The notes beneath the pieces are model-generated. The model saw only the letters and a list, made by a program, of their open reading frames with translations. It was not told the origin of the DNA and ran no database searches. A DNA stretch of 64,000 bases from Tridacna crocea (taxonomy: Eukaryota > Mollusca > Bivalvia > Cardiida > Cardiidae), in assembly GCA_943736015.1 (NCBI GenBank), contig OX031062.1, positions 54,858,962 to 54,922,961 on the forward strand, read 5' to 3'. The position numbers and the translations under genes are program-made. Positions 1 to 64,000 of this stretch are shown here, one piece after another (the first letter of the stretch is position 1; every line of letters begins with the position of its first letter).

Positions 1-660
1 CGCTGGTCAGATTTTGAGATAATTTCTCAATGATGTTCTTTGGGTGACCCTTTTCAAAAGTTGTTCGCGAAATTTTAATACGTCAAGAAACATGGCTCTG
101 GTGAATGGGGGCTTCTGGCACTATACAGAAATGAAGAAATTCTTGACAATTATTCTTCTCTAAAACCGCTGGTCAGATATTAAAATAATTTCACAGAGAT
201 GTTCCTTGTGTGACCCTTTTCAAAAAACGTTTCTAAAATTTTGATCTGTCAAGAAGCATGGCTCTGGTGAATAGGGGCTACTCGTACTATATGGAAATAA
301 AGAAATCCATGACAATTCTTCTTCTCTTAAACCGCTGGTCAGATTTTAAAATAATTTCACAGCAATGTTCCTTGGGCGACTTTTTAAAAAAAAAAAATGT
401 TCACGAAATTTTGATCTGTCAAGAAACATGGCTGTGGTGAATGGGGGCTACTTGCACTATACAGACATGAAGTAATTATTGAAAATTCTTCTTCTCTGAA
501 ACGGCTAGTCAGATTTTAAGATTATTTCACAGAAACGTTACTTGAATGACCCTTTTCAAAACTTCTTCGCTAAATTTTGATCCATCAAGAAACATGGCTC
601 TGGTGAATGGGGCCTACTTGCACTATACAGAAATGAGGTACTTCTTATCTGAAACTGATG
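1..660. repeat. ~165 bp tandem array, pearl-type core (left edge)
   Basis: At least four diverged copies of a unit of about 155-171 bp. The phrase ctggtcagattttgaaat recurs near 2, 168, 332, 503 and 657. Each unit also carries a version of gttccttgggtgaccc, aattttgatccgtcaagaaa and catggctctggtgaatgggg. The same unit reappears at 61.7-62.8 kb and 63.6-64.0 kb. In those copies it follows a leader starting agctcacctgagcacaag, which makes it the core of a dispersed element. Short open frames starting at catggctctgg recur because the unit repeats; they are not genes. Confidence 0.85.
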
Positions 661-1099
661 GTCAGTTTTTGAAATGACTTTTACAGGTGACCTTTTGAAA
701 ATTGCCTGGCAAAATAATAATGTTGTTTCCAGTGTTTCAATACCTAAAAAAGGCTATGGTCCTCTCAAAAATTCAGGTGATGCCTCTTTCTAGCTACTAA
801 GATATCGCAACATGCAACGTACACGTGAAAGGTCGCTTCATGACCTGCCTTTGGTGTCATATTTCTGCCGCGAGATACGAGATAGCGATTGCGATAATTC
901 AGCAGAACAATCGTGATAAAACAAAGTTTCCTGGAAATACCAATGTCGCGATAAGTCTGTTACCATAATTTCATTTTGCTTATGTGCCCACAACTGATAT
1001 TCACGGTACCTGTAGTAGATGAGACATTTCGAGTCGTCTATGTGCCTAACAGACTTCTGACCTTCCCCTACAAAATGATCCATGGGTCATAGACTTCAA

Positions 1100-1660
1100 A
1101 GCATAAACATGTACAAGAAACGGAAACTTTCGACTTTAAACGGCTACTTTTCTAATATTGATTGTTGGATTTTTTTTCCGAATTAAGAAGATTCAAGCTG
1201 TTGATGACGCAAAGCAACTGTGCAAGTTTCATGAGAATCAGCTGACAAGTGCAGACTTCATCACGTCAACAAGAAATGGAAATTTTCAACTTTAAATGGT
1301 TACTTTTCCCATACTGTTTGTTGGATTGTTTTTTTCAGAATCAGTAGGTTTCAAGCTGTTGATGAAATTAAAAAAAAAAAAAAAAAGGGGGGGGGAAAAA
1401 AACTGGACAAGTTTCACTACCATCTGATGACAATTGCAGCTTTATCATGCAAATGAGAAATATTTTTTTTCTAAATTTGAAATGGCTACTCTTCCTATAC
1501 TGTTTATTGGATTTTATTTTTCGAAATCATTAGGGTTCGAGCTATTTCGAAATAAAAAACTGTGCAAGTTTCACGAAAATTTGACCACGAATTCAGCCTT
1601 TATCGAGTATACAAGAAAAGACTAACATACAGACGGACGGACGACGGAAACCATACCACT
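1100..1660. repeat. Three-copy tandem repeat with ACGG microsatellite end
   Basis: Three diverged units (about 1100-1262, 1263-1440 and 1441-1620) share a pattern of acaagaaatggaaattttcaactttaaa, ggctacttttcc, tgttggattttttttcg, ttcaagctgttgatga and gtgcaagtttcatgagaat, each given here as a short piece. The array runs straight into an ACGG microsatellite (about 1630-1646). A core of tandem ~165 bp units followed by ACGG repeats is the layout known for bivalve 'pearl' elements. The unit differs in sequence from the one at 1-660. An A-run plus G-run at 1370-1400 interrupts the second unit. Confidence 0.7.
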
Positions 1661-2171
1661 GCTCTTCTGGCTTTCAGCACTTGGTCCAACAGAAATCAAT
1701 ACATCAAGCACGTCTTCTCTTTCTGTCATCCAAAATCCTAGAAATATCTTTTATCCAATCCTCCACAATACACGTATGTATTTCCCAACTATCTATCCCT
1801 CGTCATCACGTCAGCTTTCTGAAAATCAACAATAATTACAATAATTACAATTAAATAACCATTAGAAAGGTAAACTTTTCATGAGCCTTGTGAACGAAGT
1901 ATGAAAATAACACAAGACATTGGTGAGGGTGTTGAATAAGTCAAAACGAACACGATATAGAGTGAACTGCAAAAGGACGAACACGATCAAAGCCGAACAT
2001 CAAAAAAAATGACATCAAGGCAAGACTGTCGATTATCGTAGTTCATACGTCTATGAAATTTACAATTTTGATACGGACGAAAGACCGCGCAGAAGGAGAC
2101 GGTCTGAAGACCGCCTTTAGTTTACACGTATGACGTCATAAATTCTCAACCCCGAAGGGCTTTTTTCCGCA

Positions 2172-2375
2172 ACCAGGGTCCGTATTCACCAACCATTCTC
2201 AAGAACATTCTTAGTCTTATTCTTCAAAATTTTGTCGGTGTGAAAGTAACGGAACTTCTGATTGGCTAAACCATATGGTTTAGCCAATCAGAAGTTCTGT
2301 TACTTTCACTTTCAGAAAATCTTGAAGAATAAGACAAAGAACGTTCTTAAGAATGGTTGGTGAATACGGACCCAG
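2172..2375. mobile_element. Fold-back (palindromic) MITE, family G
   Basis: Almost perfect inverted repeat of about 100 bp arms: the left end gtccgtattcaccaaccatt is mirrored by aatggttggtgaatacggac at the right, and the centre is accatatggt. It has no coding capacity. A second copy is split by the copia element (3530-3604 and 8015-8044) and a fragment lies at about 35001-35060. Confidence 0.85.
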
Positions 2376-3529
2376 GAGGTTGGTTTATTGTAAGAATTCG
2401 ACTCAGTCAGACTAAATCCACAAGCTTGAAATTAAATATTTTTTGTTAAAATATTTTAGAATGAAGATGTTCGCGTATCATGACACAAATATCGCAAACA
2501 TTATCAACACAGTAAATTTTCCAGAAAACTTTTACTATCTGGATAAAATTTCTGGAAAACTTTAATTTATAGCGATATTTTTCAAAAATTGATCATGATA
2601 GCTATCTCGTATCTCTTCTCAGAAATATGACACCATACCCACCCCTCCTTCTTGTTTTATGCTATATTCTAGAATCAGCTCGTCTGTCTGTCAGCCCGAT
2701 TGTCAGTCTGTCGGGCTATATTTGCCTAATTATACTTGTGTTGCGAGATCCTCCCTCGGTTTTTCTTTCATTATATTAAAACTGTATGTAGGCCTTTAAC
2801 AAGGAAAGATGTGGTACATGTAAACGCAAAGCGTCATTGTTTAAGCATTATCTCACTTTGATCTTAACATTTCGTGCATTTACAATTAACCTGCCAAAGA
2901 GCTGAAACGAAACTTTCAGTTCGATAGCATAAGCCCCAAAGTTGTTAATTCAAAGTTATTTTGGGGAAAATATTTCAAATCGGATAGTGAGAATCCAAGA
3001 TTAGACTGCATATTCTGTGCGTTTGATCTTGATCTTCCCTGTCCACAAGAGGTCCTAGTGCCGTGCTTAGCAGCCTAACCGGTAAGTAATAAAGATATTT
3101 TTCATAGAAATAGGGAAAAAAAGGTCACTTAAACGGAACCATAAAGCCATGAAGTTTCGCTATACATAAAAAGTGTGATAAGGAATGATATTCCCTGACC
3201 TTTAAAAATTGATTGAAATTTATGTGAGAAAGCAGCCAGTAAACTTGAAAGGGTTGCACAGGGTGTTGGTAAGAGGAGGAAAGCACGGATAGGTGCACTG
3301 GCCTCCTCGACATGATAGATGATGAAAACGGGTTTACATACCATTTATAGAAATAAAGCAGCCATGTGTGTTACATGGGTTTTGAACGGATAAGTTCTCT
3401 GGCCGTCGCGATATGAAAATAATGAAAGCTGCTATATATACCAAACAGACAAAAAAGCAAGCGAGTCTGTGCATGCTAAATGTCTTTCAGTTTCTCACTG
3501 GTAAAGTATTTGATATTTTTAGCTCACCA

Positions 3530-3604
3530 TTCGATTTAGCTAATCAGGAGTTGTGTTATTTTCAAATTTAGAAAATCTTGGAGAAAAGGACTAAGCATAT
3601 TCCC
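3530..3604. mobile_element. Fold-back MITE, left part, interrupted by copia insertion
   Basis: Matches the right half of the 2172-2375 element (ttagctaatcaggagttgtg, then gaaaatcttggagaa) and resumes after the retrotransposon as atggttggtgaatgaggacc at about 8024-8043. The MITE therefore predates the copia insertion. Confidence 0.75.
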
Positions 3605-3808
3605 TGTTAATTTACATCTTACATGTATAACTATTTATTAATGTTAGGTAATTATGTATTATGATATGAATACTCTTCTTTTAAGAAACAATAATAGGTG
3701 ACGTCATGTGACGTCGACGCCATGACAATTTTCAGTGTTAGTGTTTATAACAATATGGTGTTCAGTGAATAAAGTTCATTTCATTATTTATCAGTGTTGG
3801 TGTTAACA
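3605..3808 (+). repeat. 5' LTR of copia element
   Basis: Starts tgttaatttacatc and ends ttggtgttaaca. Contains gaataaag near 3766, a probable polyadenylation signal. The matching copy is 7811-8014. Confidence 0.92.
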
Positions 3809-3810
3809 AG

Positions 3811-3822
3811 TGGTAGCAGAGC
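3811..3822 (+). promoter_or_regulatory. Primer-binding site (initiator tRNA-Met)
   Basis: tggtagcagagc lies 2 bp after the 5' LTR. The 3' end of metazoan initiator tRNA-Met (ending CTCTGCTACCA) is complementary to the first 11 bases, so minus-strand DNA synthesis was probably primed by that tRNA. tRNA identity is inferred from general knowledge of the sequence. Confidence 0.75.
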
Positions 3823-3915
3823 GTATGGCATGGTTCTCTGAAGAAACAGGAGTAAGTGACGGTGAATATAATTGGAGAATTGTGTAATTTTACCCAATAG
3901 ATAAGAAAAGTCAAC

Positions 3916-4485
3916 ATGACAACCAGGATTAATCCCCCAACATTTAGCAAAGATATGCTTTATGAACGTTTTAAGCTAGAACTTCTAGCCTGGAAAGAAA
4001 TAACTGACCTAAGACCAGACAAGCAACACTAAGTATTAACTGGAATGAACTATGATAACAAAATAACTTTATATGAGGAAGCAAAGACATCTTTAAAAAA
4101 GTTTAAAGGGTGTGATAGTGATAATAGCAGCAGCAGAGCAGCTGTCAAGCTGGAACCAACTTATCTCACCGAGAATGAGGAAGCCTTTCTTGGTGCTGGT
4201 TGTGTTAAGGGGAACAACTAGGTAAGCAAGGCACAGAAAACCGGGAAGAAACCTGGCAGCGCTGGAAACCATGGAAAGGAGGTCTGGGAGGTCAAACAAT
4301 TTTCAGGTACAGAATATAGAAAGCAAGGATCAAGAGGAGGATACCAACAGACACAATGTTTAACTCGGATCAATCAACCAAGTGACAGAAATAGGAAAAA
4401 TGTTAACCCTTTAGGACCAAATGGTCGTGTATTAACCTGCAAATCTTGTGGATCATACCGCCACTTATTGCCTGCATGCCCAAAT
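3916..4485 (+). pseudogene. copia Gag remnant with CCHC zinc knuckle
   Basis: An ATG at 3916 opens a frame continuous with the protease frame but broken by TAA at 4030 and TAG at 4219. Near the end is a zinc knuckle CKSCGSYRHLLPAC (C-x2-C-x4-H-x4-C, about 4438-4479), the nucleic-acid-binding signature of Gag nucleocapsid. The stretch before the knuckle is rich in K, G and Q, as in copia Gag. At about 190 codons it is shorter than most copia Gags, so an internal deletion near the first stop is possible. No function expected. Confidence 0.75.
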
Positions 4486-5855
4486 GTCGTGCAAGAGGAA
4501 CATGCTGTACTATTCACAGGGTATGACATTGAAGAGGTTCGTCGTTTAGGGGTTGATGCACGCAATTGGGCGGTCCTAGACAGTGCGTGTAGTAGTACTG
4601 TTTGTGGAGACAGGCAGAAAGTGAAGCAGGCCAAGGGCGAGAAAGTTTTCAAGTTTGGAGGAGGGACATGCTTACAATCAATTGGAAAATACAGATTACC
4701 TGTTGTGATTGCTGGCAAAGACGCTATCATTAAAACTGACGTAGTAAAGTCAGATATTCCTCTGTTACTTTCTAGGACAGCAATGAAGAAAGCAGCTGTA
4801 AAAATGGACTTAGAAAATGATACTGCTACAATATTTGGGAAAGAGATAAATTTAAATCTTACAACATCAGGCCATTATTGCATCCCAATAGACAAATCAG
4901 AGGAAGTTCCTGTAGAACATGTTTGTACAGTTAATGTTGCTATATTAAGCAAACAGGATAGGTTCAAGACCTTGGTAAAACTGCATAGACAGTTTGCTCA
5001 TTCACCCAAGAGTAGGTTGATTGCACTCTTAAAAGATGCTGATGTTTGGAAGGAAGAGTATGAAGAAATTATAGAGCAGATAAATAGGGAATGTGAACTA
5101 TGTAAGATTTATGCTAAAACTCCATCAAGGCCAGTAGTAGGTATGCCAATGGCTTCAAAATTCAGTGAAAAGGTTGCAATGGACCTTAAACAATGGAATG
5201 GTCATTGGATATTACAGATCATAGATATGTGGTCGAGATACACATTGTCAACGGCGGAGAATTTAACAATTACGAGATAAGAGATATCACATCTGTGCTT
5301 AATGTTCAACTGTGCACAACATCTAATGAAAGTCCATTTCAAAACGGTTTATGTGAAAGAGTACATGCTATAACTGACATGAAGTTAGTCAAACTTGAGG
5401 CTGATTATGGGGAAATGAAACTCTCAGACATTGTTTTCTTGGGCAAACATGGCTAGGAATTCTTTGCAAATGTGGAAAGGGTATAGCAGTCACCAGCTAG
5501 TTTTTGGAGAAAACCCTAACCTTCCAAATATTATGAACAATAACTTGCCAGCATTACAGGGAACAACAAGCAGCGACGTTTATGCTAAGCATTTAAATGC
5601 TCTACATGCTGCTTGCAAAGCATTCATATAGACAGAAGCTGATGAGCGAATAAGGAGAGCTCTACGTAACAAAGTCAGGGCTTCAGAGCAAGTATTTGAA
5701 AACGGTGATAGAGTCTTTTATAAGCGAGAAGGAAAAGAACGATGGCTTGGACCAGGAAAAGTTGTGTTTCAAGATGGTTAAGTAGTTTTTGTGCGACACA
5801 GTGGTGTATTTGTGAGAGTTTCCCCAAACAGACTACAGAAAGTGCTCAGTTACTT
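4486..5855 (+). pseudogene. copia protease and integrase remnant
   Basis: Protease: an aspartic-protease site in the form LDSACSSTVCG at about 4576-4608 (usual D-S/T-G changed to D-S-A). Gag-pre-integrase: LHRQFAHSPKSRLIALL with CELCKIYAK, a zinc-binding H-x-H/C-x2-C type region, at 4981-5117. The integrase core starts around 5170 (MDLKQW). It is then broken: the frame ends at 5280, and the remainder continues in another frame from about 5240 (VNGGEF) to the conserved glutamate region (NGLCERVHA, about 5344-5370). The missing piece removes the middle of the catalytic core and changes the usual DNGGEF aspartate to V. Later pieces (5431-5631, 5791-5855) give the C-terminal end, with stops at 5629 and about 5779. 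Confidence 0.85.
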
Positions 5856-5993
5856 GACAAATGAAGATGACAAGAAAACTCAATACAGTATAGAAGAAAA
5901 CAAAAATAAGGATAGAAATAAGGAAACAGAATCCCACTCAATATCAGAGGAGGTACCAAGGCTAGATATAGAGGCTACAGAATCCTGTATAAG

Positions 5994-7662
5994 GTGCAAA
6001 ATGCGGATGAATTGACAAAAGCTATGGTACCTGGAAGAGCTGGTAAAGCAACTAGTAAAAATAGATACTGGAATAACATAGAGGATGAAGTTATCAAAGA
6101 AAAGAAAAGTGTCAATCTAGACCAAGTTCAATGGCAATTGATTACTGATGATGCAAACATTAGCTCAGTGCTTAAACAAAATAGCATTAGCAGTGAGGAA
6201 ACATCAGCAAAACTAGCAGAGTTGCAGAAACTGCAACAATTTAACACATATGAAGAGGTAAAAGACTGTGGTCAACAAACTCTGTCGACATGCGTAATCA
6301 CAAATAAAGAGGGGCAGACAAAGGCGAGGCTTGTTGTGCGGGGATTTGAAGAAGAATTTATGATGCCAAAAGACAGTCCCACAGTGGGGAATGGAACAAT
6401 GAGAATTTTTCTGGCTATTTCATCAATTAATAATTGGACAATAAAAACAACAGACATTAAATCTGCATTTTTACAGGGCAAAGGAATAAGACGAGACGTA
6501 TATATCAAGCCTCCAAAAGAGAGTGGTGCAGCCAAAGGAATAATCTGGAAACTAAAACATGGACTTTATGGATTAAAGGACGGAGCAAGACAATTCTACC
6601 TGAGCGTGAAGGAAGAATTACTAAAGCTAGTTTGCAAAATGTATGATCTCGATCCAGCTATGTTCTTCTTACATTATGATGGAAAGCTAAATGGCATCAT
6701 ATGCTGCCATGTAGATGATTTTTTGCATGCAGGTGATGACAGTCTTGAAAAGATAATGGTTAATTTGCGGAAAAGGTTTGTGGCAGGAAAAGTTGAAGAA
6801 AATAACGTTAATTATATTGGATTCAGAATCATCCAGGAATCAAATGCAATCATCTTAGATCAATCAAGGTATTTTGAAAATATGAAGAACAAAGTCTTAG
6901 ACCCAAACAAAGCAAAGGATAGCAGAGTAAATTAACAACGGAAGAGCAAACAGAATATCGACAGCTTATTGGTCAAATTTATTGGGCTGCACAGGGAACC
7001 AGACCAGATATGGCTTTTGAACAGATAGATCTCAGTACCAAATTAAAGGAGGGAACAATAAATGATCTTTCGAGGGCTATAAAAGTTGTCAACAGACTGA
7101 AAGATTTTAGGTCCATGATTTTATGCCCAAAATTGAGCAGAAATGTTAAAGAATGGAAAATAGTTGTGCTCACGGATGCATCCCTGTGTAATATAAATGA
7201 TGGAACTGGAAGTACAGCTGGACACATTATTTGGTTAATGGATTGCGATGGAAAATGTTGTCCACTGTCTTGGCATGCTGGAAAAATCAAACGAGTAGTA
7301 CGATCCACAATTGCAGCTGAAGCACTAAGCTTACAAGAAGGACTTGAGTGTGGTTTTTACTATAGGAAATTATTGAGGACATTTTAGGCATTATAAACAA
7401 AACCATACCAATTATTGCATATACTGACAATAAGAGTGTTATAGAAGCTGTGTACTCGACCAAATTAGTAGATGACAAGCGTCTGAGGGTGGACATAGCA
7501 GCAATAAGTGAATCACTATCCAGAAACGAAGTGAGTGAAATTAGATGGTGTCCAGGTAAAATCCACTTAGCAGATTGCATGACGAAAAGGGGAGCTTCTG
7601 GTTACAATGTGCTCAATGTTTTCAAAGAAGGAAGAATGCCAGAAGACTTTTTCTTACAGTGA
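5994..7662 (+). pseudogene. copia reverse transcriptase and RNase H remnant
   Basis: RT: KARLVVRGFEEE, TDIKSAFLQG, LKHGLYGLKDGARQFY and the catalytic CHVDDFLHAGDD (copia YVDD box with H for Y) lie in one frame, 5994-6935. After a frameshift near 6930 the connection continues (LIGQIYWAAQGTRPD, then RNase H with VVLTDAS and AEALSLQEG) to a stop at 7385. A further frame shift leads to AYTDNKSVIEAV, RWCPGKIHLADCMTKRG and the end at 7662. The RNase H aspartates and glutamate of the family are still recognisable. At least two frame breaks make it non-functional. Confidence 0.9.
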
Positions 7663-7782
7663 AAATTGATGTGAACATTTAACAGACAATAAATTGCTCT
7701 CTTTTTGCTTTTTTTTTTTTTTTTTTTTTTTATTCAATTGATATTTTCTTTTATATTGATTACCAGATCAATGTAGAAGCAC

Positions 7783-7801
7783 AAAGAAAAAAAAAGAAAA
7801 G
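7783..7801 (+). promoter_or_regulatory. Polypurine tract of copia element
   Basis: An A/G-only run (aaagaaaaaaaaagaaaag) ends about 9 bp before the 3' LTR. This is the expected position for the plus-strand primer, although a directly adjoining tract is more usual. Confidence 0.5.
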
Positions 7802-7810
7802 TATAATTAA

Positions 7811-8014
7811 TGTTAATTTAAAACTTACATGTATAACTATTTATTAATGTTAGGTAATTGTGTATTATGATATGAATACTCTTCTTTTAAGAAACAATAA
7901 TAAGTGACGCCATGCGACGTCGACGCCATGACAATTTTCAGTGTTGGTATTTATAACAATATGGTGTTCAGTGAATAAAGTTTATGACATTATTAATCAG
8001 TGTTGATGTTAGCA
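7811..8014 (+). repeat. 3' LTR of copia element
   Basis: Same length as the 5' LTR with about 14 differences by eye. Ends tgttagca and is followed by the second ttccc target copy. Confidence 0.92.
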
Positions 8015-8437
8015 TTCCCAAGCATGGTTGGTGAATGAGGACCCAGTTTCCAATGTTTCACAGTATTATCTGAAGTAAAGGCATGATTTAATTTGAAAAT
8101 GCGCTCAATATGTCCCTAAGCTGTCGATGGGCCAAAAACACCACTCATTTATCAGTTCCTTTTTTCCATGGCTACGGTATGACATGCCTCCAGCATCAGC
8201 TGCCAAAGTTGCAGCACTAACATGCTGGGTACCAAACTTGAAATAAGGAGCTTCACTCTGTAGATGGGAGACAATACAGTATATTCTGTAGCCCTAGTTC
8301 AACTGAAAGGCTTATTCTGGTCTCAAAAAGAAAATGCGATTTACAAGATCTTGACCCAAGCCTAAAAGATAAGAATCTGACCCAAAAACTGAACCTAAAC
8401 ACTGCCCGTAACGTTGAAGCATAGTAAGCCTATAATT

Positions 8438-8690
8438 GGCCGGCAACACACTAAAAGGGGCATTCGGGCAGGGTAAAGGAGCGTCTTGGACCAGCCGCCG
8501 CACTGTGCGCAGGCTCGTCCGAAACGACACTTTCCGTTTTTAAGTAATTTTCTGTTTTGTACAGGTCTGCTATTGCACAAAATATAATCGTAACGTACCG
8601 TCTCGGATTAGCGGTCTGCGCAGGCTGAGCCGAGACGACACTTTACGCAAATGTCCGAATGCCCCTTTTCGCGTGTTGTACTCCATATGG
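8438..8690. mobile_element. MITE family B copy (cctgcgcag core)
   Basis: Terminal inverted repeats ggcaacacactaaaaggggc / gccccttttcgcgtgttg enclose two GC-rich hairpins built on gcctgcgcagnccgcgcaggc-like cores. Related copies: 16539-16772, 29052-29572, 31718-31982, 38549-38813, 41476-41992. Non-coding. Confidence 0.8.
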
Positions 8691-9180
8691 GCATATGCTC
8701 GTGACATCCTTGCTTATGATTTCACGATCTATAAATTTCTGTGTGTTTGAAATAAAACAAGATATTAAGCAAAGATGGTTTTTTTTTTTTTTTTTTCTTT
8801 CTTTTTTTGGACGAAGGGGGAAATGAATGAATATTTTGCCAGCCAAAACACTAAGACATGGATGTTTACCCTCAGTATAGGAAAAACATTAAAACAATGA
8901 AAAAGTTAGCTCCGTTTAGACTCTCACTCACGACTGTGGAGACCACCGATACACAAATAATCCTAACTTTATCATGAGTATCTGCCTTCTGCCAAAGAGG
9001 TACTCATTTCATTAGTTTGTTGACTTCCAAGCCAATATTTTATTGTTATTTCTCTTTTTCGCTCAAATTATTGATTCCACACAACGGCTTCCTTGGCAAA
9101 TACCACTTTAGCGTTCTCAACGCTTTGATTTTTAACGCTTTATGATGGATGTATGTATGCAAAGCTTTCTTTAAAAGATT

Positions 9181-9212
<32 letters not shown>

Positions 9213-9213
9213 A
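9181..9213. repeat. (AAC)n microsatellite
   Basis: About ten AAC units in a row. Confidence 0.9.
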
Positions 9214-9350
9214 ACGATTAACGGAAAAGTTTAATTATGCCCCTTTATAGTAAACAGTTTATGATGATCACCGTCATGTACCATGCTAATCGATTTACCA
9301 TTTTTTTCCTATTGACGTTTCAACACTTTCACCGACACTAAAATAAGCGA

Positions 9351-9557
9351 GCCCTTCGGCTGCTAAGCGCGACTCATTGACATTTTGCGGACAGTATAGA
9401 TCAAGATCAGACTGCACAGAACGTGCAGTCTGATCTTAGATCTACACTGTCCGATAAGGAGATTTTTTTGTCCAAAATAAATAAGTTTGAAATGGCATTA
9501 TACGGATTTTTTTTATATCGGCTTGAAAATTTCATTCAATCTATTTACAGGATAAGT
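9351..9557. mobile_element. MITE family C copy (gatcagactgca hairpin)
   Basis: ctgctaagcgcgactcattg leads into a hairpin, agatcaagatcagactgcac / gtgcagtctgatcttagatc, then tgtccgataaggagat and a tail ending acaggataag. Better preserved copies (45186-45396, 59409-59626) end in TTAACCCT-like / AGGGTTAA-like termini. Confidence 0.75.
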
Positions 9558-9673
9558 TTTAAAACAATGTGTAAGAGAGACATAGAGTGAGTGAGTGAGT
9601 GAGGATACCGATAACAATAGTTACGATGACAATGATGTAAACTTTACCCGTCACACGAACAGGAACAATCTAG

Positions 9674-9896
9674 GAATTCCGTACATCAATTAAATGAAAG
9701 CAGATGAACGATAGTGCAGGTCAGTTTAAGTTGGTAATTCAAAAATGATTGTTTAACAAGGTTCAATGACCACTTTTCATACAGAAAATATCATATTAGC
9801 GAAAAGTGTCGACCGTGGTCAGCCTGCGCAATCCGCACAGTCTGACCAGGGTTGACATTTTTCGCAGTTCCAAGAAGGTCCTTTTTTGCGTGACGG
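9674..9896. mobile_element. MITE family D copy
   Basis: Very similar to 56636-56843: shared tagtgcaggtcagtttaagt, attcaaaaatgattgtttaa, then a hairpin gcgaaaagtgtcgaccgtgg ... ttgacatttttcgc around a cagcctgcgcaatccgcaca core. Confidence 0.75.
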
Positions 9897-10862
9897 TCAC
9901 AAAAATATCAGTTAAATTAACGATAAACGTATGAAATCCCTTATAGATTTCTGAAAGTCCACATGTAAAGGATGGTTTCATAGCAAGGTGGTCTGAAGTT
10001 AAATTTGTTAAAGAACAAACAAGATAATTATGGTCGTTTGTCTTTTTCCTCCGGAACACAAATGTGTTAACACGACGAAACGAACTGTAACCTCTTGATT
10101 ATAACTTGTCAACTGCCAGCTTACAAGTTGACGAAATGACAGAACACTTAGCCCAAGGCATAATCATACAGGAGGAAATATACTTACCTTATTTGTTGAT
10201 TGGTTCCCAAATTCGTTACGTATATAAAGATTGTTTAACTTATGATTCGAGAACCAGCCCTATTACGAAGTCTTCATTATATCTAAGGACATGCAACTCG
10301 TTTGACAATCGGCAATCGCCGTCGAGAAAATTACGTCTGCTGTTGATTGACGGAAAAAGACGAATATGGTCCGCATTACTGTCGTAAAATAACACTATGT
10401 GTCGATTCACGTATCAAATAACGATATTCAGTTTGTGCCGTTAACGTATAAGGTGTGTGTATTCCAAACGTTATCTAAATAAGAGAACGACGTCGTTTTA
10501 AAACTTGAGAAATTGGAACAAATTTACATGCGACATGTTGATGTAATTATGGATCGTGTTTTTATAGCATAGACTAAAAGTTTGTTGACTTGATTTTGTC
10601 CAAAATACATATAGTTGAAGACATTAATTTACTTTTCGGATTTACGTTCATTACTGACGGAGATACCGGCATTTCAGGACTTTTCTGTTCATAGTATGTA
10701 ATTACGGTAAGTGTGATATAGTTTTATCAATACGCCATTGAGTAGTAAAATATTGGCACCTATATCTAAATGCCTGAAAACTAAGACGTGACAACGTTAT
10801 ATAGTATTAAACCTGACAAGATTAAATTTTAAGAAAATTATAATTAAGCAATGCTCTGTAAA
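9897..10862. other. No recognised feature
   Basis: AT-rich sequence. The open frame at 10106-10387 has no recognisable domain, no sensible splice context and ordinary non-coding composition. No repeat family identified. Confidence 0.4.
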
Positions 10863-10865
10863 AAA

Positions 10866-11105
10866 GGGGGCTTAGTCCATCTGCGAAAAGTTTTGGCTTA
10901 GGTCAGCCTGCGCAGTCCGCGCAGGCTGACCTGGGCCGAAACTTTTCGCTATCAGTCAATTTTCTGTATGTCCAAGGAGCAGTCTACCTCATGATTGAGT
11001 CGATTGTTTAAGAAGGTGGTTATTATGGATCCATAACCAGGTGATGGCTTTCATGGTATCATGTATCACAGAGATACATTAAACCCCCTTGTACCAGAGT
11101 GTGAC
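10866..11105. mobile_element. MITE family E copy
   Basis: gcttagtccatctgcgaaaa, then a long hairpin agttttggcttaggtcagcc / ggctgacctgggccgaaact centred on cctgcgcagtccgcgcagg. The tail has gtatcacagagatacatt and cccccttgtaccagag. Other copies: 13431-13651, 13850-14080, 29577-29762. Confidence 0.75.
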
Positions 11106-11164
11106 ACATATACAGACGAGATCTGAAGCTATTTATGCTATTACGCAAAAGTGCGTTATAGGAT

Positions 11165-11425
11165 TTGAGTATATGCGGTCGCTGGTTTGAATATGCGGGT
11201 CGGCTAGTTTCTTTCCGAGGATTGATGACTGTCATTGCGACAGGGTTCATTTCTTGCTCACCTCTGGTCATTTTTTCAACAGCGGTTTTAAGTGGGAAAG
11301 CAGTCTGTCCCTTGAAAGAATGTGTGAAATACTTGGAAAAGAAAGTCTAAGACAGGATGGATAGGTGCATCGGTCGCTTCGCTATGGCTGCCGCGTAAAC
11401 ACCAAACAAACAAACAAACAAACAA
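11165..11425 (+). mobile_element. SINE (family S2), plus orientation
   Basis: The body (gtgggaaagcagtctgtccc, aatacttggaaaagaaa, ggataggtgcatcggtcgc) ends in an (AAAC)n tail at 11400-11430, a normal SINE 3' end. The head contains ctggtttgaatatgcgg, compatible with a decayed pol III B box. Related copies: 3230-3330 (fragment), 12558-12735, 45015-45110 (minus), 46915-46985 (minus). Confidence 0.65.
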
Positions 11426-11727
11426 ATAAACTTATCTCAAAACAAATCTGAACGAACATTTTCACAGTCTGTGTTGCCCTTTTTATTAATGATGGCACTA
11501 GTCTTTGCCATGCAGTGTCAAAATTTGGAATCGAAAGCGCTGTATGATGACAAACGCAGTTTAAGTAGTATAGTAGTGTAAGGGCAATTATCTTTGAAAG
11601 AGTCGGAATTGTTATAGTAAAAGGAGAAAACATTGAATATCAATTTTGATTTTCAAAACTCTTTTTCCTTTGGGTATAAAATCATAAGGTCGTAATATAA
11701 CCGCCGCCTTTACCGAGTGACAATTAT

Positions 11728-11897
11728 TTAGACTAAATGATAGAATCATAGTAATAAAAGCATTTGCAGACGAAAAATTGTTAGTGGCTCAAATAGCGGA
11801 ACTCGATTATGAAAGGTAAAAAAACATTGCGGAAAAAGGAGAAAATGCTGGTTACCAGCATTTCTCCTTTTCCCTCTATGTTTTCAAAAGTATTTTA
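11728..11897. mobile_element. MITE family A copy (piggyBac-like), degenerate
   Basis: Contains aaagcatttgcagacgaaaa and the family's central palindrome ggagaaaatgctggttacca / tttctccttttccc. Terminal TTAACCC motifs are eroded. Confidence 0.7.
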
Positions 11898-11974
11898 ATT
11901 TCTTTACTATCAGTTGTAATTATCTATTATTGCCAATATGACAGCAAATAGATAAAATAATAAATGAATAGATA

Positions 11975-11982
11975 AGTAAATG

Positions 11983-12038
<56 letters not shown>

Positions 12039-12071
12039 GGGAACATGGGTGGGTAGGTGGGTCGGTAGGTT

Positions 12072-12102
<31 letters not shown>

Positions 12103-12195
12103 GGGAACGTGGGTGAGTAGGTGGGTCGGTAGGTAGATAGATAGATAGATAGATGGATAGATGGGAACGTGGGTGGGTAGGTGGGTCGGTAGGTT

Positions 12196-12242
<47 letters not shown>

Positions 12243-12275
12243 GGGAACGTGGGTGGGTAGGTGGGTCGGTAGGTT

Positions 12276-12312
<37 letters not shown>
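11975..12312. repeat. GATA microsatellite with embedded ~85-110 bp minisatellite
   Basis: Blocks of (GATA)n alternate four times with a spacer gggaacgtgggtgggtaggt-gggtcggtagg. Upstream flank (atctattattgccaatatga) is shared with the array at 14228-14610. Long open frames here consist only of repeated Ser-Ile-Tyr-Leu residues. Confidence 0.9.
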
Positions 12313-12557
12313 AAATAAATAAAAAAAAAAAAAAAAAGATATCCGTCAGTGTCGTTTTCAAGCTTTTGATTCTGGAGTAAAAAGTGAAAAGATTGATAGT
12401 GGTATGTACAACGCCCATTGTTTAAATCTTTTACCACATAATAAAAAAAAAAAAACCGAAGAATTGGCTCATTTCTCTTCCACTTTTAACCATTGTGTCG
12501 ACGATGCGGGAAAAACAGTTAGTGGCTTGAAAAAAATATTGTTTGGAGGCTTTATTT

Positions 12558-12735
12558 CTCCTTCACCCCTGATCATTGTTTCTACCAACGGGAAAGTAGC
12601 CTGTAGCTTTGAATGAATGAATGTGCGAAGTAGTTGGAAAAGAAACTCCTAGAAAGCATGGATAAGTCCACTGGCCGCCTCGATATAACTGAAATGATGT
12701 TGACAACGGCGTTAAACACCGTATATTCAATAAAA
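12558..12735 (+). mobile_element. SINE family S2 copy
   Basis: gggaaagtagcctgtagctt, agttggaaaagaaactccta, ggccgcctcgatataactga and acggcgttaaacaccgt match the family seen at 11165-11425. Confidence 0.65.
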
Positions 12736-13430
12736 CAACTAAAAACCAAATCATTTGCAAACGGCAACAAAAGTCTTTCCTCCCCTAAAGCTTTTGAGCA
12801 AAAGAGAATTTTTTTTTTGTTATTTGACCATTGAGAATTTATAGTGATTCAATAATTCTTAACACTTTTGACTGCCCAGAATTTCTTTGTTTGGCTATCT
12901 AAAAATTTCTGTTCATACCTGTATTACTTTTTTTGTTAAAGGGATATAATAATAACCTCCCTTTGAATTAAGGATATAGTGATTTTAGAATTGAAAATGA
13001 TAATTCTATGAAGGCAACTCCACAAAAAGTGGCTCGGTCAGGATGCTTCAATAGTGATGATTCTTAATGATATCACATCTATGAGAGTAAAATTCTGGTG
13101 AAAAAAAAAAATCTTCTGCTTCAGGGTGGGAATACTTTAATTGTGACTCAAAAGCTTGAATTTGCATTTAAAAGTATTTTCTCCGTTTTCCAACAATATT
13201 TTCTAAAGGCTTTCTTCTCTATGGTCCTGAGAACTGGGGATTGTGCGGTAGAGGTGAAGTCGAGTACAACTGTTGTTTGTGACAATTATCTGATGAAATA
13301 TTATGAATAATGCAGTATTTTAGGCAAGGCTATTCGTAATTTATTCTTTGGAGTTCGTAGGTCTCCGTGAATCTGAAAATTGCTAATGTTGAATACTGAG
13401 AAAAACATATGAGCTATGCTTTGAAAAAAG

Positions 13431-13651
13431 GAGGCTTAATGCATCTGCGAAAAGTTTCGGCCCATGTCAGCCTGCGCGGACTGCCAAGGCTGACATGGGC
13501 CGAAACTTTTCGCTGTCTTTAAATTTTCTGCTTGTCATAGGACCATTCTACATCATGTTTCAATCGATTGTTTGACAAAAAGGGATTTAATTGATCCAAG
13601 TGTCATGGGCCACAGAGCTGCGTGAAGCCCCCTTTTGCCAGAGCATGGCTC
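13431..13651. mobile_element. MITE family E copy
   Basis: atgcatctgcgaaaagtttc leads into the hairpin ggcccatgtcagcctgcg ... ggctgacatgggcc and then gaaacttttcgctgtc. The tail has agcccccttttgccagagca. Confidence 0.8.
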
Positions 13652-13849
13652 ATATAGAAGGAAAGTCAACAATTCTGATCACAAAGCGTAAATGTCGAAA
13701 TACAATGTAAACTTTCAGAAATATATTTTTTACTGCAGGCTACAGGTTGAGAAATCTCTTTACATTTTATTGGTGAACCTTTTTTTTTACGTACGTTTTT
13801 GTGGCTAAGCGGTGGGAAGTAAGCCAAGCTATGTGAGCCATGAAAAGTT

Positions 13850-14080
13850 TTTTTTTTTACGCATCTGAAAACCCAATCGACCCATGTTAGCCTGCGCAGT
13901 CCGCTTGGGCTGATATCTGTCAAAACTTGTTTGCTATTTCTATATTTCCTGTTCTGCATGCCTGAGGACTTGTCTTCCTCATGATTCAGGTGGATTGTTA
14001 GACAAAAGCGATTTTATAGATACGTAGTTACATGAACACGTGATCACGGAAATGTATTACGCCCCCTTTTGCAGGAGTAT
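13850..14080. mobile_element. MITE family E copy, diverged
   Basis: acgcatctgaaaacccaat, catgttagcctgcgcagtcc, gattcaggtggattgttaga and gccccctttgcagg-like tail align with 13431-13651. Confidence 0.65.
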
Positions 14081-14227
14081 ACTTCATGTTTGTTGTTCAT
14101 CTCCGAACTTTTGTTATATCATCTTCTCTTTATATTTGCCTGTTTATATTTCATTTCTTTATTATCAGTTGTAATCATCTATTATTGCCAATATGACTGC
14201 AAATATATAAAATAATAAATGAATAGA

Positions 14228-14240
14228 TAAGTAAATAAGG

Positions 14241-14277
<37 letters not shown>

Positions 14278-14332
14278 GGATGGATGGATGGATGGATGGA
14301 TCGATCGATCGATCGATCGATCGATCGGTAGG

Positions 14333-14373
<41 letters not shown>

Positions 14374-14400
14374 GGGAACGTGGGTGGGTAGGTTGGTGTG

Positions 14401-14437
<37 letters not shown>

Positions 14438-14492
14438 CCATAGATAGATAGATGGATGGATGGATGGATGGATGGATGGATCGATCGGTAGG

Positions 14493-14541
<49 letters not shown>

Positions 14542-14610
14542 GGGAACGAGGGTGGGTAGGTTGGTGTGTAGGTTGATAGATAGATAGATAGATAGAAAGA
14601 TGAAAAAATA
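14228..14610. repeat. GATA/GGAT/GATC microsatellite with minisatellite spacers
   Basis: (GATA)n blocks alternate with (GGAT)n, a (GATC)n block at about 14301-14327, and the spacer gggaacgtgggtgggtaggt. Its upstream flank at 14158-14228 is nearly the same as that before 11975. Confidence 0.9.
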
Positions 14611-14871
14611 GATAAATAAATAAATAATATGATATACTAATAATTTTAATGTTCTGGAAAATTTTGAATTGACGTTAAATTGGGAACGGCTTTGGTGTAT
14701 GAAACATAATTGACGTAATTACAAAAAGTAATCGTTCATAGTTTGATATGTTTTGGTTATAAGATTTAAAAAAAAACATTGGTTATCGGACTTAAAAAAC
14801 ACCGGGGGGATTCTCTTAAATGATCACCAGTTTCCTACTTTTTTTTGTGAAAGATAACTTAGTTTCTATTA

Positions 14872-15060
14872 ACTCGTATCCAAACGACAAAATTTTAGAC
14901 TTGTCCAAATTGAAAGCATTTACAGACGACAAAATGTGACTCAGAAATTGAAACTTTACTTTAGAAGAGTAGGAAAACATTGTGGGAAAAGGAGAAAATG
15001 CTGGTTACCAGCATTTTCTCCTTTTCCAACAATGTTTTCAGAGGGCTTCTTCCTGTGAAA
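14872..15060. mobile_element. MITE family A copy (piggyBac-like)
   Basis: ccaaacgacaaaattttaga, gaaagcatttacagacgac and the perfect palindrome around ctggttaccag at about 15000. The right end is truncated. Confidence 0.8.
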
Positions 15061-15112
15061 GCTGCAATTTGAGCTACAATATCCTAGATTTCTTCTATAC
15101 CTTTTCGCGTAT

Positions 15113-15350
15113 TAACTCTTTACCAAATGACAAAGGGGTTAGATCGGTACACATTGAAATCATTCATATCCAACAAAATAAATGAGATTACTATAAAGAA
15201 AAAACTTAGTTTGTAAGGTTAAAAAGTGCGAAAAGGAAAACAAGTGCTTTTTTAACCAACATCTTCTCCTTTTCTCACAATATTTTTCTACCCTTTCAGA
15301 TGTATATCCCATTACTTTAGCCACTCAAGAATTGTCGTCTGCAAAAGACT
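15113..15350. mobile_element. MITE family A copy, diverged
   Basis: Starts attaactctttaccaaatga. The central palindrome is eroded (gcgaaaaggaaaacaagtgc / catcttctccttttctcaca). Confidence 0.55.
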
Positions 15351-15354
15351 TTGG

Positions 15355-15580
15355 TGTGTGGTGTCCGTGGTTGTGAGGTAGAGCGTCGGCCTCATTCCCA
15401 TTAGGTCCTTAGTTTGATACTTGGAAGCGGGTGTCAACTTTGGGATTTTTTATTGGCCCACACATTCGGTACGAGTACTGGTGTAGTTCCCAGGAAGCAG
15501 AATCGAGAGAGATCTGTATAATTGTTAGAACTTGTTTCTCAAGAATTTGTTTCTCAATCGATGTAAACTAAATTTTTTAA
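15355..15580 (+). mobile_element. tRNA-derived SINE (family S3)
   Basis: The head ggttgtgaggtagagcgtcg resembles a pol III A box and tagtttgatacttgg a B box. The body is gggtgtcaactttgggattt, cgagtactggtgtagttccc, aggaagcagaatcgagaga. Copies at 28322-28508 and 57272-57432. Confidence 0.65.
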
Positions 15581-15696
15581 CTAAAATGCTTTCGGTTTGG
15601 ACAAGTCTAAATGTTCATTGTTTAATAAAGGGTTAAAAAAAAACGTCGTCAGGGTTCAACTTGGTCTATATGGTGCCTTCAAAGAATACATAGACT

Positions 15697-15845
15697 GTAA
15701 TTCATAACCAAACGATCGTGAGCTTTAATGGTCCCAAAATCAAAGCACTTGAAAAACTTTGAAGGAAAAAAAAAGGGAAAGTGTTAGGTTGGTAACAAGC
15801 ATTTTTTCCCTTTTATCTCAACGTTTTTTAACCTTTTCAAAGTTA
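15697..15845. mobile_element. MITE family A copy, degenerate
   Basis: ataaccaaacgatcgtgagc at the left, and a decayed central inverted repeat around ggttggtaacaagca. Confidence 0.5.
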
Positions 15846-16538
15846 CATGTATTTTAAGCCAAAGGCTGCTAGGGCATCTCACTGATCAGAACAGCTATCA
15901 GCGTCTTTTGTATGAATATAACATGGAAAGGTAGAACTTGCTCTTCATAGACCTATCAGCTCTAAGGTTATAAAATACAAGCGACAAGTTTGTCATAGAA
16001 CATTATATATAAATAGACTTGATCACTCGATATAATCATCATGAAATTAGTAAACTAAATGCAGTGTGTTCATTATATGCGTGATTATTCCCGCCCCGCC
16101 CTCCCTCCCCTATTAAGAAGGGTAAAAACAGGACCCGACAGCCATTCAAATAGTATTGACATCGTTATTTCCCGCTAGATGGCGTTCTACAAATACAATC
16201 TTCGAAGAATATGGCATGCGCAGACAACGGTATTGACTTTTTTTTGGCTCACATGCGCCCATAGCTACTGTGATCGGCCCAAATCTCCATTGCCAGTACT
16301 TCCAACCACGTCATCGAAATCGTCTATTTTCGCCGAAATGTTTTCTAAATCGCCTGATTAGAATTGGTCAAAGCGTTCGGCCCCGCTATTTACGATGACT
16401 GCTTGACCTGAAAGTGAAAATCCTTGTTTGTATGCTGACGCTCATGTCACATGTCATGTTTGGCTTTTTACTCCCACAAAGTCATGATATAGAAAGGGAA
16501 AAGACGATGTTAGGGAAAGTAGGCTGTCTCTGTTCTAT

Positions 16539-16772
16539 ATTGCTTGCAACATGCGAAAAGGGGCATTCGAACATTTGCGTACAATGTTGTCTCGGATCAG
16601 CCTGCGCAGTCTGCCCATGCAGGCTAATCCGAGACGGCACTTTACGACTACATTAGATTTTGTGCTACAATAGACTTGCGCTAAACAGAAAATTACGTAA
16701 AACGGAAAGTGTAGTTTTGGATTAGCAGGCTGATCCGAGACAACACTTTACTCAAATGTCCGAATGCCACTT
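16539..16772. mobile_element. MITE family B copy
   Basis: gcgaaaaggggcattcgaac ... tcaaatgtccgaatgccact with the inner cggatcagcctgcgcagtct hairpin. Confidence 0.75.
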
Positions 16773-16839
16773 ACCGTAGCCACTCTGCTCACAGCCAAAT
16801 ATAATTAACCGTATTTACACGTAGTTCAACCTACGGAGC

Positions 16840-17133
16840 CCGGTAGGTGTCATGCTCTACACATTTTTTATTTCGATATAACGAAATCCTAAATCGTTTA
16901 AACGAAATACTATCTCGAGAAAACGAAATACTAAATAGCATTTCGTTTAAACGATTTAGCATTTCGTTTTCTCGAAATAGTATTTCGTTTTAACGATTTA
17001 GTATTTCGTTTTCTCGAAATAGTATTTCGTTATAACGATTTAGGATTTCGTTTTCTCGAAATAGTATTCGTTTAAACGATTTAGCATTTCGTTATATCGA
17101 AATAAAAAATGTGTAGAGCATGACACCTACCGG
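16840..17133. mobile_element. Fold-back element with internal (TTTCG..AACGA) array, family H
   Basis: Ends are ccggtaggtgtcatgctcta and its exact inverse tagagcatgacacctaccgg. Between them are about seven variants of a short motif (tagtatttcgttttctcgaa, aacgatttagcatttcg), mostly pointing one way with the left copies inverted. It can fold almost completely on itself and has no coding capacity. Confidence 0.85.
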
Positions 17134-17704
17134 CCTGCGTATCAATCAACTCAAACTTTCTTTATATTTTTTTCTTTTTGTCGATTCTAAACGTACTTGG
17201 AACGAATACTTCAACGTAGCTGACCGTACGAACACTACGGTAGACTACGTTTGAAATGACCAGCTGTCAAGTACGTGCCTGGCCGTAAATGTGACCGAAG
17301 CTTATAGAAACACCGTAACGGATTGCAGCAAATACAAGGTCTCTGCAGCCTCATGAATGACAGATACCAAAGTTCAAATGAAAACAAGTACATTTTTTTT
17401 TTATCATCCGTCAATGTCCCATTAAATGTCGTCGGAAGTTTTTTTGTTTGAACTTTTTATGTTTACCAAAACCACACAAGACCGTGCATATTACAGAGAA
17501 AAGATGAAAATCACACGTTTCTTCGGAGATGAACTTTATAAAACGGAAATAATTACGCAATAAATAGCAAGCCGTACATTAATCTAATTTGCACACAACG
17601 GTGGGCGTTGGTTTATGCTGGTCGGCAATTTGTCCGAGGAATGTGGGTTTACTTTTTACGACGTAGTTGACTACGCTGGCTGTTGACCAACTTTCGCTAT
17701 TATA

Positions 17705-17783
17705 TCGTCGGTTTACTCCAAAAACCTCGTAACTACAGCTTGAAACAAGCTGTAGTTACGAAGTTTTTGAAGTAAACCAACGA
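17705..17783. mobile_element. Short near-perfect palindrome, family F
   Basis: Arms of about 38 bp: tcgtcggtttactccaaaaa and its inverse enclose cgtaactacagcttg / caagctgtagttacg. Other copies: 24944-25032, 34052-34126, 38386-38464. Confidence 0.85.
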
Positions 17784-17794
17784 TTTACTAGAAT

Positions 17795-18300
17795 GAAATA
17801 GAGGGTTTTGTTTTTATTTTACGGTGCAAGATCGAAATTTATTTCATCGAGTGAACATCATCGGTAACATTTTCACGAGTGGCACAGCCACCAGTGAAAA
17901 GATGACAGATGGCGTTCACGACATGAAACAAATTTCGATCTTTCACCGAAAAAAAAAATATATTTATTTCATGCTTGTAACCCTATATCTGGGGGAAACT
18001 TAATCGAAATCTAATACGGTCCTTTTCGGTTACTCCCCGTAGTGTACCCCTACGCATAGCAAGGCATTATGTACAATATTACGCAAAGCGCAAAAAATAT
18101 AGGGTAAATTACGTCATATTTCCAACAGGAAACTAGCCTGCTGGTACAACTGTTTTTGCCATCAATTGAAGAGTTCGAATATACAAATCGGTATTTTCAC
18201 TAGTCGTAACTATGAAATATCGAAAAATAGTTTACCGACAATTCTCGATAACCTACCGGAAATCATGAAATAATAAATAGTAATTTGTGATTGGTGATTA
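17795..18300. mobile_element. Fold-back element family I, plus-like orientation
   Basis: Has a hairpin gatcgaaatttatttcatcg / catgaaacaaatttcgatct with tcatcggtaacattttcacg, followed by taaattacgtcatatttcca and atcaattgaagagttcgaa. The same blocks occur in reverse at 34395-34830, and in both orientations at 49600-50300. Confidence 0.75.
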
Positions 18301-18477
18301 AAAATGTAGAAATATTTATTCTGCGGACCTGATGCAGCCGTAGTTGCGGGCACGTTCATTACAACAAAAAGAGCCACAGATATTCATAGTCTGTTACCTC
18401 CTGTTACCTCTTGTACCCTTTATTTTCTAAAAAATCATTTTTTTTTTGTTTGTATAGCCGTTCATTTCGTTTATGGT

Positions 18478-18700
18478 GAACCCTTCACCTCACAATGCAG
18501 AGTTTTGACGACCCAGAAAAACAAAGCCTTTGAAAAGTTTGTGGAAAAAGAAGGGAATGCCGACTAACAGCATTTTCTCCTTATCACACAACATTTTCTC
18601 GGCTGTAAAGACAACCCTATCCTTCTTACACACAATTTTTTTTGTCTATTAATACATTCGATTTGGACTTGTCTAAAATATTATCGTTTAATAAGGATTT
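18478..18700. mobile_element. MITE family A copy, diverged
   Basis: cccttcacctcacaatgcag, a central half-palindrome agcattttctccttatcaca, and the right end cgatttggacttgtctaaaa. Confidence 0.6.
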
Positions 18701-19012
18701 ATTTATATATCTATCTACTTTTTTATTTTATTTTATCTAAAATATTGTCGTTTAATAAGGATTTATTTATTTATTTATTTATTTCATTTAGCACTTTAGG
18801 ATGTAATATGGTCTTACAGACACAACAAATTCAAATAAAATGTCAAAAAATGGTGGAAATGCACAGGACTTAACTGCAAAAATATATAAAATAAATCATT
18901 GCAATTCATCTACTAAATATAGCTTTGTGATAGATGACAAAACATATTGTGGTCTCTACGATATGATTGATCTTGTACTACTTCCTATAGAGTAACACGT
19001 TACGACAGACGT

Positions 19013-19241
19013 TTAACCCTTTACCACACAATCCCTGGTTTTTACGATCCGGAGATAGAAATCTTTTGAAAACATTGTGGGAAAAGGAGAAAATGCTGGT
19101 GACCAGCATTTTCTCCTTTTTCCCACAATGTTTTTTACCCTGCTGGAAACAAACTTAAATTTCTGAGTTATGTCTATTTTGTCGTCTGGAATTGCTTTAA
19201 ATTTGGACCAGTCTAAAATCTGTTGTTGCGTAAGGGATTAA
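19013..19241. mobile_element. MITE family A copy (piggyBac-like), complete
   Basis: Starts TTAACCCTTTACCACACAA and ends GCGTAAGGGATTAA. The perfect central palindrome is attgtgggaaaaggagaaaa / tctcctttttcccacaatg. TTAA at both ends plus CCCTTT-type termini fit piggyBac-type mobilisation (inference). Confidence 0.85.
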
Positions 19242-20054
19242 ATAGATCAAAACTCATTGAAATATCTAAACGACGCGTTTTGTAGAAATTTGCACGTCAC
19301 TTTAAAGCGGCTGATAGATTGCAACCGACTGTACTTAAGTGACTGTAGAAAGGGCTAAATCCGGAAACCCCCCTAATCTGCCCTGTTTTTTTCGGAAAAA
19401 CCAAATGGAATTGATGCGTCTTTTCTAGGCTTTGTATGAAAGTGCAACTCTTTATGTTTCTACAAATAAACATTAAGTTCTCGGAAGTAGCATATTTCTG
19501 GAAGAAAAATTGAATACTGAAGCGTACGAAATAGCCAGTTTTGTCAAATTTACGGTGATTTCAGACAAATACGATCAGAAAAAAAATATGATCCCCCATA
19601 CCCGACACCTTGAAATTTTGCTCACAGTGAAGAAAAATAACTATAGAAATAGGTTATAAATAAAACATGGTGTCGGTTATGGGTCTTCATATTCAAAAAA
19701 ATAAAAATCGTAACAGAGATCTTTAAACTACATGTAACAACGGTTGAATGTTCGATGTGTCTAATCCATGCGAAATAATCAAATTTTCGCTTCAAACTTC
19801 AAACTGCTGTTCGATATCTAGAGCTGAATAATACAATGGCAAGTCATGAATACCTTTAAAACTGATTTACAACCTTCTGTGTTACTGTGTCACAGGTAAA
19901 CCATGCTACAAAATGGGCTGCTTAAAGAATTATAATTAGACCGGATATATTGATATGTTTGATAGTTTGATCCTCAGTATTCTTTTATACACTACATGGA
20001 CCTAAAGGAATGTGATTTTAGTAAACCTTTCCCCGATTTCACTGTTCCATTCTA

Positions 20055-20903
20055 GTATCCATGGTAACCTGTTAGGAATGGATTATATAAATGAATTTTA
20101 TTGATGAATTCACACTTATCTTAAAAGATGTGAAAAAAGGAAATATGCAAGTTTTGGTGAACATGCCCCAATTTAACCCTTTCCCAAGCGACAAATTTTA
20201 GACTGTCCCGAATTGAAAGCATCTGCAGATGCAAATTTTCATTTTGGTTAAATTGAGGCTAAGGTAGAAAAAATTGTGGAAGGAGAAGAAAGTGCTCATT
20301 TTAAGCGATTTCTCCTTTTTCCCACAAAATTTTCCAAAGTCTTTTACCCCAGGGTCGTGGAAACCAGTGATTGTTTTGGAAAAGGTTAATACCAGTCATA
20401 GTTTTGTAATTACATGTACATGTATTTGGTTTCCATGGCAACAATTTGCTATAAGGATGAATACATTATAATTACATGTTTATTTAAGGAAAAGATCAGT
20501 TTGCACAAATGCTTTAAATCAAATAAATGTAGTAATTATTAGAAATGAAATACAAGCAATTAATGATTTCAGAAATTCTGAGTCACTTTTCCTTCATGGT
20601 TACTATGGTAATGGAATTCAAAATTTCATAACATGAAAGGATTTTTGTAAGGTATATGTTTTATTGAACCTTTGCTGATCATTGAGTAGATATAAGAGTA
20701 AGAGTAAGGACATTTTGTTAAAAAAGAACGTTTTTATTTACTTACTCGTTACCATGGTAACCATTGTCTCCCAACTGATAAATTGACCCTTGTAAAATAG
20801 GAAATCATTTGTCAAACAAATTGATTGAAAAATATTTTCTTATTGGAAAATACTCATTTTTTTTGCATTTCTATATGGATAATAAAATGGTTTCCATGGC
20901 AAC
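20055..20903. repeat. Spaced series of CCATGG-centred X-box-like palindromes
   Basis: Five versions of the 14-mer GTTNCCATGGNAAC lie at 20055-20068, 20429-20442, 20599-20612 (one mismatch per half), 20748-20761 and 20890-20903. Removing the MITE at 20173-20389, they are about 157, 170, 149 and 142 bp apart. The motif matches the known RFX X-box consensus. The spacing suggests remnants of a ~150 bp tandem unit. The sequence between motifs is too diverged to align by eye. Confidence 0.6.
20173..20389. mobile_element. MITE family A copy
   Basis: TTAACCCTTTCCCAAGCGAC ... TTGGAAAAGGTTAA. Central inverted repeat partly decayed. Inserted in the X-box-like series. Confidence 0.8.
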
Positions 20904-21099
20904 AGTGTCATTTAGAATGTATTTTATTTGTTGTTTTCTTTAACTACATTACTTGAGGACTTGAATGCAAATATTTTTTTCTGAAAATTTAAGTTGGGCC
21001 ATTTTCGCCCCATAATGAACCTAGTCCTTTCTATTCTCAACGTGCCAATTTAAATGAAGGGCAAGGAAAATTGCAGTCGACTTTGTGACCAAACTTAGA

Positions 21100-21458
21100 C
21101 ACTTTATTTAAAAAAAAAAAACATTTTCCGTTGAGAAAAAAGGATTTTCACGCCGAATAACCGAATAAAAACGGCATCGTTATGGGACAAAATCATCTAT
21201 ACTTTTAGCACAGTAAACTGATCAAGGCGAATGCATTGCTCTAAGGAACACTCACAGCAGACATACGTGTTCTAAATATGATTTATACATAAAAACAATT
21301 AAGTTGATATTCATATTTTATTATAACTATCAAATTTTACGAAAAAGGACCAGTTTGACTTGCCTAAGTGACAGACAGCCACTGTACAGAATCATAAGAA
21401 ATATGCAATCCAAAACGTTGTACAAGTCCGGTCCAACATAGTGGAATTTATCCTTCGT
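21100..21458. other. No recognised feature
   Basis: AT-rich; no convincing coding signal or known repeat. Confidence 0.4.
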
Positions 21459-21695
21459 TTAACTCATTAACAAACGCCAAATATTTTAGACTTGTCTAAA
21501 AAGAAAATATTTGCAGACGTCAAAATGAAAGCCGTTTGAAATGAAAGTATTTGTTGTAGGAAGAGAGAAAATACATTGTGAATAAAAGAGAAAATGCTGT
21601 TTACCAGCATTTCCTTTTTTTCCACAATATTTTCAAAAAGGCTTCTTCCTCAAGTCCTCAAGTCCTAGAACTAGGGATTATAAGGAACAGGTTAA
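21459..21695. mobile_element. MITE family A copy
   Basis: TTAACTCATTAACAAACGCC ... AGGAACAGGTTAA. Central gagaaaatgctgtttaccag / catttccttttttccaca. Confidence 0.75.
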
Positions 21696-22375
21696 CTGAC
21701 AGCATTCAAATTTTTCTATCTCCTTTCTCGCCAGCAACGTGTGAACTGCTATTGTGATGTATGCCTATTGTTGAAACCTTTATTAATAAATTACAAGAAA
21801 TTTTTTATGTACAACATCATGGCGCCGCAAATCATTTGTTTCTGAAATAAGGCACATTACCGCATATCAAGTTGTCCTAAGTGAATTTATGGAGAATTCG
21901 GTGAGAAATGAACATTACTGAGAAGCCTTAAACAATCTTTAGAATACAACTAAAAACTTAAAAAAGAAAGAGGCAGTAATAGTAAGACACAATGATAACA
22001 ATTCTTTCGCGAAATTTACCGTAAGTTCAATTAGAGCTATGCACCAAAGCAGTTGTCACTCGGCAAACAAGACAAGAAAATATTATTAAAACTAGGTTTT
22101 GATATCAAAATCAGGGTATGACATGAACCAAATTAGGTACGAAATGATCAAAGTGAGTTCGAAATGACCAAAATATTAAGTATAGGTAGGAAATGACCAG
22201 ATTTGTACGGAATGGCCTAGGTACGAAATGATCTTATTACGGAATGATTGGAAGCCGAGTAAACAATATGGCTACCGCCATAGGTACCTTTCAAAAGCGA
22301 ATAAAAATATTAAACTCGGAAACCCCCGAATTTGGTCCTAACTTGATTCCTCGTCTTCGTCCAAACAACTATTAG

Positions 22376-22599
22376 TTAACCCTTTACCAAACGATAATAT
22401 TTTAGGCTTGTCCAAATTGAAAGCGTTTGCAGACGACAAAACCAAAGTGACTGAAAAATTTATTTTTTTCTTAAGGGTATAAAACATTGTGCGAAAAGGA
22501 TAAAATGCTGGTTGCCAGCATTTTATCCTTTTCCCACAATGTTTTCTAGAGGCTTCTTTCTCGGGGTCGAAAAGTAGGGATTGTGTGGTAATGGGTTAA
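22376..22599. mobile_element. MITE family A copy, complete
   Basis: TTAACCCTTTACCAAACGAT ... GTGTGGTAATGGGTTAA, with an intact palindrome (gcgaaaaggataaaatgctg / cagcattttatccttttccc). The arms share a compensating gata/tatc change, so they changed together. Confidence 0.85.
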
Positions 22600-22809
22600 T
22601 CAAATTTACGCTTATTCATCATCGCCACCGGCTGCCCATATGGGCGACGCCACCTGAAGTCTTATTTTTGTTACGGGAGGATAGTGCAAGATTCAGGACG
22701 AAACCCATCCTATGTTACGCCTGGTTCTGTTACGTGCTCGGTGTATTGTATGTTACACGAGACCTCGGTTTAATGTCTCATTCGAAAGAGCATCAGCAAT
22801 TTTAGGAGG

Positions 22810-22893
22810 CCAGCTGTGGGGTTCGAACCCACACTCTCAAGTGACCGATGACTTGATGTTAACAAGTCTTAAGCTCTATGCTATGTAGGCTGG
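22810..22893 (-). tRNA. tRNA-like sequence, probable SINE head or tRNA pseudogene
   Basis: On the minus strand there is a 5 bp acceptor pairing (ccagc/gctgg), an A-box-like tagcatagag, an anticodon-type stem gacttg/caagtc with a 7-base loop ttaacat, a long variable region, and a T-arm with the B box gggttcgaaccc. Anticodon would read AAC, yet the long variable region is Leu/Ser-like, and the acceptor stem is short. This conflict favours a SINE head or pseudogene over a working tRNA. Confidence 0.4.
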
Positions 22894-23319
22894 TCTCACA
22901 GAACTCTAATTGTTGTCGTTCATTGTATATGCATGTGTGTGAGATGGTTTGTGCGTTTATAGGACTTTCTTCCGTCGGACCGTTTTGCTATTCGTCTATG
23001 CAACTTCCTATGCATTTAACTACTAATACCCCCCTAATACATTTAACCCCCACCCCCGGGGACGTGTCCCTCAATCTACATCGCCGGCAGTTTTACATGT
23101 ATTACAAAAAAATAGAGCCGCCTTGACTTGGACCGCTGGCACGTTTGAGATCTATACACAAAGCTCTGTGTTCGTTTACTTCACGGTTATAACAGGTTTT
23201 TAAACATTTAGGTTTTAACCTTGGATTCAAAGAACCTCTCTCACTCTGCTATGTGTTTGTTAACTTCACTTTTATTACATATTTATAAACATTTAGGTCT
23301 GCAGGTTTGATAAAAAGAA

Positions 23320-23440
23320 CCCCTCTCTCTCCCCCTCTCTCTCTCTTTCTCTCTCAGTCTGCTACATGTTTGTTGACTTCACTTTCATTAAAGTTTTTTT
23401 TTAAACATTTAGGTTTGGACCTTGGATTTGAAGAACACCC

Positions 23441-23477
<37 letters not shown>

Positions 23478-23478
23478 C
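23320..23478. repeat. (TC)n-rich microsatellite tracts
   Basis: Two ctctctct tracts (23326-23356 and 23443-23478) lie in repeated context (ttgttgacttcacttt..acatttaggttt), which occurs three times between 23170 and 23430, suggesting a small local tandem duplication. Confidence 0.75.
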
Positions 23479-23898
23479 CTCTGTAACAACGCACAAAAAC
23501 AAGTTTCGCCGTAAGTCACGTACATGTATATTTATATTTACATACGAGTAACAGATTTCAAACTTCGTTATTTAAATTAAACGTCAGATTTGATATGTGT
23601 TAAATATTTAACAAAGTTGTCCCCGCTAGGCATTTGTCTTTACATTTAGCGAGTCGGTATAGTGTATTGGACCTTCCCGAGTTCAAAGCATACCAAATAT
23701 GGACGAAATAGTGAACTTACCTAATGAAGAACACCAATGATACAGAAATGGAGGAAAAAACTTTCCTTCGTCCAGTTTTGATTCATCTATACAAGTTTCT
23801 TTCCATATTATGTTTAGTTAATTGCACACGATTTTTCTTTGTGTCCTTTCGTTCATGACTATGATACATAAATTCAGCATTTGGCCTAAGAAATTATT

Positions 23899-24143
23899 AA
23901 CTCTTATGCTCTTGAGCGGGACTCATTGACCTTTTTGCGGACAGCGTAGATCAAGATCAGACTGCACGTTCTGTGCAGTCTGATCTTGTTCTACGCTGTC
24001 CGCATCTTGGATTTACATTCTCCGATAAGTAGATTTTTTGTCCGGCAGAAAATACCTTTGAAAGAGCAAAATCCGGATTTTTTGCTATAGGCTTATCGTT
24101 TCATTTAAAGTTTCTTTTCACTTATTTAGCAAGATAATGATTA
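23899..24143. mobile_element. MITE family C copy
   Basis: attaactcttatgctcttga, a hairpin agatcaagatcagactgcac / tgcagtctgatcttgttcta, ccgataagtagattttttgt and atttagcaagataatgatta. Confidence 0.75.
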
Positions 24144-24149
24144 AGCATT

Positions 24150-24943
24150 TGAAACGAGAAATTATCACTTCATGCTGCAATAACTGAGGAAAATGATTTG
24201 CCGTCTATTAGTCTATATGAAGCTTCTCACTCATATATATTTAGCAGTTATCTCTTTATCAAACTGGACAAAATCCAAGACCGGTCAAAATTGAAAGCAT
24301 TTCCCAACAACAAATTTAATGTGGAACAAAGGGTGAGATTTGTTTCTGATACACCATTAAACTTCAGTCTTAGCCTTTGGATGTTTGACTGACGAAGGCT
24401 AGGTTTCATCAATTGTCATAAGCTACAACAGTGACGTTTCAAACTACGACACTAAAGCCGAAAACATTTCAACGTTTAGTCCAGCCAAGAACTACGTTTT
24501 ATTGAGTTTGTCCTGAAATTGATGATTTAGATACTTTATTTTTTTCCTCCCACAATGAATCAGAAAATTCAATACCGCTGTAAAATTTACAGAAAGAAAC
24601 GTTTCTGTGAATGAAACTTTGGTTTGGGTTTTTTTTTTTTTTAAATAAGGGCGAGCTGTTGATTATAGTATTGACCAATCACATTTGTTTATCAGATTCA
24701 CCGCGGTACTAAAGTTTCCATTTCATGGTGGGAGTTCAAGAAGAACATTGGCAGGGTCCAAAGTTATACTCTTGTAAAACCGATCCGTTTTGTTTCATCC
24801 ATTGTGCCAACTCGAATATTAAGTACCGGAGAATACGATTAGACTAACGACCCTCTCTTGCCGTTTTAGTTCAGGCACAGGTGAATAATACTGATCAATG
24901 ACCGGGGTCATATTCGATAGGCGATACGTTTGTACGTCATATC
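24150..24943. other. No gene recognised; MITE A fragment at 24245-24330
   Basis: ccggtcaaaattgaaagcat near 24281 looks like the left part of a MITE A. The remainder is AT-rich with poly-T runs and no coding signal. Confidence 0.4.
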
Positions 24944-25032
24944 ACATATCGTCGGTTTGCTTGCAAAACCTCGTAACTACAGCTTGTAACAAGCTGTAGT
25001 TACGAGGTTTTGCAAGCAAACCGACGATATGT
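24944..25032. mobile_element. Perfect palindrome, family F
   Basis: acatatcgtcggtttgcttg and its inverse flank caaaacctcgtaactacag; the two 40-odd bp arms appear identical with an essentially zero-length loop. Confidence 0.9.
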
Positions 25033-25559
25033 ATATTTGGTTATGATGAACGAAGTTTTGACAATAAGTCCTTCGTTTCAAATGGAGGTGATTTTTTCCC
25101 GGTGCATGAAGATCTAAAATGAACCTACATTTATGCAATTCAATTTATCAATTAAACTACATCTAGGTAAATCACGTGTACAATGAGCTCTGTAAAAGAA
25201 CAATTTTTTAAACACTATCCATTTTTCAGAAATATGAAATTGAAATCTGTTTAGTTCAAGTGTTCATTTTCTTCTGTAATTCTGGTGTCTGTTTTTCTTA
25301 TTTCATTTTCGTTGACAAATGAAATTGTATCTCTGCTCAAAGATTATATCCTGTTGGTTTTTAATGTCATTCCTTTGTATTGTTCTTTATAAGAAACAGT
25401 GCAACATATAGTTCGTTTCAATCCAAAATAACTAATAGAACGAGGCCTATCAAAATTTCGTATATTTACTGTTTTGGTACTAGATATATATGTATCTTAG
25501 CTATACATGCACGAATAAGAAACAATATGTAATGATTTAAACAAAAACCTTTTCATTAA

Positions 25560-26030
25560 TCATTTACGATTGGATGTCTGACTGTAAAAACGGTATTGAA
25601 AATGCTGAACATTATTTTTTCAAATGCTACCGTTATTCAGATTTAGGAAACTCGCTTTTCCGAGCTACAAGCGAATTCCACCCTTTAGATATAGACAGAT
25701 TGTTTTTGACAGTGATGAATTTACCTTATACCAAAATGTTTTACTTTGTGAAGCTGTTCACAGGTATATACAAGAGACAAAACGCTTTCAGTAATCGACA
25801 CCATTGATAGTAGTAATAATCTTACCGGACGTACGACTGAGAGTACCATCCGATTTCCTTTCACCTCTTCCTTTCTTTTCTATCAATACCCTTCTTTCCT
25901 TTCGTTTTTCACTTTTTTTCGCTGTACATAATTATATTATAAAAGAATTGACTTCGGATATATTGTCATTGTTGTAAAAAGAATTTGTGAAATTGTTTTG
26001 TAGGGTAAGGCCCGATTCTACGTTAGCAGA
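25560..26030 (+). pseudogene. 3' end of a non-LTR retrotransposon (LINE) ORF2
   Basis: 25574-25807 ends an open frame with CKNGIENAEHYFFKCYRYS, the C-x2/3...E-x2-H-x4-C zinc-finger-like pattern common at the C-terminus of LINE reverse transcriptase proteins. An AT- and T-rich stretch resembling a 3' UTR follows. Nothing upstream reads as RT, so this is a 5'-truncated copy. Equivalent tails: 31015-31100 and 57536-57670. Confidence 0.6.
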
Positions 26031-26383
26031 AGTTGTGGTCCAACCACATTTCAAAATTTAATGAAATGCAATATATTTTAACTAAACTAAGTACCGTTTC
26101 TTTTTCGGTTTACTCAGCAGATGGTTTCTGCATCTATTTCTAATTTGGTAGCAGCATGATTCAATATGTCCTAAAACAATGATAAGCCAAAACCTTTTGA
26201 TAGATTTATCGTTTTCTCTGCCGCCGATACAACTTTCTATAATTTCTCGATACAAAGTTTTCACAAAAAGTAGATCTCTAGCAACCTTAAGGTCTTCACC
26301 GGACTGTTCAGTCTGGCGCAGGATATACATGGCTAGTTTTTAGTATACTTAAGTACTGTGATGTTTGCTTTCAAGCCGATTGT

Positions 26384-27629
26384 AACAAGAGCCGTCAGAG
26401 ACGGGTTATGCTCCCCGAACAAGTACTTGTCATAAAATATATGAAACTTGATATAAATTAACTTCATTTATCCTAAAAGAACCAGTTCATGCCCCCCAAA
26501 ATTTGAAGTGAAAAGGCTATTACTATCTTAGAGATAGCCAACACAAACTTGTAGAGGACAATAAGCCCAATAAGCCCCCTTTAAGCTCCCTTTTCCCATC
26601 AGAGAATATTGCATCATTGAAATAAATACAACGGGTGTGTGGTTTGTGGCATTTTTGAATAATACTTCAAAATTCGAAATTTCATAAAATTTTGAGCAGT
26701 CATGTAGTAAATATTACATAAAACAATTTTTTACATGAAGCCCCCTTTTTCCGAGACGCAGCCTGAAATTGAGAAACAGGAAGAGAGGTACCTGGGCAAC
26801 ATTCTTACAAGTTCAGATTTGAAATTTCACAAAGTTTTGAGCACCGATAAAAGGAGATACTAGTGAAAAACAATGTTTTCCATGAAGTCCCCTTTTTCCG
26901 TGATGCAGCCTTAATTTGAGAGACCAGGAAAGACATATTTGCGCATTAGTAATTCATAGATTGAAAAAAAAAAACAAAAAACAAAGGGCACATGTTGAAA
27001 CTTGTAAAACAAGATATAACCATGAATTGTTGACAAAAACTGAACAAGATATTAGTAAAAATTGAAATTTTGCATTAGGGCCCCTTTTTCCTTGCTATTT
27101 TACAAGAAACCCCCTTTTTTCCATGACAGAGGGTCAAATTGAAAAACACATAGATAAAGAAACAAGAGCACATGGTGAAACTTTGAAAAAACAATATAAC
27201 CATGAAGTTTAAAGAAATTTTGAGCAGAACTGAATGAAATATTAGTAAAATTTGGAATTTTGCAAGAAACCCCCTTTTTCCATGACAGAACGTCAACTTA
27301 AAAAAAGCCCAGATTAAAAATAGCAAGGGCACATGCTAAAACTTTCCATAAACAATATAACCATGAAGTTTCATGATATTCTGACAAAAACTGAATGAGA
27401 TATTGGCAAAAATTGCAATTTTGCATTAAGCCCCTTTTTTCCATGACACGGGGTCAAATTGAAAATCCGGGAAAGATACGTCGGCGCCTTACTTCAAAAA
27501 GTTCATATATGAAGTTTTATCCAATTTGGTCCAGGGGTTGTGGAGAAATGGCTTCGGACGGAAGGAGGACAGACGGACGGACGGACGGACGAAGCGGCGA
27601 CTATATGCTCGCCCTTCGGGCAGCATAAA
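26384..27629. mobile_element. Pearl-like element: tandem core, ACGG microsatellite, terminal hairpin
   Basis: Begins acaagagccgtcagagacgg. The core has about six or seven diverged repeats of some 150-180 bp, each with agcccccttttttccatga and ggtcaaattgaaaa (near 26738, 26884, 27077, 27106, 27266 and 27427). An ACGG microsatellite follows at 27567-27592, then a terminal tgctcgcccttcgggcagca hairpin-like end. This order matches bivalve pearl elements, thought to be non-autonomous Helitron relatives (family knowledge; assignment is inference). Confidence 0.65.
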
Positions 27630-27682
27630 AATCCAAATATTGCTATTTTAAAGGTATTTTTGCTAAGAAAGGTATAACCTTC

Positions 27683-27752
27683 TTATCGGACAGAGTAGAT
27701 TCAAGATCTGACTGCACGTTCTGTGAGTCGCGCTTAGCAGTCAAGGGGTTAA
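27683..27752. mobile_element. MITE family C, deleted copy
   Basis: tatcggacagagtagattca, tctgactgcacgttctgtga, then gtcgcgcttagcagtcaagg and ggttaag; half the hairpin is missing. Confidence 0.65.
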
Positions 27753-28321
27753 GAGAGATCGAGGTGGGGATACACATTCAAGACAATCACTTGTCAGTAA
27801 AAAGTTGATCGAACATCTATCAGTTAAACAGAAAGTGCACGGTGAAGTGAAGATCATAACATCAACCTGTCAGTGTGACTAATACTTTCTGATTGGTTTA
27901 TTGTAAATAGTATGACTGTGTTTATTTCACTGCACCCAATTTTCATTACTTTCATCTCGCGACCTAACAACAATTAGTTGAAAAGGCTATTGACATGTAA
28001 CGTTAAAGAAAGGTTGTAAGCAGCATATTTTACACTATTTAGAGGTAAAAGTGCTGACTTGCTATTTTGATAACAAGGTTACTTTTTCTTGGAAAGTAGC
28101 GACAAGTATCCCTTTTCTGTTGTAATTATGGAAACTGTCTATTAAATGATATTTATAGCTTGGACTTAATGTTTTCGGAGAAAACATTATTAAGGTCCTG
28201 TCATTCATTCGTATGCTAAACATCATCATTGTCGTGAGAAAACTTTGACATTTTCTAATGTCTTTGTCATTACTGCAGACATTTACTTCAAACATGGACT
28301 AGATGTTTATTGTAGAGAAGG

Positions 28322-28508
28322 GTGCAAGAAGGTCCGTGGTGGTCCGTATTGGCTTCGTAACTACATGGTCTGGGGAGCGGGTGTCAAATTCGGGATCGTT
28401 TATTGACCTCACACTTTCGGTGCGAGTACTTGTGTAGTTTCAAGGAAGCAGAATCGAGAACGATAAGTATAAGTTGTTAATACTTGTTTCTCAAGCGGTA
28501 AAAAAAGA
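28322..28508 (+). mobile_element. SINE family S3 copy
   Basis: gagcgggtgtcaaattcggg, gtgcgagtacttgtgtagtt and gaagcagaatcgagaacg match 15355-15580. Confidence 0.65.
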
Positions 28509-28513
28509 TATAC

Positions 28514-28742
28514 TTAACTCATTACCAAACGACAATATTTTAGACCAGTCCAAATTGAAAGCATTTGCAGACGACAAAATAAAAGTGACTGAAAATTTGA
28601 AATTTGTTTTGTGAGGGGTAGAAAACATTATGGGAAAAGGAGAAAATGCTGGTTACCAGCATTTTCTCCTTTTCCCACAATGTTTTCTAAAGGTTTCTTT
28701 CTCAGGGGCGTCAAAAGTAGGGATTGTGCGGTAATGGGTTAA
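28514..28742. mobile_element. MITE family A copy, complete
   Basis: TTAACTCATTACCAAACGAC ... TGCGGTAATGGGTTAA. Perfect central palindrome around ctggttaccag (about 28650). Confidence 0.88.
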
Positions 28743-29051
28743 GAAGTGGTCAATGCAAACGGAGGAAACACTAAAGACATTCATTTCGACTTAAAAACAA
28801 TTGCATGCAAGTGTTGGCACCTATGTGGGATGCTCAAGTGAAGATTAAGATTACTCTTGCTAAATTCAATGTGTCATAACGTGCATGCTCTTGGATCTTG
28901 AGATAGAAATGAAAGAAAACAAAAATGTATGTGTGAAGCTGCATTTTAGCTAACCCATGCTTGATGTCGTCTCAGTGTTTCTTCCATTTGAGCCATGTTC
29001 TGGCAAATGGGGACTTAATGTATCTCTGTGATACATTGTACTAAGCAAGTC

Positions 29052-29572
29052 ATTACTTACAAATGGCCTGCAAAACGCAAAAAGGGGCATTCGGACATTT
29101 GCGTTAAGTACCGTCTCGGATTAGCTCGAGCAGACTGCGCACGCTGAAACAAGACGGCACCTTCTATTTTTATGTCATTTTCTGTTTTGCGCAAGTCTAC
29201 TGTAGCACAAAATCTAATGTAGTCGTAAAGTGCCGTCTCGGATGAGCCTGCGCGGACTGCGCACGCTGATACGAGACGGCACCGTCTATTTTTTATGTCA
29301 TTTTCTGTTTTGCGCAAGTCTACTGTAGCACAAAATCCATTGTAGTCGTAAAGTACCGTCTCGGATTAGCCCGCGCGACTGTGTACACTGATACGAGACG
29401 GCACCTTCTATTTTTATGTCATTTTCTGTTTTGCGCAAGTCTACAGTAGCACAAAATGTAATGTAGTCGTAAAGTGCCGTACCTGATGAGCCTGCGCGGA
29501 CTGCGCAGGCTCATCCGAGACGACACTTTACGCAAATGTCCGAATACCCCTTTTCCTGTGTTGCAAGCCATT
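29052..29572. mobile_element. MITE family B copy expanded by internal ~122 bp tandem units
   Basis: Normal family B ends (gcaaaaaggggcattcggac / gtccgaataccccttttcc) enclose three units of about 122 bp beginning tagtcgtaaagt (about 29220, 29344, 29466). Each has gtctcggat, a cgcgcactg-type hairpin half, ttatgtcattttctgttttg and cgcaagtctactgtagcac. Other copies have one such unit. Confidence 0.8.
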
Positions 29573-29576
29573 ATCA

Positions 29577-29762
29577 TGGATCCATGAAATCCGTTTTATT
29601 TGATGGTCGAATGATCTTTAGACATACAGAAAATTGTACTAGGTGCTAACAGGTTCGACCCATGTTTGCCTGTGCGCATTCGGCGCGGGCTGACATGGTC
29701 GATACCTTTCTGGAGACCTATACAGATGCGTTAAGCCCCCCTTTTACAGAGCATGGGTCATT
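29577..29762. mobile_element. MITE family E fragment
   Basis: ggttcgacccatgtttgcct, gcgcgggctgacatggtcga and taagccccccttttacagag. Confidence 0.55.
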
Positions 29763-30239
29763 TTTCTATTCCTGTTTACACTCACATCTTGATGCAGTAC
29801 AAGGCAATATTTTATACCGTCACGTGACACTTGGGGATATTTGAAAAAGAAAATACGAAAAAAATTATTATCTATGCTATGGAATCTGTATTTTACGATA
29901 AATTGTCCAATTTGTTCATTTTACAAGACTGCTTTCCTTTTAACTTCTTTCAGCGCTAAATATAGATCTGTTTTACCGTGAACTATGGCGCATCTCTATC
30001 CCTGTATACCAGGAAAAAGTAGGGCTATTAGGAAAAAGAAGCTATTAGCCAAGCATGCAGGGGCTGTTTCAATGAATGGCCGATGCACAGGTTAGACGCT
30101 AGCCGATCATAGCTGAATGAAAGATAGCGTTTTATGGACTAAACATTTGTGTCATTTTGAAATACAAAGTTACAGTTGTTTTGAAAAGTAAAGTAGTCCG
30201 GTTCTAGCGGTAGATAATGGAAAAAGTCAAGTGGAACAT

Positions 30240-30380
30240 TAAAAGACTTTAGTCTTATAGGCTTGAAGGAACGAACGGACGGTGTAAATCAAAGATCAGA
30301 CTACACGTTTTGTGTAGTCTGATCATGATGTACGCAGTCCGCAAAAGCTCCTTATTTAGGCAATGCATTCAAAAGGATTA
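30240..30380. mobile_element. MITE family C fragment
   Basis: Hairpin agatcagactacacgttttg / tgtagtctgatcatgatgta with gtccgcaaaagctcc. Confidence 0.6.
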
Positions 30381-30663
30381 ATGAACAATCGCACCAAGCG
30401 TAGAGTGTAACCCAAAACGGCAAAAGTTGCATAACGGTGTCGCTTTATTTATGAACAGCGCTATGCGGTTCTCATAAATTGTCCCTGAACCCAAGTTTAT
30501 ACAAAATAAATCAAATACAAGGACGAGTTATATGAGTCTATGTCTATGTGTGATCGATCAATGAGAACAATTGTCAATACTGTATGTGGAAAAACTATCA
30601 GAAACAGCACACATCGAGAAATTATTTACGGTTTCAATCAAATCCTAAAATATATCATGATAA

Positions 30664-30893
30664 TTAACCCATTACCACACAATCCCTTCTTTTGACGCCC
30701 CTGAGAAAGAAGCCTTTTGAAAACACTGAAGGAAAAGGAGAAAATGCTGGTAACCAGCATTTTTCTCCTTTTCCCACAGCGTTTTCTACCCTTCCCAGAA
30801 CAAATTTCAATTTTTCAGTCACCTTTATTTTGTCGTCTGCAAATGCTTTCAATTTGAACCAGTCTAAAATTTTGTCGTGTGGTAAAGAGTTAA
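30664..30893. mobile_element. MITE family A copy, complete, minus-like orientation
   Basis: TTAACCCATTACCACACAAT ... GTGGTAAAGAGTTAA, reversed relative to 28514-28742. The palindrome is intact except for an extra T in one arm. Open frames on both strands here are palindrome artefacts. Confidence 0.85.
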
Positions 30894-31014
30894 AGACGAT
30901 TATAGAATTGAAAACTATGTGACGGTGCATTTACATTGGCATAATTAGATAGTTATGCACTCCGTACAGGGACATTACCACTACACATAGAAACAGGGCG
31001 ATACATACATGTCA

Positions 31015-31100
31015 TACTGGAGAGACGTTTTTGTTTTATATGTCATGAGAAAGGTTCTGTTGAAGATGAATTTCATTTCTTGTTTGATTGGTCTGCCTAC
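31015..31100 (+). pseudogene. LINE ORF2 C-terminal fragment
   Basis: In one frame CHEKGSVEDEFHFLFDW, the E-D-E-x-H-F motif seen in LINE protein tails. Only about 85 bp is recognisable. Confidence 0.45.
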
Positions 31101-31451
31101 ACAACTTTTTGGCTGGGATTTTTTATTATCATGCAAATGGATTGACTTCAACTTGATTTCAAATATCATATAGCGAACGGCTTAAACATATGATGACGAA
31201 GAAATATTTTCAACATGTATCTGTATTATACTAGCGTACATCTAAAACTGTAACAGAAAACACGAAGTGATATCTAATATAAGAATAACATCTAGTGCAC
31301 TATGCTTACACCATAAATTTCTGAAGTCAGCTGTCTTCAGTATAGTGACTCATAAGCCAATCGTGCTTCTCTGGGTTATACATTTATAAATTGTTTCATA
31401 AAAATACAATTTGTTAAGTATTTATCAACCTGTATTTGTATTATGTGTCAC

Positions 31452-31681
31452 TTAAACTTTTATCAAAGGACAAAACTTTAGTCTGGTCTAAATTGAAAGC
31501 ACTTGCAGATGACAAAGTAAAACGTAACTGAAAAACTGAAATGTGTTTTGAGCAGGGTAGAAAACATTGAGGGAAAAGGAGAAATTGCCGGTTACCAGTA
31601 TTATATCATTTTCCCTCAATGTTATCAAAAGGCCTTTATCTAAGGGTCGTAAAAACCAGGAATTGTTTTGTAGAGGGTTAA
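31452..31681. mobile_element. MITE family A copy
   Basis: TTAAACTTTTATCAAAGGAC ... TTTGTAGAGGGTTAA with palindrome attgagggaaaaggagaaat / tatcattttccctcaatg. Confidence 0.8.
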
Positions 31682-31717
31682 TAAGCTACTATTGCTACTA
31701 CTACTACTATAACTACT

Positions 31718-31982
31718 GCCTGCAAAACGCAAAAAAAGAACTTTCGGACATTTGCGTAAAGTGTCGTCTCGGATTAGCCTGCGCAGTCCGCGCAGGCTAA
31801 TCCAAGATGGCACTTTCCGTTTTTACGTGATTTTTTGTTTTGTGCAAATCTACTATAGCACAGAAATCACATAAAAACGGAAAGTGCCGTCTCGGATCAG
31901 CCTGCGCGGACTGCGCAGGCTGATCCAAGACGACACTTTACGCAAATGTCCGAATGTCCCTTTTCGCATGTGGCAAGCCATA
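31718..31982. mobile_element. MITE family B copy, well preserved
   Basis: Ends gcctgcaaaacgc / gcatgtggcaagcc. Two hairpins, both with a gcgcagtccgcgc-type core, and linked inverted blocks acggaaagtgccgtctcgga. Confidence 0.85.
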
Positions 31983-32239
31983 TTATATGAGCCCCGCACT
32001 GGCAAAAGGCGGTGTCATGCATACCCATAGTGTATTGTACCGAGCAAGTCATCGGGCAATTATCGTTTCATAAAACCGATTTTTTAGCACGACTGACTGA
32101 GTCATGAGGTAGCCTGATCCTTCGACGAGCAGACAATAAACCGATAGCAAAAAGTTTCGACCCTACTCATCCTGCACGGATTGCAGAGGCTGATATGTAC
32201 GATTATTTTTGAAAATGCATTGAAGCCCTCTTTTTACAA

Positions 32240-33530
32240 AATAGGCCTATTGCTTATATAAATTACACGTAAAGTATGATATATCACAAGACCTAAATAC
32301 AATAAAACATTTATATGAATATATCATTGATGAATCACGAGGTCATTAATTAACCTGACCAATGAAAATTACCTGTAACAATAGACACCATTTTTTGTAC
32401 ATACAATGTACATATACTGATGTTGTTCAACGAAGGTTTTCTTGACCAGCCCTAATATCTCAAAATGTAGAGCACGAGACGTGTGAACGTCAACTGTAAG
32501 ACCACTTCAAGGAGTTGGTTCGATCCCCTTGGCTCGCCACCTAAAATTACTGTTTAAGTCTTAAGGGCAAGCTTTTGAATCAAAGTCCCGTATGCCGGCG
32601 CTATAAACTGAGCACATTAGAGAACCAGGCTTTACTTAGGATGTGTTTCTTCTTGTATCTTGCTCTTTTACAGAAAACAACATTAACAGTCTTCTGGGGG
32701 ACGACTAAAAAAAAAAACGAATATCAAACAATGAATTTGTTTACAAGGTACTTGCCTTCCATTTAACAGGTTATTGTATGTTCTCGCATACACCAAAACG
32801 ATGCAAAAATGGGAGAACAAAACAGTCTATAAGCCTTAACGGATAAAATCTTCTAGGTTTAACTGTCCTTCTACCAAATAAAAGGTCTCTGGTGCACTTT
32901 GTAAGAAGTGACAATGTCAAACAGATTTCTCCTGAAGTATATTCTCTAATTCTCTACATATACTACGTCTTGACAGTTTTCAAAGGAAATGTCGAGAAAT
33001 CACGGCCCTGGCGTCGTGGTTCTACGTTCGTGGTTTCGTCGTCGTGCGAAAACTGAGACTTCTTTTTTCTTTTTTTATATCTCTTTTATTACTGAAGATA
33101 TTTACTTATAATTCAGACTATTTGTTAAATATCGAAAAGGGAACTAATACAACAAGGGAAAAGACCAAATGATACAGATATACCCCCTTTTTTTTTACTT
33201 GGAATTTTCACAGATAATCAAGCATTTGCAGCATTTGCAGCCGAACGTTGGCACCCGCATGGAGTGCTCTTATTTTTACTGTCTAAAAGAAGTCTTTTGA
33301 ATGTAAATATTACAAAGTAATGACAGAATTATGGGATGTTTCGGTCCACAGTTTTCCAAACAAGGTAATTCACAATACTTTGTGGCCAAACCATCAATAT
33401 ACGGTGACATCAAACCGTATTTGTATGATCGGTACATAAATTTGACGGATAAGATGTACATTATTTATGGTTGTTTTATTTCTATTTACGGACTTATAAC
33501 ACATTTACATACATTTTCAATATTACTTCT
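32240..33530. other. No gene recognised; possible tRNA-like SINE remnant at about 32455-32545
   Basis: tagagcacgagacgtgtgaa followed by gttggttcgatccccttggc resembles pol III A and B boxes of a tRNA-derived sequence. The rest is AT-rich with no convincing coding frame. Confidence 0.3.
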
Positions 33531-33533
33531 CCC

Positions 33534-33777
33534 TAACCCTTTACCAAACATTCCCAAGTTTTGACGACCCTATAAGGGAGAAGCCTTCTGAAAAACACTG
33601 TTGGAAAAGGAGAACATGCTGGTTACCAGCATGTTCTCCTTTTTCAACAATGCTTTTCTTTTTCACCCACCATTATATAGACAATTTTCACTGTTTTTAA
33701 AAGCCACATTTAATCTATCGTCTTCAAATTCTTTGAGTTTGAACGAGTCCAAACTTTATTGTCAGGTAAAGAGTTAA
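33534..33777. mobile_element. MITE family A copy, minus-like orientation
   Basis: TAACCCTTTACCAAACATTC ... GTCAGGTAAAGAGTTAA. Palindrome ggaaaaggagaacatgctgg / ccagcatgttctcctttttc with a matched change in both arms. Confidence 0.83.
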
Positions 33778-33989
33778 GAATGACAATATCATTTTTTCCC
33801 CTCTCTCCTTGGCCTCCTATTTATTGCCTGATGAGGTTAAACCGTCACCCAATTTTCTTTCCTAGAAATTACCCTTATTTCAGACTATTTATTTACGCAT
33901 TCTAATTAAAACCAAACATTTTAGCTTTAGACTGAACATTCTGGACACCACATTCAATATCAAACAAAAGCGATAACCGCTCAGGTTAC

Positions 33990-33991
33990 TG

Positions 33992-34022
<31 letters not shown>
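33990..34022. repeat. (GATT)n microsatellite
   Basis: About eight GATT units; a related tract occurs at 34301-34350. Confidence 0.85.
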
Positions 34023-34023
<1 letters not shown>

Positions 34024-34051
34024 ATGGGAGCTTGATGCCTAACAACTTATA

Positions 34052-34126
34052 GTCGGTGTGCTTCCAAAACCTCGTAACTACAGCTTGTAACAAGCTGTAG
34101 TTACGAGATTTTGGAAGCACACCGAC
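34052..34126. mobile_element. Palindrome, family F
   Basis: gtcggtgtgcttccaaaacc and its inverse around cgtaactacagcttg; one mismatch seen between arms. Confidence 0.88.
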
Positions 34127-34394
34127 GTTATGTCAGTACACGTACGTATGTGTTTCATGGCTTTCTCTGAACAGTACTAACACAACTTTCTTTCCAAGTC
34201 TTTGACTACTTTTCTTACATGCAGAGATAAGAGGCGAACGAACATTCGCCAGAAAAAAATGTTAGTTTCAACCGAGTATCGAACTCGCAACCACCAGGCC
34301 ATTGATTGATTGATTAATTGATTGATTAATTGATTGACTAACTGACTGGCTGACTGACAAGTAATTTCATGCTATCCAGTAAGTTATCGTGAAA

Positions 34395-34830
34395 AATCGG
34401 TGATTTTTTTTCAATATTTCATAGTTACGACCAATAAATATAACGATTTTGATATTTTAACTCTTCAATTGAAAGCGGAAACAGTTGTCCCCGCGTACCA
34501 GTTACCTAGGTAAATGTGCGTGCCTCACAACCAGATGGAAATATGACGTAATTAACATTTCTCGATTTTGACTAATATTTTAATGCATTGGTATGCGGAG
34601 GGGGTATGCCACGGAGAATAACCGAAAAAAAAAAAAAACTATACTGGATTTTGATTAAGGTCCTCCCCCGTCCCGAAAGGATTAAAAGCATGAAATAAAT
34701 AGAATATACTTTTATCGGTGAAAGTTAGAAAATTATTCGATCTCGTGAACATTATCTGTAATATTTCCACTCGTGGCAGCGACTGACGATGTTCACCCTA
34801 TGAAATAAATTTCGATCTTTAGAAAAAACA
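34395..34830. mobile_element. Fold-back element family I, reverse orientation
   Basis: Blocks of 17795-18300 appear in reverse order and complement: tttcatagttacgac, tcttcaattgaaagcgg, ttctcgattttgac, then cgatctcgtgaacattatc and tatgaaataaatttcgatct. Confidence 0.7.
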
Positions 34831-36490
34831 AATACCCTCTATATATTCTTGGAATAAATTTGGGTACGCAAATTTCGATTTGCACCATCTCTTTAAGTCT
34901 CGTAAAAGTATCTTCACTTGTATGCAATTTTACTCCATAAACAAGCTTTGCAATGTACACTAAACGGATCAGCTACAGATAAACAGTGTTACCTCCAAAT
35001 TTAGAAAGCTTTTGAGAACAAGACCAAAAACGTTCTTCAGAATGGTTGGTACATACGGAACAAGGTCTAAGCTATACACTTTTGGATGAATGGAAGGTAC
35101 TTAACTAACCTAAAATAGAAATATGTAAATCGTAATGCTGAAAAATTGACTTGCTTTTTGCAAAAGATTCTACCCTGAAAAACTGCTACAGAAAAGTTAA
35201 AGCAGCGTTCGTGCGGTAAAGGCTTCACAGTGGTAGTGCTGTTAAAAAAGCCTGGAAAACAAGGCTATTGTAGAAGGTGGGTATTATTTCAATGTGGCTT
35301 AAATGGCTAACAGTTTGAACATTACTTCCACTTTCTATTTCATTTTGCTGACTTTATTATGGCAACAACTTAACTTATAGTTAATTCCTCTAGTCCTTGA
35401 TTTGACCGCCACCAGGCTGTGGGAGGGGTGCGCTTGGAAACATACTTACCTAGACACAGTGGTCGACAACAGTGTTTTGTATACAAAGCATTTTTGTTGC
35501 ACATAAATTTATGATATTTTCTGTCAAGTAAATCACGCAAGGTGAAGCAGTTTTGTCTTGTTTATATAAAACCGACCCTTTGCAGCTTTATTCTAATTTC
35601 TAATTACATGTATACTGTAAGAATCTCAACCTAACAGAGTGCTATTAAAGAAGAGATTCCTGCTGTATAGTAGGCCTATAACGGCGATAATATAGTACTT
35701 GATAAAGTTAAATCAAGTGTGTTTTTCGGTACAAATAGATGCAATAAAACATATATCATTGTAAAAACAGATAAAGTACTTTTCTCAGTATACAAATTCA
35801 GTAATTTAAAAGTTCATACTACCTGTTATGTGTGTTTCTTTTTCTTGTGTTGTATACACCAGTGACACAATATTGACATTTAAGTATATTTTACTATAAG
35901 TCACTCAACGTAAAAAGATGTTATAATTGCCTGCAATAAGTAATCAAAGCGTTGAGAACGCTGAAGTGGTATTTGTCAAGGAAAACCATTGCCTGGAATC
36001 AATAGTCTGAAAGAAAAAGAGACTTATTGTTCAAATATTGGCTTAAAAGCAAATGAATACCTTTTCGGTAGAAGGGAGAGTACTCGTGTACCTTAAAAGT
36101 ATAATTTTGAAATATCTTTAGCCTTTTACATTTAATTTCCAACATTACAATCAATTACTTGAAGTCTTCGATCTATAAATATTCATGAGCAATCAAATGG
36201 AGTAGCGCGCAATCATAGGACGAACAAGCCATGGAACGAATTGGTTTTGGAACGAAAAAGCTCAGTAAGCAAATTTGTATCATTGCGCCAATAAAAGGCT
36301 ATGAGCGAGAGAAGGCTGATCGTTAAAAGCCGACATTGTGCGGTAAAGAGTTAAAAAGGTTTTTTTTTTTTAGAAAACACGCCCTCTTCTGTTGTTTTTA
36401 TTATGATACATAAAATGTAAATCAAGAAATCTCGCCTATTTCCTTTTGTTGTGCAAAAAATAATTCTATTTTTGTCTTATTATATTTCAG
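34831..36490. other. Upstream region of the receptor gene; no coding feature
   Basis: Contains a family G fragment (cgttcttcagaatggttggt, about 35029-35048) and otherwise AT-rich single-copy-looking sequence. Any 5' non-coding exon or promoter of the receptor should lie here or further left. Confidence 0.4.
36174..36181 (+). promoter_or_regulatory. Possible TATA box
   Basis: tataaata in gatctataaatattcatg lies about 350 bp before the receptor start codon. The initiating exon is preceded by an acceptor-like tatatttcag (to 36490), which argues for a further upstream exon, so the link is weak. Confidence 0.2.
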
Positions 36491-36577
36491 ATTCCAAAAA
36501 CTGGCCGTTCCAGGGCCTTCTATAAACAATGAGAAGATTTCGAGGACTAAGCATTCTCATCGTGCTTAGTGCCATTT
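36491..36577 (+). CDS. Receptor exon 1: start codon and signal peptide
   Basis: ATG at 36529 opens MRRFRGLSILIVLSAI, continued by the next exon as LLPVTRC. This is a basic n-region and hydrophobic core typical of a secretory signal, with cleavage likely just before Cys23. Donor gtaagta follows 36577. The preceding tatatttcag suggests a non-coding exon further upstream; 36491-36528 would then be 5' UTR. Confidence 0.8.
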
Positions 36578-39500
36578 GTAAGTATATTGTTATACAATAG
36601 ATCAAATATTTAACCCTTGACCACACAGCAAGGCCCGCCCGGGTGGCTCAGTGGTGAGCGTGTTGGACTCATGATCTGGTGGTTGTGAGTTCGATACCCG
36701 GTTGAGGCGAACTTTCTTTCCGGCGTATTTTCGTCTCTCACCTCTGCTGAAGCATGTGAGAAAAGTAGTCGGTGGCTTTGGAAAGAAAGTAGTGTAAGTA
36801 CCGGTGTGAGAAAGTCAGGAAACACGTGCGTCACCGACCGCCATGATATGACCTTAGCTGTTAAAGTGGCATTAAACCCCATTACAACCAACCAACCACA
36901 CAGCAAAATTTTAGACCCAGCTTTATTGAAATTATTTACAGGCGGCATTGCAAATGTTTTCCAAAAGATATTATTCATCTTGGAATAGGTAATAAACATT
37001 GTGGAAAAATTGCTGATTACCAGCATTTTCTCCTTACAGTATTTTAAAAAGATTCTCATTCAGTATCGTTAAAACTTGTGATTGTGAGGTAAAGGGTTTA
37101 AGGGTGAGAGAGCTGACATTTCTCAAACGATTTATAAATTGATAGACTTTACTTTCACGACGGTTGTCCCTGAAACATGCTGAAGGTATCTTTCTAACAC
37201 GATGATTAAGTTGTCAAATGCCCTGTGCCAGATTGCAGTTAACTAAGCTTTTTGGATGAGAATAAGTAGATATATTTCTTTTTCCAAACAATAGTATTAC
37301 TAACTTCTGCAAAACTTTTGAGTCTCGGAATAGCACCAGTTTTAACCGCAGGTGCATCATTTAAAAAAAAGTTTTAGAGATTAGTACCATTGCTTGATAG
37401 AGATCAATGCATCATTTGGTAGCCCTAGGCCTTGTGGATTTGAACTAGAAATTCCCTTGCCCCCATTATCTCCTTCTAGATGGCATTCTACAAATACACA
37501 TCTATCTAATTTTGGCATTCTGTGTACAGAACGGGACTACTTTTCTACGCGACAATCGTTACTTTGAATTTCAAACTAAATTAAACGTCGGTTACTCTAT
37601 AAAACTCTACATGGTGTGATTCATTCAGCTATGATCTGCACTATAGAGAAAACTAGTGCTAAAACAGGCCTGGCTTTTCCTCAAAGGTATTGATAAAAGC
37701 CATTTTCTCCGTTGCCACTTTATAGCGCGTATTATTACAATACCCCCAAATACTGCGGGAGGGGGAAGTGATGCGTAATAGCACACAGGTCGAATCTTCG
37801 AAGAATATGACATGCTCATACAACGCCTTGTTCCCTCCCTCCAATTCATCCTTTTTGTTGCCATTGCAAGTTGGCAACGAGAGCTCCACTTGGAATACGA
37901 CTTTTACATCCAACGCATGATCATAAAAACTCACTGGCTATTGGAACAAGAATAACCAGGTTTAACGTAAAATTTGCCTGTTTTTAGATAAAACGTTCCG
38001 AATCAGAAACACAATTATTTCAATTTATGCGTTTGCGTTTGTCCCATCTATCTGATTTTTCGATTCTATCACTGAAAGTTGGTCGAAGAACTAAACTTCT
38101 CAAAGTGAGAAGGCTGTCATACTAAGTGTCTTCTCTCGAAAACTAAAATCAGTGTGAGGAGATTTGTTTAGGTACATTTTTTTTCCGAATTGAAAAAGAT
38201 ATAATTTTCCACACCAGTTTATTTTTTCGTGTTCGAATATGATTGGTTGATTCTATACAAATAGTTTTGACATCCTTTGCATCAATTTAGGACAGTGCCT
38301 GTGCGTTCTCGGCACAGCTATTCTGTTTGAAAGAGAATAGAGTTTTACAAGCCCAATATCGACAGAAGTCACGGAAATGATTAAGTCGTCGGTTTACTTC
38401 CAAAACCTCGTAACTACAGCTTGTAACAAGCTGCAGTTACGAGGTTTTGGAAGCAAACCGATGAAATATGATGGCATCACTGAGCTATTGCCTGAGAGTA
38501 TTTTTTTTTATTGGATCGACTTGGCGACATCAATAAGTTCGTCCACATATGGTCTGCAACATGCAAAAAGGGGCATTCGGACATTTGCGTAAAGTGTCGT
38601 CTCGGATCAGCCTGCGCCGTCCGCGCAGGCTAATCCGAGACGACACTTTACGACTACATTAGTTTCTTTTGCTACAGTAAACGAAAGCATAACAGAAAAT
38701 TCCATAGACATGGAAAGTGCCGTTTTGGATTAGCCTGAACGGACTGCGCAGGCTGATCCGAGACGACACTTTACGAAAATGTTCGGATGTCCCTTTTCGC
38801 GTGTTGCAAGCCAATTATTATCATATAACTGTAGGTTATATGTCATGGGGGAAAAAGGGGGGGGGGGTGATTCTCCATTCAAACTGAAGAAAACGAAACA
38901 AATTTGCTTGTTCTATTTCTCGTTTGTAACTTTACAATGTCAAACGACAAATTTCTAGACCAGTCTATATCTACATTTAGTAAAGTAATTCAGATTCTAC
39001 TATTGCCTTGATTGGTTTGGCTATTAAAGTTTCTTTTCTTTTGAAGCCAACCGCAATAGTGGCTTATTTTAGATAAAATAAAAAAATCACTTTTAGAAAG
39101 AAGAATTCCAGCTGAATTCCATTTCTTTTCTTTCTAGCACAGGTTTGTTTGTGTTTGGGAGCAAGTGTAATATATTCTTTACTATAACTAAAGATGGATT
39201 TTAATTCGTGTTCTACCATATATTTCAGTTTTACGCATGAAAATGAAATATTAATATATAAAAACAGCTACATTCTTGTTTATCGTCGTGCTTCTATTTT
39301 AAGTACTTCCTGTAACGAGATGTCAGACTGGACTGGAGTTAACCTTTAACGGTGAATCATCAAGTCATCAAGACCCGGAGGCGCTCAATAGCGGATCGGA
39401 TGAAAAGATCAACGGCCGGATGAAGGGTTTATGTCGGGATGGCTGGACCAAAGGTTCGATGAGAGACGTGTCCGGAGAGGACATTCCGATATGTCTTAAA

Positions 39501-42500
39501 ATTAACACACAGGCCCTCACCTGGAATGAAGCAAAGTCAACATGTCGTAAAGATTACGGATTTCTGATGAAGCTGGATTCAACAGCGAAATGGGATGACG
39601 ATGAGCTGTTATCGGTTCTTTTTGAGGAAGGTGAGTAGTCTTTATTACGTATGTATTTAACCCTTCACCTGCTAAGCGCGACTCACTGACAGTTTGCAGA
39701 CAATTCAGATCAACATCAGACTTTCTGTTTCTGCGCATGTCTACTGTAGCGCAATCTCAAAAGTAGTCGTATATTGATGGGTGAGTGCAACACTATTCTA
39801 AGTGCCTGTACAATGTACAGGCACTTAGAATAGTGTTGCACTCACCTATCGATATAGTGTCGTAACGGAAATTTATGAATGTCCCTTTCCGCGTTGTGCA
39901 AACTATATAATCCATGCTTTCACGAAAGGTGTTCTATTGCATTTCTGTGCTAATTTTACCAAAGAAATCATCATAACTTTTACTATGGATTAGAAAATAT
40001 GTTTTTTTTTTCTAAAAACCGTTAAATCATGAGGTAGGCTGGTTCTGAACATGCAGAACATTTAAAGAAAAAGAAGAAAAAACAACTCTAGATTTAGGCC
40101 AGCTTCCGAGGACTGCACAAGCTGACCCGAGTCGATACATCGTGCAGTTGCATTAAGACCTGTTTTTTAACCCATTACCCGACAATCCCTATTTTTGTCG
40201 CCCTTGAGAAAGAAGCCTTTTGAAAACACTGTGGAAAAAGGAGAAAATGCTGGTAACCAGCATTTTCTCCTTTTCCCACAGTGTTTTGTACCCTTTCCAG
40301 AACAAATTTCTATTTTTTAGTCACCTTTATTTTGTCATCTGCAAATGCTTTCAATTTGGACCAGTCTAAAATTTTCTCGTGTGGTAAAGAGTTAAGCAGA
40401 TAACGGAACTTGGTACATACTGGCAGATAACTTTTTCACGAACATATGTATGATTTACTTTCACTTTAACCCTTTACTCCATAGATACTCATTTTTACGC
40501 ACTGCTTGTAGGAGCCTTTGGAAAACATTGTTGTAAAAGGTGAAATTGCTCGTGACGAGCAATTTCACCTTTTGCCACAATGTTTTCTATGCTATCAAAA
40601 GGTGTCATATACACATAAGAAACGGCTTCATCCTTGCTGTTATTTAGGGTCAATTAGAGATACCATAGAAATGTCTTATGGGGTAAAGGGTTAAAAGATA
40701 TACTCAGCAATCTTTTTCGTATATCATTACTGACTTTATGCTACAATGGTGTCTTGTAAGACAAAAAAGAATGTAATAAATACGACGGAAGTATTAGTTT
40801 CATTCGATGCAGACTGTTTATATGAGAGACTTATATTGGATGAAACTCGACAAAACTATTATTTCCAGGTATGACGAAAACCTGGACTGGAGTTCATACA
40901 AAGCATAATCGACTTGTCTGGGACGATCTGATTCCGAGTCAAGTAATGCCAAGCTACCAGTAAGTAAAGTTACATATTGCTTGCTTTTTTTGCATCAAAG
41001 ATTGTGCATAAATATTTCGAAACCTTAGTTACTGTGGTGACTGACATGTCCGCACACCAAAATCTCAACTACCCACACAGACGGATGAGAGCTGGTTTTC
41101 TGTTAATTTTTTCCCCTTATCTTTCAAGTAGGCAGTCTGTAGAGTGTGCAATCTATACACGATGTACATATATATTAAATTCGTTAACAGCCGTATTCTT
41201 TATGGTAATTTCAGATATCAAGCCATATTTGCGACACAAAAAAGACCTGAAACACGATTTCACCTTTTGCCACAATGTTTTCTATGCTATTATAAGGTGT
41301 CAAATACATAAGAAACAGCTTTATCCTTGCTGTTATTTAGGGTCAATTAGAGATACCATAGAAATGCCTTATGGTGTAAAGGGTTAACAATAATTGACTG
41401 GTCTGAAAACATACCTTAGCCAAATTATGAATTTAGGGACGCAAGTCTTCTTTGCTTAATCAGACTAGTTCCATTGGCCTGCAACACGCTAAAAGGAGGC
41501 ATTTGGACATCTGCGTAAAGTGTCGTTTCGGATCAGGCTGCGTGGCCTGCACAGGCTAATCCGAAACGAAACTTTCCGCTCTTATGCAATTTTCTGTTTT
41601 TCAAAAGTCTACTGTAGCACAAAAACTGATGTAGTCGTAGAGTGCTGTCTCATATGGCTTGCAACACACAAAAAGGGGCATTCCGACATTTGCGTAAAGT
41701 GTCGTCTCGGATCAGCCTGCGCAGTCTGCGCAGGCTGATCCGAGACGGCACTTTACGACTACAGTAGATTTTGTGCTAGAGTAGACTTTTGCAAAATAGA
41801 AAATCACATCAGAACGGAAAGTGTCCTTTCGGATTAGCCTGCGCAGACAGCCAAGGCTGATCTGTGACGACACTTTACGCAGACGTCCGAATGTCCTTTT
41901 TCGCGTGTTGAAAGCCATATAAGCCTGGGCGGACTGCGCAGGCCTATCGGAACAAATGTCCACATGCCTCTTTTCGGGTGTTGCAAGCCATTTACAAAAG
42001 CGTATTTGTTCACAGGCATGGTAATAGTAGTATACCCTCACGCCCGTGGAAATGGGACTCTAGAGATATCACTTTGAGATCTCAGTACTGTGGATATATA
42101 GACGTAGATTACGATTCCAGTGACAGAAAGAAACGTGCTTCCGAAGATGACAATATGGACGTTTTAGGAAATTTTGACTTTGCAAGCTTTGGTGAAAGAA
42201 TCTTTGATTCAAATTTTCCCTCAGCACCGAGTCCGGTAATGGATTATCCTCGCACTAGCGCATTTAAATCCATGCTTTCTAGAGCTCAGTTTTCGGATCA
42301 ACTGGCAGAACTACCTAGTTCATCGATCGGTTTGCAAAGTGAACTTCAAATACCCGGAACGGGTCTATCTGATGCAAACATTGAAAGTGGTGGTCTTTCC
42401 GCGACAATCTCACCCAATTTTGAACCAATTTCTTTAAAAGATGCAGAGGAAAACAAAGACAGAATTACAGGACTTGAGGTTATTGATACCATCAATAAGG

Positions 42501-45500
42501 ATATATCCAACCCACTTGAAATGTTGGTCACAACAAAGGACGATGAGGTACAGTTAAAAGATTCATCTGCGTTAGACACGTTAAGAGAACACTTAAATGA
42601 AATGCAGAATATACAAGGTGATGCTGTTTTGTCCGATGGCAATAATAATGTAATGCAAATGCCCGAGAATAAATTGGAAAGTCCTGATTCGTCTGCAAGT
42701 TTCACAACACCATCTCCACTTGAGATGATGGACACCGCTGCTGTAAAGCTATCTGGTGACGAAATAACAACGAAGACAGAAAAATTATCAGTAGAAATTA
42801 AACCAGATATTCATGACAAAAAAATTGATATTGTAGAAGATATCATCAAAACCCCCATGTCCAAAATTGAAGATCAATCAGACCAAAGTGCTTTTTCAGA
42901 CATGAATGGACCAGGCGTTTCTGTGTTTGATGTTTTGGACAAAAATAAAGATATAATGGAAACTATCCATGCTGTGAAACCAATTCTCAAAACTTTTCAA
43001 GAAAACGATCGTACAGAACTTAATGCAGCACAGATTAATGACGATTCGGAATCAATCCAAAAAGGTTTAGATCTTGTTGATAATTCATTGACAACTACTA
43101 AACCTTTTAGTAATACAAAAGATGAAACGGAACTTAATGCAGCACAGATTAATGACGATTCGGAATCAATCCAAAAAAGTTTAGATCTTGTTGATGATTC
43201 ATTGACAACTGCTAAACCTTTTAGTAGTACCAAAGAAGAAACAGACCTGGACATAAATCCAGTTGAAGAAAGTACTACACAACAACAGTTAGAAGTTGTA
43301 GATCATAGCATGATATCTTCAACAGTCGATTCTGACGATGAAGCCTCCGGAAATATGTTTAAAAATCTTTTTAAAACCGACATAGATAACAACGGTAACA
43401 GCAACACAGAAATTGATGGACATACGACACCATCTTTGACATCTTTATTTAGTGTTGACAGTAGTGACAATTTTGAGGAAAAAGATAAACCATGGGAAAA
43501 CATTTTTCAAATTAAAGACTTGGAAAATATCAATGAAAAAGATTCATTAAGTTCTGACGGAGAAAGCATTTCAGGAAAAACTGTCACTTCAACACCTCCA
43601 ATTGAAGAAGACATGGATGAACAGAATGATGTTTTTGATGAAATCAGACAAGACAATTCAAGCATTTTGAATAAACATCACGAAGTCACAAATGATAATT
43701 TAGATGATAATCGTGAATTTGATAAAGAACGAGATACGATAGATAAAGTTTCAGATTTTCAAGAAAATTATCCTGCACACGTCGCAAATAATTCTGAAGG
43801 AACTACAAAAGAAGTTGACGATGTATCTAGTAAAATTGACTTTGAAGCAGGACTTAGTCTATTGGATGATGATAATGACCAGATTGAAAAAGCATTACAA
43901 GAATTCAATGACAATATTGCTTCCACTGGAGACAACACGTCTGATTACAAAGAAGAAGATAAGAGTGACCAAGGAAAATTATCAGAATTTGACGAAACAG
44001 ATGATTCGTTAATCGAGTCAATCAGAGATACACAAAGAGAAGTTCTTGGACTGTTTGATGAAAAGGAAAGCTTAGATAATGATAATTTGCAGTCCGAAAA
44101 TATTGATCACGATCTAAATGACGATCGTATAAAGACTGGTGAAGTTGAAACTGATCAAATTGACGATCTGATTGACACAGAAAAAGATGGCGATGGCATT
44201 TTCGACAGTTTTCTCGATGACGGATCTAGAATTGATGACAGAAAAGAATTTGAGCATTCTGAAAACGAGACATCAGATTCTGAAAAGAAGGAAATAGTTA
44301 ATGCAAAAAGTGACGATGAAAAAGATTTTCAAAATGAAAATGAAGACGATCAAATGGAAAGTGTATCTGAAACAGATAAATTTGGATCTAGAGATGACTT
44401 TGAAGAATTGCAAAATGACAAACATGACGATGAAGTAATTCAGACAAAAGATAGGACTTTCTTAGACATGGAACCGGAAGAATTTGTAGAAAGTGACCAG
44501 GAAAATACTTTCATAGATAAAGAAGCACTTGCAGAGACCGAAAACATAGAACAAGACGATAAAGATGATATTGATAATTTACCTTCAATTAAATTCGGTG
44601 AAAATTTCGAGGAAGAAGCAGAGGAAAATAACGATGATAATGAAATCTCTGATATCAGAGAAGAAATGGACAAAACATCAAGTCTAGGTGAAATGGTCAC
44701 AAAGGAAAAAACAAAAGTTTCTTTGAGACTACCACGTCGTGAGGCCGACTTGGCACTTGGCTCCTGTGAAACAAGACTTCCTTCTGTATGTTACAGCTAT
44801 GAAGTCGAAGTCATGACAGAAGGTAATCCTACTTTAAATACTTAATCCTGTCTAACGCATTTAACAAATGGAAAGCAGAAGGGCCATCTTAACTTTCTTT
44901 AGTCTAATTTCGACTCGATATTTTAATTTTTGTTTTGTTTTGTTTCGAATGGACATGCATAGGCAACCAAAGATTCTTTTTAATTGATTATGTGATTGAT
45001 GTTATGGTGTTAAAGACCATTTTCAACATTTTTTCAGTAATATCGCGGCGGCCAGTCCACCTACCTGTGCTTTCCTGGAATCCCATTTTTGGTTCAAAGC
45101 CACTGGTTGCTTTCCCACATAACCATGTTGGAAACATTGATCGGCGGTGAAAAAGAAATGAGAGGTATTGGCCGAGGCGTAGATTTTAACCCTCATGCTG
45201 ATAAGTGCGACTCACCGACATCTTGCGGACAGTGCAGATCAAGATCAGATTGCACAAATCATGCAGTCTGATCTTGTATCTGTACTGTTCGATAAGCAGA
45301 TATTATTTCCCAAAACATAGCTTTGACAGCCGTTTTTGGGATACTTCTATCGAATTAAAAATTTCATCTTAGTTATTTAGCAGGATAACGGTTAACCAGC
45401 GATCCCCTGTTTTCAAGTCGATCGAGAAAGAGAGCGAAAGAGCCTTATTCAAAGAGTAACTAACATATGTTTCGTTGCAGCATCTACATGCGACGATGGC

Positions 45501-48500
45501 TGGTATGGTCACGTGCTGTTAGACACGTGTTTCAAAATACTTGATCGCAAGATGAGTTACCATCAAGCCGAATATGAATGTAACTCAATGGGTGCCAGAC
45601 TGGTTTTGGGTGACAGCAACTTTCAACGACAGTTTGTTCGGATCGCAATGCAAAAAGATGGCAAAATGGATCTAGGTAACATTTGTTGTATATTTAGATG
45701 GTAAACCTTTTGAGGAAATATGGAAAGTAACACCTCTCATTGTCCCTCAATTTGTCAATACTCTGCCTCGGTATGAATAATGAAGGAGTCTTTATGTATA
45801 TTACAGTGGCTGACGAGACGGTCAACGAAAACCTTGATTGTTGAATAAGATCAAACCCGTGCTATGTGAAAAGCGGGATTAAGGCATTTTCAAAAAAAGT
45901 ATAGACCCAGGTCAGCCTGCGCAGGTCAGCCTGGTTAACAAAAGGCCATTTATTTCGTCTGGTTTAGGACTGAATATAATATCTAAGCAAGGAATATTAT
46001 CATATGTGTACCTACAAAACAGATGTCTTAGTTATAAAGTTGACCACGATGGACCTCTCTCACTCTTTTAGGTTTTAGATCGTTAGTGTTAAACACACGT
46101 ACATGAAATACAAAGGATTCGTATTCCAGACTTGCTTCGACTCACTGACTCAAAATCATTTACTTCGTATACGAGTACGAATTGTTGACAACTATCGGAC
46201 GTTAGTGTTTAGAGTTATTGAAAGTCGGAGGATTACTTAGACAACACTTGCACGCACATCCCTCTAATCATCTAGTCTTGTTAAATGAGCGACTATTATC
46301 AAACACGGTGCTGTAGCAGTTTTGTTGCCATTACTAATTATGATAACAGCCGTCACTGTTCTGTCAACAGCTATAATTGTAAAACTTTAAAAACGAATCG
46401 ATATGCTTAACTGTTGCATACTGCAATAATCGAGATATTTTTATTTACATGTTCTATATTCTTATAAGTGAGTTAATGTAACTTCACAGTAAATAACACT
46501 ACTAGTGATGATAAACATGGTATCGTCATTAGTGACGATATAGTTTTAAAATGTTTGCCGGAACGACTTTTTTCCTTTGCAGCTCATATCGTAACATCCT
46601 TGATAGTTATTAGAATAAAAAGGAGTTTATAGGGAATTTAATAAAGAAGATATTTAGCTTTATCCTCTATATTTTGAAGAGGATTGGCACTTTCCTGGGA
46701 TATGATCACAGTTTTTGTCTTTCTGCAACTTAGGTGAAAAGGTTTGGAAAGAGTCTCAATCACAACGGAAGAATCTATGTAGGTACTTTAGTGAGACAGA
46801 GGTTAATGTTGATATAAGCTGTAATGCAAGACTCGAAGTTGTGTGTGTTAAAGACGCCAGATCGCTATGTGAGTATCAGCTTGAACAACTGTATCGTGTT
46901 TAATACCTTAATAGTTATATTTCGGCGGCCAATGCACCTATCCATATTTTCCTCTCTTGTACCAGTACCTACTCAACACAATTTTCTTGGCTACAATTAT
47001 AGTCTCTAATTGCACACTATTAAAACGATTTTATAACGATATGACATCCAGAACTATCAGATAATGATAATGATAGTTATAATAGTACTAATAATTATAC
47101 CATCGTCAGACTCACAAAGTGATATGACAACGTTTTTTTATGTAGACTTCTGGATTTCATATCGTTAATGGAAAAATTGTTGAAGATTGAAATTTGAAAT
47201 TGTTTTAATAGTATGCAATCGTGCAGTTACTTTGTGCTACATTTTTCACGGGAACTGGAATTACTTTTTGAAGAACAGAAGACGTTGAATAGATCCTTAC
47301 CATTTTTACGGGATATTGGTTATGCCACCATACTAAACGTGTGTTCCGGGTTCCAAACAATTACTTTGACTTAACCGAGACCTTGAAAGAGGCATTCCAA
47401 TTTGCATACAAAAACTAAACAGTGGTTCACCCTCTATGAAGATTCCTTAAATCCTTACGAAGTTTAGTGCTATCAGTCATCAGATTAGGTGCGGTTTTTT
47501 TTTTGCTATTATTTCATACTTTCCTGTAAATCTTGCAGCGGTACACACTGTGTACGACGATCCAGAATGGCCAGGAAATGAGGAGAAAATTGAGTTTTCA
47601 TCCAAACAGACCACTAACATATTAGTGTGCGACTTGACAAACACAGCCTCCGAGTTCCCCGTGCTTTGGTTTAAGGATGGTATCCTAGTTAAAACCGTTG
47701 ACAAATGTAGGTTGTAACACTTTTTATTTTAAAACAGAAAAAGTGGACTTTCCGAATTCAAAGCATTTGAAGACGCAAAATTAAGTCTAGCTCAAAGGTG
47801 AACAATGCCTTTGAGATTTCATATCTACTTATTTTTAGGCAGTTTTCAACCAGTTACTAAACCACATCATCCTTATATAATGAAACTATCATCATTTTTG
47901 TGTCTTCGTGTCAAACGTTGCAGTTGATGGCTGTAAGTTTACATACATTACGATGGATAGAAAATGCATTTCGTGTTTTTTGAAGCCTGAAAAGCAGTCG
48001 CCGTTGTCATTTTTGGTGTCAAATGAGAAAATCCCTTGAGTTTTTCTATCTTTTAAACAAGATATGTTGCATATGTTCTATATTTACACAGCTGAAAAGT
48101 TATACATAGTTTCAAGTTTTCACAGGATGTATCTTTAATTTTCTTTATAAGGTTACTATAATTACTGTGAACTTAGCCTTTCAAGTACAGGTTCAGATAA
48201 CTTGTTTAGAACAGTTTTAAGCATAGATATCTATAGGCTTAATGAACTCAAATGTATATCGCCGGGAAAAAATCCCCGTTTGAGTTACAATGATATTCAA
48301 AAAGGCACATGAGCAATTTTTGGGGTGTCTGATCTATAGTTTTCTTCGAATCTGCAACTGTCACGTTGGATGTAATGGTTTGGATAGGCTATAATTATCT
48401 TTTTCTAGTTATTATTGACCGTAATGTATTCTATTTGAGCCGTTCGTTAGCTGAGACATTTAAAAACAACAGAATTGTATATGTAACAGATACTAAGTCT

Positions 48501-51500
48501 ACAAAACAAGGTTACAGGCCACGCGTAATTCATACACCAGTATTTGCCCTTGACATTATTGTCTTACATCGTACATATACGTGTAAAAACATTTAGAACA
48601 TTCTTTTTTTTCAGATGTAACCAGTGATATTTCCCTCCAACTTGATAGCAACCTTGTTGATGTTTTAAGCCATGTCACAAACGAAAACATTAGCATGCCC
48701 GTTTTACAAGGAAAATATTGGTGTGAAGTCTGGGACCGGAAATCGTTAACACGAAAGCGCTCTAGAGGATATGACGTCAGATATACAGGTAGTATTTATG
48801 TCACCTTCCCCATTTTCACAGTTATATTTTGTTACCACATTTTTCCGAGAGTTTAAGCACTTTTAAACAGAACACTTTTGAAAATATTGTTGGTAAAGGA
48901 GAAAGTATGTTAACCCAGCACTTTCTGTTTTGCCAACATTGTTTCGACCGTCTCAAACAAAATTTTCACAATTTCGGCTACATTCAATTTGTCGTCTTCC
49001 ACATGCTTTCAGTATGGACGAGTCCAAAGGTTTGTTGTTTGGTAAAGACTTGAAAGTTTCAGAGGGAAAAAAGAATATTGGCCAGACCATAGATAAAATT
49101 TTATTATACCGCAAAGAAATTTCTCGTGATCTGATTGGTTAACATGCCGGAAACATATATCATGTTCCCTGGCAAAAACACGTTTCCCTTTTGAGTGCCC
49201 CGTAAACATCACTACACGCGCAACACAACATCCAAAATGGCGACGTCGATCGATCACCAGACTGCACATTTATGCACCAAACTGCACGTTTTAGTGACGT
49301 CACTTTTTAGTGACGTCAGTTTTCATTGAATTGGGGCACACAGAAGGGAATTTCTTTTTCGTACGCATACTAAAATGAAAATTATAAAACAGGAAAATTT
49401 CGCTTAACGGGCTTTGAAAGGGTAAAACTTTGCAGTATAATAAATTCGTTGTACGGTCAGGTGGCAGGGGACTTGGAAACTTGTTCACGGCTGTGGTGAA
49501 TCATGTCGCCACCTCGCCTTCGGCTCGGGGCGACATGATTAATCACAGCCGTGAACAAGTTTCCAAGTCCCCTGCCACCTGACCGTACAACTAATAATGG
49601 TCACTCTTTAAAATAATTATTTCCGATAATTTTCACACCATGATTTTGATCTTTCACATAAAAAAAAAGTATTCTATTCATATCATGCTGTTGACACTTT
49701 CATTTCAAGCTTTTCCCCGTGGCGTACACCCAGCAACTCATTACAGTATTACGTCAAGCGTGAGAAATGAAAGGTAAATTACGTCATATTTCCAAATAGT
49801 TGTGCGGCACAGGTATTTTACCTAGGTAACTAGTGCGCGGGAACAGCTGTTTCAGCTTTCAATTGAAGAGTTACAATATAAAAATCAGTATTTTCACTGG
49901 TTGTAACCATGAGATATCTAAAATTATTTCAGCTAATATTTCTCGATAACCTACCGGAAAGCATGAAATAATGTTTGATAACTCATGATTACTACTATTG
50001 AAAAATACCGGTCTCATTTCTCAGCTCTTTAATTGAGGGCGAAAACACCATTTCCCGTGCACAAGTCACCTACGTAACCAATGCATGCCATTCAACGAGA
50101 TAGAAGTATGATGCAATGTAAGCTTCTCGCGCTTTACCTACTATTGTAATACGTTGCTGTGTGGAGGGGGTACGCATGGTATATTACTGAAAACAACTGG
50201 ATTTTGACTTAAGCATGAAATATATAGACCTTTATTTGTGAAAGATTGAAATTTATTTCATCGAATGAACATCATCGTTAATATTTTCACGAGTAGCCTC
50301 TGCTTCTTAACGTGGGATATAGATATAACAAAGACAATAACTGTGTAGAGCTACTGACGGACAATTGACTATAACAAATTCATGAGCGGCACTCTGGCAT
50401 AAGGGATTAAATACATCTCCGTGACACATTAAACCAAACAAGTTGTCTTATAATAATGGACCAATACAATCAATTTTGTCCAACTTCTAAAAAAATCATA
50501 AGGTTAACTGGTCATTTAACAGGGAGCTATTTGACAAATAGCAAAGATTTCGACCTCAATGAGCCTGTGCAGGCTGATTTGGATTGATACTTTTCGTGTC
50601 CCACTGTGCCATGCTATCAGTTTGCCTTTTGTCAATTTCTATATACATGTAGCATGAATGTTAAGTTTGAAGCCACTCTCTATTATCATTAAAACAATTT
50701 TCGATGCTCTAAACGTATCACCTCTGAGATTGAGCTTATCTTTAATTGAAATGAAATTTAAATGTTTCATTTTAGATGTTATATCATTTCACGGGTCCAT
50801 GGAGCTACTGGGATATACTACCAAGCAAAAAGTGTTGTTCAACATGGTTAACGAGAGATTCGAATCACTAGCACGTACTGAAATGGACTTACAGCGTGTC
50901 TTTCAAGATGTTCTACCCAGGTTACAGCGATATGCTCAAGACATTGTGTCTGTTTATACGTTTGCAGATAATGTCAGGTGAGACCATGTGATATATGGCC
51001 AAGACAGACCTTCTCTTAACCACAGGACGACTCTTAACCATAGGACGAAACAAGACTGACTACAATGGAAAAGAAGCTACGGCATGGACATTGATTTGTT
51101 ACTTATGAAATGCTGATAACTTTGAAATCTTGGTAAATTTAGGTACAGCCTATGAGATTGTACTATTGACCAAACTCCAGATTGAGAAAGTGATTTTGAT
51201 TTCAAAATTGAAAACATTAATTATTCTCAACATAACCTTATGTTCTGGGTACTCATCATAATCGTCTTATAGAGAAGATCCTAATGTGTATCCACAACAT
51301 AGGGTTTGGAAGAATAATAATGGATTTAGAATAAATCACCCCCTCTTATCTGGAGCTCTGATTGACAATATATATCCCTTTGCCAGTTACAATAGAATGT
51401 GACTTAAGATGAAGGTCTGCTTTGTAAAAGCTTCCATTCATTTGTTTTATCAATAGTGTCGTTATGTACTTCCATACCCTCTGTAGTTAAGGTTTTTGAT

Positions 51501-54500
51501 CAGATAAAAGCCTAAAAATGTAGCTCGAATTGAAAGCAAAGCCCAGTTTCTTTTATATACCTCTTCTTCAGGTCCAAACCAAGTGTTGTCGAGTATCACA
51601 CATACTTCACGTTAAACAGAAACTACTCAAAAATAGATGAAGATGTTGTTTACAACCGTCTTAAAGGCTTGCTTAGGTTACAACTTGGTAACAGAAGGTA
51701 TATCTCCAATCTGGCTGGTGGTACACCAATACGTTCCTTCCATACCATGTCACTACAAAGTACAGGTATGTGTCCACTATTGCTGTTTTTCAAAATTTCA
51801 GAAAACTACCCTCCTGCTGATTACAACTTTAATATTGATTCCTTAATGTCCAAAGTACTCACACAATTGATTTAGAATTCACAGGAATTTTTTAACAACA
51901 AACTGACTTGGCATTTGTCTTAGTGCGAATATGTCTCCATTTGACATAAAGCTTTCAGGTCTGTGATAGATAATAAATTATTTTATAGCAATTGACAAAG
52001 AAACTAACATAAGGCTTCTATCTCAGGGTCGTAAAAAGCAGAAATTGTTTAGTAAAGAGTTAAATCCATTTTGAAGGAGCGTGACTCAAGTTCATAGAGA
52101 AAATACAGTTTGTGTTAACCTTGCATTAATTTATGGTACTTTATCAGTAGTTGTGTTAACATGATTTGATTGATTTTTTTCTTTTCTTTTCCTGAAAAGT
52201 TTCCTGTCCAGCAACGACTTTACAAACAAAGACAGACCTATTCGGAAAAACAATACCCCTCACTGCATTTTCATTTCCGAAGGCACTTCTTGGGGAGTTT
52301 GCTAATAGTATCAACAACTGCAGTACGTATCTAACAAAAATCGTTCATTATCTGTAAGTTCTTAAGTTAATATTGATAAAAGAATGCAGAAAATAAATAT
52401 TTGCAAAGAGAGAAATGGAGAGGCGCAGACCTTCCGTTAATTTATCTCTGATTATTCAAGGTAGATAGTTTTATGTCCTTCTTTCATAAATATGACTCCA
52501 TGAAAGTGCTCCAGAGAGTTAATTAAACTATATCTTAACCTTTTCAGGAAGCTGTTGTTTATTCATACATACAATATATTGTCCATCAGCGGGCTGTAGA
52601 GGTCTAAAACTTACATTGAGAAGCAACAAGACAGAAATGTTCCAAATATTTTGATATCTGTAGACTCGTGAGTGCTATACCGTCAAAAGCTCAAAGAACA
52701 ACTATTGATAGGTTTGTAGGAAAAATAAGTCACTGCCTATATCATTCAACAGGTGATAAGAGCAGACTGCCGGCAGGTACTGCAAGATGTCTTGGAGATT
52801 TTCACACTGGTGCATACTGGGGTGAGGTGGTCGCTAATGATTGTACTGACGAGAGCAGTCTGGATGACATTAATCAGGAGTTATGGGGAATATCTCCATT
52901 TACACAGAAGTTAACGCAGATGTCGCAGGTATGAGCATTTCACAATTTGAAAGGACCGGTACACACATGTTTATTAGACTTCTTTATGCCCTAGTAAAAA
53001 TGACAAAACAAGAATATGGACCTTTTTTTGACCTAAAGGAAGTTGAGGTCTTTTGAAAAAACCGAGTCAAAAGTCTTCTTTGAACCAACCTTTCGAAGAC
53101 TACAACATTTCATGTATCTACCGTATTATCAGAGCACTAATAGTTTGTTGAAAGGGAAAGCCATGTCTTCAATATTAATAATTATAGTTTTGGTGTGGTA
53201 GTAAACATCTTTTCGAGTAAGTTCTGTCTTCATGTTGCACATTCTTCAGAGCACATTCTTTCCAAGCCACCAGCTTCTTTCTGAGATGAATATAGTCAAT
53301 AAAACAATGAGCCGTTAGACTGAAAGCAGATATCATGGTTGATCCAACTGAAACCTTTTCATGGGAAATTGGTTTACAACCATTTTAGCTTAAAACCTCA
53401 TTATTCGCAAGCATAATCCACTGGCAAGTAAGATCCGTGATAGCCGGTTCTAAAATTTACTTGGAAAACCCTTGTTCTACTGATTGCTCGTTGTAAAGAT
53501 TCTATTATGTTTTTTACTATTTTAAAATAAATACGCTGAGCCTGGTATTTCAGTAATGATGCCCTAGACTACTAAATAGGACGTTGCAGTGTCAAATCCA
53601 AGATTTGAAGAATCTTTTCCGGGATTGAAAAAAGTCATTGCAAAAGAGTTTTTTACCTCTCTCATTCAAAACTGAAAACTCACCTTAACAAACAAACCAG
53701 AAAATGCCGAAGTACAATGTGAAAAACTAGTAACTATTTGCATTTTGTTTTGCTTTGCAGACTCCATTAAGTTTGAAAACTGTGAAGAACGTGGTTCAAG
53801 AGGTCGCACACATTGCAGATGTTGCTGTAGATTTTACACCATCGGATATCAACAAAATAGCAGATATATTAGATCACTCAACTCAAATTCCAGATCTTCC
53901 ACAACAGGTCTACATTTAACATTTGTGCCATGCGGTGGTGGGGTGTTAATATATCTAAATAAAGCACACAAAGTTTTCGTTTTTAAAGAACCTATGTCAG
54001 CCTGAGCAGACCCGCTCGATACTTTTTCCAGATGTTTTATATACCCTTTTTGGAGAGCACGACCCTGCTTGTATTGACTTTCTGTTCTGTCTTCTTCTCC
54101 ATTTGTTTGAATTAATGTATTATGATGTTTAACCCGTTTCAACACAATCCGATTTCACCAACCCAGAGGAAGTAAGTTGGTAACCAGCATCTTTCCATTT
54201 CTCGTTATTTTGGCCACCTTTGATTTGTCGTCTACAAATGCGTTTAGTGTGAACGAGTATAAACCTTATTGTTTGGTAAAGAGTTGATTTGTAAATATTG
54301 ATAAGATACAGAGCTTTGATACTAACCGTTTACCAAACAAATGCGAAAAAGGAACCAGTATTTTCTCTTGGTTTCTTAACTTTCAAGGACATATGCCATC
54401 TTTTTAGCGATATTTAAAAAAAATCTGAAAACGTATTCACTCATGACCTGTCTCGAGTTTTGTCATTTTGTAAAGATAAAACAAAAAAAGGAAGAAAATC

Positions 54501-57500
54501 TGCCTTATCTGAGATGGGAGGTTGGTTTCCGAATATATATATTTAAATGTCTTGGTGTTTTATGTCGACATTTTTTTTCCTTTCCTTGCATCACATTAGC
54601 AGTATGTAGATTGTGGATAAGCTATAGGGATTTCTTGAATTTATCAGGTCGGTACAGATGTAGTGCGTACAGTTAACAAACTAATGGAAATGGATGAGAG
54701 GAAAGTGCATATGGCTAATCTAGAGACGAAAGCAGCCAACAGGTAAATGTACTGTAACTCGTAACTCTATCGACAATCAAAAGTTCAGTTAGCGCAACAT
54801 TGAAAACTTGTTATCGATTCGGTTCCACTTCGAACTAATTTTTAATTATCTTGAAGTATGCAAGAAGGCCTAGATAAATCGAAAGTCGATCATGCTCACA
54901 GTAAACTGCCACTTTACTTTTTTTGGTTCATATACTTGCAAAAGGCGTTTAAAAACTAAGACTGATCGACACCTTTTAGTTTTCACGCAGTCCCCTTGTT
55001 TCGCTCAAGTAATCTAAGACATGTTCATCAAATCTGACAAAAATGATGGCAAAACTACAAACGTGATTAGAAACGGTTTCTATTTAGCAAACTTAGCAAC
55101 TATTTTCGTAGAATGGTAGTCTCATCTATGTCTAACTCGGTGCACCTGCTCAAATATCATACATTTATAGACCAAACAAAGTTTTTGGTTGGGTTCAATC
55201 TTTTAATTTTCTATGAAACAGTAAGATCTGATACATAAACATAAATCGGAGTCCAATATGACATGTTCAAGTGATTGAAGTATTAGTAATATCTGTGAAA
55301 ATAAAGACTGGCTGGAAAAAATTAACGTGCCAGAGGGAGTGCGTGCACAGTTAGTGGATACTCATTAGGAAATTACGCATACACATCTTTCCTCTAATCA
55401 CATCTCGCAAAGGACAGCACAACAAACATGAAAGACATTAACAAGCATGTATGTACAGTAAAGAAGTGCTAGGACACCGCATTATGAACCCATAGTTAAA
55501 CTTTCAATAGAGTGAGTTGTAAAGTTTTCGTTTTTAAAGAACTGTATAAATTCTAAGCGTGGTGCAAAGAAGATTCTTTGAAATTTCCGAAATTCAGAGT
55601 TTTGCAACTGAAAATAGACGACATTTTGGTAGGAGCTCGCTTCCTCTTCGTAGCTAAAAGTTAACCATTCACAATCCTTTGATAGAAATCAGAGCTTCCA
55701 ACCATTTCTTTTAGCATAGTCAATCGTTCGTTGACTTTGGCATACAAATGGAAGACATTAACAGATAAGAAGCAAATACTTATCAAAGGTTATTTCTCCT
55801 TTTCACACATTGTTTTCAAGAACCGTCTTCACTAGAATTGTATACACTCTTACTATTGAGACAAAATGTCAACGTTTCACCACACAATCACGGGCTTTAT
55901 CGACCCTGAAGAAAATTACACTCTGGATATCAAAGACAGAAATCATTGATTTTGCTACATTTATAATGTCGTCAGCAAATGCATTCAATTACTCGAGTCC
56001 GAAATTTTGTCGTTTGGTAAAGAATTACACCGAACCTGAAAGCAATTTTGAACTGAAAAAGAAAAATTATTTTATATCGCTTTTTTCTCAGAATTCTTCA
56101 ATCCATGGAGCGATTTGCCGACAATGTTAAACTTGACCGACAAGAAAATATAAGAATAGTAGAAGATAACGTTGTTGTGGAGATTTGGGATCTTAAACCA
56201 AGTTCTAGACCGGTTATCGGACTTGCAGCAGAGTCTCGGATTATCAAAGGCATGGAAGAGCCATTCAAAACAGAGAAAATCGCCACTGTCTTTAATTCAT
56301 CCCAGCTGATTGATATAGACGTAGACGCAGCCATTGAACTTCCAAAAGAAGTGTTTGTGCAGCAAGAAAAAGGTATTTATTGCATTTTAGCCATACCCTA
56401 GCTAATAGGGGGTTTACTACATCTCTTTTATGTATAATGCCAAGCAAGTCATTACATAATTAGGGATCCGTAAATCAGTTTTTCACAAAAAAGTGACAGA
56501 ATCATGAAGAAGACCGATCATTCAAAAGGCAGATACACATAGCAAAAGGTTCAGAGTGGTTGTTGGACAAATAGGTTTTGGGATCCATGACTATGTGGTG
56601 ACAAGTATGTATAATGAACTTCACAGATGCAATAAATTCCGTATATCAATAAGATGGAAACAGATCAACGGTAGTGCAGGTAAGTTTAAGTTGATAATTC
56701 AAAAATGATTGTATAACAAGGGACAATGACCACGTTTCATACAGAAAATGTCATTAAAGCGAAAAGTGTCAACCCTAGTCAGCCCGCGCAGTCTGACCAG
56801 GATTGACACTTTTCGCAGTTCCCAGAAGGTCCATTTTTGCGTGATGGATCAAATTTACTTACAAGTTGGATTTTTGCAGGTGAAAGTATCGGGAATCGAT
56901 TAACAATGGTTGTCTACAGAAACAGTAAACTGTTCGATGCAGCTGTGAGACACGACATCGTGGGAACAACAGGAAACGATCAACACTATGAAAACCTTAA
57001 CAGTTATATCATATCAGCCAGCATAGCAGGAAAAAGAATAACTGGACTAAAAGACAGTGTGAAGACCATCTTCCGACCTCTGAAGGTATGAGAGTACACA
57101 AAGGCAAATCTTTGTCGGCATGACCCTGGGAACGAATTTTGATTGGCATTCTTTAATTTAAAGGCAAGAAATATGTAGACTGAGTGTGGAAATGGTGAAT
57201 ACACAGGTTCTTGCGTATTCACCTTTTCAATATTAATTTCATAATTTCTTGTGTTATTTGCCAAAAAATTGCCAAGTTAGTCCTCGAGTTAGATACCCTG
57301 GAGCTGGTGTCAACTTTGAGATTTTTCATTGGCCCGCACTTTAGGCACGAGTACTGGTGCAGTTCCCAGGAAGCAGAATCGAGAGAGGTTAGTATAAGTT
57401 GTAAGAACTTGTTTCTGGGTCGATGCAAAATAAATATGTTTAAACTTAATACTGTAACCATCTCGGATTCTATCAATTTTTAAGACTAGAAACCAGAACC

Positions 57501-57833
57501 GTCTCACCTAGCCAGAGCAGTGAACAACAAGACAAACTGATTGGTAGGTTCGGTCCAAACGAAATTCTTAGAAACGAGCGGATTTATCTTATATATAACT
57601 TTGGCGGTATAGAGGATGAAATCCATTTCATATTGAATTGCCCATTTTATCATTATTTGGATTTATAACTCATACGGTCCGTTCTTAATTACCTCTATAA
57701 ATTATAAAAAATTAGTATAGGTTCATTACGAAAATGGTCGGTGTTCATCTTCTTTGAGAAAGATTTTTAATTTATTTGCTATATAATGTTTGCTTATGTA
57801 TTATGGCTGTGTACATGTGTACGTGTCTGAATA

Positions 57834-57872
<39 letters not shown>

Positions 57873-60800
57873 AAAAGTTTTGATAATGTGTCTGTCAAAT
57901 GACTCCAAACCGTAACGCTTTTTTCATTTTATCATATAAACGTCGTTCTGCATAAAGTCTGTTTTGACCTCATTTTTTTGGCAGGAGAGTGATGACTCGA
58001 GGAAATGTGTATGGTGGGACTTCAAACAAAATGAGTTTAAAGGCGGTTGGTCCAGTGTGGGTTGTCGGTATGACGGGAAGATCAATGGAAGAGACGTGTG
58101 TTTATGTGATCATTTAACCAACTTTGCTGTTTTACTGGTTAGTTCGATCAAAGTTTGTCGTAACCCTTTACCATAAAATTTAGAGTTTTAAAGGCAATAA
58201 AAATGAAAATTTTGAAAATATTGTGTGACAAGGACAAAATCGTGGTAACCATCATTTTCTCATCAATTTCCACAATATTTGCTAATCAAGCAAGGTCAAA
58301 TCGTTTGAAAAACATTTGAATTGTCGTTTGGTATTGGTTTCTCAACACAGTCCCGAGTTTCCTGTGGAAGAAACCACTTAAAAAATTGTGTGTTTTTTTC
58401 TACAAGGTTTACTATCGTTTCAAGACTATTCAAACAAAAGGAGTCACGTTTGATTACCATAATAAATACATTTACTATTTAACACGTTTAATTTATTGTC
58501 TGTTAATACTCTGGGTTTGGACTTCTCCAAAGTTTGGCGTTTGGGAAATAGCAACTTGATTCAGATTGAATTACCACCTTTCTTCATGATTTTCGTTTTT
58601 TTTCAAAGGATTTCTACGGACAGTCGAAGCCAATAGATGAAGACCACGAACTTTCCCTCAGCATCATCACTGTCATTGGATTAAGTTTCTCAATACTAGG
58701 CCTGTCCTTGACTATTATTTCCTATATTTTCTTCAGGTACAGATTTTATTTTTTTATTTTCAACCTTGGTCATAAAGTTTCTTTTTTTTGCTTATTTTTG
58801 TCCCTTTTTTGGGGCGTGAGGGGGGGAAGGGAACAGAATGATTGACAATATCACTTTCGAACTCTTCGACAAAATCAAAATATTTGCATTGAAAGGAAAA
58901 GTGGAGCAAATGTGTAAAGCTATATTATTCATGCTAAAAATGCATTAAAAGATAACATTATAATATGTAGTTGTGTTAAAATGGGTAAAAATATTATTAA
59001 CTTTTCTGAAGATAAGTAGAGCAGCTTGATGAGTTACAATGAAAATTTCAAGGTATAATATTTGTAAAAGAAAAACTAAAAAACTTGAAAATAAATAATG
59101 TGCTAATGTGATACTTTTGTTCTTATTTCAGAAAACTGCGACAAGGCAGAGCTCAACAAACATTATTCAACCTTTCCCTCGCACTTTTATTGTCGATGAT
59201 GATATTTTTGGTGGGCATTAAGCAGACACACAATCACTATATATGTCTCGTGGTGGCGGTGCTGCTGCACTATTTTATTCTGGTATCATTTATGTGGATG
59301 TTGATGGAAGCCATGTTGCAGTATCTGACCTTTGTGAAGATTTTGGGAACCTATATCACACGATTTACGATGAAAACGGTTTTACCAGCATGGGGTGAGA
59401 CTTTTTTGGATTTAATTCTAAGGCTGCTAAGTGCGACTCTCTGACCTTTTGCAGACAGTGTAGATCACGATCAGACTGCACAGAACGTGCAGTCTGATCA
59501 TGGATCTACACTGTCCGATAAGGAAAAATTGTTCCCCAAAACATAACTTTAAAATAGTAATACTTGGGTTTTTACTGTCGAATTTAAAATTTCACATTTC
59601 AGTTATTCAGCAGGATAAGGGTTAAATTTTGTTGATGATGGTTTCTTTTTATATTTGCATAAATAAACTGGTTTTCTAACACGTTCTGTTCGAGGTGATT
59701 CAAGCTTTAAGTTTATTGGATAAGAATTCTTCTAGTTATTACATTACAGCGTGAACAGTTCAAAAGTTCCATTTTCAAATCCAGTTAAACGTTTACCACA
59801 CAATTCGGACTTTAAACGATCTTGAGGGAGAAACCTTTTGAAAACATTGTGCGAAAAGCAGTAAATGCAGGTGTCCAGTATTTTCTCCTTTTCCCACAAT
59901 GTTTTCTACCTTATCAAAGACAAATTGCTTGCACCATTTGAGCCACATTAAAATTGTCGTCTGCAAATGCTTTCAATTTTGAACAAGTCTAAAATTTTGT
60001 CTTTTGGTAAAGGGTTAACCATACAGTCCAGAGTTTTGACCATCCTTAGGAATTAACCTTGTGGAAACATCTTAGAAAAGGAGAAAGTGTTGTTCACCAG
60101 ATTTTTCTCCTATTTTGTCTCGATTTTGTACACTTTCAAAGAAATTTTCCGCCATTTCAATTACATTTGCTAATGCCGTTCATTTTCAATTTGAACAAAT
60201 CTAGAATTAACCTTGTGGGAGTATCATAGGAAAGGAGAACATGTTGCTCACCAGCTTTTTCTCCTTTTTCTCCTTTTCTTCTAGATTTTCTACACTTTCA
60301 AAGAAATTATCCATCATTTCAATTACATTTGCTAATGCTTTTCATTTTCAATTTGAACAAGTCTAAAATATAATCGTTTGGTAAAGACTTAAGCTATGCA
60401 GCTTTTTAAAACATAGTCAAACCCAGTAGCTCAATGGGTATCGTGTAAAACCGGAAACCAAGGGATCAATGGTTGGTTTTCCTGCTTGATCAGTTCCTTC
60501 TGACGATTAACGACTGCTATATAGGGACAATATTCGTTCCTCTGTCACAGCTTAACATCTCTATTACATCCTTATTACACTGTTTATTTAGGAAAACAGA
60601 CACTTGCTTGGAAAGAATCCTGTGCAAAACAATGGTTGAAGAGCTACAAGGATGGCATTATGGATATATTTGCCCCCGCTAATATTACTGAAATATTATT
60701 TAATTTTTGAAGATGTGTTGGACCCCAAGTTCAGCTTAATAACAAAATAAGTCACTAACCCTGATAGAACAAAAACCTTCTATGTACTCTTGAAGTCACA

Positions 60801-63263
60801 TTTTCAGTGCAATGCCCATAAAACTTGATCAGAATATTTGCCTCGATACCATGTTTGATAAATACAGAAAAACAATGATTCTATTAATTCCCCACGTAAT
60901 GAATAAAACATGAGTTTCAAAACGCTTTTAAAAGGGAAATATCCGAAACATTGAAACTCATGAACTTCTAGCATAATTGTATGTCACGATGTATCCTATG
61001 AGCCAATTAATCACCTTTCAAAGACACGTAGGCTTTTGTTGGCAATCTGTGGTGTAAAGGTGCAATATAATTTTCACTGTATTCGTTTAACCCTTCCCCA
61101 AACAAGCCCTGGTTTTTACGGTTCTGGAATAGTAGCCTTTTGAAAACATTGTGGGAAAAGGAGAAAATGCTGGTAACCAGCATTTTCTCCTTTTCCCACA
61201 ATGTTTTCTAGCCTATCATAGACAAAAAACTGCTTTCAATTTAGTCTAGTCCAAAATTTTGTCGTTTGGGAAAGGGTTAACTACATTTTTTGTATACTTT
61301 CCAACAGGTTTACCATTTATACCTGTAATAGCAGTCTTATCCATAGATCATAATATGTACATCGGAGGTCCAAACTAGTAAGTAGTGCTACTCTTTCAGG
61401 TTTTCATGCATTATACTTACTAAGTTATCACATAATTATAGATCCATAAAATCTATTTTGTTAGCTCAGCTGAGTACAACGAGCTCAAGGGGAGCGTTCA
61501 GGATCACCCTGTGCCCGTCCCACGTCGTCTGTCGTGCGTCGTCAACAGTTTCTTTAAACATCTCCGCCTAAACTACTAGGCTGATTTGGACCAAACTTGC
61601 CTGGAATGTTCCTTGAGGGCCCTCTTTGTAAACTGTTGACAGAATTTGATTCCATCAAACTCTGGTTGCCATGGCAGATTCTTTAAAAACCTTCTCCTCT
61701 GAAACCGCTGATCAGATTTCGAAATAATTCCGCAGAGATGTTCCTTGGGTGACCCTTTTCAACAATTGTTCGCGAAATTTTGATCCGTCAAGAAACATGG
61801 TTCTGGTGACCCTTTTCAACAATTATTCCAGAAATTTTGATCCATCAAGAAACATGGCTCTGGTGAATGGGGGCTGATTGCCCTATACCGAAATGAACAA
61901 ATTCCTAAAAAATCCTTCTTCTCCGAAAAGGCTTATCAGATTTTATTATAAATTCACAATGATGTGTCTTAGGTGACCCATTTCAAGAAGTGTTTGCGAA
62001 ATTTTGATGGGTCAAGAAACATGGCTGTGGTGAATGGGGGCTAATTGTTTTATATGGACATGAAGAAATTCTTAAAGATTCTTCTCTGAAACCGATGGTT
62101 AGATTTTGAAATGATTTCACAGAGATGTTCCTTTGGTGACCTTTTTCAAAACTTGTTCGCGAAATTTGGATTCTTCAAGAAACATGGCTCTGGTGAATTG
62201 GGCTACTTGCATGGTACCGAAATGAAGAAATTCGTTAAAATTCCTCTTCTCTGAAACCATAGGTCAGATTGTAAAATAGTTTCATGGAAATGTTCCTTGG
62301 ATGACCCTTTTCAAAAAGTATTCGCGAAATTTTGGTCCGTCAAGAAGCATGCCTTTGGTGAATGTGGGCTACTTGCACTAAATGGCCATTAAGAAATTCT
62401 TCTTCTCTGAAACCGATGGTTAGATTTTGAAATAAATTCACAGAAATATTCTTTTGAAATGTTTCTTGGGTGACTCTTTTCAAAAACTGTCCAAGAAATT
62501 TTGATCCATCATGAAACATGGCTCTGATGGCTGCGGGCTATATATTACACTTTACAGACATAAAGAAATTCTTTAAAAATTCTTTTTCTCTGAAACCACA
62601 GGTCAGATTTTGAAGTAATTTCACAGAAATGTTCTTTGGGTGATTCTTTTGTTCACGAAATTGTGATCTGTCACGGGGGGCGGTTATTTGCACCAGAGAC
62701 ATTAAGAGGGGTTTCTTAATTTTTCTTCTCTGGAATGGCTGGTCAGATTTTGAAATTATTTCACAGGAATGTTCCAAAGGTGACCCTTTTCAAAAAACAA
62801 CAGCAAATTGTTGGCACCTGCATGTGATGCTCTTGTTCGACTTACGTTTTTAGTCACTATCGAGCATGTGCTTTTCTTCAAGAAATTGTCATTGGGTGAT
62901 CTATCCAAAAAGTTTTTGCAGAATTCTGATTCATCAAGCCCATTTTTCATAGACCTTAGCTCAGTTTCAGTAGACTCGTTTGATGTAAATGATAATACAT
63001 AAATACTCATATAAGATTCTCTATATCTTAAATGCCTACTTATGTCAGATTCTTTATTTCTTTCAGCTGCTGGATGAGTCTTCCCGCGTTTTACTACGCC
63101 TTTGCAATACCCATAAGCCTTATCATTATGATCAATATCATCATCTTCTTCATCACTGTTGTCAGTATATTTCGGCGAGGGAAAGGTTTGCGTAGCAATC
63201 AGAAAAAACAGAAAATGGCACTGACCAATTTACAAGCGGCTATTACTAGTTTTATACTCCTTG
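36529..63263 (+). CDS. Adhesion G-protein-coupled receptor with C-type lectin domains, partial at right edge
   Basis: Twenty-one coding exons join without a phase error to 2060 codons: 36529-36577, 39304-39630, 40869-40959, 42016-44822, 45481-45675, 46734-46868, 47539-47706, 48615-48788, 50776-50977, 51572-51765, 52200-52322, 52753-52928, 53761-53907, 54648-54742, 56092-56372, 56880-57085, 57985-58137, 58609-58736, 59132-59394, 61308-61377, 63067-63263. All introns are GT-AG. Domains: signal peptide 1-22; lectin domain 1 from 59 to 1085, split by an acidic insert at about 197-1059; lectin domain 2 1095-1195; Ig-like 1205-1310; SEA-like 1320-1440; HRM-like 1450-1525; GAIN 1548-1841 with GPS at 1833-1835; TM1-TM6 1858-2060. 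Expected at the plasma membrane, cleaved at the GPS, and activated by the tethered peptide after the cleavage (family knowledge). Ligand unknown; the lectin folds suggest a glycan or matrix partner. TM7 and the tail are outside the window. Confidence 0.9.
36610..37101. mobile_element. MITE family A copy split by a SINE
   Basis: TTAACCCTTGACCACACAGC at the left is interrupted at 36632 and resumes at 36896 as ccacacagcaaaattttaga, continuing to ggtaaagggttta at 37101. The central palindrome is reduced to gattaccagcattttctcct. Confidence 0.85.
36632..36895 (+). mobile_element. tRNA-derived SINE (family S1) with 11 bp target duplication
   Basis: The head gcccgggtggctcagtggtg (A box) and gtgagttcgatacccggtt (B box), with a CAT anticodon-like loop, resembles a tRNA. 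The body includes ttcgtctctcacctctgctg and accttagctgttaaagtggc, ending attaaaccccattacaacca. It is bracketed by ccacacagcaa at 36621-36631 and 36896-36906, showing insertion into the MITE. Confidence 0.85.
37102..38385. other. Intron 1 sequence without recognised gene
   Basis: A stretch agatggcattctacaaatac (37480-37500) and aatcttcgaagaatatgaca (37793-37812) resembles 16177-16220, indicating an unclassified dispersed repeat. Nothing else identified. Confidence 0.4.
38386..38464. mobile_element. Palindrome, family F, in intron 1
   Basis: tcgtcggtttacttccaaaa and its inverse around cgtaactacagcttgtaaca; arms differ at two or three positions. Confidence 0.88.
38549..38813. mobile_element. MITE family B copy in intron 1
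   Basis: Ends tgcaacatgcaaaaagggg / cccttttcgcgtgttgca, with inner hairpins cggatcagcctgcgccgtcc and cctgaacggactgcgcaggc. Confidence 0.85.
39304..39630 (+). CDS. Receptor exon 2: first half of C-type lectin domain 1
   Basis: Residues 17-125. After a short linker rich in S, E and N, the lectin fold opens with LCRDGW (Cys60) and PICLKI (Cys80), the extra N-terminal disulfide of long-form lectin domains. TWNEAKSTC (Cys97) and GFLMKLDS follow. Donor gtgagt at 39631. Phase 1 on both sides. Confidence 0.85.
39659..39760. mobile_element. MITE family C fragment fused to MITE B-like sequence
   Basis: TTAACCCTTCACCTGCTAAG, gcgcgactcactgacagttt, then tttctgcgcatgtctactgt as in family B. Followed at 39786-39848 by a palindrome tgagtgcaacactattctaa / ttagaatagtgttgcactca around tgtaca. 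Confidence 0.65.
40167..40395. mobile_element. MITE family A copy, complete, intron 2
   Basis: TTAACCCATTACCCGACAAT ... GTGGTAAAGAGTTAA, with an intact central palindrome at about 40250. Confidence 0.87.
40466..40694. mobile_element. MITE family A, variant subfamily A2, intron 2
   Basis: TTAACCCTTTACTCCATAGA ... ATGGGGTAAAGGGTTAA. The centre is a different palindrome (aaggtgaaattgctcgtgac / gtcacgagcaatttcacctt type). A half copy lies at 41260-41387. Confidence 0.85.
40869..40959 (+). CDS. Receptor exon 3: WTG segment of lectin domain 1
   Basis: Residues 126-155. TKTWTGVHTK corresponds to the conserved W-[IVT]-G strand of C-type lectin folds and LVWDD to the following W. No EPN or QPD sugar-binding triplet is seen. 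Starts phase 1 and ends phase 2; donor gtaagtaa. Confidence 0.8.
41260..41387. mobile_element. MITE A2 half copy, intron 3
   Basis: tttcaccttttgccacaatg through accatagaaatgccttatgg to gtaaagggttaa matches the right half of 40466-40694. Confidence 0.8.
41476..41992. mobile_element. Cluster of MITE family B copies next to the giant exon
   Basis: A truncated copy (41476-41655), a complete copy (41655-41923; tggcttgcaacacac / gcgtgttgaaagcca) and a tail fragment ending gttgcaagccat at 41992. The last base is about 23 bp from the acceptor of receptor exon 4. Confidence 0.85.
42016..44822 (+). CDS. Receptor exon 4: giant exon with acidic insert inside lectin domain 1
   Basis: Residues 156-1091, 2807 bp, against 49-327 bp for the other exons. 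It starts with PWKWDSRD and QYCGYID (Cys181, third lectin-core cysteine region) and ends with LGSCETRLPSVCY (Cys1073 and Cys1081), the normal end of a C-type lectin fold. Between them are about 865 residues dominated by D, E, S, N and K, with no cysteine and no predicted fold. The block is bounded by RKKR (residues 193-196) and RLPRR (1060-1064), both furin-type motifs. A 38-residue unit is tandemly duplicated at 43016-43243. The reading frame extends upstream of 42016 only through MITE B sequence; the acceptor tttgttcacag fixes the start because it restores phase with exon 3. Donor gtaatc at 44823. Confidence 0.88.
43016..43243 (+). repeat. 114 bp (38-residue) tandem duplication in the acidic insert
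   Basis: Units 43016-43129 and 43130-43243 begin gaacttaatgcagcacagat and differ at about seven positions by eye. The period is a multiple of three, so the frame is kept. Each unit encodes ELNAAQINDDSESIQK at its start. Confidence 0.92.
45015..45110 (-). mobile_element. SINE family S2 fragment, minus orientation
   Basis: ggtgttaaagaccattttca, atatcgcggcggccagtcca and ttcaaagccactggttgctt are the reverse complement of the S2 3' part. Confidence 0.6.
45186..45396. mobile_element. MITE family C copy, complete, intron 4
   Basis: TTAACCCTCATGCTGATAAG ... AGCAGGATAACGGTTAA with the hairpin agatcaagatcagattgcac / gcagtctgatcttgtatct. TTAA and CCCT at the ends parallel family A. Confidence 0.85.
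45481..45675 (+). CDS. Receptor exon 5: first half of C-type lectin domain 2
   Basis: Residues 1092-1156. TCDDGWYGHVLLDTCFKIL with YHQAEYEC and GARLVLGDS shows the N-terminal cysteines, the helix and the G-x-L-V strand of a C-type lectin fold. The start parallels lectin domain 1 (C-x-DGW), suggesting an old domain duplication. Confidence 0.85.
46734..46868 (+). CDS. Receptor exon 6: second half of lectin domain 2
   Basis: Residues 1157-1201. KNLCRYFSE and ISCNARLEVVC supply the last three lectin cysteines. The domain is about 100 residues, shorter than usual. The W-I-G strand and the W-N-D motif are absent, so calcium-dependent sugar binding is unlikely. Confidence 0.8.
46915..46985 (-). mobile_element. 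SINE family S2 fragment, minus orientation
   Basis: atatttcggcggccaatgca and cctatccatattttcctctc; only the 3' part is recognisable. Confidence 0.5.
47539..47706 (+). CDS. Receptor exon 7: N-terminal half of Ig-like domain
   Basis: Residues 1202-1257. TTNILVCDLTN carries the first Ig cysteine and FPVLWFKDGILV the W of strand C with the usual K-D-G turn. Acceptor aatcttgcag, donor gtaggt. Confidence 0.8.
48615..48788 (+). CDS. Receptor exon 8: C-terminal half of Ig-like domain
   Basis: Residues 1258-1315. GKYWCEVWD provides the second Ig cysteine in the Y-x-C setting (here Y-W-C). It is followed by a very basic run (LTRKRSRGYD) that could be a protease site. Confidence 0.8.
48828..49050. mobile_element. 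MITE family A copy, diverged, intron 8
   Basis: ttgttggtaaaggagaaagt / cactttctgttttgccaaca, with acatgctttcagtatggacg and ggtttgttgtttggtaaaga at the right. Confidence 0.65.
49448..49591. repeat. Near-perfect long palindrome, intron 8
   Basis: Arms of about 63 bp (gttgtacggtcaggtggcag ... and the inverse ending gaccgtacaac) flank a loop with its own small hairpin (cgccttcggctcg). Only one or two arm mismatches are visible. Confidence 0.92.
49600..50300. mobile_element. Large fold-back element of family I, both arms present
   Basis: The left arm (tttccccgtggcgtacaccc, aaattacgtcatatttccaa, caattgaagagttacaatat) is followed by the inverted set (ctctttaattgagggc, gtggagggggtacgca, gattgaaatttatttcatcg). 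Total about 700 bp. Single-arm versions are at 17795-18300 and 34395-34830. Confidence 0.75.
50390..50605. mobile_element. MITE family E fragment, intron 8
   Basis: ggcataagggattaaataca, tccgtgacacattaaac and caatgagcctgtgcaggctg align with other E copies. Confidence 0.5.
50776..50977 (+). CDS. Receptor exon 9: SEA-like region, part 1
   Basis: Residues 1316-1382. An amphipathic stretch (FNMVNERFESLARTEMDLQR and RLQRYAQDIVSVYTFADNV). Together with exon 10 it resembles a SEA domain; SEA modules are found in several adhesion receptors. No cysteines. Acceptor tttcattttag. Confidence 0.7.
51572..51765 (+). CDS. Receptor exon 10: SEA-like region, part 2
   Basis: Residues 1383-1447. KPSVVEYHTYFTLN fits the SEA pattern of a serine/valine-rich strand after a turn. 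No clear G-S-V-V-V autoproteolysis motif is seen, so cleavage here is not predicted. Confidence 0.7.
52010..52061. mobile_element. MITE family A right-end fragment, intron 10
   Basis: aaggcttctatctcagggtc followed by tagtaaagagttaa. Confidence 0.6.
52200..52322 (+). CDS. Receptor exon 11: start of HRM-like module
   Basis: Residues 1448-1488. Contains Cys at VSCPATTL and INNC. With exon 12 it forms a cysteine- and W-containing module before the GAIN domain. Confidence 0.75.
52753..52928 (+). CDS. Receptor exon 12: HRM-like module, end
   Basis: Residues 1489-1547. LPAGTARCLGDFHTGAYWG and VVANDC match the G-x-A-x-R-x-C...G-x-W...C pattern of hormone-receptor motif domains, which commonly precede GAIN in adhesion receptors. 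Ends in phase 0. Confidence 0.8.
53761..53907 (+). CDS. Receptor exon 13: GAIN subdomain A
   Basis: Residues 1548-1596. Helical, e.g. LKTVKNVVQEVAHIADVA and PSDINKIADIL, as in the helical A part of GAIN. 147 bp, phase 0 at both ends. Confidence 0.82.
54127..54286. mobile_element. MITE family A copy, deleted, intron 13
   Basis: TTAACCCGTTTCAACACAAT ... TTTGGTAAAGAGTTGA with only part of the central palindrome. Another left-end fragment at 54323-54390. Confidence 0.65.
54648..54742 (+). CDS. Receptor exon 14: GAIN subdomain A, continued
   Basis: Residues 1597-1627. VVRTVNKLMEMDERKVHMA continues the helical part. Acceptor tttatcag, donor gtaaatg, phase 2 at the end. Confidence 0.8.
55775..56031. 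mobile_element. MITE family A remnants, intron 14
   Basis: ttatttctccttttcacaca (about 55790) and, further on, catttataatgtcgtcagca with attttgtcgtttggtaaaga (56005-56025). Confidence 0.55.
56092..56372 (+). CDS. Receptor exon 15: GAIN subdomain B, part 1
   Basis: Residues 1628-1721. MERFADNVKL, then beta-type segments (NVVVEIWDLKP, IATVFNSSQLIDI) and IELPKEVF, the usual 'I-x-L-P' of GAIN domains. Confidence 0.87.
56636..56843. mobile_element. MITE family D copy, intron 15
   Basis: tccgtatatcaataagatgg, agtgcaggtaagtttaagtt and gcgaaaagtgtcaaccctag ... attgacacttttcgc. Ends about 35 bp before receptor exon 16. Confidence 0.78.
56880..57085 (+). CDS. Receptor exon 16: GAIN subdomain B, part 2
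   Basis: Residues 1722-1790. NRLTMVVYRNSKLF, NSYIISASIAGKRI and LKDSVKTIFRPLK match the conserved 'S-x-I-I-S-A-S' and 'L-x-x-P-V-x-I-x-F' strands that lead into the GPS motif. Phase 0 at the end. Confidence 0.9.
57272..57432 (+). mobile_element. SINE family S3 copy, intron 16
   Basis: gagctggtgtcaactttgag, cacgagtactggtgcagttc and ccaggaagcagaatcgagag. Confidence 0.7.
57536..57875 (+). pseudogene. LINE ORF2 tail with (CTAT)n 3' end, intron 16
   Basis: One frame gives NFGGIEDEIHFILNCPFYHY, the E-x2-H-x4-C pattern of LINE protein ends, and a T-rich stretch follows. A (CTAT)n microsatellite at 57835-57872 terminates it, as is common for LINE 3' ends. Confidence 0.6.
57985..58137 (+). CDS. Receptor exon 17: GPS autoproteolysis motif
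   Basis: Residues 1791-1841. CVWWDF, GGWSSVGC, DVCLC and DHLTNFAVLL: the four cysteines and two tryptophans of the GPS are all present, and the cleavage triplet is H-L-T (1833-1835). Self-cleavage between L and T is expected, leaving TNFAVLL as the tethered agonist. Confidence 0.95.
58160..58345. mobile_element. MITE family A copy, diverged, intron 17
   Basis: taaccctttaccataaaatt, then gacaaggacaaaatcgtggt / accatcattttctcatcaat. Confidence 0.6.
58609..58736 (+). CDS. Receptor exon 18: TM1
   Basis: Residues 1842-1883. After DFYGQSKPIDEDHELSL, a hydrophobic span (SIITVIGLSFSILGLSLTII) forms TM1. The tethered segment between GPS and TM1 is about 22 residues. Confidence 0.9.
59132..59394 (+). 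CDS. Receptor exon 19: TM2 and TM3
   Basis: Residues 1884-1971. NLSLALLLSMMIFLVGI is TM2. ICLVVAVLLHYFILVSFMW then MLMEAMLQY is TM3, with the family B2 'H-Y-F-x-L-x-x-F-x-W-M-x-x-E' signature. TM3's Cys (in HYIC) can pair with the ECL2 Cys in exon 21. Confidence 0.92.
59409..59626. mobile_element. MITE family C copy, intron 19
   Basis: ttaattctaaggctgctaag, then agatcacgatcagactgcac / tgcagtctgatcatggatct, ending ttcagcaggataagggttaa. Its left end is 14 bp into the intron after exon 19. Confidence 0.85.
59785..60018. mobile_element. MITE family A copy, intron 19
   Basis: TTAAACGTTTACCACACAAT ... CTTTTGGTAAAGGGTTAA, first of a chain of three. Confidence 0.83.
60015..60391. mobile_element. 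Two chained MITE family A copies, intron 19
   Basis: The TTAA at 60015-60018 is shared with the previous copy. ccttgtggaaacatcttaga and ccttgtgggagtatcatagg open two similar halves, each with tttcaaagaaatt-tccnncatttcaattacatttgctaatg. Ends tttggtaaagacttaa. Confidence 0.7.
60420..60560 (+). mobile_element. Possible tRNA-derived SINE
   Basis: cccagtagctcaatgggtat resembles a tRNA A-box region and agggatcaatggttgg a weak B box; no paralogue in the window. Confidence 0.35.
61087..61280. mobile_element. MITE family A copy, intron 19
   Basis: TTAACCCTTCCCCAAACAAG ... CGTTTGGGAAAGGGTTAA with an intact palindrome at about 61170. Ends 27 bp before receptor exon 20. Confidence 0.87.
61308..61377 (+). 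CDS. Receptor exon 20: TM4
   Basis: Residues 1972-1994. GLPFIPVIAVLSI carries the G-x-P-x-x-P/V pattern of adhesion receptor TM4, then HNMYIGGPN enters ECL2. Only 70 bp; phases 1 and 2 fit its neighbours. Confidence 0.87.
61468..62810. mobile_element. Pearl-like element with ~165 bp tandem core, intron 20
   Basis: The leader agctcagctgagtacaacga ... cgtcgtctgtcgtgcgtcgt ... ggaccaaacttgcctggaat leads into about seven diverged units (starts near 61702, 61929, 62091, 62255, 62411, 62595, 62738). Fills most of intron 20. Confidence 0.75.
63067..63263 (+). CDS. Receptor exon 21: ECL2, TM5, ICL3 and start of TM6
   Basis: Residues 1995-2060. YCWMSLPAFYYAF has the conserved ECL2 C-W pair. IPISLIIMINIIIFFITVV is TM5, a basic loop RRGKGLRSNQKKQKM follows, and LTNLQAAITSFILLG opens TM6. 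Donor gtaggtac at 63264; the coding sequence continues past the window. Confidence 0.9.
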
Positions 63264-63319
63264 GTAGGTACATAATATACATTACATATAATTGGTTTAC
63301 AACACAATCCCCTTTTTTC

Positions 63320-64000
63320 AGCTCACCTGAGCACAAGGTTTTTAAGGCGAGCTTTTAGGATCACCCGATGTCCGTCATGCGTCGTCCGTCGTCAACAATT
63401 TTTTTAACATCCATTACTCCTAAACCCCAGGGTCAATTTGGACCAAACTTGGCTGGAATGTTCTTTGGAAGGTCCTTTTTAAAGACACGTTCACAGAATT
63501 TTATTCCATCAAAAACTCTGATGCCATGCCAACCAAATGGAATTTTACAAGAAATTCTTTAAAAATCTTCACCTCTGAAACCGCTGGTCGGATTCTTAAA
63601 CAATTTCACAGAGATGTTTCTTGGGTGACCCTTTTCAATCACTGTTCGCGAAATTTTGATCCGTCACGAGACATGGTTCTAGTGAATGGGAGCTACTTGC
63701 ACTATACAGAAATGAAGAAAAAAATCTTCTTCTCTTAAGCGGCTGTTCAGATTTTTTATTTTAATTTCAAAGACATGTCCCTTGGGTGATCTTTTGAAAA
63801 AAATGTTCGAGAAATTTTGATCCGTCAATAAACATGGCTCTGGTGATTGGGGGCTACTTGTACTATACGGTAATGAATACGGAAATGAAGAAATTCTAGA
63901 AATTCTTCTTCTCTGAGACTGCTGGTCAGATTTTAAAATGATTTTACAGAGATGTTCCTTGGGTGACTCTTCTCAAAATTTGTTCGAGTAATTTTGATCC
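63320..64000. mobile_element. Second pearl-like element, truncated by window edge
   Basis: agctcacctgagcacaaggt, ggcgagcttttaggatcacc and tccgtcatgcgtcgtccgtc begin it. ~165 bp units start near 63579, 63740 and 63917. Same unit as 1-660. Confidence 0.78.

Follow-up and report, generated by a model that had tools for sequence, protein, structure and literature searches.

C-type lectin domains (CTLDs) and a GAIN/GPS unit are combined in single receptors, namely polycystin-1 and other invertebrate adhesion GPCRs with a CTLD, and to our knowledge none of these carries an insert comparable to the one described here. A long acidic stretch is paired with a CTLD in the precursor of eosinophil major basic protein, where it forms an N-terminal propeptide that lies outside the fold and is removed. 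In proinsulin, a connecting segment is excised by two cuts and the chains stay joined through disulfides. Cleavage within a folded extracellular domain is described for the adhesion GPCR ADGRG6/GPR126, which is cut within its SEA domain, at a site absent in zebrafish; in the accessible part of that paper, SEA and GAIN are given as the sole domains that, to its authors' knowledge, are proteolysed yet still associated (PMC6954182). For another adhesion GPCR, BAI1, convertase cutting is named in a reference title of a 2026 review of the class, which is the single occurrence of 'convertase' in the accessible part of that review, a part that mentions neither furin nor molluscs (PMC13197933). In MET and RON, according to the available sections of a further report, furin cuts a surface loop in the folded extracellular Sema domain, yielding a disulfide-linked two-chain receptor whose signalling needs this maturation (PMC3405059).

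Here, we report that the gene in a 64,000-nucleotide stretch of the Tridacna crocea genome (the window) is an adhesion GPCR, which gives a specific identity to the adhesion-type receptor of the original prediction. The spliced model has 21 exons within the window with consistent phases and runs from a signal peptide (hydrophobic N-terminus at residues 3-21, mean hydropathy 1.69) through the outermost domain, CTLD1, with its insert, then CTLD2 and further domains, to a GPS site and a 7TM domain (Table 1). Exon 2 taken alone matches Lectin_C only at E 0.029, and CTLD2 matches weakly, under the cut-off (E 0.073 and 0.083). Neither the Ig-like domain of exons 7-8 nor the SEA-like, HormR-like and GAIN-start regions have a Pfam match in the window protein; a GPR128_GAIN_subdomA match, just under the cut-off, is found in the relative P0020. 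The GPS motif next to the 7TM domain contains, as read from the sequence, the HLT triplet, which bears on putative autoproteolysis at this site. The 7tm_2 match covers profile positions 2-213 of 250, and the last 7TM helices lie downstream of the window, in an exon at L002:688-913. An extra exon at 56627-56679, between exons 15 and 16, was dropped because it breaks the frame; exon 15 joins exon 16 directly, and a short exon may thus be missing from the GAIN region as modelled.

Table 1 Features of the receptor gene, in window coordinates.
Feature	Position	Strand	Basis
Exon 1: start codon and signal peptide (MRRFRGLSILIVLSAI...)	36529..36577	+	Spliced model
Exon 2: signal peptide end and N-terminal part of CTLD1	39304..39630	+	Spliced model, Lectin_C
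Exon 3: middle of CTLD1 (WTGVH...LVWDD)	40869..40959	+	Spliced model, Lectin_C
Exon 4: end of CTLD1 left half, 891-residue insert, last part of CTLD1	42016..44822	+	
Left inner cysteine of CTLD1, Cys181 (QYCGYID, 42083)	42089..42091	+	Spliced model, 12-row alignment
RKKR, furin-type site, left edge of insert	42125..42136	+	Sequence, alignment
Module after furin-type site, residues 197-296 (ASEDDNMD...SDQLAELP..GLQSELQIPGTGLSDANIESGGLS)	42137..42436	+	Conserved
Insert body, Cys-free, acidic, poorly conserved, residues 297-1050	42437..44698	+	
In-frame 114-nt tandem duplication within insert, copies 92% identical	43003..43230	+	
RLPRR, right basic motif, not conserved	44726..44740	+	Sequence, relatives compared
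Right inner cysteine of CTLD1, Cys1073 (GSCETRLPSVC, 44759)	44765..44767	+	Spliced model, alignment
Last cysteine of CTLD1, Cys1081	44789..44791	+	Spliced model, alignment
CTLD2, without insert: exons 5 (45481-45675) and 6 (46734-46868)	45481..46868	+	Spliced model
Ig-like domain: exons 7 (47539-47706) and 8 (48615-48788)	47539..48788	+	Assigned by eye
Exons 9-15: SEA-like and HormR-like regions (by eye), start of GAIN region	50776..56372	+	
Exons 16-17: end of GAIN with GPS motif CDHLTNFAVLL	56880..58137	+	Pfam GPS, E 4.5e-13
Exons 18-21: 7TM domain to window end	58609..63263	+	Pfam 7tm_2, E 1.2e-32

Exon 4, bordered by AG and GT and in phase with exons 3 and 5, supplies both inner cysteines of CTLD1 in the spliced model with an acidic, Cys-free block between them, as had been predicted. 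The first of them, Cys181, is invariant in a 12-row alignment (C194 of P0013). The whole Cys-to-Cys insert comprises 891 residues; the inner cysteines of CTLD2 in the same protein, counted on the sequence, are 14 residues apart. The block from RKKR to RLPRR has 863 residues, no cysteine and a net charge of -152 (D 14.8%, E 11.6%, S 10.7%, N 7.3%). The stop-free frame of exon 4 extends over 977 codons and is beyond chance, because the longest such frame in 300 Markov-1 simulations of the exon, taken over three forward frames, was 149 codons. Searched against the window's own 1.05-Gb assembly, the insert block gave one match, and against Pfam none. The absence of a Pfam match and the confinement of the block to one exon would suit an annotation artefact, in the form of a retained intron or part of another gene, but the same arrangement recurs in proteins predicted independently in many species, and we regard an artefact as scarcely credible. 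Two of the related proteins, of 2109 and 2116 residues, are encoded on contigs 6980 and 6935 bases long, which are too short for introns, so that the insert in those relatives is not a retained intron; the same contigs answer, only indirectly, whether transcripts skip exon 4.

Among relatives, the insert is Cys-free and 454-1443 residues long in every one of the 16 spanning sequences (the window and 15 relatives). These include bivalves and two gastropods, Elysia and Haliotis, for which the gene models are partial and give no 7TM match. Net charge varies from -278 to -15 and the abalone insert is Ser/Thr-rich; the predicted acidity thus holds in the window and fails as a conserved property. 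No insert-free relative appeared in a search with an insert-deleted profile (best 7988 candidates scored), all six matches of which, four already known and two new (Elysia and Haliotis), carry the insert. Relatives detectable were those that share 5-residue words with the query and have 0.55-1.75 times its length. No oyster is named among the matches of this search or of two earlier ones (best 7969 candidates scored in one of them), and in the distant matches P0014 and P0016 Cys-free stretches do not exceed 252 residues.

The insert begins, after the furin-type site, with a conserved module. Mean majority identity over six rows (window, P0001-P0005) is 0.587 for the module and 0.361 for the insert body; the left half of CTLD1 reaches 0.661, a little more than the module. 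It is present in these six sequences and partly in freshwater mussels, and by eye no counterpart is seen in scallops or abalone. The insert could instead be a drifting spacer without specific function, with the furin cut only easing strain in folding or trafficking, a reading that accommodates the poorly conserved body, the spread in length and charge and the recent 114-nt duplication. We consider it rather doubtful, given that a long insert is kept in every spanning sequence, both gastropods included, and that the first 100 residues past the site reach an identity so near that of the adjoining fold.

The two ends of the insert-bearing region together complete CTLD1. With the insert omitted, all five sequences tested gave a full Lectin_C match (profile 105-106 of 107) at 28.4-48.7 bits, against a cut-off of 22.6, and the scrambled-end control reached profile position 90 at most; P0021 alone gave a Lectin_C score under the cut-off. 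In an AlphaFold model of an abalone relative, not of the window, both ends build one CTLD and the insert is disordered, in a prediction that is weak overall (mean pLDDT 46.2, pTM 0.33, 14 sequences); in the left half, blocks 131-160 and 171-180 score only 44-58. Superposition by Foldseek is loose: the best E is 4.9e-05, target TM-scores reach 0.57 among the matches listed, and rmsd is 4.1-11.5 among the 50 matches listed. Searching the sequences of solved structures with one insert-deleted relative yielded two CTLD proteins, matched in the left half only. The prediction that the ends of exon 4 complete a lectin domain held in the abalone relative by AlphaFold and Foldseek, and the idea of a giant insert within a C-type lectin fold that one exon completes is borne out. 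EPN/QPD and WND-type motifs are the mark of calcium-dependent sugar-binding C-type lectins. CTLD1 lacks any such motif in 15 of 15 sequences, and a sugar-binding lectin was rejected on this ground.

The basic motifs at the two edges differ in conservation. On the left, RKKR is a good furin-type site, as predicted; the conserved site begins 11-20 residues past the left cysteine, a distance of about 60 in Elysia. RX[KR]R is kept at this edge in all 16 spanning sequences, no other part of the insert is invariant in the 12-row alignment, and Ser and acidic residues often follow the motif. This conservation argues against an insert that stays uncut as a very long disordered loop on an intact single-chain CTLD. 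The case for cleavage comes from sequence, and the CTLD would be just as complete with an uncut loop; we judge such a loop unlikely. On the right, where a second furin-type site had been predicted, RLPRR contains only the minimal RXXR (RLPR, with Pro at P2). Within the last 60 residues, RX[KR]R occurs in none of 18 sequences and plain RXXR in four, the window and three Mytilus-type entries that have REFR instead of RLPR; the last 30 residues are variable except for the strand before the cysteine. Cutting at both edges, with the block leaving as a free acidic protein, is therefore quite unlikely, even with RLPRR in the window and, in 10 of the 18, a [KR]R pair within the final 60 residues, features that leave room for a second cut in single species. 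Unlike in proinsulin, the second site is not conserved, and the predicted release of a free peptide was abandoned as the main reading; with one cut only, the insert stays attached to the receptor. A neuropeptide-type precursor of many peptides was also rejected, there being 0-5 [KR]R pairs per insert beyond its first 80 residues (15 of 16 sequences).

From the gene structure, the insert, the left-only conservation of the site and the completion of the CTLD by both ends, all as read from sequence, we infer a cleavage, a set of disulfides and a function for the tail. The reading we favour, and consider probable, is that a single furin-type cut turns CTLD1 into a two-chain, disulfide-held domain that retains the disordered insert as a free N-terminal tail. 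The giant insert would sit in the hairpin between the inner cysteines, and a furin-like convertase would cut once, at the conserved left site. The two halves would remain joined by two standard CTLD disulfides, Cys181-Cys1073 and an outer pair ending at Cys1081. Held to the membrane-side chain by its C-terminal end, the insert would not be released and would become a disordered tail of several hundred residues with the conserved module first. Such a long, flexible and mostly negatively charged tail would probably govern the reach of the lectin head and the sterics around it and present the module to a partner, with pull on the head transmitted to GAIN/GPS and the 7TM domain. A more specific proposal, which we put forward as quite unlikely, is that the cut exposes a tethered, partner-binding tail. 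Its module would serve as an inbuilt ligand or docking arm, directed at the same receptor, at a neighbour or at a mineral or matrix surface, and the protease would convert the outermost domain from its closed-loop state into an armed form of two chains. One adhesion GPCR would then contain two tethered elements created by proteolysis, this tail and the GPS Stachel.

The single-cut, two-chain arrangement resembles GPR126 in its receptor class, GPS, 7TM domain and furin-type site inside a folded extracellular domain; it differs in that the site, which all 16 sequences keep, lies in a CTLD that bears a giant insert, and in that predicted disulfides hold the domain, whereas no disulfide across the cut is named in the accessible part of the GPR126 paper (PMC6954182). 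It shares with MET and RON, as proposed for CTLD1, a furin-cut two-chain receptor, and departs from them, as described in the available sections, in domain, receptor class and long tail, the cut loop there being short (9 residues in Met) (PMC3405059). In contrast to the acidic part of the eosinophil major basic protein precursor, the insert lies inside the fold.

No published description of such a receptor was found among the titles listed from open-licence papers. The long Cys-free insert in the outermost lectin domain appears to be a genuine design feature of this receptor class, and its arrangement is found across bivalves and in two gastropods. If the single-cut reading is true, the recognition domain of an adhesion GPCR would be kept as two disulfide-joined chains with a giant disordered tail, and the CTLD would join the few domains of adhesion GPCRs that hold together after being cut. 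It would also show how large an insertion the CTLD hairpin tolerates and offer a clear test of the effect of a disordered tail on an adhesive receptor. For mollusc gene models, it means that a long low-complexity block can be genuine and have a strictly conserved protease site at its border.

Exon 4 of the receptor gene supplies both inner cysteines of the first C-type lectin-like domain (CTLD1), Cys181 and Cys1073, which lie 892 residues apart without a cysteine between them, bearing out the original observation that this exon alone supplies both, about 890 residues apart and with no cysteine in the block between. The equivalent pair in the second such domain (CTLD2) of the same protein is 14 residues apart. 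An open frame as long as this block is not there by chance. The block has a single match in the 1.05-Gb assembly. Within it, 114 nt have recently been duplicated once, in tandem and in frame, a hint of how the insert grows. Read outwards from exon 4, the gene has 21 exons in the window, with GT-AG borders at every intron, compatible phases and 2060 residues without a stop; a further exon downstream keeps the reading frame and completes the membrane helices. The encoded receptor is an adhesion GPCR.

Features of the window and of the DNA downstream of it (L002)
Feature	Location	Basis or remark
Copia-type retroelement pieces	4222-7384 (+)	no Pfam match in 4222-5277 or 6923-7384
Zinc-knuckle-like stretch	4222-5277	by eye
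RVT_2 reverse transcriptase	within 5922-6932	Pfam, E 1.5e-26
Simple-repeat arrays	11913-12485; 14168-14718	minus strand gives YLSIYLSI in several frames
Receptor gene	36529 to past window end (+)	
Repeated palindromic elements (GCCTGCGCAG...GGCTGATCCGAGACGACACTTTACG-like)	about 38560-38800 and 41480-41960	by eye; introns flanking the insert exon
Exon 4	42016-44822	
Left site, RKKR	42125-42136	
Right motif, RLPRR	44726-44740	
Short stretch with splice-like borders	56627-56679, between exons 15 and 16	CNKFRISIRWKQINGSAG in one frame; resembles GAIN strand sequence; frame broken when joined to exons
Further receptor exon	L002:688-913	
LINE-like reverse-transcriptase frame pieces	L002, about 3700-7200	by eye; few kb downstream of last helix exon
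Signal peptide	N-terminus of receptor	
CTLD1	exons 2-4	
CTLD2	exons 5-6	weak Pfam match, E 0.083
Ig-like domain	exons 7-8	by eye
SEA-like and HormR-like regions	after Ig-like domain	by eye
GAIN region ending in GPS motif	before 7TM	GPS by Pfam, E 4.5e-13
7TM domain	C-terminal part	Pfam 7tm_2, E 1.2e-32

Three protein searches returned 21 proteins (P0001-P0021). Two begin within the insert (P0011, P0012) and four were left out of the counts as distant (P0014, P0016, P0017, P0018); 15 relatives and the window form a set of 16 that spans both cysteines and includes clams, a mussel, scallops, an ark shell, freshwater mussels and the gastropods Elysia and Haliotis; both gastropod gene models are partial and show no 7TM match. 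Oysters and phyla other than molluscs are not among the species found. All 16 carry a cysteine-free insert, of 454-1443 residues. P0002 (2109 residues) and P0004 (2116) lie in contigs of 6980 and 6935 bases, too short for introns given that the window gene covers >26 kb, and were therefore taken as spliced sequence. In P0019, which closely resembles the Mytilus entry P0015, the block was seen by eye to occupy one frame extending into intron-like sequence at both sides, and looks like a single exon also. A 16-row tree of the region after the insert (Haliotis and P0019 absent) agrees with the clades: the window groups with Mercenaria, Mactra, Mya, P0002 and P0004 (98/100), which places its species with heterodont clams, the freshwater mussels group together (100/100), as do scallops, mussels, ark shell and P0011 (95/93), and Elysia sits on a long branch of unsure placement.

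Cleavage at both edges, as originally proposed, would free the acidic block, but the two sites differ in conservation. RX[KR]R occurs within the first 80 insert residues in 16/16 sequences and beyond residue 80 in none, starting 11-20 residues past the cysteine (60 in Elysia) and in multiple copies in some; shuffling each insert placed it in the first 80 residues in 0.25-2.7% of cases. The K and R of this left site are the sole invariant columns inside the insert in a 12-sequence alignment; when both gastropods are included, its first R is still invariant, and the last R and a single Pro outside the site reach at least 90%. An arginine run (SVRRRRRRRRST) replaces the usual RXKR site in Elysia (P0020), about 60 residues past the left cysteine. 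In the last 60 residues, RX[KR]R was found in 0 of 18 sequences, RXXR in 4 and a [KR]R pair, at shifting positions, in 10. The right site is thus not kept, and the free-peptide model depends on a motif found in this one species.

Conservation continues past the left site. Mean majority identity over six rows (window, P0001-P0005) is 0.587 for the 100 residues following it, 0.361 for the remainder of the insert and 0.448 for the best 100-residue stretch of that remainder; the left half of CTLD1 and CTLD2 reach 0.661 and 0.676. The core of this module, SDQLAELP..GLQS..QIPGTG.SDANIQ.GGL, is partly present in freshwater mussels; no counterpart was seen by eye in scallops or abalone. Acidity holds for the window insert (net charge -152 over the 863 residues separating the basic motifs) but not as a conserved property: charge ranges from -278 in Ylistrum through -44 and -45 in freshwater mussels to -15 in Haliotis, whose insert has a combined Ser and Thr content of 42%.

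Most likely, these sequences point to a single furin-type cut that would leave CTLD1 held by disulfides and the insert as an attached tail. During secretion a furin-like convertase would cut the loop where it begins; the disulfides standard to CTLDs are predicted to keep the left half of CTLD1 attached, and the insert, its C-terminal end still joined to the chain leading to CTLD2 and the membrane, would become a free disordered N-terminal tail, conserved module first. This maturation would resemble that of MET and RON, which PMC3405059 describes as matured by a furin cut in a Sema-domain loop, RON becoming a disulfide-linked heterodimer. According to PMC6954182, human and mouse GPR126, also an adhesion GPCR, is cut by furin inside its SEA domain, whereas the cut predicted here falls in CTLD1; SEA and GAIN are there the only domains known to its authors to be cut yet held together. 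The usual calcium and sugar motifs are absent from CTLD1 in 15/15 sequences, so that binding of a protein or surface appears likelier than sugar binding. The tail may provide reach, influence the surroundings of the head sterically and by its charge, and present the module.
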